From Novacetimonas hansenii JCM 7643 (GTDB taxonomy: Bacteria; Pseudomonadota; Alphaproteobacteria; Acetobacterales; Acetobacteraceae): a stretch of DNA of 54,201 nucleotides. The DNA is taken from contig NZ_BANE01000124.1 of assembly GCF_000964405.1 (NCBI RefSeq), forward strand, positions 1 to 54,201, in the 5' to 3' direction. The position numbers and the translations under genes are program-made. This document shows, piece by piece, positions 1-54,201 of the stretch. The notes below the pieces were generated by a model. It saw nothing but the letters and a program-made list of their open reading frames with translations. It searched no databases and was not told the origin of the DNA. Numbering within the stretch: the first letter of the stretch is position 1; the number at the start of each line of letters is the position of its first letter.

Positions 1-914
1 TTCCGCAGGGCCGGTGTCGCCTGATGCACGAAACGCGAGGCCGCGAACTTGCTATGCCGGATCGTGATCTGTTCGAAATTCTCTACGCCCCAGAGCATCC
101 TGTTCTGGCACACTCCGCGCAGGTAGAATGACGCAATGCCGAGACTTTTACTGCCGACTTCCGAATTCCACGCGTAGAAACCCCGGAAATAGAGATCGGG
201 GTCACCATTGGGCAGGCGTCCGGCTTCAATGGGATGCGTGTCGTCGACCAGAAACAGGAACACGTCACGATCCGATGCGTAGAGTGTCGTGGTCTCCTTG
301 GTGATGTCCACATAGGGATTGTGAGTCATGGTCGCCCAGTCGATGACGCCCGGCACCTTCCAGGTGGTATCGCCTGTGCCGTCACCGGCAATCTTCCGTA
401 CGGCACCAACCAGTTCATGGTCCCATATGCGGCCATAATCAGGGCCCGTTACGGCCCGCAGTTCAACGCGCCCGTCTTCCGTCTCCAGCGTTTTGACCAG
501 TTCGGCCCGATGCGACAGCAGTCCGTGCTGCAGATTGATCGCCGCAAGTGGCGCTGGAAGATTGCGCAGGTAGGACGACGGTGCCCCGACCAGGCTGCAC
601 ATCTGGCCGAACGACCAGTGTGTGGGGGCGATAGGCTCATTCTGTCCCGGCACAGTCAGGGTCAGGCGTTCGGCATTGTCGCGGGAAGCTTCGACACGAA
701 TGGCGCGGCTTTCGACGGTGCGGGCCGTAGCCCGATCCGCACGCGCCAGCGTGGCGGCATGGAGGTCGGACAGCGACAGGTAGCGCTCGTCATCGGGGCG
801 GGAGAACCACTCCGAAGACACGCGGGCATTGCGCTCCCCACGAGAAGGATCGATCTTAAAGCCGCCGGAAGCAGCGCCACGGGACGCAGGAGGCAGGATG
901 GTGGTCGTAGTCAT
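1..914 (-). CDS. DUF932 (phage/plasmid-like TIGR03299-type) protein, 3' end outside window
   Basis: Reading the minus strand from the ATG at 914 gives 304 codons without a stop up to the left edge, so the C-terminus is missing. The start is preceded by a good AGAGGAGAG ribosome site. The N-terminal 30 residues are low in complexity. The body carries features of the DUF932 family: a YVDITKETTTLYASDRD stretch around residue 200, FYAWNSEVGSKSLG around residue 250, and CQNRMLWG near the visible end. Proteins of this family are encoded on plasmids, phages and integrative elements next to ParB-like genes; their molecular role is not known. The ParB-like gene at 13999-16056 belongs to the same kind of backbone, so the cargo between them may have been inserted later (inference). 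Confidence 0.8.
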   Translation of the reverse strand, partial: MTTTTILPPASRGAASGGFKIDPSRGERNARVSSEWFSRPDDERYLSLSDLHAATLARADRATARTVESRAIRVEASRDNAERLTLTVPGQNEPIAPTHWSFGQMCSLVGAPSSYLRNLPAPLAAINLQHGLLSHRAELVKTLETEDGRVELRAVTGPDYGRIWDHELVGAVRKIAGDGTGDTTWKVPGVIDWATMTHNPYVDITKETTTLYASDRDVFLFLVDDTHPIEAGRLPNGDPDLYFRGFYAWNSEVGSKSLGIASFYLRGVCQNRMLWGVENFEQITIRHSKFAASRFVHQATPALR

Positions 915-1226
915 GGAAAACTCTCCTCTGATACCGGTTATTCGGCACCAGAGGCGAAACCACCCTCTTCCTCCTATGACTACTTCCCGCGCGGGACCCC
1001 ATCCGACCACGGAGACACCCTGCCCCTCGTTCCGCAACACGGCGAGGCCGCAGCCTCGCCGAAATCACGACGGCAACGGGGGGTAAACTGCCTGTCCGTT
1101 TTCTGGCTGACTTACACAGGAAACGGCCGAAACATGGCCCTTATAACGACGCGCCATTATTGAAGTGTGCGTTGAAAAACGGTATGGCGATCACGCGTCG
1201 ATGCACGTCGCTGACTGAACATTTCA
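915..1226. other. Intergenic stretch between the DUF932 gene and chrA
   Basis: I see no convincing gene in these 312 bases. The part next to 914 must hold the promoter and ribosome site of the DUF932 gene. The part next to 1227 lies downstream of chrA. I found no clear terminator hairpin or repeat. Longer open frames crossing this stretch on the plus strand are antisense to the DUF932 gene and have no family resemblance. Confidence 0.5.
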
Positions 1227-2447
1227 TTATGCTGCCTGCCCAATGACGACCCCTCCCAGCGCGCTGATACCGACTACCACCAGGGGTGGCGCCCGCCAGA
1301 CGGTCAGCAGGACGAAACCGACCAGCACGATCCCGAAATCCGCCGCCGACCTGACCGCGCTCGTCCAGACCGGTGTATAGAGCGCCGCCCCCAGCAGGCC
1401 CACGACCGCTGCGTTGACGCCGCGCATCGTCGCCTGAACGGCCCGCTGGCTGCGGAAGGTGTCCCAGAAGGGCAAAGCTCCGATCAGGACCAGGATGCCC
1501 GGCAGAAAGATGCCGAAAAGACCGAAAGCGGCACCGGCAACACCGTGGGGAGATTGCCCGACGACCGCGCCGAGATAGGCCGCGAACGTGAAAAGCGGCC
1601 CCGGAACCGCCTGTGCCGCGCCATAACCGGCGAGAAAGGTGTCGTCGCTGACCCAGCCCGATGTCACGAAAGCCTCGTGCAGCAAGGGCAGCACGACATG
1701 ACCGCCACCGAACACGAGCGCGCCTGACCGGTAGAAGGCGTCGAACAGGGAAACGCCCTCTGGTGCGCCATGGCGGGCGAGAACGGGCAGACCGAAGAGC
1801 AACGCCAGAAAGAGAGCCAGTGCGACGATCCCTGCACGATGCGATACGGGCACTGTAATATGCTCGCCATCTGACGTCTGCACAGAGCGGCAAAGCCACA
1901 AGCCGGCGAGGCCCCCGAGAACGATGGCCGCGATCTGGGCAAGCGGTGAGATGGCGAACAGAACGATGAGCGCGGCCGTGACCGCGATCGAAGCTCGCGT
2001 CCGGTCCGGACACAGCGTGCGCGCCATGCCCCATACGGCCTGTGCGACGATGGCGACGGCGACGAGTTTCAGTCCATGCAGAAGGCCTGCACCAGTCGGG
2101 CCGGCAAGCGCGTTCGCGCCATAGGCGAAGAGGACCAGTATAAGTGCCGAAGGCAGGGTGAACCCCGCCCACGCCGCAAAACCGCCTGCATAACCGGCCC
2201 GCATCAGGCCAATGGAAAATCCCACCTGGCTGCTCGCGGGACCGGGCAGGAACTGACACAGCCCGACGAGATCGGCATAGGCGCGCTCATTGAGCCACCG
2301 GCGTCGGACGACGAATTCGTCCCGGAAATACCCGATATGCGCGATCGGCCCGCCGAAGCAGGTGACGCCCAGCCTGAGAAAGATGAGGAGCACCTCAAGA
2401 GCCGACCCCGGTCTTTCTGGTCCCACGCCACGCGGCACGATCGTCAT
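1227..2447 (-). CDS. chrA: Chromate transporter ChrA (CHR family)
   Basis: Inner-membrane CHR-family protein of 406 residues, the usual length of the two-domain form, which exports chromate with the proton motive force. Each half carries the family signature. In the N-terminal half there is FGGPIAHIGYF followed by QFLPGPASSQVGFSIG and GYAGG. In the C-terminal half there is FGGGHVVLPLL followed by GYGAAQAVPGPLFTFAAYLG. About ten hydrophobic segments can be seen. The chosen start (MTIVPRGVG) gives the short charged N-terminus typical of the family before the first signature. It stands alone on the minus strand, next to a cytochrome b561 gene and close to the arsenic operon, so it fits a metal and oxyanion resistance block. 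No chrB regulator gene is visible nearby. Confidence 0.92.
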   Translation of the reverse strand: MTIVPRGVGPERPGSALEVLLIFLRLGVTCFGGPIAHIGYFRDEFVVRRRWLNERAYADLVGLCQFLPGPASSQVGFSIGLMRAGYAGGFAAWAGFTLPSALILVLFAYGANALAGPTGAGLLHGLKLVAVAIVAQAVWGMARTLCPDRTRASIAVTAALIVLFAISPLAQIAAIVLGGLAGLWLCRSVQTSDGEHITVPVSHRAGIVALALFLALLFGLPVLARHGAPEGVSLFDAFYRSGALVFGGGHVVLPLLHEAFVTSGWVSDDTFLAGYGAAQAVPGPLFTFAAYLGAVVGQSPHGVAGAAFGLFGIFLPGILVLIGALPFWDTFRSQRAVQATMRGVNAAVVGLLGAALYTPVWTSAVRSAADFGIVLVGFVLLTVWRAPPLVVVGISALGGVVIGQAA

Positions 2448-2611
2448 TGGGTCGATACTTTCTTATTTTCCCGTTCGACAGGAGACAATTCCCATGAACC
2501 GGCATTCATGTGGAGCTGCTGATGACAACAAAAAAATCATCACTTCTGGCTTGTTGGCGACCCAGCATCACGGTGTGCCCAGTCATACAATCAGACAGGA
2601 TACTGACCGCC

Positions 2612-3181
2612 TCACTGACGGAGCAAGAAACACTGCGGCAACATGCGCCCGAGAACTTTGTCCTTCAGGACGAACTGATGAAAAAGCGCCGCCGCGCCAT
2701 GGCCTGTCGCAAGACCCATAATCAACCAGGCGTTCCAGTAATGTAGCGTCTGAAACCACGTCACGGTTTCCGCCGGGAACCGCGCGAACGGGGATGGAAT
2801 CAGGAGGCCGAAAAAACTCATCGTCTGCCCGGCACCCCATCGCCAGAGATAGCCCAGCAAGATTTCCGCCAGAAGCAGCACATAGAGCGTGTACTCTGCT
2901 CCAAGGGCGAATACCCGGTCCACAGGCACGAGAAGGTCCGACAGATGCCGGCCTTTCGTCAGACGCCAGACAATGCGGAACACCATAATTGCGGTCAGCA
3001 GGATGCCGGCTGTCAGATGCGCGACCACCATCAGATGATGGACGGGTTTTGTTGGCCAGTTCCAGGTTTCGCCAAGAGCAAACTGAAGCAGCACCAGAAA
3101 GGCCGTCATCCAGTGAAGGATGATCGTCGGCCTGTCGTAACGCAGCAGGCTATCTGTGATGTCCGGCGTTGAATAAGGCAT
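2612..3181 (-). CDS. Cytochrome b561 family protein
   Basis: A 189-residue integral membrane protein with four hydrophobic segments, matching prokaryotic cytochrome b561 (CybB/YodB-type) di-haem electron carriers that pass electrons from the quinone pool. Candidate haem histidines lie in YDRPTIILHWMTAFL near the start, in HHLMVVAHLTAG and in LQTLHYWNAWLI/GHGAAALFH near the end. I chose the ATG at 3181 (MPYSTPDITD); a longer frame opens at a TTG at 3295, but its extra N-terminal residues do not look like this family. The upstream ribosome site is weak for either start. It is divergent from the VIT-family gene starting at 3378. The partner enzyme is unknown from context. Confidence 0.8.
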   Translation of the reverse strand: MPYSTPDITDSLLRYDRPTIILHWMTAFLVLLQFALGETWNWPTKPVHHLMVVAHLTAGILLTAIMVFRIVWRLTKGRHLSDLLVPVDRVFALGAEYTLYVLLLAEILLGYLWRWGAGQTMSFFGLLIPSPFARFPAETVTWFQTLHYWNAWLIMGLATGHGAAALFHQFVLKDKVLGRMLPQCFLLRQ

Positions 3182-3377
3182 ATACGTCTCGGCAAAAAAG
3201 AACCCTGAATCCACTTCCGTATCATGCTTACCTGACAGGATTCTGAACAGAACAGATTTTCCTAAAACATAAACAATATTGAAAATAACTCGCAATATCA
3301 GAATGAAATATCTGTTGTCGCGGCAAATGATGCATCTTAACCTTTATTTGTATTCACCAGAAGCAGCAGGTCATCTT

Positions 3378-4073
3378 ATGTCGCGTCTCCATCCTTTGGC
3401 CGAACGTCATGCCGTCGAGAAACTGGGATGGCTGCGTGCGGCTGTTCTCGGCGCCAATGACGGAACGCTGTCGACCGGCAGCCTCATCGTCGGCGTTGCC
3501 AGTTCTCATGCGACACGCGGCAGCATTCTCGTCGCGGGACTGTCCGCGCTTGTCGCGGGCGCCCTGTCCATGGCGGCGGGCGAGTATGTCTCGGTCAGTT
3601 CCCAGGCCGATTCCGAACACGCCGACATCGCCCGCGAGAAACAGGAACTGGTCACGGACTGGGAGGGCGAAGTCACCGAACTGGCCGGGATTTATCAGAA
3701 GAGAGGGCTGGATAAAGACCTCTCGCGCAAGGTCGCCGTTGCCCTCATGAAGCATGATGCGCTCGGTGCCCATGCAAGGGATGAACTGGGTCTGTCCGAA
3801 GCCACGGCGGCACGACCCATACAGGCGGCATTCGCCTCAGCAACCGCCTTTTCATCCGGAGCACTACTGCCTGTGCTGGCGGCGGTTCTGACGCCCGTGG
3901 CGTGGGTGTCCTGGGGCGTGTCCCTGACGTCCGTCGTGGTTCTCGCTGTTCTGGGGGTCGTTGGCGCGATTGCCGGCGGCGCAGCGCCTCTGCGCCCAGC
4001 ACTGCGTGTGACGTTCTGGGGTATTGTGGCAATGATCGTCACGGGCGGGATCGGCCGCCTGTTCGGCGTGTGA
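3378..4073 (+). CDS. VIT1/CCC1 family (DUF125) metal transporter
   Basis: A 231-residue membrane protein of the vacuolar iron transporter/CCC1 family, whose members move Fe2+ or Mn2+ across membranes. Family hallmarks are GWLRAAVLGANDGTLSTGSL in the first membrane segment, AGALSMAAGEYVSVSSQ in the second, and a charged central helix (ELAGIYQKRGLDKDLSRKVA, then HDALGAHARDELGLSE) corresponding to the metal-binding domain. Three hydrophobic segments follow. The ATG at 3378 gives the standard MSRLHPLAERH beginning and has GCAGG just upstream; a TTG-initiated extension back to 3279 overlaps the divergent cytochrome gene and lacks family character. It lies upstream of the ars operon in the same direction but is separated from it by 77 bases, probably with a separate promoter. 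Confidence 0.88.
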   Translation: MSRLHPLAERHAVEKLGWLRAAVLGANDGTLSTGSLIVGVASSHATRGSILVAGLSALVAGALSMAAGEYVSVSSQADSEHADIAREKQELVTDWEGEVTELAGIYQKRGLDKDLSRKVAVALMKHDALGAHARDELGLSEATAARPIQAAFASATAFSSGALLPVLAAVLTPVAWVSWGVSLTSVVVLAVLGVVGAIAGGAAPLRPALRVTFWGIVAMIVTGGIGRLFGV

Positions 4074-4115
4074 AGCCGCGTTCCAAGCTCTGAACGAGGC
4101 ATGTCCTGGGTAGTC

Positions 4116-4150
4116 TTGACTTCATCCCATATATCTGTGATCGTCGATTT
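4116..4150 (+). promoter_or_regulatory. Possible ars operon promoter, leaderless
   Basis: A TTGACT box at 4116-4121 is followed after 17 bases by GATCGT at 4139-4144, a weak -10 that keeps the A2 and T6 positions. This would place transcription start at about the arsR ATG (4151). No Shine-Dalgarno sequence precedes that ATG, so a leaderless arsR transcript is plausible. This is an inference from spacing only. Confidence 0.3.
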
Positions 4151-4504
4151 ATGGATACAGAATCCGCACTCTCGGCCCTCAACGCGCTGTCCCAGTCCAC
4201 GCGGCTGGAGATCTTCCGCCTGCTGGTGCGCCACGAACCGGACGGACTACCCGCCGGAGACGTCGCGCGGCATCTCGATGTCCCGCAGAACACGATCTCG
4301 GCCCATCTTGCCACCCTGACCCGTGCCGGCCTGCTGACCTCGCAGCGCCACAGCCGGCTGATCGTCTATCGTGCGTGTCTTCCGCGCCTGCGCGACCTGA
4401 TGCTTTTCCTCGTCAGGGACTGCTGTGCGGGCAGCCCCGAACTCTGCGCGCCCCTGATCGCGAACCTGTCTTCCTGCAGCCCGAGCCCGGCCTCCTGCCC
4501 ATGA
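4151..4504 (+). CDS. arsR: ArsR family arsenite-responsive repressor
   Basis: A 117-residue winged-helix repressor of the SmtB/ArsR family, expected to sit on the ars promoter and release it on binding As(III). The DNA-recognition region is DVARHLDVPQNTISAHLATLTRAGLL (about residues 37-62). The usual metal-binding ELCVCDL motif of plasmid R773 ArsR is absent. Instead a C-terminal cluster Cys91-Cys92 and Cys99 is present, with further cysteines in the tail. That resembles the alternative site described for Acidithiobacillus ferrooxidans ArsR (Cys95, Cys96, Cys102). The gene starts the operon; its TGA overlaps the arsC ATG (ATGA at 4501-4504), pointing to translational coupling. Confidence 0.93.
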   Translation: MDTESALSALNALSQSTRLEIFRLLVRHEPDGLPAGDVARHLDVPQNTISAHLATLTRAGLLTSQRHSRLIVYRACLPRLRDLMLFLVRDCCAGSPELCAPLIANLSSCSPSPASCP

Positions 4505-4922
4505 CCGTCACCATCTACCACAATCCGGCCTGCGGCACGTCGCGCAACGTGCTGGCACTGATCCGCAATAGCGGCGAGGAGCCCAGGATCATCGAATATC
4601 TGAAAACCCCACCGAGCCGCGCGGAACTGTTCGATCTGATCGCCCGTATGGGGGTTCCGGTGCGCGCGGTCCTGCGGGAAAAGGGCACGCCCTTTCACGA
4701 GCTCGGCCTCGATAATCCGGCCCTGAGCGATGATACGCTGATCGACGCCATGATCGCACACCCGATCCTGATCAACCGGCCCATCGTCGCAACGCCACTC
4801 GGTGTTGCGCTCTGCCGTCCGTCCGAAACGGTGCTGGATATTCTTCCCTCCCCACAGCGCGGCGCATTCGCCAGGGAGGACGGCGAGAAGATCGTGGATG
4901 AGGCCGGAAAGCGGATCGTCTG

Positions 4923-4923
<1 letters not shown>
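4501..4923 (+). CDS. arsC: Arsenate reductase, glutaredoxin-dependent ArsC
   Basis: A 140-residue cytosolic arsenate reductase that converts As(V) to As(III) using glutathione and glutaredoxin. The active-site loop is NPACGTSRN with the catalytic Cys at residue 11, as in the R773 ArsC family (Cys12). Later conserved elements are [13 protein letters not shown] and [10 protein letters not shown], with the arginines that bind oxyanion. I chose the ATG at 4501 because it begins directly at the family N-terminus ([12 protein letters not shown]) and overlaps the arsR stop by four bases; longer in-frame extensions upstream lie inside arsR. The TGA at 4921-4923 overlaps the ATG of arsB. Confidence 0.94.
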
Positions 4924-6218
<1,295 letters not shown>

Positions 6219-6239
6219 TACACGACAGGACCGATATAT

Positions 6240-6938
6240 ATGACCGAACCTGAGCTGCCAGCCTTGCATCCGGAGTATCTTGAACCGGTCGATCTCGCGC
6301 GGCTGGAACCGCAACCGCGTGTGGACCATCCGCCGCGTATCCTTCTGCTCTATGGCTCTTTGCGTCCCCGCTCGTTCAGCCGCCTGCTGGTGCTGGAGGC
6401 AGAGCGCATTCTGAAAGTCCTCGGCGCCGAGACACGGGTGTTCGACCCGACCGACCTGCCGGTAGCGGATTCCGTGCCCGCGACCCATCCGAAAGTGCAG
6501 GAACTGCGGAAACTCTCGATCTGGTCGGAAGGTCAGGTCTGGTGCAGCCCCGAACGGCACGGCAACATCACTGCCGTGTTCAAGAACCAGATCGACTGGC
6601 TGCCGTTGTTCGAAGGCTCGATCCGCCCGACGCAGGGCCGCACGCTGGCCGTCATGCAGGTTTCGGGTGGATCGCAGAGCTTCAATTCCGTCAATGCCCT
6701 TCGGGTGCTGGGCCGGTGGATGCGGATGTTCACCATCCCCAACCAGTCCAGTGTGCCGATGGCCTATACCCAGTTCGGTGACGACGACCGGATGAAACCG
6801 TCTCCCCTCTATGACCGGATGGTAGATGTCATGGAGGAGCTGATGAAGTTCACATGGCTGCTGCGCGACCGGGCCGACTACCTCGTTGATCGCTACAGCG
6901 AACGCAAGGCGGAATTCCGTCTCCCGGAAAGTCTGTGA
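6240..6938 (+). CDS. arsH: ArsH, NADPH-dependent FMN reductase of organoarsenicals
   Basis: A 232-residue flavodoxin-like flavoprotein. ArsH enzymes oxidise trivalent organoarsenicals and show FMN/quinone reductase activity. The FMN-binding loop [16 protein letters not shown] (about residues 36-51) is present, as are the ArsH-specific stretches [38 protein letters not shown] and [14 protein letters not shown]. The N-terminal extension of about 30 residues before the flavodoxin fold is normal for ArsH. It sits 21 bases downstream of arsB in the same operon and overlaps the start of the next gene by four bases. Confidence 0.92.
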
Positions 6939-8026
6939 GCCGGGCAATGGCGGAACAGTTCGATGTTGTGATCGTGGGAGGCGGTCAGGCGGCCCTCGCC
7001 GCGTCGTATTTTCTACGACGGACCGGACTGCGTTACGTCATTCTTGATAACGGGACGCAGGCGGGTGGTGCATGGGTGCATGGCTGGGACTCCCTGCATC
7101 TGTTTTCACCCGCGTCCTACAGTTCGCTGCTCGGCTGGCCGATGCCAGACACGCCGGATGGCGGCTATCCGACCCGTGACGAGGTGTTGGACTATCTGCA
7201 CCGCTACGAGGCGCGCTATGCGCCGCCGATCCGCCGTCCTGTAACGGTCGGGCGCGTGGAACGGGCCGGTGGGAAATTCCTGAATATCCGCACAAACGCG
7301 GGCGATTTTCTGAGCCGTGCCGTCATCGGTGCGACCGGCACATGGTCGGTCCCGTTCGTTCCTGATGTCGCGGGGCATGAATTCTTTGGCGGGACGCAGA
7401 TCCATTCCGCGCACTATCAGAGCGCCGCACCTTTTGCCGGTCGGCGCGTGCTCGTGGTCGGTGGCGGCAATTCCGGGGCGCAGATCCTGCCGGAAGTGTC
7501 ACTGCTCGCGAACGCAACGTGGGTGACGCTGGAGGATCCGGTATTCCTGCCCGACGATGTGGACGGACGGGTTCTGTTCGAACGGGCGACCGCACGTGTT
7601 TTGGGCAACGCCGGCGCCATGCCGACAGGAGGCTTTGGCGATATCGTCATGGTGCCACCCGTGCGGGCCGCCAAGGCGCGCGGCGTACTCCACGCGGTAC
7701 GGCCGTTCGTGCGCATGACGGCAACGGGCGTCGTCTGGCCCGACGGGCGGGAAGAAGCCATTGACGCGATCATCTGGTGTACAGGCTTCCGTCCCGCGCT
7801 CTCTGCATTTGCACCACTCGACGTGATCGAGCCGGACGGGCTGATTCACGTGAACGGGCAGCAGGCCATCAGGGAGCCACGCCTGTGGCTGCTGGGGTAT
7901 GGTTCCTGGTGCGGCCCCGCATCCGCAACCCTCCTGGGGGCGGGCCGTGTCGCGAGATCCATGGTCCGGCAACTGGCGGGCTGGCTTGCGTCGCCGACAC
8001 AGGATGTCCGCTTACCAAAACCTTGA
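6935..8026 (+). CDS. arsO: ArsO-type flavin-containing monooxygenase
   Basis: A 363-residue FAD- and NAD(P)H-dependent monooxygenase-like protein, last gene of the ars operon. The FAD motif is [17 protein letters not shown] near residues 10-26, the NADP motif is [16 protein letters not shown] near residue 170, and an ATGTWSVP stretch lies between them. ArsO proteins occur in ars operons; their exact arsenical substrate is unclear to me. The frame opens at a GTG (6935) that overlaps the arsH stop and has GGAAAG upstream. An ATG at 6947 (MAEQFDVV) is an equally credible start and better matches the usual N-terminus. Confidence 0.82.
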
Positions 8027-8060
8027 GCGACTCTCTTTACGACCGACATGTAGGCGACTG

Positions 8061-8107
8061 CCGCCTGTCTGCTCCTACATCACTGAGCAGACAGGCGGAC
8101 TAGGGGG
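8061..8107. repeat. Hairpin repeat copy R1 (CCGCCTGTCTGCTC stem)
   Basis: A perfect 14-base inverted repeat: CCGCCTGTCTGCTC at 8061-8074 pairs with its complement at 8085-8098 around a 10-base loop, followed by a G-run at 8103-8107. Its reverse complement nearly equals the hairpin at 34173-34208, including the loop AGTGAT(GT/AC)AG, and a related copy lies at 10173-10208. It sits 34 bases after arsO and could also terminate that operon, although no T-run follows. Confidence 0.75.
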
Positions 8108-8190
8108 GAATGCAGAAGGTCCGGTTTGCATACCTGGCTCATTGGAAGCGGACATTGGCTACTTTTAGCTTGAAACAGAAGTGGCCGAAG

Positions 8191-8223
8191 GTGTATCTAC
8201 AATGTAGACACACAAAGGAGAGA
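8191..8223 (+). promoter_or_regulatory. Probable MazE operator and ribosome site
   Basis: The perfect palindrome TCTAC-AAT-GTAGA (8196-8208) lies within GTGTATCTACAATGTAGACAC directly upstream of mazE, followed by the ribosome site AAAGGAGAG. AbrB-like antitoxins repress their own operons through such palindromes, so this is the likely autoregulatory site (inference). Confidence 0.5.
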
Positions 8224-8227
8224 TCCA

Positions 8228-8470
8228 ATGCATGGGACCGTTCGCAAATGGGGGAACAGCGCTGCCATCCGTCTACCAGCCAATATCCTTGAAGCGGTTC
8301 ACCTACAGATCAATCAGGCTGTTGATGTCCGGGAAGAAGATGGGCGTATCATCATTCAACCGGTTCACCCTGCTGTCCTTTCGCTGGACACCCTGACTGC
8401 CGCCATCACGGATGATAACCGTCACGGTGAAGTGAGTTTTGGGCCTGAAATTGGCGGAGAGATCTGGTAA
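8228..8470 (+). CDS. mazE: MazE-type antitoxin (AbrB/SpoVT fold)
   Basis: An 80-residue antitoxin. The N-terminal half is a swapped-hairpin AbrB domain with the family pattern VRKWGNSAAIRLPANIL (residues 5-21) followed by INQAVDVREEDGRIIIQP. The C-terminal tail (DDNRHGEVSFGPEIGGEIW) is acidic and probably wraps the MazF dimer. A strong AAAGGAGAG ribosome site precedes the ATG. The stop codon directly abuts the mazF start, the classical antitoxin-toxin arrangement. A palindrome upstream suggests autoregulation. Confidence 0.92.
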   Translation: MHGTVRKWGNSAAIRLPANILEAVHLQINQAVDVREEDGRIIIQPVHPAVLSLDTLTAAITDDNRHGEVSFGPEIGGEIW

Positions 8471-8800
8471 ATGTCAGCATGGGTGCCAGATTGCGGAGAC
8501 ATCGTCTGGCTGGAGTTTGATCCTCAGGCAGGGCGTGAACAATCTGGGCATCGCCCGGCTGTGGTGCTTTCGCCAGTTAGTTACAACAAAAAATCTGGTA
8601 TGATTGTTTGTTGCCCGACAACGACAAAAATCAAAGGGTATCCCTTTGAAGTGCCTTTGACAGGAGAGCCGACAAGCGTGGTTCTCTCTGATCAGGTTCG
8701 CAGTCTTGATTGGCGCGCCAGACGAGCAAAGCATAAAGGTCGGGTCTCCGAAAGAGAACTGGAAGCGGTGCGCGAACGAACAAGACTACTCGTCGGGTGA
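8471..8800 (+). CDS. mazF: MazF/PemK-type endoribonuclease toxin
   Basis: A 109-residue toxin of the MazF/PemK family, which cuts single-stranded RNA at short sequence motifs and so arrests growth. Conserved elements are GDIVWLEFDPQAGREQSGHRP (residues 9-29, with the catalytic Arg region), AVVLSP, IVCCPTTTKIKGYPFEV and VVLSDQVRSLDW. It follows mazE with no gap. A degenerate copy of the composite intergenic repeat begins directly after its stop codon at 8801. Nothing suggests that the toxin is damaged. Confidence 0.93.
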   Translation: MSAWVPDCGDIVWLEFDPQAGREQSGHRPAVVLSPVSYNKKSGMIVCCPTTTKIKGYPFEVPLTGEPTSVVLSDQVRSLDWRARRAKHKGRVSERELEAVRERTRLLVG

Positions 8801-8878
8801 CTGGGGGAAACAGACAGTCGGCTATCGGGATAGAGTTACCGAAAACAGCCTTTCGCAGTGTTCACATTCATGGCAGGG
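8801..8878 (-). repeat. Composite intergenic repeat copy R2
   Basis: Read on the minus strand, this segment aligns without gaps to 37340-37409: 53 of 70 bases match by my hand count, including an exact run GTGAACACTGCGAA. Both copies end in a C-run (CCCCC) and carry a CCGAC box before it. It starts at the base after the mazF stop. The related hairpin copies at 8061 and 10173 have similar C/G runs, so they seem to be parts of one modular repeat family. Confidence 0.7.
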
Positions 8879-8956
8879 AGTAGAACTATTCAGGTGATTT
8901 CGCCTACTTCACGACAAGTATCACGTCGGCGGCTAAATATTTTCTATAGTTCAAAT

Positions 8957-8985
8957 GCAAGTTCCTTCCATTGGAAGGAACTTGC
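8957..8985 (-). terminator. Strong hairpin downstream of the Old Yellow Enzyme gene
   Basis: GCAAGTTCCTTCC (8957-8969) pairs perfectly with GGAAGGAACTTGC (8973-8985) around a 3-base loop. It lies 15 bases past the stop of the minus-strand gene at 9001. No long T-run follows (ATTTGAACTATAG), so it is either a terminator of moderate strength or a bidirectional barrier. Confidence 0.6.
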
Positions 8986-9000
8986 GGGAAAAATAGGGTA

Positions 9001-10074
9001 TCAGCGAGCAAGCGGATAATCCGTATAGCCTTCTGCACCCTGCGAGTACCAGGTGCGGATATCGTCCTTGTTCTGGGGCAGATTGTCTTCCAGACGACGC
9101 ACGAGGTCCGGATTGGCGAGGAAAGGCCGACCAAACGAAATGGCGTCCGCAACACCGGTAGCGACTGTCTCGATCGCTTCTTCCCGTGTGTAGTCCTGAT
9201 TCAGAACCAGCGGCTTCCTGAAGACTTCGCGGATCGGACCATGCAGCTTGGGCTGGTCGGTCTTGCCGAACGTGCCGTTCGGTCCGGGCTCGCGCAGTTC
9301 AAGGAAAGCGATATCGAGGTCATTCAGCAGCTTTGCGGCCGGCACAAAAACCTGCCCTGGATGACTGTCGATGCAGCCCTGCGTATCGCCATTGGGGGAC
9401 AGCCTTACTGACGTTTTGTGCGCGCCAATCGTTGCGATCACGCGTTCGGTGACTTCACGCAGGAAGCGGATGCGGTTTTCCGGCGAACCGCCATATTCGT
9501 CGGAACGATGATTGGTGCCGTCCCGCAGAAATTCGTCGATCAGATAACCGTTGGCGGCATGAATCTGCACACCGTCAAAGCCTGCCTGAAGGGCATTGCG
9601 AGCAGCATTTTCGTAGTCGTTCAGGATGCGGGCAATGTCCTCCTTGGTGAGAGGGCGGGCGACTTCGGGAGCCTGCTTGCCATCGTACGTATGGAGGGCT
9701 TCAGGCGCTTTTGTCGCCGAGCAGGACACAGGTTGCTGGCCCGTCACGCTGGAATGAACCATCCGACCCATATGCCAGAGCTGGGCCACAATCTTTCCGC
9801 CCTTGGCGTGAACTGCGGCGGTGATGGGCTTCCAGGCTTCCACCTGTTCCTGCGACCACAGGCCCGGCGCATACGGCCAGCCAAGACCTTCGCGGCTGAT
9901 CCCGGTCGCTTCTGAGATGATCAGACCGGCTCCGGCCCGTTGCGCGTAATATTCGGCCATGATGGGGGTGGGCACATGATCACGGGTGCTCCGACCGCGT
10001 GTCAGCGGCGCCATGAGAATTCTGTTTTTGGCGTAAATGCTTCCCAGTTCAATCGGCTCAAACAGGCTGGTCAT
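9001..10074 (-). CDS. Old Yellow Enzyme family ene-reductase (NemA-like)
   Basis: A 357-residue FMN-dependent TIM-barrel oxidoreductase that reduces activated alkenes, and in related enzymes nitrate esters and N-ethylmaleimide, with NADPH. The N-terminus (LFEPIELGSIYAKNRILMAPLTRGRS) carries the FMN-contacting threonine of the family. The substrate-binding pair is His172/Asn175 in IHAANGYLIDEFL, followed by the signature RDGTNHRSDEYGGSPENR. FMN-phosphate contacts are near DAISFGRPFLANPDLV at the end. Full length. It is a single gene between repeat copies, with its own hairpin terminator. The natural electrophile is unknown; such enzymes often answer to quinone or aldehyde stress. Confidence 0.92.
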   Translation of the reverse strand: MTSLFEPIELGSIYAKNRILMAPLTRGRSTRDHVPTPIMAEYYAQRAGAGLIISEATGISREGLGWPYAPGLWSQEQVEAWKPITAAVHAKGGKIVAQLWHMGRMVHSSVTGQQPVSCSATKAPEALHTYDGKQAPEVARPLTKEDIARILNDYENAARNALQAGFDGVQIHAANGYLIDEFLRDGTNHRSDEYGGSPENRIRFLREVTERVIATIGAHKTSVRLSPNGDTQGCIDSHPGQVFVPAAKLLNDLDIAFLELREPGPNGTFGKTDQPKLHGPIREVFRKPLVLNQDYTREEAIETVATGVADAISFGRPFLANPDLVRRLEDNLPQNKDDIRTWYSQGAEGYTDYPLAR

Positions 10075-10172
10075 GACAGATCCTTCTTAAAAGATGCAGT
10101 TCCTATGAATTTGGGAAGCCTCACGAGGAATACAACAGAAGGCTTACAACCTCGTCTGACTTGAGGTGAGCA

Positions 10173-10235
10173 CTGCCTGTCTGCTGAATTGGTGAAGCCG
10201 ACAGGCAGATTTGGGGGGGAAGCTGAATGTCGGCT
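10173..10235. repeat. Composite hairpin repeat copy R3
   Basis: CTGCCTGTCTGCT (10173-10185) pairs with AGCCGACAGGCAG (10196-10208) with one mismatch. It is followed by a run of seven G and AAGCTGAATGTCGGCT, the complement of the CCGACATT-C-run block seen at 37391-37411. The order of parts (hairpin, G-run, ATGTCGG) makes this the most complete copy. It lies in the 254-base gap upstream of the Old Yellow Enzyme gene. Confidence 0.7.
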
Positions 10236-10328
10236 GTCAGGCATGAAAATCTGACCTGACCGAGAGGCAGATTCGCATCATAAACGCGTTACGTCCTGCG
10301 TCTGATCCTGACCTGTCAGACAGGGTGT

Positions 10329-11012
10329 TCAATTATCGTCCTGCCCGGAACGCTCCGTTTTCCAGATATCCCGGTATAGAAAGACAAGGAAAGGGACGGG
10401 CCAGAGGAACGGAAAACTACCGTGCAGGGCCAGCCCCGTAGCGGCGGCCATCACGCCTGCCAGAAAAGCCCCCCACGAAAGTAGCGGCAGAAAAATGCTT
10501 CCTGCGATAGGGCGAATGTTCCTGTCCGGCGCAATCCATGACGCCATCCATTCCGCAATTCCCGATGCGGCTTTTAACAGGTTTGTCGTCACGACGATCG
10601 TGGGCATGGGCGTGCCGGAGAATTTCGCGATCGTTTCGCCCTGCACGGCCAGAAGTGCCGGAAGCACGAGAAATTCTCCCCAGTAACGCAGGGACGATCC
10701 CTGAACCGCCTGCGCCAGAACCATGAAGATCGTCATGACCATGACCCCGCAAGCTGGCGACCATAACAGCCGCATCAGGCTGGCCAGAATAGCGGCAAGA
10801 AAAAATACGCCCAGCACACCCATCAGAAGCAGGCCGTGCTGCCAGTTCCCACTGATAAACGAGGCGCCCATATGCGTGGTATTGCCGGTCATCGCGCCGG
10901 CAAAGACACCGCTCAGATCGACGAAACTCAGGGCATCCACATAGCCTGCGACAAGCCCGAGAATGAGAACCCGCCGGGCGGAAATCGAGACGGGAAGAAG
11001 GGAAGACGGCAT
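10329..11012 (-). CDS. DUF1275 (YoaK-like) membrane protein
   Basis: A 227-residue inner-membrane protein with about six hydrophobic segments. It matches DUF1275: LILGLVAGYVDALSFVDLSGVF near residue 15, then FAGAMTGNTTHMGASF and a middle stretch GTPMPTIVVTTNLLKAASGI. The function of the family is unknown. The stop codon of the upstream antiporter gene overlaps its start region (shared base 11012), so the two genes are probably cotranscribed and translationally coupled; a link to ion or pH homeostasis is only inferred from that. Confidence 0.85.
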   Translation of the reverse strand: MPSSLLPVSISARRVLILGLVAGYVDALSFVDLSGVFAGAMTGNTTHMGASFISGNWQHGLLLMGVLGVFFLAAILASLMRLLWSPACGVMVMTIFMVLAQAVQGSSLRYWGEFLVLPALLAVQGETIAKFSGTPMPTIVVTTNLLKAASGIAEWMASWIAPDRNIRPIAGSIFLPLLSWGAFLAGVMAAATGLALHGSFPFLWPVPFLVFLYRDIWKTERSGQDDN

Positions 11013-12274
11013 TACTGCGGCCGGGAGACGATTGACGGATAGAGCCTGCGGGCGACCCGCTCCATGGTCAGCCCCTGCACGATGATGGTGAACACCACGA
11101 CACCGTAACAGACAGGCAGCAGCAGATCACGCAGGTCTCCGTGCGGCAGGCCAAGCGCCAGAGAAACCGAGATGCCGCCACGCAGGCCGCCCCATGTCAG
11201 GATGCCGAGGACACGGCCCCGCTCCCACTGCCGGAGATGAACCGGCAGGGTGGAGAACAGCACACTCAATGCCCGCACGGCAATGGACAGCGGGATCACG
11301 GCAAGCGTCGCCAGAACCGTGAACAGATGCGGCGTGATCTCCAGTATTTCAAAGCCGATGAGCATGAACAGCAGGACGTTCAGCACTTCGTCAATCAGCG
11401 TCCATGCAATGTCGAGTTCCTTGCGCGATACTTCATCGAAAATGGAATGGCTGTAGCTGGTTCCGAAGCAGAGACCGGCCACGACGACGGCAATCGCACC
11501 GGACATCCCCAACTGATTGGCGATGCTGAAGGTTCCGGTCGCCAGAGCCAGCGAGGTCAGCAGATCAATATGCGGGTCACGCTGTCCCTTGAGCACACGA
11601 AGAGCAATCCACCCGGTTATCGCTCCAAGAAGACCACCACCGAGCGCTTCGCGGCAGAAGCTCATGGCAATCTCAGAAGCGCCCACCCCTTGACTGTCTC
11701 CAGTCGCCAGCCCGATCGTCACACCGAAAATGACGACGCCCACGCCGTCATTGAACAGGCTCTCGCCCGCAAAGACGGCCTGTAGCGGTCCTGGCAGTCC
11801 CAGACGTTTCAGCATTCCCACGACCGAAACCGGGTCTGTCGGAGCGAGGATAGCGCCGAGCACGATGCACCATGTAAAGGGAACGGCATGGCCCAGCAGC
11901 GGGAAAACACACCACGCCGCGACCGCCAGAAACGCCACGGCCAGAACGGTTCCCAGAATGGAGAGAGCGGTCACAGACATCAGCTTTGCTCGCAGATGCC
12001 CGACATCCACCTGCATGGCTCCCGCAAAAAGCAGCAGCGACAGGGCACCGTTCAGAAGTGCCGCAGGCAGATTGATCGCGCCGAGTACAGACCGTGGGAG
12101 AGCCTGAAGGTCATAGGCCGGGATCAGAGGGTTCAGGATCATGACCAGAAGCGAGGTCAGCAATGAGAAGACCAGAACGCCGATCGTGACAGGAACACGC
12201 AACGTATGGTGGTTGAGAATGCTGAAGCCTGCCGAGAGCGTCAGGAGTAGAGCAAGAAGGCTGATGGTATCCAT
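11012..12274 (-). CDS. CPA1-family Na+/H+ antiporter, copy 1
   Basis: A 420-residue membrane antiporter of the monovalent cation:proton antiporter-1 (NhaP/NHE) family. The ion-site motifs are in GAILAPTDPVSVVGMLKRLG (about residue 141) and FAGESLFNDGVGVVIF (about residue 169); GILTWGGLRGGISVSLALGL lies near residue 365. Twelve or so membrane segments. A second gene (19931-21193) on the opposite strand encodes a protein of the same length with 34 substitutions and no gaps by my count, mostly conservative, and keeps part of the upstream sequence (CGGTTTTTCTTGACGT, then CAGCGGTGA before the ATG). It forms a pair with the DUF1275 gene downstream. Confidence 0.92.
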   Translation of the reverse strand: MDTISLLALLLTLSAGFSILNHHTLRVPVTIGVLVFSLLTSLLVMILNPLIPAYDLQALPRSVLGAINLPAALLNGALSLLLFAGAMQVDVGHLRAKLMSVTALSILGTVLAVAFLAVAAWCVFPLLGHAVPFTWCIVLGAILAPTDPVSVVGMLKRLGLPGPLQAVFAGESLFNDGVGVVIFGVTIGLATGDSQGVGASEIAMSFCREALGGGLLGAITGWIALRVLKGQRDPHIDLLTSLALATGTFSIANQLGMSGAIAVVVAGLCFGTSYSHSIFDEVSRKELDIAWTLIDEVLNVLLFMLIGFEILEITPHLFTVLATLAVIPLSIAVRALSVLFSTLPVHLRQWERGRVLGILTWGGLRGGISVSLALGLPHGDLRDLLLPVCYGVVVFTIIVQGLTMERVARRLYPSIVSRPQ

Positions 12275-12404
12275 GACCTCACCGCTGACTGCTCAGGCTC
12301 CTTACGTCAAGAAAAACCGAAAATAGTCCGCTATTCGAGAAGCTTAACCGGGCATTGAATGACAAAAATGAGGCGGGAGCTGACTTTCTACCAAGAAAGT
12401 AAAT

Positions 12405-12698
12405 TCACTCTGTTCGCTTCGAAGCCAGTTCATAAATCTCATTATCGGCTCTCCGGCCAACGGCAATTACATAGATGACGATCCGTTCGTCGATGACCTG
12501 ATAAACAAGGCGGTAACCATCTTTCAGAAGCTTGATCTTATAAAACCCTGATAGGTCGCGATGCAGTTCGTTTCCTGGAGAGTGAGGGTTCCAGATCAGC
12601 TTTTCCAGCTTCTTTTCAAATTTCTTACGCACGCTGCCGTCAAGAGCATCCCACTCTCTGAGCGCTCTGTCGTCGAATTCAAGACAATACTCTTTCAT
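12405..12698 (-). CDS. relE: RelE/ParE-family mRNA interferase toxin
   Basis: A 97-residue toxin of the RelE superfamily: short, basic, with the fold-defining order FDDRALREWDALDGSVRKKF (N-terminal helices), HSPGNELHRDLSGFYKIKL (strands), GYRLVYQVIDERIVIYVIAVG and a C-terminal helix. Arg and Lys in RDLSGFYKIK and GYRLVYQV correspond to residues that contact RNA in RelE. Its ATG overlaps the antitoxin stop by four bases (12695-12698). The gene order antitoxin then toxin, with overlap, supports a functional toxin-antitoxin operon. Confidence 0.9.
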   Translation of the reverse strand: MKEYCLEFDDRALREWDALDGSVRKKFEKKLEKLIWNPHSPGNELHRDLSGFYKIKLLKDGYRLVYQVIDERIVIYVIAVGRRADNEIYELASKRTE

Positions 12699-12955
12699 TC
12701 GCGATGACGGTTCTTAAGCTCTGCAAAAGTCATACGATGCTTTTGGGCAGGGTTTTTTAGGCGTTCGCGCACAATCTCGATAAGCTCCGCATCCTCGTCT
12801 GTGACAAGCCTCCGCTTGACGGGAGAGCGACCCGTTTCAGCAATATACGCGAGCGTATCGCGCAGTGCGTCAGAAAGTGAAATGCCTTGAGCCGACAACT
12901 TCTTAACTGCGGCTGCCTTCAGCGTTTCATCTACCCGGAATGTAACAGCAGACAT
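12695..12955 (-). CDS. relB: RelB/DinJ-family antitoxin
   Basis: An 86-residue antitoxin. The N-terminus VTFRVDETLKAAAVKKLSAQGISLSDALRDTL is a ribbon-helix-helix domain of the RelB/DinJ type. The C-terminal half is charged and probably binds the toxin. I chose the ATG at 12955 because a perfect AAGGAGG ribosome site lies just before it; a longer frame to 13093 has no family character. Upstream at 12971-12990 the sequence TGTATGCACATATGTATCA has inverted ATGTAT-like half-sites and may be the autoregulatory operator. Confidence 0.88.
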   Translation of the reverse strand: MSAVTFRVDETLKAAAVKKLSAQGISLSDALRDTLAYIAETGRSPVKRRLVTDEDAELIEIVRERLKNPAQKHRMTFAELKNRHRE

Positions 12956-13179
12956 ACAAAGCCTCCTTGCGTGTATGCACATATGTATCACAGTTGTTGG
13001 TACAAATGAAGCGAAAGATGGTCGATGCTGATGTCTGCATTCGAGAAACCTGATCGGTTGCGGAAACGGCAGAAAAGAGGCGTAAGCCGACATTACGACG
13101 ACGGAGACTGAGCTGAGATGAGCTCCACGTCACAAATCCAGATTGGCAACTCGCACCAGTCTGGTTCATTGTTTACCCG

Positions 13180-13905
13180 ATGCGGCCATTCCATTCACCC
13201 AACGACGGCGACCTCCCCCTGTCGCATGCCCTCATACTGAAGGCCGCGCTGCTGACGATCGGCTATATCGAGGAACACGGCCCGATCGGCCTCACGCCCA
13301 GCAAGGCGCTGAAACGCTATTTTGTCGCATGAGCCGCCGAGGCATTTGACTGGCCCGGCTATACGGTTGAAGAGCTCTATGCCGTCAATAAAGTCCTCAA
13401 TGAACATGATTTCCCGCCGCTGGTGATCCTGCATGAGGTTCTGCTCAGTGCGAAGCTCGCAAGGCATTTCAAGGGAACCCTGCGGCTGACCGACCTGGCG
13501 AGAAAGCTCAAATCGGAGCCAGCCCGGCTCTGGATGCTGTTGACGACTCATCTTCTCTTTGTCATCGACCACAGTCCATACACCCGAAGCGAAGAGCCAC
13601 TGCTCGGCAACTGGGACATCTTTCTCAACGTCATTAATATCGAAGCTCAGGTTGCCGTCACCGAAGAGCGGCTGTGTTCGGTTCTCTACGGGGGCGAGGA
13701 AGATGATATCCGTCGCCGGGATTTCAAGCTGACCGCCAGTCTTTACGTCCATGTCCTGCGACCGCTGTGCTGGGCAGGACTGCTCAACGAGCACCGAACA
13801 GGCTCCGGCTTCAGCAGACCGGATTTCTATACCAAAACGCCTTTATGGCCAGTAGCCCTCAGCCTTGAAACGGACCGTCACCTGCAACCGGTGACCCATC
13901 ACTAA
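13180..13905 (+). pseudogene. Hypothetical plasmid-type gene broken by one in-frame TGA
   Basis: One reading frame runs from ATG 13180 to a TAA at 13905, interrupted only by TGA at 13330-13332 (codon 51). Both parts read like normal coding sequence: the first begins MRPFHSPNDGDLPLSHALIL, and the second continues AAEAFDWPGYTVEELYAVNK. The codon was probably TGG (Trp) originally. The predicted protein is about 241 residues, with no membrane segment. I do not recognise a function. Reinitiation could still make a fragment starting in the second part, for example from the GTG at 13423. A CCGACATT element lies about 90 bases upstream. Confidence 0.65.
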
Positions 13906-13945
13906 CGACTGCCGGCTTCCACTCCGGCGCGATATCGCTCCAATA

Positions 13946-13977
13946 CAAAAGGCGGCTCCCGGAGACCGGAAGCCGCC
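13946..13977 (-). terminator. Rho-independent terminator of the ParB-like gene
   Basis: On the minus strand GGCGGCTTCCGG-TCT-CCGGGAGCCGCC forms a stem of about 12 pairs with one mismatch (13951-13977), followed by TTTTG. It lies 21 bases past the stop of the gene at 13999. It can also act against transcripts from the pseudogene on the plus strand. Confidence 0.8.
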
Positions 13978-13998
13978 CATGATATTCATCGACAGATC

Positions 13999-16056
13999 TC
14001 ACTCGGCTGCGACCGCATCATGACTATCGGTCATACGCGCCGCCCCTTCTTCCCTTTCAGTTCGCTCCGGCACGTTCGCCGTCCGCAGAGCCTCGGGCAG
14101 CCAGCCGGCGCCCTCAAGCAGCCTTTCGGCCGCCTGCGCCATGTCGTTCTTTTTCAGATGTGCAATACGCTCGGCTGCCTCACTTCCCCGCGCCTCGCGC
14201 ACGGCTTCGAGAATACGGGCCTTGGTGACGCGGCCCAGATAGTTCTCCACCGTCGGCTGCCAGCCCGCTTCGACCAGATCAAGCGTAAGCGCAGTGGCGA
14301 GGCGGTCGGCTCGCGCCAGCCGTTCCCTGACGCTGCGTGCCAGAGACGGGCCATGGGACGATTCATGCAACGCGTTGATCCCGAAAGACAGGCAATGCGC
14401 CAGCAGGGCCAGACGGCTGGTGTCATCCAGTCCGTCGATCCAGCGCCACAACGCGTCCTCATCCTCCGGCAGATCGTGCTTCCAACCTTCGTTGCGCTGG
14501 CGCAGCGCATGAGCCGGCAGGCTGCCCGGCATGTCGGGGGAATGCACCGGCAGGGAGATTTCCCGAACATAGGCTTCCAGGCAGTCCGCGCCCGAGACCT
14601 GCCAGTACAGGTCGCGCATCAGCGTGTGGAGCAGTTCCGTCAGCGCGATATGCGGATTGCCGGCAAACGCATCGCGCAGGGCCAGCGTGCGCCAGGCCGT
14701 CAGTTCGGTCAGCAGGCGGTCGGAAAGCGGCTTGAGTCCGTCTTCTTCTTCGGGCTCGGTATCGAAGGTATCTTCCATCCCAATTCCTTCGACATCGTCA
14801 CCCGTGCCGTGATGAACGACCGTGTCATCATATCCCTCGGACTCATCGTGACCATCCTCGGGCTCCACCGGCATATCCTCGGGCAGAACGAAGCCCCGTT
14901 CGACCAGCAACGTGCCGTCGGTATCGAGACTGACAAAGACGCCGGCTCGCTGCATGTCCACCGGATCGAAGGACACAGGGCGTTCTTCCAGCGCCTCAAT
15001 GGCCTGCTCGATCTCGCCCAGGCGGATATCAACGTCTTCGGGGAATTCATCGGCCTGCGCGTATTCCGCCTCGATCGTTTCCTGCTCGCTGTGCAGCGCG
15101 GTCAGGCGGGCGGCTTCTTCTTCCAAGAGCACCACTGGCACACCGTCGATCTCCGCTAAGTGCCGTGTGTGCCCCCAGGGGAAGGATAGCGCCGTCTCGA
15201 CCCATTTCCAGCCTTCGGCACGGACCTGTTCGGCCGCCTCCTGCAGCTTTTCCATCACCAACTGATCGAGCAGGGTCGGATCCTGCAGCCAGCCGCCGTC
15301 GTCTGCCTCGAACAGGTCACGCATGACGGGACCGCCGGCGGCAAGATAGACGTCCAGCCCGACAAAGCGCACCCGGCGATCTGACGCCCGCACGGTTTTC
15401 TCCGTCAGCATGCGGCGGATCAGATAGGGTTCGCGATTGTGGCTCTGGGCAATAATCTCCCAGACCTGTTCCTGACGGGTGTGGTCATCGCTGATCGAAA
15501 AGGCCATGAGCTGGTCGAGCTTCATGCCATCCTGCTCGTAGATCTCGCGCAGTTTGTCGGACACGGTCATCAGGCGCAGACGCTGTTTGACCACGGTGGG
15601 CACGACGAAGAACGCGGCCGCGATTTCTTCCTCGGACATGCCCTTCTCCAGCATGTCACGGAAAGCCCGAAACTGGTCCAGCGGATGCAGGGCCACGCGC
15701 TGGACGTTTTCGGCCAGGGAATCATCCTCGGCGAGAATGGCCGATCCTGCCTCACGCACGACACAAGGCACCGGGGCGGTTTTCGCCAGTTTCTTCTGCT
15801 TCACCAACAGTTCGAGGGCGCGGAACCGGCGCCCTCCAGCAGGCACCTCGTAGGCACCGGTTTCCGCCCCCTCACCATTCAGGACGGGACGGACGTTCAG
15901 GCTCTGCAGCAGGCCGCGGCGTTCGATGTCGCGGGCCAGTTCCTCGATCGACAGACCGGACTTCACACGCCGCACATTGGACTGCGACAGCACCAGCTTG
16001 TTGAAAGGAATATCACGGGACGCATTGAGGGCGATTTTCTGGATGGCGCTCGCCAT
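13999..16056 (-). CDS. ParB/RepB/Spo0J-type nuclease/partition-domain protein (long form)
   Basis: A 685-residue protein. Residues about 17-130 form a ParB N-terminal domain with PAGGRRFRAL (counterpart of the GERR nucleotide-binding box) and ENVQR. A helix-turn-helix-like region follows (EEEIAAAFFVVPTVVKQRLRL). The middle and C-terminal parts are specific to this long form, with an acidic linker (about residues 395-440, rich in Glu and Asp) and a helical C-terminal domain. Canonical ParB is about 300 residues, so this is the longer plasmid/integrative-element variety, often seen with DUF932 genes. No parA gene is visible, so a role in segregation is not assured; transcription control or nuclease activity are alternatives. 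Confidence 0.85.
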   Translation of the reverse strand: MASAIQKIALNASRDIPFNKLVLSQSNVRRVKSGLSIEELARDIERRGLLQSLNVRPVLNGEGAETGAYEVPAGGRRFRALELLVKQKKLAKTAPVPCVVREAGSAILAEDDSLAENVQRVALHPLDQFRAFRDMLEKGMSEEEIAAAFFVVPTVVKQRLRLMTVSDKLREIYEQDGMKLDQLMAFSISDDHTRQEQVWEIIAQSHNREPYLIRRMLTEKTVRASDRRVRFVGLDVYLAAGGPVMRDLFEADDGGWLQDPTLLDQLVMEKLQEAAEQVRAEGWKWVETALSFPWGHTRHLAEIDGVPVVLLEEEAARLTALHSEQETIEAEYAQADEFPEDVDIRLGEIEQAIEALEERPVSFDPVDMQRAGVFVSLDTDGTLLVERGFVLPEDMPVEPEDGHDESEGYDDTVVHHGTGDDVEGIGMEDTFDTEPEEEDGLKPLSDRLLTELTAWRTLALRDAFAGNPHIALTELLHTLMRDLYWQVSGADCLEAYVREISLPVHSPDMPGSLPAHALRQRNEGWKHDLPEDEDALWRWIDGLDDTSRLALLAHCLSFGINALHESSHGPSLARSVRERLARADRLATALTLDLVEAGWQPTVENYLGRVTKARILEAVREARGSEAAERIAHLKKNDMAQAAERLLEGAGWLPEALRTANVPERTEREEGAARMTDSHDAVAAE

Positions 16057-16449
16057 GGCAGGACACTCCGTAACGGACGGGCGGAAGCCTCTCTCCCACC
16101 CCTGAATCCGTCACGAAAAACCCCACGTCCCTCTTCCTCTCTCCCGGCCCCACGAGAGGTCAAACCGCATCCACGGAATGGCACGGACACGACTTTACGG
16201 AAGCTACATCTGCTCCAGTCGATCTGCGAGTCGACACGCGTCACGATAAAATACGACCATTATAGTCGTTCAATCACTGATTTGTGATAGTGCCGACCAT
16301 GATAGCCGCGAATGTTCGCGCGTATCCCCAAGCCCTCTCTGCACGGCGCATCTCCCTGTTTCCACGTATTTTTCTGTTCACGCCTATCCCGTCCGACCTC
16401 CACAGTGCTGTCAGAACCACTCACAGGTCCATGCAGAAAGGACGGGAAG
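16057..16449. promoter_or_regulatory. Divergent promoter region with two palindromes
   Basis: This 393-base gap separates the divergent ParB-like gene and the small gene/serine recombinase pair. I see two short inverted repeats: ACGAC-N7-GTCGT (16253-16269) and ATCAC-N6-GTGAT (16273-16288). They could be operators or ParB-type binding sites; the canonical parS consensus TGTTTCACGTGAAACA is not present. Otherwise nothing clear. Confidence 0.35.
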
Positions 16450-16644
16450 ATGGCACGCCAACGCGATACGATAGCGGGCAAGGTGCGGCTCGTTCTCGAC
16501 GCCCCGGAGGCCAACGTGACACCATTACGCAATGGAGCCGATCCTCGGCTGGTCAGTCTGGTCCGGCTTCTGGCCCGTCAGGCCGCACGGGATTTCGTCA
16601 ACGCTGAAGTGGAGGCCGCGAGGCGACGCGATCTCCAGGATTAA
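16450..16644 (+). CDS. Small hypothetical protein upstream of the recombinase
   Basis: A 64-residue basic protein (MARQRDTIAGKVRLVLDAP...) rich in Arg, with a probable helix in its second half (LVSLVRLLARQAARDFVNAE). The ATG at 16450 has a plausible AAGGACGGGAAG ribosome site. It ends 12 bases before the recombinase GTG and is very likely in the same transcript. I know of no assigned function; the position suggests an accessory or recombination-directionality protein, which is only inference. Confidence 0.6.
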   Translation: MARQRDTIAGKVRLVLDAPEANVTPLRNGADPRLVSLVRLLARQAARDFVNAEVEAARRRDLQD

Positions 16645-16656
16645 GGAGATGGGATT

Positions 16657-18390
16657 GTGAAAGTCGCGCTCTACGCCCGCTACTCATCCGACAACCAGCG
16701 CGATGCGTCGATCGAGGATCAGTTGCGCCTCTGCCGGCTTCATGCGGAGAAACAGGGCTGGACGATCATCGACAGCTACACCGACCGTGCCATCTCCGGT
16801 GCTTCCCTGCTCCGCCCAGGTATTCAGGAACTGATCCAGGACGCTACGCGCGGCCGCTTCACGATCATCGTGGCCGAAGCCATGGACCGGCTGTCGCGCG
16901 ACCAGGAAGATATCGCCGGCCTGTTCAAACGGATGACGTTCGCTGGCGTGCGGATCATCACCCTCTCCGAGGGCGACGTTACCCACCTGCATATCGGCCT
17001 CAAGGGCACCATGAATGCCCTGTTCCTCAAGGATCTGGCCGAGAAGGTTCGGCGGGGGCTGCGCGGGCGTATTGAGGACGGCAAGTCCGGCGGCGGCAAT
17101 TCCTATGGCTATGATGTCGTGCGCCAGTTCGATGCGAAAGGCGAGCGCATCCGGGGCGACCGGACCATCAACGAGGAGGAGGCCCGCACAGTCAGACGGA
17201 TCTTCACCGATTACACACGGGGAAAGTCGTCCCGCACGATCGCCATGGAATTGAACCGGGACGGCGTTCCGGGTCCGCAGGGACGTGATTGGGGACCGTC
17301 CACCATTCACGGCAATCGGGAACGCGGCACCGGTATCCTCAACAACGAGATGTATGTCGGGCGCCTGGTCTGGAACCGGCTGCGTTATCTGAAGGATCCG
17401 GATAGCGGCAAGCGCGTCTCACGCCTCAATCCTGAATCCGAATGGGTGATCCAGGAGGTGCCGGAATTACGGATCGTCGAACAGGATCTGTGGGATGCCG
17501 TAAAGGCCCGCCAGGCCGAAACGACGTTCAGCCAGCCGGCACGGGGAAACGAGGCCCTCAGCGCGCAACGGCGTCCCCGCCATCTCTTTGCCGGGCTGAT
17601 CCGCTGCGGCTGGTGTGGTGGTGGTTACAGCATGATCTCAAAAGATCTGCTCGGCTGCTCGACAGCACGCAACAAGGGCACCTGCGACAATCGGCTCAAC
17701 ATCCGTCGCGACGCCCTCGAAGCATCAGTGCTGAGCGGGCTGCGCACGCATCTGATGGAACCGGACCTGTTCAAGGAGTTCTGCAACGAGTTCACCCGCG
17801 AGGTGAACCGACTGCGCATGGAACTGGGTGCCGATCTCGCAGCAATGCGGAATGAAATTCCCCGCATCGACAGAGAACTGGATAAGCTTCTGAATCTTAT
17901 CCTTGCCTCAGATGACATTGAGGCATCCAAGCGGGTCATGAAAAAAATGACGACGCTCGAAGCCCGCAAGGAGGAACTGGAACAGAAAGTCGCCAATACC
18001 GAGGAGCCGCCTCCCCTTCTCCATCCGAACATGGCGGAGATCTACCAGCAGCGGATCACGTCTCTTTATGAGAGCCTTCAGGCCGAAGAGACGAAGACCG
18101 AGGCTGCCGAGCGCCTGCGCACACTGGTCTCGCAGATCACGCTCCAGCCGACCGACGGCGAACTGACGATCATCCTGCGCGGCGACCTAGCGGCGATCCT
18201 GCAGTTCGCGGCGCACAAGAAAAACGCCACGGTCCATCCGGACAGTGGCGTTCTCGATGCGTTCGTATCGCAAGTATCGTTGGTTGCGGGGAACCGCACA
18301 CTACGATCACGGCGAAATGTGGCGAATGGTCATTCGCAAGCGTCGTTGGTTGCGGGGGCAGGATTTGAACCTGCGGCCTTCAGGTTATGA
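16657..18390 (+). CDS. Large serine recombinase
   Basis: A 577-residue site-specific recombinase of the resolvase/invertase large-serine type. The N-terminal catalytic domain has LYARYSSDNQRDASIEDQL with the nucleophile Ser in YSSDNQ, then EAMDRLSRDQEDI. A recombinase domain follows (SYGYDV... NRDGVPGPQGRDWGPSTI, NEMYVGRLVWNR). A zinc-ribbon domain comes next (IRCGWCGGGYSMISKDLLGCS...CDNR), and a coiled-coil region at about residues 390-450. The start is a GTG with AAGGAGATGGG upstream. The C-terminus is odd: the last 14 or so residues (VAGAGFEPAAFRL) come from reading antisense through a tRNA-Met 3' fragment, and a shorter version (VSLVAGNRT) occurs 22 codons earlier, so the tail was made by integration events. 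Confidence 0.93.
   Translation: MKVALYARYSSDNQRDASIEDQLRLCRLHAEKQGWTIIDSYTDRAISGASLLRPGIQELIQDATRGRFTIIVAEAMDRLSRDQEDIAGLFKRMTFAGVRIITLSEGDVTHLHIGLKGTMNALFLKDLAEKVRRGLRGRIEDGKSGGGNSYGYDVVRQFDAKGERIRGDRTINEEEARTVRRIFTDYTRGKSSRTIAMELNRDGVPGPQGRDWGPSTIHGNRERGTGILNNEMYVGRLVWNRLRYLKDPDSGKRVSRLNPESEWVIQEVPELRIVEQDLWDAVKARQAETTFSQPARGNEALSAQRRPRHLFAGLIRCGWCGGGYSMISKDLLGCSTARNKGTCDNRLNIRRDALEASVLSGLRTHLMEPDLFKEFCNEFTREVNRLRMELGADLAAMRNEIPRIDRELDKLLNLILASDDIEASKRVMKKMTTLEARKEELEQKVANTEEPPPLLHPNMAEIYQQRITSLYESLQAEETKTEAAERLRTLVSQITLQPTDGELTIILRGDLAAILQFAAHKKNATVHPDSGVLDAFVSQVSLVAGNRTLRSRRNVANGHSQASLVAGAGFEPAAFRL
18268..18357. repeat. Direct repeat pair with tRNA 3'-end core
   Basis: Two 24-base copies, 18268-18291 and 18334-18357, differ at only two positions (TCGCAAG-TA/CG-TCGTTGGTTGCGGGG). 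Each contains the complement of a tRNA acceptor end plus CCA. The second copy continues into the tRNA fragment; the first does not. Both lie inside the 3' end of the serine recombinase frame. This is the pattern expected from tandem attachment sites. Confidence 0.7.
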
Positions 18391-18391
18391 G
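18347..18391 (-). other. tRNA-Met(CAT) 3' fragment, probable attachment site
   Basis: On the minus strand 18391-18347 reads as the 3' 45 bases of a tRNA: anticodon loop CTCATAA (anticodon CAT), 3' strand of the anticodon stem, variable loop, T-arm GCAGG-TTCAAAT-CCTGC, acceptor strand and CCA. The 5' half is missing: beyond 18391 the sequence departs into the integrase upstream region. Fragments of this kind are the att repeats left by integrases that use tRNA genes. The intact tRNA is outside the window. Confidence 0.8.
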
Positions 18392-18405
18392 TTAGGGATT
18401 TAGGC

Positions 18406-18517
18406 CTACGCCCCTCCCCGCCCCAGTCGACAGAACTACGCCCAACCACGCAGAACCCCTTATTTTCCTTGAAAAAACGTCCCATCAGGCTACGCAATTG
18501 TCTTACCGGCTACGCCC
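18406..18517. promoter_or_regulatory. CTACGC repeats, candidate integrase arm sites
   Basis: CTACGC(CC) occurs in the same orientation at 18406, 18436, 18490 and 18510, with a variant CCACGC at 18446, all between the tRNA fragment and the tyrosine integrase gene. Repeated short boxes flanking the core site are typical arm-type binding sites of tyrosine integrases and also control int expression. The assignment rests on position and repetition only. Confidence 0.5.
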
Positions 18518-18566
18518 GGTTTCGCATTCATCTGTTTCCTATGTGTTTCCTGCGATGGAGGTAAGC

Positions 18567-19718
18567 ATGGCCAAACTCAGCAAAAAAATTGTCACCACTG
18601 CCGAACCGGCAGAGAAGGATTATTTCCTCTGGGATGACAGCATTCCGGCCTTCGCAGTCCGGGTGTGGCCGTCCGGCCGAAAGGTGTACGTCATCCATTA
18701 CCGCTCCGGCGGACGCATGCGCCGCTACACCATCGGGCAACATGGGAGCCCATGGACGGCCGATCTCGCACGTGAAGAAGCCATCAAGGTTCTTGCACGG
18801 GTGCATAGCGGTGAGAATCCCGCGGATGCTCGCTTAGAAGACCGCAAAGCGATGACCGTCAGGGAATTCAGCAATCGTTTCCTCGACGAATATGTGGATG
18901 TCCACCTCAAACCAACGACCCAAAGCGAGTATAAGAGAGCTGTTGATCTGTTCATCGTTCCGAAATTCGGGACATGGCGGATGGCCGATATATCTCGCGC
19001 GGACGTCTCCGGATTCCACGGGGATCTACGACAGATCCCTTATCAGGCCAATCGCACGCTCGGCGTCCTGTCCAAAATGTTCAGCCTGGCAGACCTCTGG
19101 GGTATTCGGACTGATGGTCTCAACCCGTGCCGTGGCGTTCAGCGCTATAAGGAAGAGAAGCGCGAGCGTTATCTAACCCAAGAAGAATATGCGCGCCTCG
19201 GCGCCACACTCAATGAAGCAGAGGATATGCCAGAGGCCGTCTGGGCGATCCGTCTGCTTATCCTGACAGGTTGCAGACTACGCGAAATCCAGACTCTGCA
19301 ATGGAGCCACGTTTTCTTCGACCAATCTGAATTGAGGCTGCCTGACAGTAAAACCGGGGCTAAAATCGTCCAGATCGGACAAGCGGCCATCAACGTAATC
19401 AAAGCCATCACCCGGTTGGAGGACAACCCCTACGTCATCACCGGGCGGAAAAAAGGTGGCTATTTGACTGACCTGCAAAAGCCTTGGCGCCGCATTCGGA
19501 AAGCCGCCGGTCTGGACGACGTCAGGATACACGATCTGCGCCATTCCTTTGCTTCTGACGCGCTGGAAATGGGGGCTGACCTGACGATGATTGGTCACAT
19601 GCTTGGACACAGCGATATCAAGACGACAGCTCGTTACGCTCACCTGAAGCGGGAGAACGTGAGGCTCTCAACCAACCTTGTGTCCGAGAAAATCTCGGCA
19701 GCGCTTTTGGGACGTTGA
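18567..19718 (+). CDS. int: Tyrosine recombinase/integrase (P4-like, DUF4102-type N-terminus)
   Basis: A 383-residue integrase. The N-terminal part (YFLWDDSIPAFAVRVWPSGRKVYVIHYR) is the DUF4102-like domain of island integrases, followed by a SAM-like core-binding domain and the catalytic domain. Catalytic residues: Arg in LTGCRLREIQTLQW, Lys in the LPDSKTGAKIV hairpin, His-x-x-Arg in HDLRHSFASD, His in GHMLGHSDIKTT and the nucleophile Tyr in TTARYAHLK. The ATG at 18567 has a strong TGGAGGT ribosome site; the frame opens earlier at 18498 without support. Its position next to a tRNA 3' fragment and CTACGC repeats suggests tRNA-directed integration. Confidence 0.93.
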   Translation: MAKLSKKIVTTAEPAEKDYFLWDDSIPAFAVRVWPSGRKVYVIHYRSGGRMRRYTIGQHGSPWTADLAREEAIKVLARVHSGENPADARLEDRKAMTVREFSNRFLDEYVDVHLKPTTQSEYKRAVDLFIVPKFGTWRMADISRADVSGFHGDLRQIPYQANRTLGVLSKMFSLADLWGIRTDGLNPCRGVQRYKEEKRERYLTQEEYARLGATLNEAEDMPEAVWAIRLLILTGCRLREIQTLQWSHVFFDQSELRLPDSKTGAKIVQIGQAAINVIKAITRLEDNPYVITGRKKGGYLTDLQKPWRRIRKAAGLDDVRIHDLRHSFASDALEMGADLTMIGHMLGHSDIKTTARYAHLKRENVRLSTNLVSEKISAALLGR

Positions 19719-19930
19719 AAATGACAGATATCGGCTCAGTGCAGCTTAGGCGTAATGAATGGTTTGTTGCAGAATTTATAAAGGAAATAAACACTCTGCT
19801 CCTTCGCGGCCGAGGTCAACTTACGCCTACATCTCGGACATGGAAGCCCAGTCAGGCTATCTCTGATAGCGGACCCCTGAATTGCCGGTTTTTCTTGACG
19901 TGGAGGACAGGAGCGGCCAGCGGTGAAGGT

Positions 19931-21193
19931 ATGGATACCATCAGCCTCATCGCTCTGCTTCTGACCCTCTCGGCAGGGTTCAGCATTCTCAATCACCACA
20001 TATTTCGCCTTCCTGTGACGATTGGCGTGCTGGTCATCTCATTGCTGGCTTCCCTGCTGGTCATGATCCTGAATCCGTTGATACCGGCCTATGACCTTCA
20101 GGCTCTCCCACGGTCTGTGCTCGGAGCGATCAATCTCCCCACGGCCCTTCTGAATGGCGCGTTGTCCCTGCTTCTGTTTGCCGGGGCCACGCAGGTAAAC
20201 GTCGAACATCTACGCGCAAAGCTTGCCTCTGTGGCTGCTCTCTCTGTTCTGGGAACCGTTCTAGCCGTTGCCTTTCTGGCGATCGCGGCATGGTACGTCT
20301 TCCCTCTGTTGGGTCATACCATTCCTTTTACGTGGTGCATCGTCCTTGGCGCCATCCTCGCGCCGACTGACCCCGTTTCGGTTGTCGGCATGCTGAAGCG
20401 TCTCGGATTGCCAGGACCGATTCAGGCCGTTTTTGCAGGGGAGAGCCTGTTTAATGACGGCGTGGGCGTGGTGATTTTCGGCGTCACGATCGGACTGGCA
20501 ACCGGGGACAGTCTGGGGGTGACCGCCTCCGAGATTGCTCTGAGCTTTTGCCGCGAGGCGATTGGTGGCGGTCTGCTGGGCGCACTGACTGGATGGATCG
20601 CGCTCCGTGTGCTTAAGGGTCAACGGGATCCGCATATCGATCTGCTGACATCGCTGGCTCTGGCGACCGGAACCTTCAGCATCGCCAACCAGTTTGGCAT
20701 GTCGGGTGCGATTGCCGTCGTCGTGGCGGGACTGTGCTTTGGAACAAGCTATAGCCATTCCGTTTTCGATGAGGCATCCCGGAAGGAACTCGACATCGCA
20801 TGGACACTTATTGACGAGGTGCTGAATGTCCTGCTGTTCATGCTGATCGGATTTGAAATTCTGGAGATCACGCCGCATCTGTTTACGGTGCTGGCGACCC
20901 TTGCCGTGATCCCGCTGTCCGTTGCCGTGCGGGCATTGAGCGTGCTGTTTTCAACACTTCCAGTTCATTTCAGGCAATGGGAGCGGGGCCGTGTTCTTGG
21001 GATCCTGACCTGGGGCGGTCTACGTGGCGGCATCTCGGTTTCGCTGGCGCTTGGATTGCCACCCGGAGACTTGCGCGACCTGCTGCTGCCTGTCTGTTAC
21101 GGCGTCGTGGTCTTTACGATCATTGTGCAGGGGCTAACCATGGAGCGGGTTGCCCGCAGACTTTATCCGTCCTCTACGCTTGGATCTCAATAA
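19931..21193 (+). CDS. CPA1-family Na+/H+ antiporter, copy 2
   Basis: A 420-residue antiporter, paralogue of the minus-strand gene at 11012-12274: same length, 34 substitutions, no gaps by my count. The motifs GAILAPTDPVSVVGMLKRLG and FAGESLFNDGVGVVIF are identical in both. Most changes are I/L/V/A/T exchanges in membrane segments; the last seven residues differ strongly. The frame is open back to 19715, inside the integrase stop, but the ATG at 19931 matches the start of the paralogue. The first 70 or so bases upstream resemble those of copy 1, so the duplication or transfer included promoter DNA. No DUF1275 partner follows here. Confidence 0.92.
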   Translation: MDTISLIALLLTLSAGFSILNHHIFRLPVTIGVLVISLLASLLVMILNPLIPAYDLQALPRSVLGAINLPTALLNGALSLLLFAGATQVNVEHLRAKLASVAALSVLGTVLAVAFLAIAAWYVFPLLGHTIPFTWCIVLGAILAPTDPVSVVGMLKRLGLPGPIQAVFAGESLFNDGVGVVIFGVTIGLATGDSLGVTASEIALSFCREAIGGGLLGALTGWIALRVLKGQRDPHIDLLTSLALATGTFSIANQFGMSGAIAVVVAGLCFGTSYSHSVFDEASRKELDIAWTLIDEVLNVLLFMLIGFEILEITPHLFTVLATLAVIPLSVAVRALSVLFSTLPVHFRQWERGRVLGILTWGGLRGGISVSLALGLPPGDLRDLLLPVCYGVVVFTIIVQGLTMERVARRLYPSSTLGSQ

Positions 21194-21295
21194 TACGGCT
21201 CTGATTATTTGAAGGGCAGCTCCGTAAGGAGGAAAGTAATGGTAGCTTTGTCATGTTTTTCAACAAATATCTGACCTTCCGCTCCCCCTCACCCA

Positions 21296-21658
21296 GCAAA
21301 AAACCGACGCCCTGTGCAATTCGAAATTACGGAAACAAGTGTACGAACGTGGCTGGGACATCGCCGTGGTGGCCTGAATGAGTATGTTTTTCCCAGCTGC
21401 TTAAGTGCCAAAGCTCACCTGAGTACAAGGCAATACGCCCGGCTTCCGGATCAATGGGTTCAGGCGGTGGGACTGATCCCGGGGGAATATGGAACTCATT
21501 CGCTCCGCCGGACTAAGGTTGCCATGATATACAAACGAACCGGTAATATCCGGGCCATGCAGATTCTGCTGGGTCATTCAAAACTGGATAGTACGGTTAG
21601 ATACCTTGGAGTGGACGTCGAAGACGCTGTGGCCCTGTCGGAAGCCACGGATCTCTGA
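21296..21658 (+). pseudogene. Truncated tyrosine recombinase (C-terminal remnant)
   Basis: The frame, stop-bounded at 21272, encodes only the catalytic end of an integrase: RRPVQFEITE, HLSTRQYARL, then GTHSLRRTKVAMIYKRTGNI with His and Arg, GHSKLDSTVRYLG with His and the Tyr. Complete relatives of this short integrase type are about 200 residues and have an additional N-terminal half with the first catalytic Arg, which is missing here. The nearest start codon is the GTG at 21314, so a 114-residue product could be made but should be inactive. Likely a scar of an earlier insertion. Confidence 0.75.
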
Positions 21659-21732
21659 AATCGAATAGGTATCAGGAATTCTCTACCTCCTCCTTCTGTG
21701 TACATGATATGATGACACACAAGGAGGAGATC

Positions 21733-22005
21733 ATGAGCGAGCATCTCTCAGATAATGCACCAACCCCACAAAAAATTGGGGTTCGAGAGTTCCGGGGAAA
21801 CCTGACAGCGTATCTGCGTCAGGTCAGACAGGGCCGTACGATCCTCGTGACGTCTCACGATCAGGTCGTTGCTGAACTGCGTCCGCCAGCGCCTTCCTAT
21901 CGCCCCCGTCGTCAACCCGGCGCATTACGAGGGCGGATCAGAATGAGCGAAGATTTTGATCTGACAGCGTCGGACATTCTTGAAAGCATGGATCGCGACC
22001 TGTGA
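21733..22005 (+). CDS. Phd/YefM-family antitoxin
   Basis: A 90-residue antitoxin. IGVREFRGNLTAYLRQVRQGRTILVTSHDQVVAEL (about residues 16-50) is the Phd/YefM DNA-binding and dimerisation fold. The C-terminal part carries an Arg-rich linker and an acidic end (SEDFDLTASDILESMDRDL) that should bind the toxin. The ATG at 21733 follows a perfect AAGGAGG ribosome site. Upstream, GTGTACAT-GAT-ATGATGACAC may be the operator. The stop overlaps the start of the PIN-domain toxin by four bases. Confidence 0.88.
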   Translation: MSEHLSDNAPTPQKIGVREFRGNLTAYLRQVRQGRTILVTSHDQVVAELRPPAPSYRPRRQPGALRGRIRMSEDFDLTASDILESMDRDL

Positions 22006-22385
22006 AGGTTCTGCTCGATACGCATGCGCTGCTCTGGTGGCTTTCGGACTCCGACCGGCTGGGAGAGACTGCACGGGAAATCATTGCAGATCCGGTCCGC
22101 GATATTCTGGTGAGTATCGTATCACTGTGGGAGATTGCGATCAAAATCCGTATCGGAAAACTGGATGCGGATATGAACGACATTCTGGCAGCCATTCCTG
22201 AGGAAGGTTTCTCTCTGCTACCAATACAGCCTGAACACCTGCAGTTCCTGATGTCTTTGCCTCTGCATCATCGTGATCCGTTTGACCATCTCCTGATAGC
22301 GCAGGCGCAAGCTGAGCACGCCACATTCCTTTCGGAAGACGGGCAAATTGATCATTATCCGATAAAACGAATAGGTTGTTCCTGA
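22002..22385 (+). CDS. vapC: VapC-like PIN-domain ribonuclease toxin
   Basis: A 127-residue PIN-domain protein. The acidic metal-binding residues are visible: Asp6 in LLDTHALLWW, Glu44 in VSLWEIAIK, and Asp92/Asp95 in HHRDPFDHLLIAQA, with LSEDGQID at the end. The group with the LLDTHALLWWL start is usually paired with Phd-type antitoxins, as here. It starts with GTG at 22002, overlapping the antitoxin stop. It should cleave specific RNAs when the antitoxin is degraded. It directly precedes the Shango operon but is separated from it by 120 bases. Confidence 0.9.
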   Translation: MKVLLDTHALLWWLSDSDRLGETAREIIADPVRDILVSIVSLWEIAIKIRIGKLDADMNDILAAIPEEGFSLLPIQPEHLQFLMSLPLHHRDPFDHLLIAQAQAEHATFLSEDGQIDHYPIKRIGCS

Positions 22386-22505
22386 GATTGTGAAGATAAT
22401 GGCTGCTATCTATCCCGATTTCCATTTGCCAGAGGGGATAATTGCTGCACGATAAGAACAGTGTTTACTATTTGAAAGAATTGGCGATTATTTAGTGAGT
22501 GTAAC

Positions 22506-24788
22506 ATGTTTTCCTGGATAAAACGTATTTTCAGTGCCCCCGAAATTTCGGACACAACCAATAAGGAAACCAGGAAAGAGACTATCGCATCGCCACCTAC
22601 ATACGGACTCTCCTTTAATGCCCAACATGTATTCCCCAATGATGAGGAGAGTTTAGAAAGGTATAGACAATCAAGGATTCACAAGAAAGACGATGCTCGC
22701 TGGGTGTGCCCTAGCGAAAAAGTCACGATCCATGGCTTCGAGATTACCGATGGCATGGTCTATGTCGGCAACTTTTTGACGGCAGCACCGGACGGAGACT
22801 GGAATATCGATACTCCAGCGCCTTGTCTTATCAGACCATCACTCAAGGTCGCGTCTGGAGCGCCACAAACGAACCTAGATCTGGGGTATTGGCCCTCTTA
22901 TACTGATATCACGCCCAATCAACGATTGACTTACCTGCATTGGCTGGCGAGCGGGAAATCCGACACGAGCTACCCTATGGGCTATCCCTTCCTTTACTTC
23001 TATGGGCTTGAACGTCGCTTGGTGGCCGATAGTCCTCCGATTGACGAAGAGGCGTTATTGGTAGCCGAAGTAGAACGCCTGCGAAACCTCTTCGGAAAAA
23101 ACGGTTCTTTTGTAAATTATAGCACTGAGCTACTCAATTTCATCGAAATGAAGCATGCTGTGACGGATATACCGAGAGTGGAAGCATGGAAGCCAGAGCT
23201 CGCAGCTTTGGGAGATCATATGTCTCCATTGCTTCAGGTTAAATTAGGTCTGCACGCATTGAGAGGTATGCCGCTGGATGTCGACCTCGCCATGGCAGGT
23301 ATTCTATCTTTACCCCCTCACTTAACCGGCTTATGGCCACGCATTACGACGACACGAGCGCGTCCGGAGTTCATTGAACTCATGCGACATCGTTTTACTC
23401 AGAAATTTCCGCACGGCTTTCGACTCAGAGATAAAAAAGAGAGCCGCCTTGATTTGAACTATCGGTCGGCGAGTCAGTATCTCCATAGCTCAATAAAATT
23501 TGAAGGTATCGATCGCCTTCCTGATCCAGCGCAATTGACGTGGACAAAAATGATCAAGCTATGTGAAGGGGCGCGTGAGGATCTGTCTGCATTTGCCAAG
23601 GTCGTTGGCAAGGAACGTGAACATGCCGACAGTATGGCCGCCGCCTTGATGCTGCCTGCGGAACTTGGGGAAAGAGAAACTGTTCGTTCTTTCCGAGCCT
23701 GGCTGGATGACTTGCCTCAACCTCTTGCCGATGTGCCGCTTGAAGAACTGGGCCCGCGGTGCTTTGGTTCTGGCAAGGCAGCCTCGGGTCTTCGGCAAGC
23801 TCGTGACATGTCCGCCATGCTGGCACGAGTAGGTTACGGCATGGAACCGGATCCAACCTACGGTGGGACCAAGCCAGGTGAGAATATAATTCTATTCCGC
23901 ATTAGCAATGCTCAAGGCCAGCTAACACCCGTCGGTGCCGACTTCCGCACAGCAGCCCTGATCATGACTGCCATTGGCCCGGCAGCCAAAGCTCTGACTT
24001 TAGGTCAAAAGCTGGTCGATGCTCTCACCACACGGCTGCAACTCACCCCGCACGAAACGAAACGATTGACGGCCCGTCTGCGCCTGCTTCCGGAACGCTT
24101 GCCAACACTTGGCCGCCTTAAAACCATCGTAGAGAGTATAGAACCCGAGCAACAAACCACTATTGCCTCGCTGGCTGCTTCAGCCGCCCTAACGATAGGC
24201 GAAACCGATCAAAACATGATGGTGGCTTTGGAGCGGCTTTACGAGGCTGTTGGTCACGGCCGACGAGAACTCTATACTGTCCTGCACCAGAGTAATGCCG
24301 CTGCGGCATCCTGCGCTTCGGAACCAATTGTGATCGAGGATGGTAAATCGCGGAGACGTGGTCATCGGATCCCAGCACCTCCCTCGAAAGCAAAATCCCA
24401 GGAAGGTATCGTCATTGACATGAGCAAGGTTGGCGTCATCCTGCGTGAGACTAAGGAAGTCGAGGAAATCCTGGCACCCATCTATGAGGACGAGGCTGCT
24501 GAAATTCCGGTTCCTGCAGCCGCTACGCCCACTTTGGAACGGGAAATGAGGTTCGTCGGACTTGGTCATGACCAGGCCCGTCTACTTGAGGCTCTGGTCA
24601 CCCAACCGGAATGGCCACGCTCCGGGTTTGAGGCCAAAGCACACGAACTCGGGTTGATGCCGGATGGCGCGCTCGAAGCCATCAACGAGTGGTCCTATGA
24701 TAAGTTCGATGAAGAACTTATCGAGGACGGCGACCCTTTGATTATCAATATGGCGCTCCTTGCTGACGCGCCGGGAGCAGCATCATGA
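22506..24788 (+). CDS. sngA: Shango defence protein SngA (TerB-N/TerB-C domain protein)
   Basis: A 760-residue protein with a TerB-N domain (about residues 35-250: GFEITDGMVYVGNFL, NLDLGYWPSYTDITPNQRLTYL, GYPFLYFYGLERRL) and a TerB-C domain at the end (about 640-755: LGHDQARLLEALVTQPEW, SYDKFDEELIEDGDPLIIN). Between them is a TerB-like helical segment (DSMAAALMLPAELGERE). TerB-domain proteins bind metal and are found in stress and defence systems. Followed without gap by a DUF2791-type ATPase and a DEAD/DEAH helicase, it matches the three-gene Shango anti-phage system, in which SngA is the TerB-domain component. Its stop overlaps the sngB ATG (ATGA at 24785). Confidence 0.85.
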   Translation: MFSWIKRIFSAPEISDTTNKETRKETIASPPTYGLSFNAQHVFPNDEESLERYRQSRIHKKDDARWVCPSEKVTIHGFEITDGMVYVGNFLTAAPDGDWNIDTPAPCLIRPSLKVASGAPQTNLDLGYWPSYTDITPNQRLTYLHWLASGKSDTSYPMGYPFLYFYGLERRLVADSPPIDEEALLVAEVERLRNLFGKNGSFVNYSTELLNFIEMKHAVTDIPRVEAWKPELAALGDHMSPLLQVKLGLHALRGMPLDVDLAMAGILSLPPHLTGLWPRITTTRARPEFIELMRHRFTQKFPHGFRLRDKKESRLDLNYRSASQYLHSSIKFEGIDRLPDPAQLTWTKMIKLCEGAREDLSAFAKVVGKEREHADSMAAALMLPAELGERETVRSFRAWLDDLPQPLADVPLEELGPRCFGSGKAASGLRQARDMSAMLARVGYGMEPDPTYGGTKPGENIILFRISNAQGQLTPVGADFRTAALIMTAIGPAAKALTLGQKLVDALTTRLQLTPHETKRLTARLRLLPERLPTLGRLKTIVESIEPEQQTTIASLAASAALTIGETDQNMMVALERLYEAVGHGRRELYTVLHQSNAAAASCASEPIVIEDGKSRRRGHRIPAPPSKAKSQEGIVIDMSKVGVILRETKEVEEILAPIYEDEAAEIPVPAAATPTLEREMRFVGLGHDQARLLEALVTQPEWPRSGFEAKAHELGLMPDGALEAINEWSYDKFDEELIEDGDPLIINMALLADAPGAAS

Positions 24789-26173
24789 CCACCCTCAGTA
24801 TCGCAGCTTCAGACGGCACGCGCATCGCCGCGCAGAAAATCAAGCCCAAGGACCGCGATGGTGTCATTCAGGCGCTTCGTGCAGGTGTCGTGCCACGTTC
24901 AGGCATCCAGTTAGTTCAGGTCGGTCGCGCAGGCGAAGTCAACCAAGTGGTGCAGGACGTCAAACGCATCGCGGACGGAGGTTCTGCGGTTCGTTTCATC
25001 ATCGGCGACTATGGAGCGGGCAAGACTTTCTTCCTTAACCTGGCCCGTTCTATTGCCATGCAAAGCAAGCTGGTAGTGGCTCACGCAGATTTATCCCCTG
25101 ATCGTCGCCTGCATGCCAGCGGGGGCCAGGCCCGCAGTCTTTATGCAGAACTCATGCGTAACATAGCTACCCGCACCAAGCAGGACGGAGGGGCTCTGGC
25201 AAGTGTAGTCGAACGTTTCATCATGGAGACACAGGCTTCAGCCAAAGCATCAGGTCGCAAGATCGGAGACGTTATTCAGGAAAGGCTGCTCCCCATTCAG
25301 GAACTCGTTTCCGGCTACGACTTTGCGACCGTGATAGAATACTACTGGCGAGCTTTTGAAGAAGGGAGCGAGAGCGGAAAGGCGGCGGCACTGCGCTGGC
25401 TCCGTGGCGAATACACGCTCAAAACTGAGGCTCGGGAGGCGCTTGGCGTACGTTCTATCATCGACGATGCCTCGGTTTACGATTACCTGAAGGTCATGAG
25501 TCGCTTTGTTACCTTGGCAGGATATTCCGGTTTTCTTGTCATGCTTGATGAATGCGTGAATCTGTTCAAGCTGGTCAGTGCTCAATCACGCAATGCCAAC
25601 TACGAGCAGATTCTCCGTATCGTGAATGATGTGCTCCAGGGCTCGGCTGAGTCTCTTGGCGTCTATTTCGGTGGGACCCCAGAATTCCTGATGGACAGCC
25701 GTCGAGGCCTCTATTCATACGAAGCGTTGCGGTCCCGTCTAGCTGAAAACAGCTTTGCCAGAAATGGTCTGGTCGATCTTTCCGGCCCAGTTATTCGACT
25801 ACAGAGTCTAACACCTGAAGATTTATATGTTCTCCTTAATAAGTTGCGGCATGTTTTTGCTGCTGGTGACCAAAAACACTATCTGGTGCCAGATGAGACT
25901 TTCAAAGCTTTCATGACTCACTGTAACCAGAAGGTGGGTGAGGCTTATTTTAGGACACCCCGAAATATCAGCAAGGCTTTCCTCGACCTACTCGCCATTA
26001 TGGAACAAAATCCACAAGCTCAATGGCAGGAGTTGGTCGACCACACTGAGATCGAACCTGACTTACCCACAGCAGGCGGAGACATTGTCGATGATGACAA
26101 TGTAGATGCGCCTGCTGCGACCGGCTCCACTCAGACCTCGTCCGACGATGATCTGACGGACTACAGGCTTTGA
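24785..26173 (+). CDS. sngB: Shango defence ATPase SngB (DUF2791/BrxD-like P-loop)
   Basis: A 462-residue P-loop ATPase of the DUF2791 group that also includes BrxD of type 2 BREX. Walker A is GDYGAGKT at residues 74-81, and the Walker B stretch LVMLDE is at 251-256. PEFLMDSRRGLYSYEALRSRL and YFRTPRNISKAFLDLLA are typical of the group. The C-terminal 60 residues are acidic and probably disordered. The start overlaps the sngA stop and its own stop overlaps the sngC start, so the three products are probably made in fixed proportion. No PglX, PglZ or BrxC gene is nearby, which argues against BREX. Confidence 0.87.
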   Translation: MTTLSIAASDGTRIAAQKIKPKDRDGVIQALRAGVVPRSGIQLVQVGRAGEVNQVVQDVKRIADGGSAVRFIIGDYGAGKTFFLNLARSIAMQSKLVVAHADLSPDRRLHASGGQARSLYAELMRNIATRTKQDGGALASVVERFIMETQASAKASGRKIGDVIQERLLPIQELVSGYDFATVIEYYWRAFEEGSESGKAAALRWLRGEYTLKTEAREALGVRSIIDDASVYDYLKVMSRFVTLAGYSGFLVMLDECVNLFKLVSAQSRNANYEQILRIVNDVLQGSAESLGVYFGGTPEFLMDSRRGLYSYEALRSRLAENSFARNGLVDLSGPVIRLQSLTPEDLYVLLNKLRHVFAAGDQKHYLVPDETFKAFMTHCNQKVGEAYFRTPRNISKAFLDLLAIMEQNPQAQWQELVDHTEIEPDLPTAGGDIVDDDNVDAPAATGSTQTSSDDDLTDYRL

Positions 26174-28461
26174 GCGACGCGCCGCCTGACCCATTAGAGC
26201 AAACTTCCGGTGACGGTGAATCAACGTCTTTCGATTTACTGCACGAGAAAGTCCGGCGTTGGATCTGGCGTCAGGGCTGGACAGAGCTTCGGGATATTCA
26301 GGAACGATCCATTCCGGTTCTGCTGGAAGGACAACGGAATCTCATTATCGCGGCCGGGACAGCAAGCGGGAAGACCGAGGCGGCCTTCCTGCCGATTGTT
26401 TCGCGATTGGCTACAGATGAACGCAAGCCCGGTGCCGGGTTTGAGGCCATTTATATCAGCCCCTTACGCGCACTCATCAATGACCAGTTCGGTCGCATGG
26501 AGACACTTTGCGAAGAAGTAGAGATTCCTGTCTGGAAGTGGCATGGGGATGTGGCCAGCAGCGTCAAGGAACGAGCGCACAAGCGGCCCCAGGGGATACT
26601 GCTGACCACGCCAGAAAGTCTGGAGGCCATCCTCGTTCGACGAGGGAATGAAGCAAAGCGTCTGTTTGCTGCGCTAAGTTACATGGTGATCGACGAGATG
26701 CATGCTTTTATGGATGCAGAGCGCGGACGCCAGCTTCAATCTCTGCTCAATCGTATCGAGATCGCCGCAGGGCATCCAGTCGTTCGAGTGGGCCTTTCGG
26801 CCACCTTGGCCGACATGAGGACCTCAGCTGCTTTTCTGCAGCCACTAAATCCGGATGGCGTGGAGATACTGGAATCCAAAACGGGTAGCCAACCCCTGAA
26901 ACTTCAGGTTCGCGGCTATATACAGCCACGTCTGAAGCAACGTGACGAGAATTCAGAGAAGGGCGATGCTACTGAGAGCACAGCAGACATAGAGATCGCG
27001 AAACACCTCTTCGACACGCTTCGAGGACATCGGAGTCTGATTTTTGCTGGCTCGCGCCGGAATGTTGAACTGTACACCGCAAGACTGCGTGGTCTTTGTG
27101 AAACATCGGGCGTGCCGGAGGAATTTTTCGCTCACCACGGCAGCTTATCGCGTGAGCACCGCGAGGAAGCCGAACGAAGGCTGAAAGAAGATGATCGACC
27201 AGGTTCTATTGTTGCAACCACAACCCTCGAACTGGGCATCGATATTGGCCACATTGATGCTGTGAGCCAAATTGGACCTGGACACACCGTTGCAGGCATG
27301 CGCCAGAGACTGGGGCGTTCTGGCCGACGTGCGGGACAATCCTCGGTAATGCGAGTTTACACTACCGAGATGGTGATTGACGAGCGCATCCATCCCATTG
27401 ATGCCATGCGGCCTCGCACGGTGCAGACCATCGCCATGCTCAATCTGATGCTGAGGCGCTGGAATGAGCCGCCTCAAATTGGGCGTTTGCATCTTTCTAC
27501 GCTGATACAGCAGATTCTGGCGCTGATCGCCCAGCACGGTGGTCTGACAGTCAAACAGGGCTGGAACCGCTTGATCGAGAGTGGGGTATTCCCTGAAGTT
27601 GATCAGGCTCTCTACATTGATGTGCTGCGACAGATGAAACATCCAGAGGTCCAGCTTATTGAACAGGCACCAGACGGAACGCTTTTGCCAGGAGAAGAAG
27701 GCGAACGGGTCATCAATGACCGTGGGTTCTACGCCGTATTCATGACACCTGACGAATTCAAGGTTATAACGGATCGCGGGCGGAACCTTGGCACGTTGCC
27801 GGTCGATAACTCGGTGGTGCCAGAACAACTCATCATCTTTGCCGGATATCGGTGGCGGGTTATCGAGATCGACAATCAACGCCGGGAAATTCTGGTCACA
27901 CGAGCGTATGGTGGCATACCGCCCAAATTTGGTGGCGAAGGCTTGCCTCCGGCCGATGAAGTAGTGGCGGAAATGCGTCGGGTTTACGAGAACATCGCTA
28001 TTCCTCGCTTTCTTGACAAGACTGCACTTGATTTTCTTACTGAAGCCAGAGAAACATTCGACCACCTTGGGTTGCGGCATGCAGGTTTGCATCGGCATGA
28101 GGACGAACTCCTGCTTTTCCCTTGGGTCGGCAATCGGGCGCAACTGGCCTTGGTGCTAGCACTCGCCTCTCATGGCGTAGCGGCCAATTCGGAGGGTATC
28201 GCGCTCACGGTTCCGGCTCAAGACGAAAGCAAACTGCTTGCCGCCTTGAAAAGTCTCGCTGAAAGGCCTGCGCCTGACGCGGAAGTGCTAGCTCGACTAG
28301 TGCCGGATATGAAGCGGGCGAAGTATGATGCTTATTTAGGAGACGAATTACTGGCGCGTTGTTACGCCAGTGAGCATATCGACGCGGCACGTGTACCGAT
28401 TATTGCTGCTGACCTGCTCTCTAGGTTACCGACTGGAGTAAAAACAATTTTTGAAACCTAA
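26170..28461 (+). CDS. sngC: Shango defence helicase SngC (DEAD/DEAH, BrxHI/Lhr-like)
   Basis: A 763-residue superfamily 2 helicase. Motif I is AGTASGKT (residues 62-69), motif Ib TTPES, motif II DEMH (175-178), motif III SAT in VGLSATLAD, and motif VI GMRQRLGRSGRRAGQ. Two RecA-like domains are followed by a long C-terminal region with a winged-helix-like part, as in Lhr and BrxHI helicases. It starts at an unusual TTG (26170) overlapping the sngB stop; no ATG or GTG fits the coupling better. It is the last gene of the Shango operon. The Lhr-like C-terminal part suggests action on DNA duplexes or DNA-RNA hybrids, but the real substrate is not evident. Confidence 0.88.
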   Translation: MSDAPPDPLEQTSGDGESTSFDLLHEKVRRWIWRQGWTELRDIQERSIPVLLEGQRNLIIAAGTASGKTEAAFLPIVSRLATDERKPGAGFEAIYISPLRALINDQFGRMETLCEEVEIPVWKWHGDVASSVKERAHKRPQGILLTTPESLEAILVRRGNEAKRLFAALSYMVIDEMHAFMDAERGRQLQSLLNRIEIAAGHPVVRVGLSATLADMRTSAAFLQPLNPDGVEILESKTGSQPLKLQVRGYIQPRLKQRDENSEKGDATESTADIEIAKHLFDTLRGHRSLIFAGSRRNVELYTARLRGLCETSGVPEEFFAHHGSLSREHREEAERRLKEDDRPGSIVATTTLELGIDIGHIDAVSQIGPGHTVAGMRQRLGRSGRRAGQSSVMRVYTTEMVIDERIHPIDAMRPRTVQTIAMLNLMLRRWNEPPQIGRLHLSTLIQQILALIAQHGGLTVKQGWNRLIESGVFPEVDQALYIDVLRQMKHPEVQLIEQAPDGTLLPGEEGERVINDRGFYAVFMTPDEFKVITDRGRNLGTLPVDNSVVPEQLIIFAGYRWRVIEIDNQRREILVTRAYGGIPPKFGGEGLPPADEVVAEMRRVYENIAIPRFLDKTALDFLTEARETFDHLGLRHAGLHRHEDELLLFPWVGNRAQLALVLALASHGVAANSEGIALTVPAQDESKLLAALKSLAERPAPDAEVLARLVPDMKRAKYDAYLGDELLARCYASEHIDAARVPIIAADLLSRLPTGVKTIFET

Positions 28462-28646
28462 GTGCTTCTATATAATATGCTTGGCACTGGCGGAGGGTAC
28501 TAGAGTGACGAGTAATTTTAATGCTTAAGCAGGCGGTTGATTCCCCGTATTGTGAGACAGAGCCACTGAATTGTATGGTGGTCAAAATGTGAACACAGAC
28601 CGTACGTTCTCTACCGTGCGGGTTAGGTCAACAAAGGAAGGTAGTT

Positions 28647-29138
28647 TTAGCCAGAAAATTGATATTGTGACCAATTTAATCGGATATAATCAGCCATCCC
28701 TCGCGCTGGAGCATATGACGGATAGATCTTCTGGAACTCTGCGACACCCTTATCCACATCCAACCCCACAAATAGATCTGTATACCGCGCCAAATAGAGG
28801 AGAGCGATTGAGGGCGAGCGTGATAGACCTTGATTGCAATGGAGTAGAATATTGGTCTTGCCGATGTTGGCGTGAATAGTTTCAAGTGCCACATCGATGA
28901 TCTCGACAGAGACATAATTGACATCTGTTCCATCGATTAAATTGAGAATGAGGCAGCTATTGCGTCGTGCTATTAAGTATTCTGGGTGATTTTTGGGTGC
29001 AGCTTTGCCTGTATAACCGAGTGCCTGACGATGATATGGCTCTTTACAAGCATGAATAAAGAACCAGTTCGGATCGCCTCGAAGGCGCTGCTCGTCAATC
29101 TCATTGCCAACAAATAAATTTGGATAGACCTCAAGCAT
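28647..29138 (-). CDS. Dual-specificity/tyrosine phosphatase-like protein
   Basis: A 163-residue protein with the cysteine phosphatase P-loop LLHCNQGLSRSPS (Cys101, Arg107), preceded by NLIDGTDVNY, whose Asp70 or Asp72 is a candidate general acid. The order and spacing fit dual-specificity phosphatases, small cytosolic enzymes that remove phosphate from Tyr, Ser/Thr or from other phospho-substrates. The N-terminal 60 residues (YPNLFVGNEIDE, IHACKEPYHRQALGYTGKAA) resemble phage- and plasmid-borne members. The base composition is lower in GC than the backbone. It lies convergent with sngC and downstream of a small DUF2188-like gene on the same strand, separated by a strong hairpin, so the two may form a module. 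Confidence 0.78.
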   Translation of the reverse strand: MLEVYPNLFVGNEIDEQRLRGDPNWFFIHACKEPYHRQALGYTGKAAPKNHPEYLIARRNSCLILNLIDGTDVNYVSVEIIDVALETIHANIGKTNILLHCNQGLSRSPSIALLYLARYTDLFVGLDVDKGVAEFQKIYPSYAPARGMADYIRLNWSQYQFSG

Positions 29139-29303
29139 TTCAACACTCTTTTATTTTTCAATTAAAAATATAACGCCGCTTTCTCTGCCATATTTGACAT
29201 AAAATGCGATCTGTTTCTTCTCGACCAATGACCGTGCGTGCATTTTCATAAATTTCGGCACCATGATGCATTTGGAAGGGAATGTCGGGTTGCGTCTAGG
29301 TTA

Positions 29304-29334
29304 ATCCCATGAGGTGTTTGCAACCTCATGGGAT
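29304..29334. terminator. Perfect 12-bp stem-loop between the phosphatase and DUF2188-like genes
   Basis: ATCCCATGAGGT (29304-29315) pairs perfectly with ACCTCATGGGAT (29323-29334) around the loop GTTTGCA. It lies 17 bases past the stop of the small minus-strand gene. No T-run follows, so it could be a processing or attenuation element or an operator as well as a terminator. Part of the stem (ATGAGGT/ACCTCAT) recurs as an inverted repeat at 53784-53801. Confidence 0.65.
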
Positions 29335-29351
29335 AACGGCATGTTTTATAA

Positions 29352-29573
29352 TTAAACAGCGCGCCAATGGGCCGGATTACGCTTATCATTCAGGTGACGA
29401 ACGCGTGCGACATGAGGCGTATAGCCTTGTGCTTTTGACCACGTAATTGCTGCGACTTGTGTCGCCGCTGTGTGAAGAACACGATCTCCAGATTCTTCCA
29501 CCACATACTCAGAAATAGCAGTTCCTTCTGGCCGTCCTTTAGGACGAGCCTCTACATAAACAGCTTTACTCAT
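29352..29573 (-). CDS. Small DUF2188-like protein
   Basis: A 73-residue basic protein. The pattern AVYVEARPKGRPEGTAISEYVVEESGDRVLHTAATQVAAITWSKAQGY resembles DUF2188-type small proteins, which have a beta-beta-alpha fold with the alanine-rich helix QVAAITWSKAQGY and an end like VHRADGRI, here VARVRHLNDKRNPAHW. The function of these proteins is unknown. The ATG at 29573 has the ribosome site TAGGAG; the open frame extends to 29612 without support. It precedes the phosphatase gene on the same strand. Confidence 0.6.
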   Translation of the reverse strand: MSKAVYVEARPKGRPEGTAISEYVVEESGDRVLHTAATQVAAITWSKAQGYTPHVARVRHLNDKRNPAHWRAV

Positions 29574-30010
29574 ACGAATTATTCTCCTACAGGCACAAAT
29601 TGTACCTCCCAAGAAATGGGGAGTAATTCTGAGAATATAATACCAAATTCACAAATATGATTTATTTTTATTTTATAGAAATGGCTTGATATAAATAAAT
29701 ATACTAGAATAAGTATTTCAGTATTAATAAGTTACCGGAACTGAACAGACGGACGGTAATCGCCTTATTTCAGACACCGAAGCTGTTATGATGGTTTCCC
29801 GAAAGCCGACATTCTAAGCGAACCCAAGTAAACCGCTTTTGGGACGAAGCCGGCTGCCGAGGTGACTATTCAACGACGCCTTTCGGCAAGAACAGACGCT
29901 CGAATTGTGTATGGATTCTACCATTCCCTGAATGAGATGGATTGTTGAGTGACCAGCACTACTCAAGTCGAATTCGGCAGAAACTGACCTTCGCTCTGGC
30001 GAGCGCCTAG
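29574..30010. other. Intergenic region with AT-rich promoter zone and repeat R4
   Basis: The first 120 bases (29600-29720) are very AT-rich and probably hold the promoter of the small minus-strand gene. Repeat copy R4 follows at 29789-29860. A small CGCTC-TGGC-GAGCG hairpin (29992-30005) sits just downstream of the stop of the 1309-codon gene and may terminate it. I see no gene here. Confidence 0.5.
29789..29860 (+). repeat. Intergenic repeat copy R4 (CCGACATT/GGGAC type)
   Basis: The stretch GATGGTTTCCCGAAAGC-CGACATT, then CTAACCG-like spacing, ACCGCTTTTGGGAC and GCCG(G/A)(C/T)TGCC(G/A), aligns with 34241-34318 (GATGG...CGACATT...GACCGCGTTTGGGAC...GCCGATTGCCA). The two copies lie in the same orientation on either side of the 1309-codon gene. 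Confidence 0.6.
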
Positions 30011-33000
30011 CTATGTATCATAGACAACACCCAATACGAGACGTGCATTGAGCATCACAGGCAGGTCTGGTGCCCCTTCTACTTGTTCGGTCGCGATTAC
30101 TACGGAAGCTCCAAGCCCGCCGATCGTCTCAAACTGCCGAAGATACGGCAAACTCCCCGAAAGCGGCGCGCCAATACGCTTCAGAATGCTGTCACCGCTT
30201 TCCAGCGTGACGGCTACTATCTCATTTCTCATCGCGTCAAGTTGATCTGGGGTCAGGACTGCTCCGCCGAGAATTATCTGACCTGGCATCACTCGTGGAA
30301 CGGCGCTGTCTTCTCGGACACGATATGCGACCTCAATCCTCCCAAGCGCGGGATGCTCGTCGAGGAAAACCGCCTCTTCCCGTCCGACTGGTGGGGGTGT
30401 CTGAACGAATAGAGCTCCGACGACGCGATGCAGGTCGAGTTCATGATTCTCGAATGCTAGCGTCGGTCGGCCGCTACGTGGGTCAGTTGCTTCAGCAGCT
30501 AAGGAATATCCTTCGCCATTGCGTGGACGGAGTAGTCTGCGCGCGAAAGCCTGCGTTCCGCGACGACCAATGACTAGCTCGTGATCGGCTGGCGAAGATG
30601 GAGTAGACTCTACGATCGCTATGGACCCGGCGGGTATCGTGAAACCCATTGTGTCCCGGCGAATGTAGAACAACGACTTATCGTCGAACCATTGGCTGGA
30701 GAGTGTCTCCAAGCTTAGTTCCTGGCTACCACCGCTCGGGACTTGGCTGCTGAAAGCGGCAATGTCCTGAACGATCGGAACACTGAACGCGGGTATGGCA
30801 ACGGCAGTCAGAGGTACGACATTGTCTGGAGCAGTCTCCTGAAGTGGTTCCCGCCAGCGATAGCGCCGGAACTCTTCATGGACGCGCTCAACTGCCGAGC
30901 GTAAACGCTTCAGGTCCATATCGACGCTCTGCACGTCGATGTAGCTCAGCGCATTGGCATTACGGTGGTGCGCCTCATTAAGCACCCTTCGCGGCTCAGC
31001 GCCGTCAGCCAATGCAGGATCATCACAGAAACGCGAGAGCACGGGGCTTCGGAAAAGCTCGTTGCTGCGAGCAGTGATCAGCGACCGCAGCCGTCCTAGT
31101 AACGGCATTAGGGTTGGTGCGTCCGTTGGCGCCGAAAATGCAGGATAGGCGGGGTCGTCGAACAGATCTCCGAGGCGTGTTTCTAGAAAGATCCGAGCCT
31201 GATTAGCATAGTCCTGTGCGTGAAATGCCGAATCAGCGTTTGAGACGAACTCGTTCCTCTTCCGATCTAGGTCCTCTATCGCCAAGGACGTCTCGAGGGT
31301 AGCACGTGATGCGTTTACCGGATGGACAGCACGATGCTCCACCCGATTTGCTCCCCGAGCCTCGGCGACAAGGGTGCGACCGAAGCTCCGATCATAAGTA
31401 GTAGCCAGAATCTGAGCGCCACCCTCAGCAAGCTGATCCAAGGCACGCGCTAGCCGGGCCCGATTATCGTAGTCGAGAAGATCTTGAGGATCGTCCAAGA
31501 TCATAAGTGACAGGCCGCCGTTCGTTTCAAGAACATGCTCGCGGAATGCGAAATAAAAACCCAAAAGTGATGCTCTCAGAGCTGAGGCGTTCGATACATG
31601 CTGGGCAGGCGCGTTGACACCATCGCGGCCAACTTGAATCGCGATAGCACCCTGAGGGGTCAGACCAGTTCGATGCGGCTTGGGGGATAGTGTCGTCGCA
31701 TTCTGGTAAATAGCGTTTCGCCAATACTCTGCCCGGTTATGAAGGCGGGCTTGCAGGCCTTCGACCTGTGCGGTGGCAAGATCACCGATAGGTATTATCT
31801 CATCAAGTGCCGCTACCGCCGTGGTACAATCTTCAATTGCCTTAAGCGTGCGCTTGTGTGCGCCCTGAGCTGTGCCCATTCGTTTTGAAAGATTGATCGC
31901 CGCGTTGATAGGGGCGACGCCTTTGACGATTGCATCGAGGCGAATCAACTGCGCTCGCAGACCGCTCGCTTGGCGATCGTTACTATCAGCTTTGCCGCGG
32001 ACTTCATCGAGCACGACAACAAGTTCGTCGCGGTGAGCTTTCATCCAGTCGACAAACGCTAATCCTCGGATGAGGCGGTTCAAGCTCTTGTTCAGTATAG
32101 CCACATGGGCGCCAACTCGACTTGGCAGAACCCGCTGCTCCGGTTCTGTAAACGCAGGCAGCCTCGCCATTGCCTGGTTAGTTAGCTTTTCCACATTGGA
32201 GCGAAGTGAGAAAAGGACACCTGCGAAGCCTTCCGTTCTGAAAAGGTCATCCAGCAAGGCGGTTCGGAAGATTGCACTGGGAGACTCCGGTAGATCCTTT
32301 TGCAAGCAACGCCTAAGCGCTTCGGGCAGATCGCGAGCTAACTTTCCGGTCCAACCCTCGGCCCATTGTGCGATAGTCTTTGCCAGGATTTCGCTATCTC
32401 CAGCAACCTGACGAAGATGATCAGCAACCAAGCCACCAGCCTCAGCGTCAACCACTCCAGCGAGAGACTGGTGGCAAACGGGGCAGCGATCATGATGAGC
32501 CTCCCCATGCTCATGCATCCAGTCGGTGACTCGCGCGTAGAGTTGGGTCCGGCGTTCGAGGATCGGGTTCGCAGATAGCTCATCGAGCATCGTCGCTTCG
32601 TCGAACAGGCGATCAACGAGGGAATCCACTGCTTGGCGGGCATCTATCTCCAGCTTGAGAGCACCTAATTTTTCCATCGATGGCAACTGAGAGAGCCTGC
32701 GAACCTGCTCTAATGCAGGAGCGATGCATTGCTCCAAGTTTTGACGTTGTGAGGCGTCCGAAGCGTCAAACATATCGCCTAGCACGTCCCGAGCATGCCC
32801 GAGGCCGCTAGCCTTTAAGTCTTCGAAATGCTGGCTCAGGGTGGCGAACGCTGCTGGGTGGTCAGTAATCGCAGGAAGATCGGCTACAGGTGCCATTCCT
32901 GGGAATTCGGAAATGCGCTGTTCAAGGTCAGTGCGATGCTGACGATATTCCGTCTCGATTTGTTCGAGCCCAGTTTTGCGCTCCTTGGTAATGTCGCCAG

Positions 33001-33940
33001 CTATCTTTGCTCTGGCACGCTTGGCGTGCTTCGCCAAAGCCACCAAGTCGGAAAGGCCTGTGAGACTCGCCACGGCCAAACCTAATTCCGATGGGTTGCC
33101 CACCTGCAGGTATGGCAGAAGACCGGGCATGGTGGTGCCAAGATTAAAGGCAATCGGATCAAGGCCTAGATCAGCCGGATTAGGCCCGACTTCTTCCAAC
33201 TTGCCATTTGTTTTTCGCGACTGTGTCCTGCGGATCGGTGGAAGGTGCGTCCCGTCCTCCAATTCGAATGTCAGTTCAACCCAGGTGTCGGCAGGCACAG
33301 TTTTGGCTGCCGCCGCGGGGAGCCAATGCTGAGAACTTGGCAGAGGCGTCACCGCGCTGATCTTGTGCTGCGATGTTTCTTGCATCGCCCCTCGATCGAT
33401 CTCGCAATGGAATTCGGCTTCACCGCTCTCAGGTATTCTCTGGGGTCGGAGCAGCTTTCCGGTGAGGCACCAGATCACCGAATTCATAAGGCTCGTCTTG
33501 CCCGAACCGTTCCAACCTTCGAAGACCGTGATGGGACTGGTCGGTTCGAACACAAAATCCTTACTCGGCTCTCCTATTCCCCCGTATGCGTGAAGCCCGG
33601 CAAATCTGTGTGCGACGATCTTGGTAAGCCGGAGGACTCTACGCTCTCGATTACCGGAGACAACTGGAGACGGTACGTGATCTGGAGTGGCGCTGATACT
33701 GGCTATGATCGCTTCGCAATCGGGCACCATGACATTGCCCGCCCACTTGGCGCGCGCCCGGCAATACCATGACAGCACACCTCTAGCGGCAACGGTATGG
33801 AGCACCAGCCTATAACCTGTATCTGTCGCTATGGGGCGTCCGGAGACTAGTTCTGCAAGGAGTATGTCAGTCGTAAGCAAGTGAAGTGCCCGTGTGGGCG
33901 TCACGTCCGACGAAACATGGACTAAATCCAACAAATGCAC
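30011..33940 (-). CDS. SMC/Rad50-like ATPase with C-terminal S24 (LexA)-like region
   Basis: A 1309-residue protein. Residues 1-100 are an uncharacterised N-terminal region. An ABC/SMC ATPase head follows, with Walker A GWNGSGKTS (142-150). Then come helical coiled-coil segments with a zinc-hook-like CPVC (Cys486, Cys489), a signature-like region NASALRASLLGFYFAF (784-799) and Walker B LSLMILDD (810-817). After a helical linker, residues about 1085-1180 (FYIRRDTMGFTIPAGSIAIV, VIGRRGTQAFARRLLR, LHRVVGALFV) resemble an S24 LexA/UmuD-type peptidase domain. The nucleophile position holds Thr (DTM) instead of Ser, and Arg-Arg stands where the catalytic Lys is expected. The start is a GTG with TAGGGA upstream. 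I do not know a named system with this architecture; DNA-sensing defence is the likely role by analogy. Confidence 0.7.
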   Translation of the reverse strand: MHLLDLVHVSSDVTPTRALHLLTTDILLAELVSGRPIATDTGYRLVLHTVAARGVLSWYCRARAKWAGNVMVPDCEAIIASISATPDHVPSPVVSGNRERRVLRLTKIVAHRFAGLHAYGGIGEPSKDFVFEPTSPITVFEGWNGSGKTSLMNSVIWCLTGKLLRPQRIPESGEAEFHCEIDRGAMQETSQHKISAVTPLPSSQHWLPAAAAKTVPADTWVELTFELEDGTHLPPIRRTQSRKTNGKLEEVGPNPADLGLDPIAFNLGTTMPGLLPYLQVGNPSELGLAVASLTGLSDLVALAKHAKRARAKIAGDITKERKTGLEQIETEYRQHRTDLEQRISEFPGMAPVADLPAITDHPAAFATLSQHFEDLKASGLGHARDVLGDMFDASDASQRQNLEQCIAPALEQVRRLSQLPSMEKLGALKLEIDARQAVDSLVDRLFDEATMLDELSANPILERRTQLYARVTDWMHEHGEAHHDRCPVCHQSLAGVVDAEAGGLVADHLRQVAGDSEILAKTIAQWAEGWTGKLARDLPEALRRCLQKDLPESPSAIFRTALLDDLFRTEGFAGVLFSLRSNVEKLTNQAMARLPAFTEPEQRVLPSRVGAHVAILNKSLNRLIRGLAFVDWMKAHRDELVVVLDEVRGKADSNDRQASGLRAQLIRLDAIVKGVAPINAAINLSKRMGTAQGAHKRTLKAIEDCTTAVAALDEIIPIGDLATAQVEGLQARLHNRAEYWRNAIYQNATTLSPKPHRTGLTPQGAIAIQVGRDGVNAPAQHVSNASALRASLLGFYFAFREHVLETNGGLSLMILDDPQDLLDYDNRARLARALDQLAEGGAQILATTYDRSFGRTLVAEARGANRVEHRAVHPVNASRATLETSLAIEDLDRKRNEFVSNADSAFHAQDYANQARIFLETRLGDLFDDPAYPAFSAPTDAPTLMPLLGRLRSLITARSNELFRSPVLSRFCDDPALADGAEPRRVLNEAHHRNANALSYIDVQSVDMDLKRLRSAVERVHEEFRRYRWREPLQETAPDNVVPLTAVAIPAFSVPIVQDIAAFSSQVPSGGSQELSLETLSSQWFDDKSLFYIRRDTMGFTIPAGSIAIVESTPSSPADHELVIGRRGTQAFARRLLRPRNGEGYSLAAEATDPRSGRPTLAFENHELDLHRVVGALFVQTPPPVGREEAVFLDEHPALGRIEVAYRVREDSAVPRVMPGQIILGGAVLTPDQLDAMRNEIVAVTLESGDSILKRIGAPLSGSLPYLRQFETIGGLGASVVIATEQVEGAPDLPVMLNARLVLGVVYDT

Positions 33941-34437
33941 TCCCTACGTCGCAAAATTGGTCCGGATATCTATTTTTCGTATAATCTGCTTACTAAATAA
34001 AGATCGTTAATGAAGAAAGCTACTGGCGATGTTTGTACTATGCCTCCAGATAAAGCTGTGTAGTAGATAAACCTTATCGTTTTCTGGTCTTGTGACGCAA
34101 TTGACTATCAGGATTTATGTAACAGGCCGCTTTCTATATTTTCTCACCGTCAGCCGAATTTCTGCCCTGAATTGCCTGTCTGCTCAGTGATACAGGAGCA
34201 GACAGGCAGTAGTCGCCCTCAAGGCAGACATCGAAGTGGTGATGGTGGTTGCCCGAGAGACGACATTGTTAGGCTAACCGTGATAGACCGCGTTTGGGAC
34301 AAAACTGCCGATTGCCATTGCTGCTGAGAAAGACCGGCGGCGCTGAAACTGTCCATTCTTGAAGTGGCGAAAAAGGGGGCTTATCTTGCCGCATTAAGGA
34401 GGCACCATTGTGACGGCCCCGCCCGATGAGGAGCATA
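33941..34437. other. Intergenic region with promoter zone and repeat R5
   Basis: Next to 33940 the sequence is AT-rich and must carry the promoter of the long minus-strand gene. The middle carries the hairpin and CGACATT parts of the composite repeat (34173-34320). The last 100 bases lead into the small plus-strand gene, with GAGGAG as its ribosome site. No gene seen. Confidence 0.5.
34173..34320 (+). repeat. Composite intergenic repeat copy R5 (hairpin plus CGACATT part)
   Basis: TGCCTGTCTGCTC (34173-34185) pairs perfectly with GAGCAGACAGGCA (34196-34208); the loop AGTGATACAG matches that of R1 read on the other strand except for two bases, and AGTCGCC follows in both. About 30 bases further, 34241-34318 aligns with R4. 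So the hairpin and CGACATT modules seen separately elsewhere are joined here. Confidence 0.7.
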
Positions 34438-34716
34438 ATGACTAAATATTACATTGTGGCCGCCAAGCCTGGCGGCAAGACTGCGCTCAAGAACGAATTC
34501 AAGACGTACAGATGGGCTCTGAAGGACGAGAAGTGGCAGTGGCTCCAGGCGTGGCGGTCGACCGACAATATCGCTGACCTGATTCGGAAAGGAAATGATG
34601 TCGTCACGGGTAAGTTCATTGGTGACAAGATGGACGAAGGCGATGCCGTCGAGGTCGAGATTCGGATCAAGCACAATGGCGTAAAGTACAAGCTGAGCGA
34701 TATGCCGGATAAGTAA
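34438..34716 (+). CDS. Small DUF3892-like protein
   Basis: A 92-residue protein (MTKYYIVAAKPGGK...) with alternating strands and a central helix, and a pattern NIADLIRKGNDVVTGKFIG followed by a short strand and KYKLSDMPD, which resembles DUF3892-type proteins of unknown function. I chose the ATG at 34438 because GAGGAG lies eight bases upstream; an in-frame ATG at 34426 has no ribosome site. A GC-rich hairpin follows at 34738-34766. The resemblance is moderate and the function is unknown. Confidence 0.55.
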   Translation: MTKYYIVAAKPGGKTALKNEFKTYRWALKDEKWQWLQAWRSTDNIADLIRKGNDVVTGKFIGDKMDEGDAVEVEIRIKHNGVKYKLSDMPDK

Positions 34717-35048
34717 AAGAAAGGCCTTCCCCTGACGGCCAGCCGCACCCCTTCTGCGGGGCTGGCAGCCCAGCAACGCGCTGGGTGAGAGGCAGGAACG
34801 CCGGTCCCGGGAAGAGAAAAGTCGGTCCATCGCTGAAACCTTCCCCGCGCGCCCTTCGACGCCAGCGTCATCGCGTTGACCCTGCCCCGAACGTGCCCTC
34901 AGTTTTACGTTAGGGTCTGTAGGTAGTGATCTGCTTCCAAACGTTGAGGCGCCGGATGGTGCTCAGTGAGTATCTAGGTTGCAAGGTTGTGTGGGATTAT
35001 TGACCGCGGGTGGGTATCACGACCGCGTTGATTGATTGGGAGATATAG
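34717..35048. other. Intergenic region with GC-rich hairpins
   Basis: GCCAGCC...GGGGCTGGC at 34738-34766 (with CCCC/GGGG in the stem) forms a probable terminator for the small gene before it, and CCCAGC-N5-GCTGGG at 34769-34785 a second hairpin. The rest must hold the promoter of the gene at 35049; GACCGCG occurs twice (35004 and 35020 region). No gene recognised. Confidence 0.45.
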
Positions 35049-35852
35049 TTGGCTGCCGCCTCACGTTCATTCGACGAACTTGTCTTAATGTTTCCAAACC
35101 TCGGCCCTTGCGGCGCCAAGCCGGAGGCGGTGGCCGACATGAGCAGGACAACCGCATGCTACCAATTCCTTGACGACGCTTACAGCGACAACGCGATGAT
35201 CGAGACGCTCAAGTGCTGGAGCGTCAACAACACCGCGATGATGGAGATGGCCGAGGGCAGACTGACCACGACCGACGCCGCGATTCGCCAGGAGGCTATT
35301 GAGAAGCGGCTCGACCGAATAAAGGCCTACGGAACGATCAGAGCCGATGTGGTCACCCACGTGGAGAGTTCGGTGGATGCACAGCTGTTGGCTTTGGACG
35401 AGATGGCATCAGCTGGACAATGCTTCGACGAGATTTCCAAGATTCACCGCGGGGCGGCCATGGCTACGAGTCTGTTCGATGCCAACTTCAAGGTTGGTGC
35501 AACAGTGCGCTGGCAGCATTTGACGGCATGCACGCTAAATCCTGAAGCCGCCGCAATCCATTTCGCATGGAAGCAACGCAACAACCTTTTGGCCACGATG
35601 GCGGCCAAGGATGTGACCAGCTTTTTACTCAACATTCATCTCGACGCTCCGGCGCCTCTCGTCTGGACGGGAGCGGTTCCTGGCAAAGACGAGGACACAA
35701 CCTATAGGTGGCAGGCCGAGGTCGTCACGCCGCCTGGATTCAAGTTCGAGGTCACGTCAGTCAAGACGTTGAGCGCCGCCGGTGTGCCCGACCGACTGGT
35801 AATGGTCGAGGCCAAGTATCCGGCCAGCGGAAGCCCCATGCCCTCACCTTGA
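35049..35852 (+). CDS. Probable ADP-ribosyltransferase-fold protein (ART exoenzyme-like)
   Basis: A 267-residue protein whose C-terminal half follows the layout of ADP-ribosyltransferase exoenzyme domains. Motif 1 is KIHRGAA with Arg134. Motif 2 is VRWQHLTACTLNPEAA (157-167 region), where the STS of the family is TACT. A phosphate/loop region NNLLATMAAK follows. Motif 3 is YRWQAEVVTPPGFKFEV with Gln222-x-Glu224, the QxE form. These three together give the R-S/T-QxE arrangement. The N-terminal 110 residues are helical. It begins with TTG, supported by GGGAG upstream. If active it would transfer ADP-ribose from NAD+ to a protein or nucleic acid. No immunity or antitoxin gene is evident; the DUF3892-like gene upstream is the only near neighbour on this strand. 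The assignment is by motif only. Confidence 0.55.
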   Translation: MAAASRSFDELVLMFPNLGPCGAKPEAVADMSRTTACYQFLDDAYSDNAMIETLKCWSVNNTAMMEMAEGRLTTTDAAIRQEAIEKRLDRIKAYGTIRADVVTHVESSVDAQLLALDEMASAGQCFDEISKIHRGAAMATSLFDANFKVGATVRWQHLTACTLNPEAAAIHFAWKQRNNLLATMAAKDVTSFLLNIHLDAPAPLVWTGAVPGKDEDTTYRWQAEVVTPPGFKFEVTSVKTLSAAGVPDRLVMVEAKYPASGSPMPSP

Positions 35853-36080
35853 TCCCTTCGACGAGCTCGCCGGGCACGATCCCCGAGCCCAGCAGCAGGT
35901 CGAGGAGGAATATGTCGCGCGGCGCCTCCTCGAGGGTCGCTCCGCAGGGTCTCGGGGCCCATGCCGTGCTTCACGACATCGGCGCGGCTGACGTGGTATA
36001 TGTCCGCGACGTCGGCACTTCCCCCGACGCTGGTCAGCACTGGCGATATGTTGTCGAGCGTCGCGCCGCATTTGCTCGGT
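35853..36080 (-). other. GC-rich stretch, possible gene remnant
   Basis: On the minus strand, downstream of the nuclease gene, one frame reads DNISPVLTSVGGSADVADIY and then, after a shift of frame, TLEEAPRDIFLLDLLLGSGI, both protein-like. No start, stop and frame fit together, so this may be a decayed gene or a frameshifted one. I cannot name a family. Confidence 0.25.
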
Positions 36081-37058
36081 TTACCTCACCGGCGGCAGAC
36101 CGACGTGTGTCAGCACGCTGTTCAACATGTCGATGCATTCATCGCGCGCCCGTTCCAACTCGCCTGCGAAACGCGTGTCGGTGAAGTCCAGGAAGCCCTG
36201 CACCCGCCGTATTCGCTGATCCTTGAGTCCCTGTTCGATCTGCGTTCGCAGGTGTCGGAGAGCCTTGTCGACAAGCTGGATGCCGCCGCGAACATGGGTG
36301 TCGTCTATGTCGCGCCAGCCGCCGATCGACTTGCGGATCGGATGCCGGCTTTCGCGGTCGAGCAGCTCGCCCGTCCGAACCGCTCGCTGCGTGTCAGAGA
36401 GCGCTTGGAGGAATTCCTCAGGGCTCTCGCAGTGGAGCGGCACCTCGAAGGCAGGCCGCCCGAAGGCCATGGCGATCGTCGTGAGGATCACCTCGTCGAG
36501 GTCCTTTGCCCCACGGACCTTGATGACTTCCTCATAATACCAGCGCTGGAGTTCGGGAAAGGCGTTGAGGTAGCCAATGATGTCGTCCCAGGACCACACC
36601 ATCACGCGGCAGTTCCGTCTGCCATTCACCCATTCTTCGTTGAGTTCATTCACCCAATTTTGCACCACGGTGTCGCGGCGCGCCGTCGTGGCGAGGATCC
36701 AGATCGATAGCTTGGACTTGAAGTTGAGCGACTTGGCGGCTTCGTCCCGTAGCAGCTTCCGGCTGACAGGTCCGCCCGGGTATGGGCTGCCGTGCTCGTC
36801 CAAGTCGGCGAGCCGCTTGCATTGGACGCCGATCAATCCATAGCGCTTCGAGCGACCGAACACGTCCACACCGTCCTGCGCCTGGCCCGGCCTGCCGAAC
36901 GGCTGCGCGTCGGGAATGCCGTAGACTTCGCCCAGCAATCCGTTCGCGAGATCCTCGAACTGTTGCCAGTAGAGCGGCGGCTGGAAGAATTGATTCACTG
37001 TCGGCAACTGCACCCCCAAAATCGACGGCTTAGCCGGCGAACCGGCGGGACGAGTCAT
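36081..37058 (-). CDS. PD-(D/E)xK (Mrr/Cap4-like) nuclease-domain protein
   Basis: A 325-residue protein. The N-terminal domain carries a restriction-endonuclease fold active site: Glu35 in YWQQFEDLANGLL, Asp65 in GQAQDGVDVFG, and Gln79-x-Lys81 in GVQCKRL. This GQxQxGVDV...IGxQCKR pattern is typical of nucleases found in anti-phage systems such as Avs-type and related STAND proteins. Residues 110-180 (LSIWILATTARRD, VMVWSWDDIIGYL) complete that domain. The C-terminal half is helical and without a clear ATPase or helicase motif. It stands alone and convergent with the ART-like gene, so its partner, if any, is unknown. It could be a free-standing restriction or defence nuclease. Confidence 0.75.
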   Translation of the reverse strand: MTRPAGSPAKPSILGVQLPTVNQFFQPPLYWQQFEDLANGLLGEVYGIPDAQPFGRPGQAQDGVDVFGRSKRYGLIGVQCKRLADLDEHGSPYPGGPVSRKLLRDEAAKSLNFKSKLSIWILATTARRDTVVQNWVNELNEEWVNGRRNCRVMVWSWDDIIGYLNAFPELQRWYYEEVIKVRGAKDLDEVILTTIAMAFGRPAFEVPLHCESPEEFLQALSDTQRAVRTGELLDRESRHPIRKSIGGWRDIDDTHVRGGIQLVDKALRHLRTQIEQGLKDQRIRRVQGFLDFTDTRFAGELERARDECIDMLNSVLTHVGLPPVR

Positions 37059-37615
37059 ATCAGCTCGTCTGGCGCAACGATATGTCGCTGATCATGGCCC
37101 GGGCCTCGGGCGTAGTCACACCGTTACTCTAGAGCGAAAGTGTGAAATCGAAAGGGGATTGTCCGGCGCGTCGAACGGAACGAAAGGGCGGCAGCTTTCC
37201 GATGCTACCGAGAAAGAGCGGACAGCAGATAATAGGGCAAGTTGCTGCAGGCAGCTTCGCATTGGGCGAACGGCAAGTTGTGTCAGAGGGTGCCGTTCAA
37301 ACACTGACCACCGAACAACTGGCTTTGGTCGGTAGCTGTCATGAACGTGAACACTGCGAATGGCGGCTTTCGGTCATCCCTTTCGGATAACCGACATTCC
37401 GCTCCCCCCCCATTGCTGCCGTCCCGCGGCCTTCCAAGGCTTGCTGTTGTAGCGCTTGCAACGACACGCTTTAGTTATAGATGCCTCATGTCACGCGCAG
37501 GCAGAACACGCGCAGTGTGAGAGCAGTTAACTGACTTTCGCTCTCAAATTCGTGCAAAAGCGATATAGATTTGTAACGCTGTATTTCTGGAACCGGACCC
37601 TGCTAACCTCTGATA
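37059..37615. other. Intergenic region before lysR
   Basis: This 557-base gap separates the divergent nuclease gene and lysR. It holds repeat copy R6 (37332-37411). The last 100 bases should contain the lysR promoter; TTGTAACGCTGTATTT lies about 45 bases upstream of its ATG but I cannot place a clear -35/-10 pair. The short open frame at 37142-37390 has no family resemblance. Confidence 0.45.
37332..37411 (+). repeat. Composite intergenic repeat copy R6
   Basis: The segment from CATGAACGTGAACACTGCGA through GGCGGCTTTCGG and ACCGACATTC to a run of eight C aligns without gaps with the reverse complement of 8801-8878 (53 of 70 bases by hand count). It is the reference copy for the CCGACATT-C-run part of the family. 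Confidence 0.7.
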
Positions 37616-38581
37616 ATGACGATAGAAACCCGGCACCTGCGCTATGCAATCGCGGCCCTTGAGCAAGGGAGCATCAGAAAAGCCGCCCTGAAACTTGGCG
37701 TGCGGCAGATGACGGTTGTCAGGCATATTGAGGCGCTTGAGAACCATGTCGGCTATTCCCTGTTTACAAGGAGGCGAGACGGCGTTCACCCCACAGACGA
37801 TGGCACCACTTTCATGCAGGCCGCACGACGTATCCTACAGGACATGGAGAGTCTGACTGCCCATGCGCGCTCCAACCGCCATAAGAGAGGTGAGCGCATT
37901 GCTATTGGATTTTATACCTCAGTTTCGACCGGCAATCTGCGCGCCACCCTGACTGAATTCCGCAGTCGTTACCCGGACCTCCAGTGGCGGCTGGTCGGTG
38001 GTACCCGCCGTGAGCTTCTTGCGGCCGTTGAACGGGGTCATCTTGACATTGCCATCGTGACGGCTGGCGAATTGAACTGGCCGGAAGGGTCTCTTCCGCT
38101 GTGGCCAGAGCGATGCATTGCCGTCTTACCCGCGAAACACCCTCTTGCTGGCGAAGCGGTGCTCGAATGGATGATGCTGAAAAAGGAGCGGTTTCTGGTC
38201 AGCAGTCTGGATCCAGGTCAGGAACTGACACGGATCATTCGCGCATGTCTGGGCCGCGGCAGTCATCATCCCACCCTGATCGAGCATGATATCCCGTTGG
38301 CGTCTCTGCGGCCTTTTGTCAGTGAGGACCGAGGGATCATGATCGATTGTGAAAGCAGCACAGGCGAGACGTTGCCGGGGATCGTCTACCGGGAGCTACG
38401 CTTCGAAAACGCACCGAGCGAGTTGCGCTTCGCTGCCTGCTGGTTGCGAAGCAATCCAAGCCGCCCCCTCGCCTCCTTCCTCTCCCTGCTCAGAGAGCGT
38501 TACCCGGACCTGATCCCGCCGACTTCGTCCGAGCCACCCGTGAATGGCGCTGTTTCTGGAACGCCCGATCCGTCTCCATGA
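37616..38581 (+). CDS. LysR-family transcriptional regulator
   Basis: A 321-residue LysR regulator. The N-terminal winged helix-turn-helix is LRYAIAALEQGSIRKAALKLGVRQMTVVRHIEALENHVGYSLF (residues 8-50), followed by the linker helix and a periplasmic-binding-like effector domain starting at about residue 90 (ERIAIGFYTSVSTGNLRATL). It is convergent with the trb operon, and its 3' end overlaps the DUF2274 gene by 92 bases (38490-38581). LysR genes at this place beside trb clusters are common in acetic acid bacteria and relatives, so it may control transfer, but no target or ligand is shown by the sequence. Confidence 0.88.
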   Translation: MTIETRHLRYAIAALEQGSIRKAALKLGVRQMTVVRHIEALENHVGYSLFTRRRDGVHPTDDGTTFMQAARRILQDMESLTAHARSNRHKRGERIAIGFYTSVSTGNLRATLTEFRSRYPDLQWRLVGGTRRELLAAVERGHLDIAIVTAGELNWPEGSLPLWPERCIAVLPAKHPLAGEAVLEWMMLKKERFLVSSLDPGQELTRIIRACLGRGSHHPTLIEHDIPLASLRPFVSEDRGIMIDCESSTGETLPGIVYRELRFENAPSELRFAACWLRSNPSRPLASFLSLLRERYPDLIPPTSSEPPVNGAVSGTPDPSP

Positions 38582-38762
38582 AACGTCCAACCATAAGCGG
38601 CACCAGTCTGGCCGCGTCAGTTACGGTGTCTGCAGGCTCGCCGGCAGTGCCCGAGACCAGTTCGACATAGAGCAGCAGATCCCGATGGATTTCCGCCGTC
38701 AATTCGATCGTCAGCTTCACGGGCCGACTGTCGGGGATGGCACTGATACGGAGTTTGGTCAT
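38490..38762 (-). CDS. DUF2274 protein, last gene of the trb operon
   Basis: A 90-residue protein. The core KLRISAIPDSRPVKLTIELTAEIHRDLLLYVE is the DUF2274 pattern, with a ribbon-helix-helix-like PVKLTIELT start, and PLMVGRFMETDRAF in the second half. Such genes follow trbI in many conjugative elements; the role is unknown, possibly regulatory. It overlaps the trbI stop by four bases. The last 20 or so residues exceed the usual length and run antisense into lysR by 92 bases. Confidence 0.8.
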   Translation of the reverse strand: MTKLRISAIPDSRPVKLTIELTAEIHRDLLLYVELVSGTAGEPADTVTDAARLVPLMVGRFMETDRAFQKQRHSRVARTKSAGSGPGNAL

Positions 38763-39967
38763 GGGGATGCTCCTTCCTGCTGATGCCAGGGTTTGAGGAC
38801 AAGATCGCGATTGACGATCAGGGTGAACGGAAGCCCGGGCCGGTCAGTCAGCGTGGGCTGCACGTCCATGCTGCGGTCGATCAGACGGTTCCCCACCATG
38901 GAAAATCCGTTGCTGGCCCCGCTGCGGATCGCCTGAAACAGGTTGTTCTCGCCCCATGATGTGCCGGCTTCGGAACCGACGCTAAGCAGGGTCGTGACCA
39001 GAGCGGCCTTGAAGAGTTGGCCCCAGTGCTGGTCCACCAGATCCTTCAGGCCGGTCTGGCCGATCGCATCCGCGCCAGGCATCCTGTCGAACACGATGCT
39101 TTCACCATCGGGCCGGATAAGTCGGGTCCAGATGACCTGCGTGCGCTGCTGACCGAACGAGATGCTGCTGTTGTAGCTCCCGAACAGCGTGCTGCCCTGG
39201 GGAACCAGAAGATAACGGCCGGTCGGACTGTCATAGACATTCTGCGTCACATGCCCAATGAGCTGGCCCGGCAGGTCGGAACTGACTTTGGTGTTCAGCG
39301 CGCCCGCAATCACTGTCCCAGCCTGAATCACGTAGGGCGAAGCCGGTGGCGTCAGACGATCGGGGCTGACCGTGACACGGTCGGGCTCTCCCGCCAGAAA
39401 GGCACGGTTGGCAGCCTGACGGTCATTCGCGCCAGATTGTGCAGCTGTGACGTTACCCCCGGTTGCCGGTGCAGCGATGGGGAGTTCATTGTCCTGTCGC
39501 CCGCCATCACGTGTCTGCACGAACAGCTTGCTGGCTATGGCAGCCGCGACTTCCTGTTCGGCGCGATGGTCGCCCATGCCGGAGACAGGACCAGCGCGTC
39601 CTTCCTGCTGCGCTTTCAGGATCGGTTTGCCCAGATCACCAGGCAAGGGCGGTCCCAGCTTCGGCACGCCGGTATAATCCTTCGGCAAGGCATCCAGCCC
39701 GTCGGCCGAGGGACGCGCATCAGACTCCTGAACGACTGACGGTGCCCCCTGACGACCGGAATTCTGGAGCGCATAACCGAGCGCCAGACCTATTCCGATC
39801 ATCGCGGTGCCGGCCAGCGCCCAGATGACGTAGCGCGACAGCCGGACGACCTTTGGCCATTCCGCCCGCAGACGGAGGTCTGGCGTAGATGGCGGAACCG
39901 CCGGGCGCCCGCTTTCCATTCCCCCTTCGCGCCCTGCGTCGCGGCCCGCATCCTCCTCGCCCGTCAT
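38759..39967 (-). CDS. trbI: TrbI/VirB10-type conjugal transfer protein
   Basis: A 402-residue bitopic protein of the type IV secretion core complex. A short cytoplasmic N-terminus is followed by a membrane segment (VIWALAGTAMIGIGLALGYAL, about residue 48), a proline- and glutamine-rich periplasmic linker and the TrbI/VirB10 beta-barrel domain (AGTVIAGALNTKVSSDLPGQ, YLLVPQGSTLFGSYNS, DLVDQHWGQLFKAALVTTLL). VirB10 spans inner and outer membranes and senses energy from the ATPases. It overlaps trbG by four bases upstream and the DUF2274 gene downstream. Confidence 0.94.
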   Translation of the reverse strand: MTGEEDAGRDAGREGGMESGRPAVPPSTPDLRLRAEWPKVVRLSRYVIWALAGTAMIGIGLALGYALQNSGRQGAPSVVQESDARPSADGLDALPKDYTGVPKLGPPLPGDLGKPILKAQQEGRAGPVSGMGDHRAEQEVAAAIASKLFVQTRDGGRQDNELPIAAPATGGNVTAAQSGANDRQAANRAFLAGEPDRVTVSPDRLTPPASPYVIQAGTVIAGALNTKVSSDLPGQLIGHVTQNVYDSPTGRYLLVPQGSTLFGSYNSSISFGQQRTQVIWTRLIRPDGESIVFDRMPGADAIGQTGLKDLVDQHWGQLFKAALVTTLLSVGSEAGTSWGENNLFQAIRSGASNGFSMVGNRLIDRSMDVQPTLTDRPGLPFTLIVNRDLVLKPWHQQEGASP

Positions 39968-40965
39968 GAGCGCCGTCCATCGGTACGGACAATCCGCACG
40001 CGCTGTTCAGACTGTTTGTCGCCCAGCCGCAGTTCAGCGGCAGCAAACAGCCGATCCACGATCATCCAGTTCTGCCGGACGCGATAATTGACCAGTTCCG
40101 GTCCGCCATCGGCCCCCAGCACGAACAACGGCGGCAGTTCTCCCTGCCCTATTCCCGATGGGAAGGCGATATAGACCTTATGCCCATCATCGAAGGCCCG
40201 GCTGGGCAGCCAGGGCGGTGTTCCGCCTTTGACCGGCTGGACGGCATAGCGGAAATTCAGGCTATCAAGATTGAGCCCCGTTTCAATGGGCGCTTCGTCC
40301 TCTGCCGCGTTGTCTTGCCGACGCAGGGCGATCAGATCGTCCTCAGGATAATCCCACGATACCGACGCCATGTAGGTCGCGGGTGTGGAACGCAGTTCCG
40401 CCAGATAGGTCCGCCGATCCGTGTTAACGATCAGATTGGTGGTAAGGTCCGGTCGGGTTGGTTTGACCAAAATATGGATACGTTTGCTCGCCCCTGCCCC
40501 GCTCTCGGTATCGCCGATGATCCAGCGCACGGTATCCCCCGCTGCCACCGGCCCCGTGCCGACCAGTTTTTCGCCCTGCTGGAGCATGATGTCGGTGATT
40601 TCACCCGGCGCGGTGTAGACCTGATAGAGCGCGCCCGGACTGTAGGGATAAACCTGCACCGCATTAATAAACCCTGCCCGCGTAGGCTGAATGCGCGCGG
40701 CCAGATTGGCCTGCGTCACACGCGCGGTTGGGTCGGCGACTTCGGAGGCCGGATGGACCGCTCGTCGTGACGGCAGCGGCTTCAGTTGGCCCGGCAAGGG
40801 AAGCGGTTTCGGGACTTCAACCACCTGAACCGGCTTCGGCGGATCCAGCAGACGTGTAGCCTGCACGGCATCATCATAGCGGATAACGGGTGGATGATAC
40901 TGCTGCGCGCATCCAGCCAGAGGCATGATCATTAGTGGCAGAAAACGAAGAGCACGACGAATCAT
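39964..40965 (-). CDS. trbG: TrbG/VirB9-type conjugal transfer lipoprotein
   Basis: A 333-residue outer-membrane core-complex protein. The N-terminus is a lipoprotein signal (RRALRFLPLMIMPLAGC, lipobox Leu-Ala-Gly-Cys). Residues about 100-330 form the VirB9/TrbG/CagX domain: AVQVYPYSPGALYQVYTAPG, ILVKPTRPDLTTNLIVNTDR, SWDYPEDD and VKGGTPPWLPSRAFDDGHKVYI with GELPPLFVLG near the end. It partners TrbI (VirB10). Stop and start codons overlap by four bases with both neighbours. Confidence 0.94.
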   Translation of the reverse strand: MIRRALRFLPLMIMPLAGCAQQYHPPVIRYDDAVQATRLLDPPKPVQVVEVPKPLPLPGQLKPLPSRRAVHPASEVADPTARVTQANLAARIQPTRAGFINAVQVYPYSPGALYQVYTAPGEITDIMLQQGEKLVGTGPVAAGDTVRWIIGDTESGAGASKRIHILVKPTRPDLTTNLIVNTDRRTYLAELRSTPATYMASVSWDYPEDDLIALRRQDNAAEDEAPIETGLNLDSLNFRYAVQPVKGGTPPWLPSRAFDDGHKVYIAFPSGIGQGELPPLFVLGADGGPELVNYRVRQNWMIVDRLFAAAELRLGDKQSEQRVRIVRTDGRRS

Positions 40966-41645
40966 TGGCCCAGTTCCTTCGACCAGTTGATGGCGGAGAC
41001 GTAAATCCCCAGAGGATTTTTTCGGAGGTGGTCGGCGTCACGCGGCGTGTTGAGCCTGATCACAACAATGGCGGTCCATCGCTCTGTGCCAACGAAAGCC
41101 CCATCGCGATAATGCCGCTCGACCCATGCAATCCTGAAACTCGTGGGCGACGCACGGATGACCGATGAGACATCCAACTCAACCTGCTCACGCCCGACCC
41201 GGGCAAAAGGGTCATTCAGGCGCGCATAGTCATTCAGTGCGACGGCACCTGACGTTGTGGTGAAATCATACCCACGCAGCCAGTTCTGCCGCACCACCAC
41301 GGGATCGGAGGACAGACTGCGGATATCCTCGATGAAGCGGGCCAGATACCAGGCAATCTGTGAATCGGTGGGCCTGTAGGACGCTGTTGCAGGGGCGACG
41401 ACCTGCGCCTCGCCCAGATGATCGACCTGCACGACCCACGGCGTGACTGTGCCGCGCGCGGACTGCCAGACCAGTCCCGCGCCAAGTCCGACGGACAGGA
41501 ACAGCGACCCGAACGCCATCAGTCGCCAGTTCCGCGCCTGGACGCGGGCGGACCCAATGCGCTCGTCCCATATCTGCGCCGCTTTTTGATAAGATGTGAC
41601 CGGCTCGGGTGTTGCCCCGTAGCGCGTGGTGGAGCGACGGAACAT
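40962..41645 (-). CDS. trbF: TrbF/VirB8-type conjugal transfer protein
   Basis: A 227-residue inner-membrane protein with one membrane segment (LMAFGSLFLSVGLGAGLVW, about residues 43-61) and a periplasmic VirB8-like domain (PWVVQVDHLGEAQVV, ARFIEDIRSLSSDPVVVRQNWLRGYDF, FRIAWVERHYRDG). VirB8-type proteins nucleate assembly of the secretion channel. It begins five bases after trbL and overlaps trbG by four bases. Confidence 0.93.
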   Translation of the reverse strand: MFRRSTTRYGATPEPVTSYQKAAQIWDERIGSARVQARNWRLMAFGSLFLSVGLGAGLVWQSARGTVTPWVVQVDHLGEAQVVAPATASYRPTDSQIAWYLARFIEDIRSLSSDPVVVRQNWLRGYDFTTTSGAVALNDYARLNDPFARVGREQVELDVSSVIRASPTSFRIAWVERHYRDGAFVGTERWTAIVVIRLNTPRDADHLRKNPLGIYVSAINWSKELGQ

Positions 41646-41650
41646 CGTCC

Positions 41651-43114
41651 TTATTCCTTTTCTGACAGATCAATGGACGCCGATCCGCCTCCGCCATCGG
41701 CGGCGCGGATGACATGTGCCGCCTCGGCGGCATGGGTGGCGGCGTTGCGACGCTTCATGGTGCGCGCCCAGCGCGGCGGCTCACCGTCGGTACGACCGGA
41801 GCCAGCCCCGCCCTCTCCACCACCATCACCACCTCCGGACGGACCGGTACCTGCCGGGCCACCACCGGCCGGAGAACCTCCTCCACCAGAGGGATTGTCC
41901 CCGGATGGCGTGGGGCCACCTCCGTCAGAACCACCGGTTTCACCACCCTGCTCGCCCCCCATGCCCTGTGCGGCCCATTGGCTGCCGGCGGCGTAACTTT
42001 CCTTGAGAGATGAGCCTGCACGCGATGCCGCCCCTTTGGCGGCATTCGCGATATTCCCGCCGACAGCCCGGCCCATGCCTCCGATCCCGGCGGCCATACT
42101 GCCCGCGCCACCAGATGCGCCAGCCGCTCCGGCCGAATAGGCTGACGTGGCGGCCCCGGCGATCGCGGCTCCTCCGCGGGCGGCGGCAGCGGTCGCACCC
42201 ACAGCCGCAGCGCCACCAGAGGCGACGGCTCCAACACCAGCCACCGCCGCAGCCCCCATGGCACCAACCGCCATACCAGTGCCGACAGCGGCCCCTGCCC
42301 CAAGCTGGGGAGCTCCGGAGATCAGCCCGTTGGCGATGCTGCCGCCAAAAATCGACAGGCCGACAATCGCTAGAGAGGCCAGCACCACCGACACCGCTTG
42401 CCCGATGGTTGGCACATCGCTGCCATAGGATGTTGCAAATTGCCCGAACAGAACGGAGGCGATGGCGGAGATCACCGCCAGCACCATGATCTTCACGCCC
42501 GAGGATACGACGTTGCCCAGCACCTTCTCCGCCAGAAAAGCAGTGCGATTGAACAGGGCGAACGGGATCAGCACGAAGCCCGCCAGCGTGGTCAGCTTGA
42601 ATTCGATCAGAGCGACAAAAAGCTGCACGGCCAGAATGAAGAACGCCGCGAGCACGATCAGCCAGGACAGACAGAGCACGAAGATCTGGATGAAATTCGT
42701 AAAGAAGGCGACTGGGCCGAGCAGAGTGTGGGCAGAGTCCAACAAAGGGCGGGCGGCATCAAAACCGGTGGACGCGAGGCGGCCAGGACGAAGAAAGTCC
42801 GCAAGAGCCAGCCTGCCTCCGCCTGCCCTCAGACCAAGCTGGGCAAAACTGTCAAACACCAGCTTTGACAGATGGTCGAAATTGTTAATCACGAAGGCGA
42901 AGAAACCGATATACAGCGTCTTCTTGACCAGGCGCTGGATGATGTCCTCATCCGCCGCCCAGGCCCAGAACAGCCCGGCCAGTGCGATATCCAGCACAGA
43001 CAGTGTTCCTGCCAGCGAGATCACATCCCCTTTCACCAGACCGAACCCGGTATCGATGGTGGTGGTGAAGGCATTCAGGAAGGTGTCGATCACCCCGACA
43101 TCGTTGGTGGCCAT
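41651..43114 (-). CDS. trbL: TrbL/VirB6-type conjugal transfer protein
   Basis: A 487-residue polytopic inner-membrane protein. The N-terminal part (FLNAFTTTIDTGFGLVKGDV, LFWAWAADEDIIQRLVKKTLY, LYIGFFAFVINNFDHLS) and five or six membrane segments match TrbL. The region from about residue 285 to the end is Ala/Gly-rich, then Gly/Pro/Ser-rich low complexity, normal for this family but with strongly biased codons that give long open frames on the plus strand. VirB6-like proteins line the inner-membrane passage of the substrate. It follows trbJ by five bases with no trbK in between. Confidence 0.92.
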   Translation of the reverse strand: MATNDVGVIDTFLNAFTTTIDTGFGLVKGDVISLAGTLSVLDIALAGLFWAWAADEDIIQRLVKKTLYIGFFAFVINNFDHLSKLVFDSFAQLGLRAGGGRLALADFLRPGRLASTGFDAARPLLDSAHTLLGPVAFFTNFIQIFVLCLSWLIVLAAFFILAVQLFVALIEFKLTTLAGFVLIPFALFNRTAFLAEKVLGNVVSSGVKIMVLAVISAIASVLFGQFATSYGSDVPTIGQAVSVVLASLAIVGLSIFGGSIANGLISGAPQLGAGAAVGTGMAVGAMGAAAVAGVGAVASGGAAAVGATAAAARGGAAIAGAATSAYSAGAAGASGGAGSMAAGIGGMGRAVGGNIANAAKGAASRAGSSLKESYAAGSQWAAQGMGGEQGGETGGSDGGGPTPSGDNPSGGGGSPAGGGPAGTGPSGGGDGGGEGGAGSGRTDGEPPRWARTMKRRNAATHAAEAAHVIRAADGGGGSASIDLSEKE

Positions 43115-43119
43115 GGCGG

Positions 43120-43923
43120 TCAGTTCCCGCTGCTGCCGAACATCGACACCGTGCCGGGCACGTAGGCGTCATGCTGGGAGAAATGCTGATACTGCGCTTC
43201 GCTCTCCGCTTCCGTAGCGGCCTCGCGCGCCTGTTGCAGGGCGGTGGCCCGGCCATTGGCGGCGAGTTCGGCCTGGATATCGGATAACTGACGGGATTGC
43301 AGAGCCAGAAGCTGGTTTCCAGCCTGCGCGGCCTGCAACGCGCCTGTCGAGGTCTGGCTGGAGGACACGAGCTGGCTCATGGCCGAACTATCGCTGGGGA
43401 TATTGCCCACCACCCGCGCCTGCAGCTTCAGGGCATCCTCAAACCCACCGATGGAATTCTGCCAGCGCGTCTGCGCCTGGTTGAACAGGGCACTGTCGGA
43501 CATCCCGGAGGAGACGGACGTGTACGCCTGCTGATACTGCTGCTCGACGGACTGGACGCTGTAGGCGATGTTCTGCGCCTGCGCGAGCAGAGCCGTCGTC
43601 TGGGAAATCGTTGATTGCAGCGTCGACAATGTCGAGAGTGGCAGGCTTGCGAGGTTCCGCCCCTGATTGACCAGCACCTGCGCCTGATTGGCGAGAGAGG
43701 TGATCTGGTTGTCGATCTGCTGGAGCGTACGAGCTGCGATCAGCACGTTCTCGACATGGTTCGCCCCGTCATACACGGCCCATTGCGCGTGCGCCGGACG
43801 TAAGGGAGAGAACGTCCCGCCGACCGCCAGCAGTGCAGAAGAGAGAAGAACACCTCGGCGGAAACGTTTTTCGTGAGCGCGACCGAAAAATTCAGTCCAA
43901 GGCCCGAAAGTTTTTTCCGTCAT
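43120..43923 (-). CDS. trbJ: TrbJ/VirB5-type conjugal transfer protein
   Basis: A 267-residue secreted protein with an N-terminal signal (RRGVLLSSALLAVGGTFSPLRPAHA, cleavage before QW). The mature part is almost wholly helical, with VLIAARTLQQIDNQITSLANQAQ and QTTALLAQAQNIAYSVQ, matching TrbJ, the minor pilus component/adhesin of the P-type system. The first 25 residues before the signal are unusually long; an internal start cannot be excluded, but the ATG at 43923 overlaps the trbE stop by four bases, which favours it. Confidence 0.9.
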   Translation of the reverse strand: MTEKTFGPWTEFFGRAHEKRFRRGVLLSSALLAVGGTFSPLRPAHAQWAVYDGANHVENVLIAARTLQQIDNQITSLANQAQVLVNQGRNLASLPLSTLSTLQSTISQTTALLAQAQNIAYSVQSVEQQYQQAYTSVSSGMSDSALFNQAQTRWQNSIGGFEDALKLQARVVGNIPSDSSAMSQLVSSSQTSTGALQAAQAGNQLLALQSRQLSDIQAELAANGRATALQQAREAATEAESEAQYQHFSQHDAYVPGTVSMFGSSGN

Positions 43924-46376
43924 GGCACGCCCTCCGATCGGAGGTCTTCACCCAAAAGATCCGCCGCCCATGCCACACCACGCGCCTCAAACCACGCGGG
44001 GAGAAAACCGTCGCGGCCGTGTTCCGCCAGAACCGCATCAATCAGCCTGTGATCGTCCTTGCCGGATGCGGCGCACAGGGCCAGAGCGACGGGACCGAGG
44101 CCGAGTTCGAACAGCCGGTTGCCACGCTGGGTCTGGCAGTAATACTCCCGCTTCGAGGCAGCCCGCGCGATGATGGCAATCTGACGGTCGTTCAGACCGA
44201 AGTCGCGATAGATGGTCATAATCTGCGGCTCGATGGCCCGCTCGTTAGGCAGAAAGATCCGCGTCGGGCAGCTTTCCACCACGGCCGGGGAGATGGGTGA
44301 ATTGGCAATGTCGGAAAGCGACTGCGTGGCGAAGATGACGCTGGCATTCTTTTTGCGCAGCGTTTTCAGCCATTCGCGGAGCTGGCCGGCGAAATCGCCG
44401 TCATCCAGCACCAGCCATCCCTCGTCGATGACCAGCAGCGTCGGGCGGCCGTCCAGACGACCCTCAATGCGATGGAACAGGTAGGCGAGAACGGGTGACG
44501 CCGCACCGGAGCCGATCAGCCCCTCGGTCTCGAACACCACCGCATCGGCGTCACCCAGCCGCTCGGCGTCCGCGTCCAGCAGGCGACCATAAGGACCATC
44601 CAGGCAGTATGGCGCCAATGCCTGTTTCAGGGCGTTGGACTGGAGGAGTGCTACCAACCCGGACAGGGTGCGTTCCGGCACAGGCGACGATGCCAGGGAA
44701 TTCAGGGCCGACCAGAGGTATGCTTTGACGTCTGGCGTCAGCGCGATCCCTTCAGTGACCATGATCTGCCCCAGCCATTCGCTGGCCCATTTGCGCTCGT
44801 CGGCATCATCGATCCACGCCAGTGGCTGGAGTGAAACACCGGGAAAGCCGTCCACACCCGGGGCGTCGTCATCCGTCAGACCCCCGCCAAGATCATGCCA
44901 GTCTCCGCCCATACCAAGCGCGGCCGCCCGCATGGACCCGCCGAAGTCAAAGGCGAATATCTGCGCACCCACATAGCGACGGAACTGCAACGCCATCAAA
45001 GCCAACAGCACCGACTTACCCGCCCCCGTCGGTCCCGCGATCAAGGTGTGACCGACATCACTGGCATGAAGCGAGAACCGGAACGGTGTGGCCCCAGCGG
45101 TCTTGCCGTAGAACAGCGGCGCCGCCTTGAAATGCACGTCCTGGTCCGGTCCCGCCCAGACGGCGGAGAGCGGGATCATATGCGCCAGGTTCAACGTCGA
45201 GACCGGGGGCTGACGGACATTGGCGTAGACATGACCTGGCAGAGATCCCAGCCACGCCTCTACAGCGTTCAGGCTTTCCGTCATGCAGGTAAAGTCACGC
45301 CCCTGGATGATCTTCTCGACCAGACGCAGCTTCTCGGCGGCGATTGAGGCTGATCCGTCCCAGACCGTCACGGTCGCGGTGATGTACGCCTGCCCGACGT
45401 CATCCGCACCAAGGGACTGGAGCGCCAGATCGGCATCAGCCGCCTTATTAGCGGCGTCGTTGTCCACCAACACCGAGGCCTCATTGGTCATGACTTCGCG
45501 GACGATGGCCGCAATGCTCTTGCGCTTTGCGAACCACTGACGCCGGATCTTCGTCAGAACCTTCGTCGCATCGGTTTTGTCCAGCAGGATCGCCCGCGTG
45601 GACCAACGATAGGGCATGGCCAACCGATTGAGGTCATCGAGAATTCCGGGAAATGTCCGCGATGGGAAACCCGTAATGGTCAGGGTTTTCAGATAGGCAT
45701 CACCGAGCTTCGGCTCCAAACCACCCGCGAGCGGTTGATCCACCAGCAGCGCGTCGAGATGCATGGGGATTTCCGGCACCCGGACACGCTGGTTCCGGGT
45801 GGAAATGGTGGAATGGAGATAGGTCAGCGTCTCGCCGTCATTCAGCCATGCCGCTTCAGGCATGAACCCGTCCAGCAGGGCCAGCAGCCGATCGCTGCGA
45901 TCCACGAAGGCATGGAGCATACCGTGCGGGTCCGGCCCGTCATGTTCCCGCCCCTCATAAAGAAAGCGCGCTGCCCGGTCAGATGATTCAGCAGGCGGTA
46001 GCCAGACAAGCGTGAGAAAATACCGGCTCTCGAAATGCGCGCCCTCATCCTCAAACTGCTCCCGGCGTTCCAGATCGACCATCTGACTGGCGGCGTCCGG
46101 GAAATCGCTCTCAGGGTAGATAGTAGCGGGAACGCGCTGCGCTTCCACGAACACTGCCCAGCCTGAACCCAATCTCCGCAAGGCATTATTGAGTCGTGCC
46201 GTCACACCCACCAGTTCAGCAGGCGTTGCGCTATCGAGATCAGGGCCGCGTATTCTTGCGGTGCGCTGGAAAGACCCATCCTTGTTCAGGACAACACCTT
46301 TTTCGACCAACGCGGCCCAAGGCAGGAAGTCGGAGAGGAGCGCAGCACGGTTGCGATATTCGTCAAGGGACATCAT
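43920..46376 (-). CDS. trbE: TrbE/VirB4-type conjugal transfer ATPase
   Basis: An 818-residue VirB4-family ATPase that energises pilus assembly and substrate transfer. It has the CagE/TrbE N-terminal domain (MSLDEYRNRAALLSDFLPWA, DLERREQFEDEGAHFESRYFLTL). Walker A is GPTGAGKS (residues 448-455); Walker B is RPTLLVIDEGWLVLDD, followed by ANSPISPAVVESCPTRIFLPN. Full length. It precedes trbJ with a four-base overlap and follows trbD by 12 bases. Confidence 0.95.
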   Translation of the reverse strand: MMSLDEYRNRAALLSDFLPWAALVEKGVVLNKDGSFQRTARIRGPDLDSATPAELVGVTARLNNALRRLGSGWAVFVEAQRVPATIYPESDFPDAASQMVDLERREQFEDEGAHFESRYFLTLVWLPPAESSDRAARFLYEGREHDGPDPHGMLHAFVDRSDRLLALLDGFMPEAAWLNDGETLTYLHSTISTRNQRVRVPEIPMHLDALLVDQPLAGGLEPKLGDAYLKTLTITGFPSRTFPGILDDLNRLAMPYRWSTRAILLDKTDATKVLTKIRRQWFAKRKSIAAIVREVMTNEASVLVDNDAANKAADADLALQSLGADDVGQAYITATVTVWDGSASIAAEKLRLVEKIIQGRDFTCMTESLNAVEAWLGSLPGHVYANVRQPPVSTLNLAHMIPLSAVWAGPDQDVHFKAAPLFYGKTAGATPFRFSLHASDVGHTLIAGPTGAGKSVLLALMALQFRRYVGAQIFAFDFGGSMRAAALGMGGDWHDLGGGLTDDDAPGVDGFPGVSLQPLAWIDDADERKWASEWLGQIMVTEGIALTPDVKAYLWSALNSLASSPVPERTLSGLVALLQSNALKQALAPYCLDGPYGRLLDADAERLGDADAVVFETEGLIGSGAASPVLAYLFHRIEGRLDGRPTLLVIDEGWLVLDDGDFAGQLREWLKTLRKKNASVIFATQSLSDIANSPISPAVVESCPTRIFLPNERAIEPQIMTIYRDFGLNDRQIAIIARAASKREYYCQTQRGNRLFELGLGPVALALCAASGKDDHRLIDAVLAEHGRDGFLPAWFEARGVAWAADLLGEDLRSEGVP

Positions 46377-46388
46377 CGCCCTGCCCTC

Positions 46389-46664
46389 CTATACCCGCAA
46401 CCAGGCTGGGTAGCGAAGATGCCGCCGTCCGACCTCAATGAAGAACGGATCGCGCCTGGCGCCCCAGACCGCGAGTGTGTGCCCCACGATCCAGAATGCC
46501 GCGCCAATCAGCCATAGCCGCAGGCCCAGCGCGATCGCGGCAGCCAGTGTGCCGTTGGCAATGGCCACGGCACGTGGCGCGCCACCCAGCAGGATCGGAT
46601 CGGTCAGGGAGCGATGCACCGGGACATGAAAGCCCGGCACCGCATCATCGTTATAGTCCGCCAT
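46389..46664 (-). CDS. trbD: TrbD/VirB3-type conjugal transfer protein
   Basis: A 91-residue inner-membrane protein. The sequence PGFHVPVHRSLTDPILLGGAPR and then a hydrophobic hairpin (ANGTLAAAIALGLRLWLIG, AFWIVGHTLAVWG) followed by RRDPFFIEVGRRHLRYPAWL is the VirB3/TrbD signature. The ATG at 46664 shares its first base with the trbC stop and fits the family start; the frame is open further upstream within trbC. VirB3 works with the VirB4 ATPase encoded next. Confidence 0.92.
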   Translation of the reverse strand: MADYNDDAVPGFHVPVHRSLTDPILLGGAPRAVAIANGTLAAAIALGLRLWLIGAAFWIVGHTLAVWGARRDPFFIEVGRRHLRYPAWLRV

Positions 46665-47020
46665 CAGATCAGCGCCCCGCCCGAGAAGGAGAAGAAGGAC
46701 AGAAAAAACGAGCTGGCCGCAAAAGCTATGGACAAACCAAAGACGATCTGGATCAGGCGACGAAATCCGCCCGAGCTTTCCCCAAAGGCGAGGGTCAGGC
46801 CGGTCACGGTGATGATGATCACCGAGACGATCTTCGCGACCGGCCCTTGCACGGATTCCAGAATCTGGTTGAGCGGCTCTTCCCATGGCATACCGGCCCC
46901 CGATGCCCAGGCCGATGACCCGAAGCAGAGCGACAGCAGCATCGCTGTGCCGATCACACGACTATCGGGCAGGCTGCAAGCAGACCGGGCGACGGAATGG
47001 AGGCGTGAACGGGACATCAT
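46664..47020 (-). CDS. trbC: TrbC/VirB2-type conjugal pilin
   Basis: A 118-residue pilin precursor. A long signal (VIGTAMLLSLCFGSSAWA) ends before SGAGMPWEEPL, and two hydrophobic segments follow (AKIVSVIIITVTGLTLAFG and LIQIVFGLSIAFAASSFFL), the pattern of TrbC/VirB2 major pilins. In RP4 the pilin is cyclised by TraF; no traF-like peptidase gene is in this window. The start overlaps the trbB stop by four bases. Confidence 0.92.
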   Translation of the reverse strand: MMSRSRLHSVARSACSLPDSRVIGTAMLLSLCFGSSAWASGAGMPWEEPLNQILESVQGPVAKIVSVIIITVTGLTLAFGESSGGFRRLIQIVFGLSIAFAASSFFLSFFSFSGGALI

Positions 47021-48021
47021 GATGACTCTCCCTTCCCGGAGAATGGTGTTTCGGAGGATGACAGGCTGGCCGGACGGATGCGGTAAGCGCCTGTGGCGGG
47101 ATCAAGACCGTCGATTTCGGCCAGTTCACTCAGACGACGAGCGGTGCCGCGCCCTGACAGCACGGCGACCACGTCAATGGTTTCGGCAATCATCGCGCGT
47201 GGCACGGTGACGACGGCTTCCTGAATCAACTGTTCCAATCGATAGAGGGCAGCCAGCACCGATCCGGCGTGGAGTGTACCAATCCCGCCCGGATGGCCGG
47301 TGCCCCAGGCCTTGAGCAGATCAAGAGCCTCGGGACCACGCACCTCCCCAATCGGGATACGGTCAGGGCGCAGGCGGAGTGCCGATCGCACCAGTTCGGA
47401 CAGTGTGATGACACCATCCTTTGTACGCATGGCGATCAGATTGGGCGCCGTGCATTGCAGCTCGCGCGTGTCCTCGATCAGGACCACGCGATCCTCTGTT
47501 TTTGCGACCTCGGCCAGCAGCGCATTGGTCAGCGTGGTCTTGCCGGTCGATGTGCCACCGACCACAAGGATATTCCTGCAGGCCGTAACAGCAGTGCGCA
47601 GCCAGTCAGCCTGCGCTTCTGTCATGATGTTGGCCGCGACATAATCCCCGAGCGTGAAGACCGCGACGGCCGGTTTTCGAATGGCAAAACTCGGTGCTGT
47701 CACCACCGGTGGCAGTAATCCTTCGAACCGCTCCCCACCCGGCAGTTCGGCTGATACGCGGGGGGCACCAGCATGCACCTCGGCTCCCGCATGATGAGCG
47801 ACCAGCCGCACAATGCGTTCGGCATCGGCGGCGGAGAGAATTTCCCCCGTGTCGGTCATTCCGCCTGCCAGACGGTCAGTCCACAGCCGACCATCCGGGT
47901 TCAGCATGACCTCGATCGTGGCAGGGTCGGAGAGATGCGCCGCAATAGCAGGCCCCATCGCCGTACGCAGCATGGCGGAGCTTCGCACCGTCCCGGGGGA
48001 CAAAGGCTGATGAACTGTCAT
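47017..48021 (-). CDS. trbB: TrbB/VirB11-type conjugal transfer ATPase
   Basis: A 334-residue hexameric traffic ATPase. Walker A is GGTSTGKTT (residues 155-163). The Asp box is [12 protein letters not shown], the Walker B region is [19 protein letters not shown], and the His box is [13 protein letters not shown]. It is the first gene of the trb run; a 267-base gap separates it from the copG gene upstream, and a motif CGATAATTTTACGC about 120 bases ahead is shared with the region upstream of traG. Confidence 0.95.
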
Positions 48022-48288
48022 GAAAACCCCCGCTTTTTGAGACCTGAGACACAGATCACAGGCGCGGGAAGTATTAAGAGGGGACCATTCCCCCAGTTTT
48101 CAACAGTGTTTCATCGGGCTGCGTAACGGGGCGCAATGAGGCGTAAAATTATCGGCGGGAGGCAGCACTCAGACAGACCCGACGCTATGAAAAGTCGGTT
48201 CTGCCGCAATCCGAAAAGACATATCCCTGAGTAAATTCAACCTCAGGCGTGCCTTCAAATTCAGCCGTAAGCACAGACACTGTTTTCG
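48022..48288 (-). promoter_or_regulatory. Probable trbB promoter region with shared CGAYAATTTTACGC motif
   Basis: The minus-strand motif CGATAATTTTACGC (48141-48154) matches 13 of 14 bases of CGACAATTTTACGC at 50818-50831 upstream of traG. In both places a second TACGC box follows downstream on the minus strand. The two intergenic spots are the starts of the two conjugation transcription units, so this is a candidate regulator-binding or promoter element. No gene is seen in the gap. Confidence 0.45.
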
Positions 48289-48726
48289 TTACGATGGATC
48301 TGGCTCCCCTCCGGCGGCATTGGACGGAAGAACATCTTCATGCAGGCGGCGGCCTGTCGCCAGACGCCTGCCGAGTGCTTCGATGAAGCCTTCATAACGC
48401 TCGGCCGCCTGCGCCCGTGCAGCAGCAGCCGAGCTTTCCGGCAACGCGGGCGTCATGATCATCCAGAAACGAATGAACTGGGCCAACGTCTCGACGGTAA
48501 TCCCGGTATCACGCTCCAGCCGTGACAGGCGTTTATCGACACGGTCCAACCGTCGGGTCAGTGCGGCCTGCCCGGTCCCCTCTTCTGGCGAGAAAAAGAC
48601 AGAAAGAGCTGTCTCGACCACGAGGGAACCGGACTGACGGCGGCGGGTTGCCATATCACTGACAGCTTTGAACAGATCGGGCTCGAGATAGACCGTCATC
48701 TGTTGCTTCTTGCGGGGGCGTTTCAT
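48289..48726 (-). CDS. CopG-type ribbon-helix-helix protein of the transfer region
   Basis: A 145-residue protein. The N-terminus KQQMTVYLEPDLFKAVSDMATRRRQSGSLVVETALSVFF is a ribbon-helix-helix DNA-binding domain. A coiled-coil-like stretch follows (ALTRRLDRVDKRLSRLERDTG), then a helical tail. Such genes between traG and trbB are usual in this type of plasmid and may regulate transfer or help at the relaxosome; direct evidence is absent. The start overlaps the traG stop by four bases. Confidence 0.85.
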   Translation of the reverse strand: MKRPRKKQQMTVYLEPDLFKAVSDMATRRRQSGSLVVETALSVFFSPEEGTGQAALTRRLDRVDKRLSRLERDTGITVETLAQFIRFWMIMTPALPESSAAAARAQAAERYEGFIEALGRRLATGRRLHEDVLPSNAAGGEPDPS

Positions 48727-50726
48727 GGTCCACCGATCTCCATGCCATCATCGCGGTCAATGGCAGCCAGCCGGGCGACTTTCTGCAGATCGAGAAAGTC
48801 CCGGTCCCACCGTGTGCCGCGCTGGCCGGCCTCGGGTGGCCTGGTCTGTTCGCGCTGCTCATCCGTCTCGTCGCGGGGTGGAATATCGCTGGGGTCGGCA
48901 TCCGGAGTGCGCTTGTGACCAGCCCCCAGAGGCGTTTCCTCTTCCTGCGTTGGCTGTGTGGGAGCTGAGCCGTGTCCGGCTGTTTCAGGCAAGGGGCGCA
49001 GGGTCCAGTCATCCGGATGCGTTGGTGTTGACGCCTTTGCCTCGCCCGACTTAGGCGGTGGAAGCAATCGTTCCTTGAAGCGCGTATCAGCGTAATAGCG
49101 TGCCTTCTTGGCCCGTACAGGCGGGGTGCCAGCCGCCATGACAATTTCATCGGCTGGTGGAAGCTGCATGATTTCACCGGGCGTCAGGAGCGGGCGTGCG
49201 CTTTCCTGCCGCGAGACCATCAGATGCCCCAGCCAGGGTGACAGGCGATGCCCGGCATAGTTTTTCTGCGACCGGATTTCGGTCGCGGTCCCCAGCGCAT
49301 CCGAAACCCGTTTGGCGGTCCGTTCATCATTGGTGGCAAAACTGACCCGCACATGGCAGTTATCGAGGATCGAGTTGTTCTGACCATAGGCTTTCTCAAT
49401 CTGATTGAGGCTCTGGGCGATCAGAAAAGCCTTGATGCCATAGCCTCCCATGAACGCCAGAGCGCTCTCAAAAAAGTCGAGCCGTCCGAGTGCGGGAAAT
49501 TCATCCAGCATCATCAGCAGGCGATGATTATGTTTATGCGCGTTCAGATCCTCGGTCAGCCTGCGCCCGATCTGGTTCAGCATCAGACGGATCAACGGTT
49601 TTGTACGACTGATATCCGAGGGTGGCACACTGAGATAAAGCGTGGTGGGCCGATGCCCTTTGACAATATCAGCAATCCGCCAGGCACAACGCGAGGTAAC
49701 TTTCGCGACGACCGGATCGCGATACAGGCCAAGAAACGACATGGCGGTGGAGAGCACACCCGATCGTTCGTTGGGAGATTTGTTCAGCAGTTCACGGGCG
49801 GCTGATGCAACCACCGGATGCTGGCCATCCTTGCCGAGATGCTTCGTCTGCATCATCGCCGCTAGCGTGGCTTCAATCGAGCGTTTCGGATCGGAAAGCA
49901 GGTTGGCAACGCCATAGAGCGTCTTGTCCTGCTCCGCATACAGAACATGGAGGATGGCGCCCACTAGCAGAGAGTGTGATGTTTTCTCCCAATGGTTCCG
50001 GCGTTCAAGCGATCCTTCGGGATCGACAAGCACGTCCGCGACATTCTGGGCGTCGCGCACTTCCCACTCCCCCTGCCGGATTTCAAGCAGCGGGTTGTAG
50101 GGATCAGAAGCTGGATTGGTCGGGTCGAACAGAATGACCTGACTGAAACGCGCACGAAAACCCGCCGTAATCTGCCAGTTTTCACCCTTGATATCATGGA
50201 CGATAGTTGATCCGGGCCATGTCAGAAGGGTAGGAATAACGAGCCCTACCCCTTTACCGGATCGGGTCGGCGCAAAACAGAGGACGTGCTCGGGACCATT
50301 ATGGCGGAGATAGTCACGCCCATACTGCCCAAGAATGACACCGTCAGGATCGAGCAGCCCGGATTGCTGCAATTCCTCACGACTGGCCCAACGCGCGCTT
50401 CCGTAGGTCGCTACGCGTCTTGCCTCACGCGCACGACGGACAGAAAGTGCTATGGCAGACGCTAATGCCAGCACACCACCACTGCCCGCAATCCAACCGC
50501 CCTGTTCGAAGATATCCGGAGCATATGCGTCGTATAGATACCACCACCAAAAAATCATGGGTGGCCAATAAACTACCCAGTGCTGGAAGATTACAAACCA
50601 CGGAGCCCCCAACTGAGCCTGAAATCCCAGTTTCCACGCGACCCACTGTGTCGCCAACCACCAGGAGAACACGATCATGAGCAGAACAACGCTCACCTGT
50701 CCCCATAAAATTTTAGAACCAGACAT
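48723..50726 (-). CDS. traG: TraG/VirD4-type coupling protein
   Basis: A 667-residue type IV coupling protein that brings the relaxase-DNA complex to the secretion channel. The N-terminus has two or three membrane segments (VSVVLLMIVFSWWLATQWVAW, VVYWPPMIFWWWYLY). Walker A is APTRSGKG (152-159) and Walker B is LLMMLDEFPALGRL; GYGIKAFLIAQSLNQIEKAYG is also typical. The last 110 residues are proline- and charge-rich and poorly conserved. In this kind of element the relaxase gene usually lies close upstream; here the AT-rich nuclease/SMC pair lies between them. Confidence 0.94.
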   Translation of the reverse strand: MSGSKILWGQVSVVLLMIVFSWWLATQWVAWKLGFQAQLGAPWFVIFQHWVVYWPPMIFWWWYLYDAYAPDIFEQGGWIAGSGGVLALASAIALSVRRAREARRVATYGSARWASREELQQSGLLDPDGVILGQYGRDYLRHNGPEHVLCFAPTRSGKGVGLVIPTLLTWPGSTIVHDIKGENWQITAGFRARFSQVILFDPTNPASDPYNPLLEIRQGEWEVRDAQNVADVLVDPEGSLERRNHWEKTSHSLLVGAILHVLYAEQDKTLYGVANLLSDPKRSIEATLAAMMQTKHLGKDGQHPVVASAARELLNKSPNERSGVLSTAMSFLGLYRDPVVAKVTSRCAWRIADIVKGHRPTTLYLSVPPSDISRTKPLIRLMLNQIGRRLTEDLNAHKHNHRLLMMLDEFPALGRLDFFESALAFMGGYGIKAFLIAQSLNQIEKAYGQNNSILDNCHVRVSFATNDERTAKRVSDALGTATEIRSQKNYAGHRLSPWLGHLMVSRQESARPLLTPGEIMQLPPADEIVMAAGTPPVRAKKARYYADTRFKERLLPPPKSGEAKASTPTHPDDWTLRPLPETAGHGSAPTQPTQEEETPLGAGHKRTPDADPSDIPPRDETDEQREQTRPPEAGQRGTRWDRDFLDLQKVARLAAIDRDDGMEIGGP

Positions 50727-50817
50727 GAGAATAGTTTCCTCCGGCGCTACAGCCGGAAGAAATCAGACTATACGAATGGAGTATATTCAATACTTCGAAA
50801 TTTAAATGCGTAGCTGA

Positions 50818-50831
50818 GCGTAAAATTGTCG
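50818..50831 (-). promoter_or_regulatory. Motif shared between traG and trbB upstream regions
   Basis: CGACAATTTTACGC on the minus strand, 92 bases upstream of the traG ATG, followed by TACGC at 50809-50813. The partner is at 48141-48154. It lies just outside the 3' end of the SMC-like gene, so the traG promoter seems to have been kept when the AT-rich module arrived. Confidence 0.4.
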
Positions 50832-50869
50832 ATGCAATGAATATATTCATTAAAAAAATGATACGAATA

Positions 50870-52564
50870 TTAATTTTCTATAGTATATTTATGTATTTTT
50901 TCAAGAAAAGGATCAATAATATCTTTAACCTCATCCCACTCATCTTCTTGCAAAAGTCGATACTCTGCACTCAAGCGAACTACATGATCAAAAGTCTCTT
51001 GTGTCGTAGCTTCAGCGCCAAGAATGATTTGTTTGTTTCCCAGTAAATGTGAAGAAATAAAAGCGATCATCCTAGGCAGGTTTTCCTCGTCTTGCCCTTG
51101 TTGCTGAGGTGAGTCAATCACTAAAGGTACTGAAAATGAACCATACTTACCGGAACAATTACTCCAAATGGCTGCATAATATGCAAGTATAGATCTTGGT
51201 CCCGCGCTTCCTGATACATCCGGTCTGGAAGATAGATTCATCTTTTTTGAGTTTTCGAAAGACACATTCAGCAATGATGCCGATTTTTCAAACGAAATGC
51301 GGAAATTACTTAATATTTCAGAAGATCTTTTTCTACTCACTAACACAGCTATATCAGCGTCAATCGACTCAATTTCTATATTTATTTCTTTAATTTTTGA
51401 TTTTAATTCACTTAATTCCTCTTCAAAAGCCAAAGAAGCTGCTTCGCCCCCCATCCCAAGAATAACATCTCCAAAAATCAAATCTCCACGTTTTATTTCA
51501 AGAATTTTATTTATTCGAACATAATTTTCATTCAATATTTTTAGATCTACTTCTTTCAAACGAACTTTATTCTGCGCATCTATTAAATCCTCTTTCAGGC
51601 GGACTGATAAATCAAATAACACTCGCGCATCATCAGTGAATGATAATAGATCAAAGAATATTTTGTTATGTTCAGCACCACAAGTTGGACAAGTAAGATC
51701 TAAATCATGGTCTGATTGAAGGTAACGTGTATCTTTTTTATAATTTCTAAGCGCTTCATCGGCCATCTGAATTTGAAGAAACAGGCTTGAAACAGTTTCC
51801 CGCAATCTGACTAACTCATTGCGTTTATCTTCCTGTTTCGCGTTTAATTCAGTTATTTCTGAAGTAAGTCGGCTAATATCCTGCTCAAAAGCTTCAGGGA
51901 CTACTTTAGGACCGCTTAACGGAAGTTTGTTGCTTAGACGCAGCCTTACCTGCTCCACTAAAAGCTTATCACGCACGATATCTGCCCGCGAAAATAACTT
52001 AGTCCTTCGCATTGAATTTAATTCATAATATTCTGGGGGCTTAACTCCTGTAAAATAATCCAAGACACTCGGTACTGGACTTTTATATTGCCCCATATAT
52101 CTAAATGTATTCCATCCTGAAAACCAACTTCCATCTTGATTAATATAAAATGGAAGAAAAAAAGCTCTTGCGTCAGCAATTACAGTTTCATTATTTTTGT
52201 CAGTCAGAGCCAAATTAAATCCGAGGAGTTGTGAAAAATATGTTCCCCACTCTCCATCTTTAAATGTTAAAAATAATAAAGATCCTTTATCATCGAACAA
52301 TGCTCTCAATGGTTTCTGATAAAGAACAGAATAATTTTTCTCGTTAATCGTAAAGCTGACTAACGTAATAGCGCCAACATCCCACCGAGATAACTTACCC
52401 TCTGGGTAAGCACCCAATGTGATAAAAAGAGATTTTATTATGGTAGACTTACCTGTGTGATTGCCTCCGACTAATAGATTTCTGTGGGGGCTGAAAGTTA
52501 TCCTCCTTGCTTTTTTCTCGGCGTGAGATAGCAGTGAAATACTTTTGAATCTGAAGATTTTCAT
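50870..52564 (-). CDS. Zinc-hook SMC/ABC-like ATPase (Lamassu LmuB / ABC-3C-like)
   Basis: A 564-residue SMC-like ATPase. Walker A is GGNHTGKST (residues 33-41), the coiled-coil arms have a zinc-hook-like CPTC (Cys292, Cys295) at about mid-length, and the Walker B region is PLVIDSPQQQGQDEENL near residue 490. The IDSPQQQxQD form is typical of the ATPases of Lamassu and ABC-three-component defence systems. The gene is very AT-rich and AT-ending codons dominate, unlike traG. It follows the DUF4297-type nuclease gene by 33 bases on the same strand. No third component (LmuC or middle component) is present. The ribosome site is weak. Confidence 0.75.
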   Translation of the reverse strand: MKIFRFKSISLLSHAEKKARRITFSPHRNLLVGGNHTGKSTIIKSLFITLGAYPEGKLSRWDVGAITLVSFTINEKNYSVLYQKPLRALFDDKGSLLFLTFKDGEWGTYFSQLLGFNLALTDKNNETVIADARAFFLPFYINQDGSWFSGWNTFRYMGQYKSPVPSVLDYFTGVKPPEYYELNSMRRTKLFSRADIVRDKLLVEQVRLRLSNKLPLSGPKVVPEAFEQDISRLTSEITELNAKQEDKRNELVRLRETVSSLFLQIQMADEALRNYKKDTRYLQSDHDLDLTCPTCGAEHNKIFFDLLSFTDDARVLFDLSVRLKEDLIDAQNKVRLKEVDLKILNENYVRINKILEIKRGDLIFGDVILGMGGEAASLAFEEELSELKSKIKEINIEIESIDADIAVLVSRKRSSEILSNFRISFEKSASLLNVSFENSKKMNLSSRPDVSGSAGPRSILAYYAAIWSNCSGKYGSFSVPLVIDSPQQQGQDEENLPRMIAFISSHLLGNKQIILGAEATTQETFDHVVRLSAEYRLLQEDEWDEVKDIIDPFLEKIHKYTIEN

Positions 52565-52597
52565 ATGATTTTGTCCGCAGGCTTCTCACCAAACGCC

Positions 52598-53749
52598 TTA
52601 AGTTAGGTCCACGCATTGTTCGATCGCTCCACACAGGATATACGCTCTCAGCTTTGCTTTTTTTTCATGTGGAAACATTTCTGCAAGAGAGGCTGTGAGT
52701 GTTTCCAGCCAAGGCTGGAGTATAGGTGGTATTGGGTTTACAGGTAGTAATTTTTTTACTTCCATCTCTATCTCTATATCCTCTTTAAGGTTCGTTCCAG
52801 ATAATTTTCTCCTACTAATTTCAGTTAAAGCTATTCGTATTGCTGTAATTTCAATCAAGTTAAACCCTTCTTTCTGTAATTGATTTAACCAAGAATCATA
52901 GTAAGGAGTAGGATCAATAATTTTTTCCAATGAATTTAATGCAGCTTGAAAATTCTTGCGTCCAAATCCATGCCGATAACGCATTTCTTCAAAATTTCTA
53001 CATGTTTCCGTTCTCGCTCCAAGGGGAGTGATTTTTATTAGAAGGCTTTCAACAAAAGATTGAGCTTGTCCTGCGTGCAAAGGGCTACGATTACGCAAAA
53101 ACTCACAAGCTTTTCCTATCGAATAAGGCACAGGATCATCTACAGGAATCGATACTTTTTCTATATAAAGCTTGGAGGTATCAGGTAATGATCCATTAGG
53201 ATCAAAACTCTGAAGTGCTTTAACTAGAAGGTCTGAAAATTCAGTGGGAAGCATATCAAGACTTACCATTGTTGACGTCGCGGCGTTGGAACCATCTTTC
53301 ATCAATAAGTCACAACCAGAGTTTGAAACAAAACGACCTTCACTAGACATAGTTTTAAAAGCATCTACAGCATTATAGAGCTTACCAATTGGGCTAGATT
53401 TTATGCTTTCGAGAGGAATACTCTTCCTCTTGCTCTTCTTTTTTTTCTGCGGGTCTTCTGGTTTGCTTAAACAACTCAGTCCCGACCAAGACCACTCACC
53501 TCGGTCCTTCTTTTTTAGCTGGAAAAGTTTTATTTTTTTCGGATCAATTTCAGAATCTAATATCGCAATATCTTGAACAGCCTCAAATAGAAATAAAAAA
53601 TCTTCTGAATTATTACTTTCCATCTCAAGCATTTTTATTAATGCCCAATTTTTTTGAAATTCTATTCCTTTTTGGTTGTGCCCACCACCGGTCTCGGAAA
53701 TTTCAGCACGCTGGGAAACTGTAAAAAATTCTGAAATTCCCACAGACAC
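52598..53749 (-). CDS. DUF4297 (Cap4-type) dsDNA nuclease effector
   Basis: A 383-residue protein. ETGGGHNQKGIEFQKNWALIK (about residues 19-39) followed by FEAVQDIAIL (Asp60) and KLFQLKKKD (Gln77-x-Lys79) forms the PD-(D/E)xK active site of the DUF4297/Cap4 nuclease family, known as effector of Lamassu and some CBASS systems. The C-terminal part is helical and uncharacterised. I chose the GTG at 53749 (MSVGISEFF) because GGGAGG lies five bases upstream; the frame opens at another GTG at 53770 with no ribosome site. Strongly AT-rich, like the ATPase gene that follows, so the pair was acquired together. Confidence 0.75.
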   Translation of the reverse strand: MSVGISEFFTVSQRAEISETGGGHNQKGIEFQKNWALIKMLEMESNNSEDFLFLFEAVQDIAILDSEIDPKKIKLFQLKKKDRGEWSWSGLSCLSKPEDPQKKKKSKRKSIPLESIKSSPIGKLYNAVDAFKTMSSEGRFVSNSGCDLLMKDGSNAATSTMVSLDMLPTEFSDLLVKALQSFDPNGSLPDTSKLYIEKVSIPVDDPVPYSIGKACEFLRNRSPLHAGQAQSFVESLLIKITPLGARTETCRNFEEMRYRHGFGRKNFQAALNSLEKIIDPTPYYDSWLNQLQKEGFNLIEITAIRIALTEISRRKLSGTNLKEDIEIEMEVKKLLPVNPIPPILQPWLETLTASLAEMFPHEKKAKLRAYILCGAIEQCVDLT

Positions 53750-53783
53750 AAAAGCCTCCCATTGCAACACTCTGCAACTATGA

Positions 53784-53801
53784 ACCTCATCAACATGAGG
53801 T
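53784..53801. repeat. Inverted repeat upstream of the nuclease gene
   Basis: ACCTCAT (53784-53790) and ATGAGGT (53795-53801) are separated by CAAC. It lies 35 bases upstream of the nuclease start and may be an operator. The same heptamers form the inner stem of the hairpin at 29304-29334. Confidence 0.45.
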
Positions 53802-53914
53802 CAAGCATTAAAAGCTATCGAGCTTTTGAATTTGATACCAAAAAAATTGATTGTTCTTTACAAAGAATACACATACGATTATCGTATAAATAATTTTATA
53901 TTTACATGATTTAT

Positions 53915-54201
53915 TTATATTTCTAATCCTTTTCTACGACCGAATGACCAATCCACACCTCCATCCTCCCGCGCGACGCCCGAGACATGACGCCCGATCT
54001 GTTTCTCCAGCGATGGCGTCCAGGGAACAAGCTGGAACCCGAGGCCACCGTCAATCATGGCGAAGCGCCCCGAGGCGAGGGTCAGGCGCTGCCGGTAGGT
54101 TCCAGTGACATACTCGCCCGCCTCGGCACTCTGGATGGGCTGACCAGTTTCGCGGGCCAAACGTTCGGCCACGTCCCCCATCTCCCGCGCCCGCATGGAG
54201 G
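53915..54201 (-). CDS. Relaxase (DUF3363 C-terminus), 5' part outside window
   Basis: The C-terminal 95 or so residues of a longer protein; the frame is still open at the right edge, so the ATG at 54196 is not the true start. GRFAMIDGGLGFQLVPWTPSLEKQIG and GRHVSGVAREDGGVDWSFGRRKGL match the end of DUF3363-containing relaxases (TraI/VirD2-like), which nick oriT and pilot the transferred strand. It has high GC and normal codon use, in contrast to the AT-rich genes to its left. Its position upstream of traG on the same strand is the expected one for the transfer backbone. Confidence 0.78.
   Translation of the reverse strand, partial: SMRAREMGDVAERLARETGQPIQSAEAGEYVTGTYRQRLTLASGRFAMIDGGLGFQLVPWTPSLEKQIGRHVSGVAREDGGVDWSFGRRKGLEI

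Follow-up and report, generated by a model that had tools for sequence, protein, structure and literature searches.

A single gene in Novacetimonas hansenii encodes a candidate RloC-like RNase fused to a tandem LexA-like module

One gene of the analyzed window (the whole stretch of 54,201 nucleotides) encodes a 1309-aa protein that joins a Rad50-like ABC head with a zinc hook, a predicted RloC-like RNase region, and two LexA-like domains in tandem, D1 and D2 (Table 1). We give about even chances to the reading that this one gene specifies a suicide RNase of RloC-like type which senses DNA ends and contains its own LexA-type self-cleavage fuse. A bolder proposal, a new control logic in which a RecA filament or the DNA-engaged heads trigger self-cleavage that arms the fused RNase without repressor, promoter, or partner, is tentative, and we would sooner bet against it than for it.

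Table 1. Features of the gene and its flanks, with positions in the window.
Feature	Position	Strand	Evidence
Whole gene, single open frame	30011..33940	-	GTG start, 1309 aa; 26 intact members aligned
N-terminal segment, residues 1-104	33629..33940	-	conserved L31 (25/26), G34, R53 (26/26)
ABC head N-terminal lobe, residues 105-290	33071..33628	-	Pfam AAA_23 3e-10; Rad50 fold, VIA Z 20.7
Walker A, residues 142-150	33491..33517	-	N144, G145, G147, K148 26/26; G142 25/26
Mostly helical arms, residues 297-744	31709..33052	-	secondary structure of model
Zinc hook CPVC	32474..32485	-	C486 and C489, each 26/26
ABC head C-terminal lobe, residues 745-875	31316..31708	-	degenerate signature NxSxxR (784-789)
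Walker B / LDDPQ, residues 811-819	31484..31510	-	DDPQ 26/26
RloC-like RNase region (predicted), residues 885-1045	30806..31288	-	R916, E920, H992 invariant; hhalign to RloC-like set
R916	31193-31195	-	triad position 1, invariant
E920	31181-31183	-	triad position 2, invariant
H992	30965-30967	-	triad position 3, invariant
Ala1061-Ala1062, LexA-like cleavage-site region ahead of D1	30755..30760	-	A1062 26/26, A1061 25/26
D1, LexA-like without dyad, residues 1053-1182	30395..30784	-	Thr1097, Arg1134; hhalign to LexA 94.6%; PDB LexA matches; VIA 1f39 Z 9.6 over 1084-1182
D2, LexA-like, residues about 1190-1309	30014..30373	-	hhalign to LexA 87.3%; VIA 1kca Z 7.9; dyad 26/26
Ser1212 of D2	30305-30307	-	26/26
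Lys1254 of D2	30179-30181	-	26/26
Degenerate repeat downstream of gene	29785..29850	.	sequence comparison with upstream copy
Degenerate copy of same repeat upstream of gene	34240..34316	.	common 19-nt block, 79%

The gene is genuine. Its family is coherent, and the 26 intact aligned members fall into four deep clades. The ABC/SMC head of the original prediction is confirmed by an AAA_23 match above the Pfam cut-off and by the invariance of K148 and of the Walker B residues D816/D817 in all 26 aligned relatives. Likewise, the CPVC hook on coiled-coil arms holds, with C486 and C489 invariant and the arms helical in the model. The signature NxSxxR, degenerate for an ABC protein, is found in 26 of 26 members, and the linchpin position of the switch region, a His in RloC, is Tyr in the query and His in 13 of the 26. 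An AlphaFold model of residues 110-1309 reached a mean pLDDT of 81.1 and a pTM of only 0.49; its best structural matches are Rad50. Since the 50 VIA rows listed for this 1200-residue model are all ABC-head matches, the whole-model comparison is uninformative on D1, D2, and the helical part. The N-terminal segment revealed no convincing fold relative, its PDB profile search giving three weak matches (E 0.57-0.66).

RloC is a DNA-end-activated, zinc-hook anticodon nuclease of the HEPN superfamily. Among the 191 columns between head and D1 (residues 862-1052; 26 members), only Arg916-x3-Glu920 and His992 are invariant, and this triad is kept in all 12 readable copies among 14 further loci examined, broken copies included. 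The segment is more than a linker: no residue in it is invariant other than those that match the anticodon-nuclease triad of RloC/PrrC. For RloC, the motif is described as Arg-X3-Glu-X36-52-His, and Ala at any of the three positions abolishes tRNA cleavage in vivo (PMC2610378). Aligned by hhalign, residues 770-1052, which include the C-terminal ABC lobe, match 23 RloC-like AAA_13 proteins at 96.7% (E 3.8e-10), and R916, E920, and H992 fall on the RloC triad columns. Without the lobe, residues 862-1052 score 13.7% and align around His992 only; hence, the match leans on the ABC lobe. Residues 900-1040 alone reach 18.5%, against 0.0-0.1% for six shuffles, and by clade the segment alone scores 29.6, 35.7, 0.7, and 3.5%. 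The isolated segment found nothing in Pfam even at E 10, and a single irrelevant match in the PDB (E 0.045). We predict RNase activity for the R916/E920/H992 region. Since these residues match the RloC/PrrC triad, which the original prediction had not seen, the nearest named system by mechanism is RloC, and not an SMC-type system.

The C-terminal module turned out to be larger than originally described. A LexA/S24-like domain lacking the dyad was correctly recognized in D1, but D2 with its intact Ser1212-Lys1254 dyad was missed, so that the module is a tandem. S24 is matched by the query below the Pfam cut-off (E 0.0069) and by 10 of 16 family C-termini at E<=0.1, the best at 5e-8. LexA accounts for 11 of the 12 PDB sequences matched by the C-terminal profile at E<=1 (best E 0.022). 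Structure prediction also agrees with a LexA-like fold: lambda CI superposes on D1 and on D2 (VIA), and LexA chains reach up to Z 12.4. The hhalign match of D2 to LexA covers 62 columns, from Ser through Lys with both superposed; D1 and D2 align with each other at 92.7%, versus 0.1-0.7% for five shuffled versions of D2; the linker gives 0.2%. The cleavage region of D1 may dock on D2: of the LexA/CI chains with a cleavage region, several span model positions of about 190 to 450 and so run from one domain to the other as judged from the end residues only, and several that lack it align within one domain. Signal peptidase, however, also crosses from D1 to D2.

The dyad of D2 is present in all 26 aligned members and in the 11 readable copies among 14 further loci (37/37). 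In D1, the replacement of Ser by Thr1097 and of Lys by Arg, noted earlier for this protein, extends to a family-wide degeneracy: the Ser position reads T15 S3 N5 A2 L1 and the Lys position R22 G4, with both dyad residues together in none of the 26. Thr1097 had been considered as a catalytic residue; this is unnecessary, because D2 carries the invariant dyad, and the position varies. Conservation of Ser and Lys in every D2 copy beside a freely varying Ser position in D1 is the pattern that catalysis predicts, and we propose self-cleavage by D2 as a predicted activity.

The candidate cleavage region lies ahead of D1. Ala1062 lies 35 residues before the D1 Ser position in this protein and 33-38 residues before it across the family; the A84-S119 distance in LexA is also 35 residues. 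LexA-type autopeptidases cut before Gly, at an Ala-Gly or Cys-Gly scissile bond. In none of the 26 members does Gly directly follow Ala1062, which speaks against canonical LexA cleavage at this Ala-Ala; the cut bond may differ, or there may be no cut at all. An RloC-like RNase with a non-cleaving tandem would fit both this lack of Gly and the retention of D1 in all 26 aligned members despite its dyad loss. Here, the module would serve docking or dimerisation, e.g., on RecA filaments or in self-assembly, with Ser and Lys as structural residues; CI and LexA C-terminal domains also dimerise. We consider this quite unlikely in view of the 37 readable D2 copies that keep both residues next to a freely varying Ser position in D1.

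Some matches point toward Lamassu. With the model as query, Foldseek found a 630-residue chain of the Lamassu LmuACB complex 9hqx (E 5.9e-8), LmuB by its size; the E values of the LmuACB chains listed run from 6e-8 to 2e-5. LmuB, and not RloC, is also the best PADLOC match of the query (4e-16) and of loci L018, L026, and L028, and the second in L013. The protein could accordingly be a Lamassu-like sensor, whose SMC-like head would sense foreign DNA and whose D2 would be a protease cutting other cell proteins, the helical segment being structural. The invariant dyad of D2 would suit an effector protease, and Lamassu effectors are described as varied, with predicted proteases among them (PMC10586767). 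We hold this reading to be unlikely. The PADLOC match spans only residues 306-862 of a protein twice the size of LmuB, whereas a true LmuA/LmuB pair at the window end (50870-53770, LmuA at 52598-53770 beside its own LmuB) scores 4e-260 for LmuB and 4e-164 for LmuA. The scanned neighbours at 28647-29138, 29352-29612, 34426-34716, 35049-35852, and 35961-36710 gave no match to LmuA or LmuC. No partner gene of at least 80 aa recurs across the 37 loci clustered, some of which have short flanks; smaller partners would escape. Furthermore, D1 and D2 are closer to self-cleaving LexA/CI than to a degradative protease, and the invariant R916-x3-E920/H992 would be left unexplained.

The gene is sporadic and mobile. 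Copies are found in 25 plasmid records, matches at E<=1e-60 are absent from 35 of 35 other genomes of the same genus and family, and several family loci hold broken copies. Such a distribution fits a costly, dispensable gene better than a housekeeping one. In good agreement with the island originally described, Shango adjoins the gene (SngA 1e-74, SngB 1e-178, SngC 2e-260) in a mobile region. Shango and the Lamassu pair at the window end place it among defence genes; a candidate defence role is likely. The claim of the same repeat on both sides stands for the shared block, but the copies are degenerate and the likeness is weak. Of the SOS box, GTTC-N7-GTTC was the sole form looked for; its two occurrences in the window are at chance level, and neither stands just upstream of the gene. 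A promoter and terminator scan stayed below the shuffle mean.

Counted without a control, 8 of 40 loci have SbcD-like genes in their vicinity, and 2 of 40 have Shango. Together with the many plasmid copies and the Rad50-like head fold, the SbcD-like neighbours could indicate a plasmid or ICE factor for DNA repair or maintenance, of the Rad50/SbcC kind, in place of a toxin. However, four of the eight SbcD loci are close relatives, the search for a recurrent partner gene came back empty, and sporadic occurrence with broken copies argues against a housekeeping repair role. Moreover, in the account given in PMC2610378, the RloC C-region with the triad is absent from Rad50 and SbcC. We regard a repair function as quite unlikely.

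Under the preferred reading of a self-cleaving, RloC-like RNase, a hooked dimer would engage abnormal DNA, i.e., ends, hairpins, or replication intermediates of an invader. ATP-driven engagement of the heads would turn on the RNase as in RloC, and cleavage of tRNA or other RNA would stop growth. The order of effector, cleavage region, and LexA-like domain would copy that of LexA and phage CI, with a toxin in place of the DNA-binding domain. Prompted by a change of state in the head or by the docking of a RecA filament, D2 would sever the polypeptide close to Ala1062, after the RNase and ahead of D1, and free the RNase from the module; D1 may position the cleavage region and serve as pseudo-dimer partner of D2. 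We slightly favour release, and thus arming, of the toxin over its shut-off. If true, SOS-style autoproteolysis would act on the effector directly and not on a repressor, and a single gene would supply a post-translational switch by which DNA damage arrests translation. One polypeptide would then link RloC, a tRNase that senses breaks, with sensing of the Lamassu/Rad50 type and the chemistry of LexA. Single substitutions at seven residues (K148, R916, E920, H992, A1062, S1212, and K1254) offer a handle on each step.

As to known systems, no NCBIfam model reached its cut-off and no PADLOC model covered the full length among the matches listed, which supports the earlier statement that no named defence system with this architecture is known. 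Neither name nor description was found in the profile libraries and open-licence literature searched, a scope outside which the 2020 ABC-ATPase survey (gkaa726) lies. RloC comes closest. Both are single proteins with a Rad50-like ABC head bearing Walker A and B and split by a coiled coil with a CxxC hook, a DDP-type Walker B (22 of 23 RloC-like proteins), and Arg-x3-Glu...His downstream of the head. In PMC2610378, RloC is described as having both the ABC head and the zinc hook. As reported in PMC3874168, the GkaRloC nuclease requires linear DNA as well as its own ATPase, and a DNA-break inducer turns on the RloC of A. baylyi. The 1309-aa protein is nevertheless not RloC proper, since its ABC signature is degenerate (NxSxxR versus LSEGE, with S543/G545 in 23/23 RloC-like proteins) and its Glu-His spacing is longer (63-71 in the 26 members versus the published 36-52). 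It is also larger (1309 versus about 710-800 aa), and carries an extra N-terminal segment and the tandem LexA-like module, for which RloC-like proteins, judged from length, have no room; one of them, L106, ends some 60 residues past the triad and has no solved PDB relative by sequence at E<=1e-5.

With LexA, lambda CI, and UmuD, the protein shares the S24 fold in D1 and D2 by profile and structure matches, the Ser-Lys dyad, here in D2, and an Ala-Ala cleavage-site region before D1 at LexA spacing. It differs in being a tandem with one dead copy, in lacking Gly after Ala-Ala, and in placing an ABC-RNase-like protein where the DNA-binding domain stands. Lamassu LmuB has in common the SMC/Rad50-like sensor with a zinc hook and is the best PADLOC as well as a structural match. 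It is described as a protein of about 650 aa that occurs with LmuA and usually LmuC, its Walker B generally changed from Glu to Gln (PMC10586767), whereas the present gene is solitary, and its product has DDPQ and additional domains fused at the C-terminus. Rad50 and SbcC share ABC head, coiled coil, and zinc hook, but work with Mre11/SbcD and, following PMC2610378, lack the C-terminal region.

The gene studied is, as originally predicted, a single open frame of 1309 residues; it has a GTG start. The ABC head is confirmed by a match to Pfam AAA_23 (3e-10, residues 127-245); near Walker B, AAA_21 matches at 8e-4, below the model cut-off. Its family was aligned as a set of 26 intact proteins, composed of the query, nine plasmid-encoded proteins, one further relative and 15 proteins from genome contigs. 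Over this alignment 40 of the 1309 columns are invariant, ten of which lie in the last 448 residues. Due to its pTM of 0.49, the AlphaFold model of residues 110-1309 was not trusted for the placement of domains.

For the C-terminus, one degenerate LexA-like domain had been proposed. The doubt then expressed about its S24 signal was justified: the query alone gives 0.0069 over residues 1080-1149, below the Pfam cut-off. A profile of residues 860-1309 picks up 12 PDB sequences with E<=1, of which 11 are LexA (best 0.022), and all 11 LexA matches fall on residues 1053-1182 (D1); in the three alignments shown, an Ala-Ala of the family falls on the LexA cleavage-site region. D1 has indeed lost the catalytic residues. 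Its Ser position is occupied by Thr (15), Asn (5), Ser (3), Ala (2) or Leu (1), its Lys position by Arg (22) or Gly (4), and none of the 26 members has both. However, a second LexA-like domain, D2 (residues 1190-1309), had been missed. When the two domains are compared by hhalign to a set of 11 LexA proteins of related genomes, D1 scores 94.6% and D2 87.3%, the latter over 62 columns; D1 against D2 reaches 92.7%, compared to 0.1-0.7% for five column-shuffled versions of D2 and 0.2% for the linker. In the D2-LexA alignment, the Ser of the LexA motif GDSM pairs with Ser1212 and the Lys of LKR with Lys1254. This dyad is present in all 26 members and, among 14 further loci examined, in 11/11 readable ones, broken copies included.

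The AlphaFold model of residues 860-1309 (mean pLDDT 77.7, pTM 0.64) bears out the LexA-like fold, matching LexA 3jso with Z 12.4 (rmsd 2.9, 119 aligned). D1 of the model is superposed by lambda CI 1f39 (Z 9.6, rmsd 2.7, 91 aligned) and D2 by lambda CI 1kca (Z 7.9, rmsd 2.8, 91 aligned), where a Z below 8 may reflect only a common arrangement. Phage CI-type repressors head the list of viral matches.

Between the ABC head and D1 (residues 862-1052), three of 191 columns are invariant, namely R916, E920 and H992. RloC is described as an ABC/zinc-hook tRNase with the motif Arg-X3-Glu-X36-52-His, whose tRNA cleavage in vivo is abolished by Ala at any triad residue (PMC2610378), and a HEPN survey places the RloC and PrrC domain among the HEPN RNases (PMC3710099). 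Residues 770-1052 were compared to 23 aligned RloC-like proteins, which carry the Arg in 22, the Glu in 20 and a Ser preceding the His in 21 cases; hhalign gives 96.7% (E 3.8e-10), with R916, E920 and H992 all on the RloC triad columns. Residues 862-1052 alone give 13.7%, aligned around His992 only (six shuffles, 0.0-0.1%), and 29.6, 35.7, 0.7 and 3.5% by clade. Thus, the ABC lobe carries much of the RloC match. Were ten invariant columns placed at random among the 448, they would include all five triad and dyad columns with a probability of 1.7e-9, a descriptive figure only, since the alignment favours conserved columns.

The distribution of the gene is sporadic. The scan of the genome collection revealed at least 26 loci of the family. 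With the own genome counted, the gene occurs in 3/398 genomes of a phylum-wide sample (E<=1e-10), and the C-terminal profile matches 5/385 genomes of a class-wide sample (E<=1e-14), including one relic and one broken copy, with weak matches in 11 further genomes. None of the 35 other genomes of its own genus and family has a match at 1e-60. By tblastn, the protein was found in 25 plasmid records, 24 alphaproteobacterial and one from Pseudomonas veronii, with at least 80% of its length covered in 14 of them, and in no phage record. The family tree shows four clades (SH-aLRT 100, 100, 99, 99), which are taxonomically mixed, grouping Mesorhizobium with a MAG labelled Deltaproteobacteria and Croceicoccus with Methylorubrum. 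Identity of the query to the eight proteins that share its clade is 31-59%, and to those of the other clades 19-24%. The gene is mobile and has moved horizontally; it seems to be often discarded, as a costly or toxic gene would be.

Relatives at loci L012, L014, L016, L021, L023, L024, L031, L039 and L087 are broken by stops, frameshifts or insertion sequences, some of which may be sequencing errors, and retain triad and dyad. Locus L086 (genome G448, near 9171-9452, minus strand) is an isolated remnant, apparently a gene relic, that encodes no more than the latter portion of D2 (E 2e-15).

Features of the window around the gene studied
Feature	Position	Strand	Evidence
ParB-like protein	13999-16056		below model cut-off
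CcrB-like serine recombinase	16657-18390		below model cut-off
Small dual-specificity-phosphatase-like gene	28647-29138	-	DSPc 3e-5, below cut-off; HCNQGLSRS active-site loop
Small frame, 86 aa	29352-29612	-	no PADLOC match
Gene studied	30011-33940	-	
Small frame, 96 aa	34426-34716	+	weak PADLOC match PDC-S31, 0.003
Trb/VirB-type conjugation genes (TrbI, CagX, VirB8, TrbL, TraG, T2SSE)	38759-50726	-	
LmuB	50870-52564	-	PADLOC 4e-260; adjoins LmuA
LmuA with Cap4-type nuclease domain	52598-53770	-	PADLOC 4e-164, Pfam Cap4 1.6e-15

The gene does share an island with Shango, whose SngA, SngB and SngC lie at 1.5 kb. Shango is also found near the Mesorhizobium huakuii copy (2/40 loci overall), and an SbcD-like gene near 8/40 loci, four of these eight being close relatives, a count without control. 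The repeat described on both flanks is real, but its copies are degenerate; with <=1 mismatch allowed, the genome contains the 15-mer core of the repeat three times, twice within the window. The phosphatase-like gene sits between Shango and the gene studied, which is flanked by one small frame per side; among the clusters listed, neither frame belongs to one common to other loci. The conjugation cluster comes after this region, and the window is closed by LmuA and LmuB, a genuine Lamassu pair that adds another defence group to this element. Given the Trb/VirB genes, the ParB-like protein and the CcrB-like recombinase, the window resembles an integrative conjugative element or a plasmid. The company of Shango and Lamassu, along with mobility, makes a defence role plausible.

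The ABC region of RloC is described as keeping the enzyme inactive (PMC3710099); the Geobacillus enzyme is reported active only with its ATPase engaged with linear DNA, and a DNA-break inducer turns on Acinetobacter RloC (PMC3874168). The layout shared with RloC suggests that the hooked heads would sense breaks or DNA structure and that R916, E920 and H992 would cleave RNA. The invariant A1062 precedes the D1 Ser position by 35 residues in the query (33-38 in the family), a spacing as in LexA. We infer that D2 would cut near A1062, parting the putative toxin from the LexA-like module, as supported by the P-side G-R-L-A-A retained in five members and the strict dyad of D2. At the LexA cleavage bond, Gly follows Ala. 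No Gly follows the Ala-Ala in any of the 26 members, which argues against cleavage near A1062 or for another bond. We lean towards predicted cleavage arming the toxin rather than disarming it.

The best PADLOC match of the query is LmuB (4e-16 over 306-862, among the best 25 of 48 matches). The gene was not filed as Lamassu, as neither LmuA nor LmuC is among the neighbouring proteins scanned and a separate LmuA/LmuB pair occurs elsewhere in the window. No NCBIfam model matches at its cut-off, and the literature searched, with a 2020 ABC-ATPase survey outside its scope, holds no description of such an architecture, in agreement with the original prediction. By analogy, the gene probably works like RloC. 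It was not filed as RloC: the ABC signature is NxSxxR in the family and LSEGE in RloC, and the Glu-His spacing is 63-71 in contrast to 36-52. The novel part is the C-terminal end: putative effector, cleavage-site region and LexA-like domain succeed one another as in LexA and CI, except that these two carry a DNA-binding domain in the place of the putative toxin.
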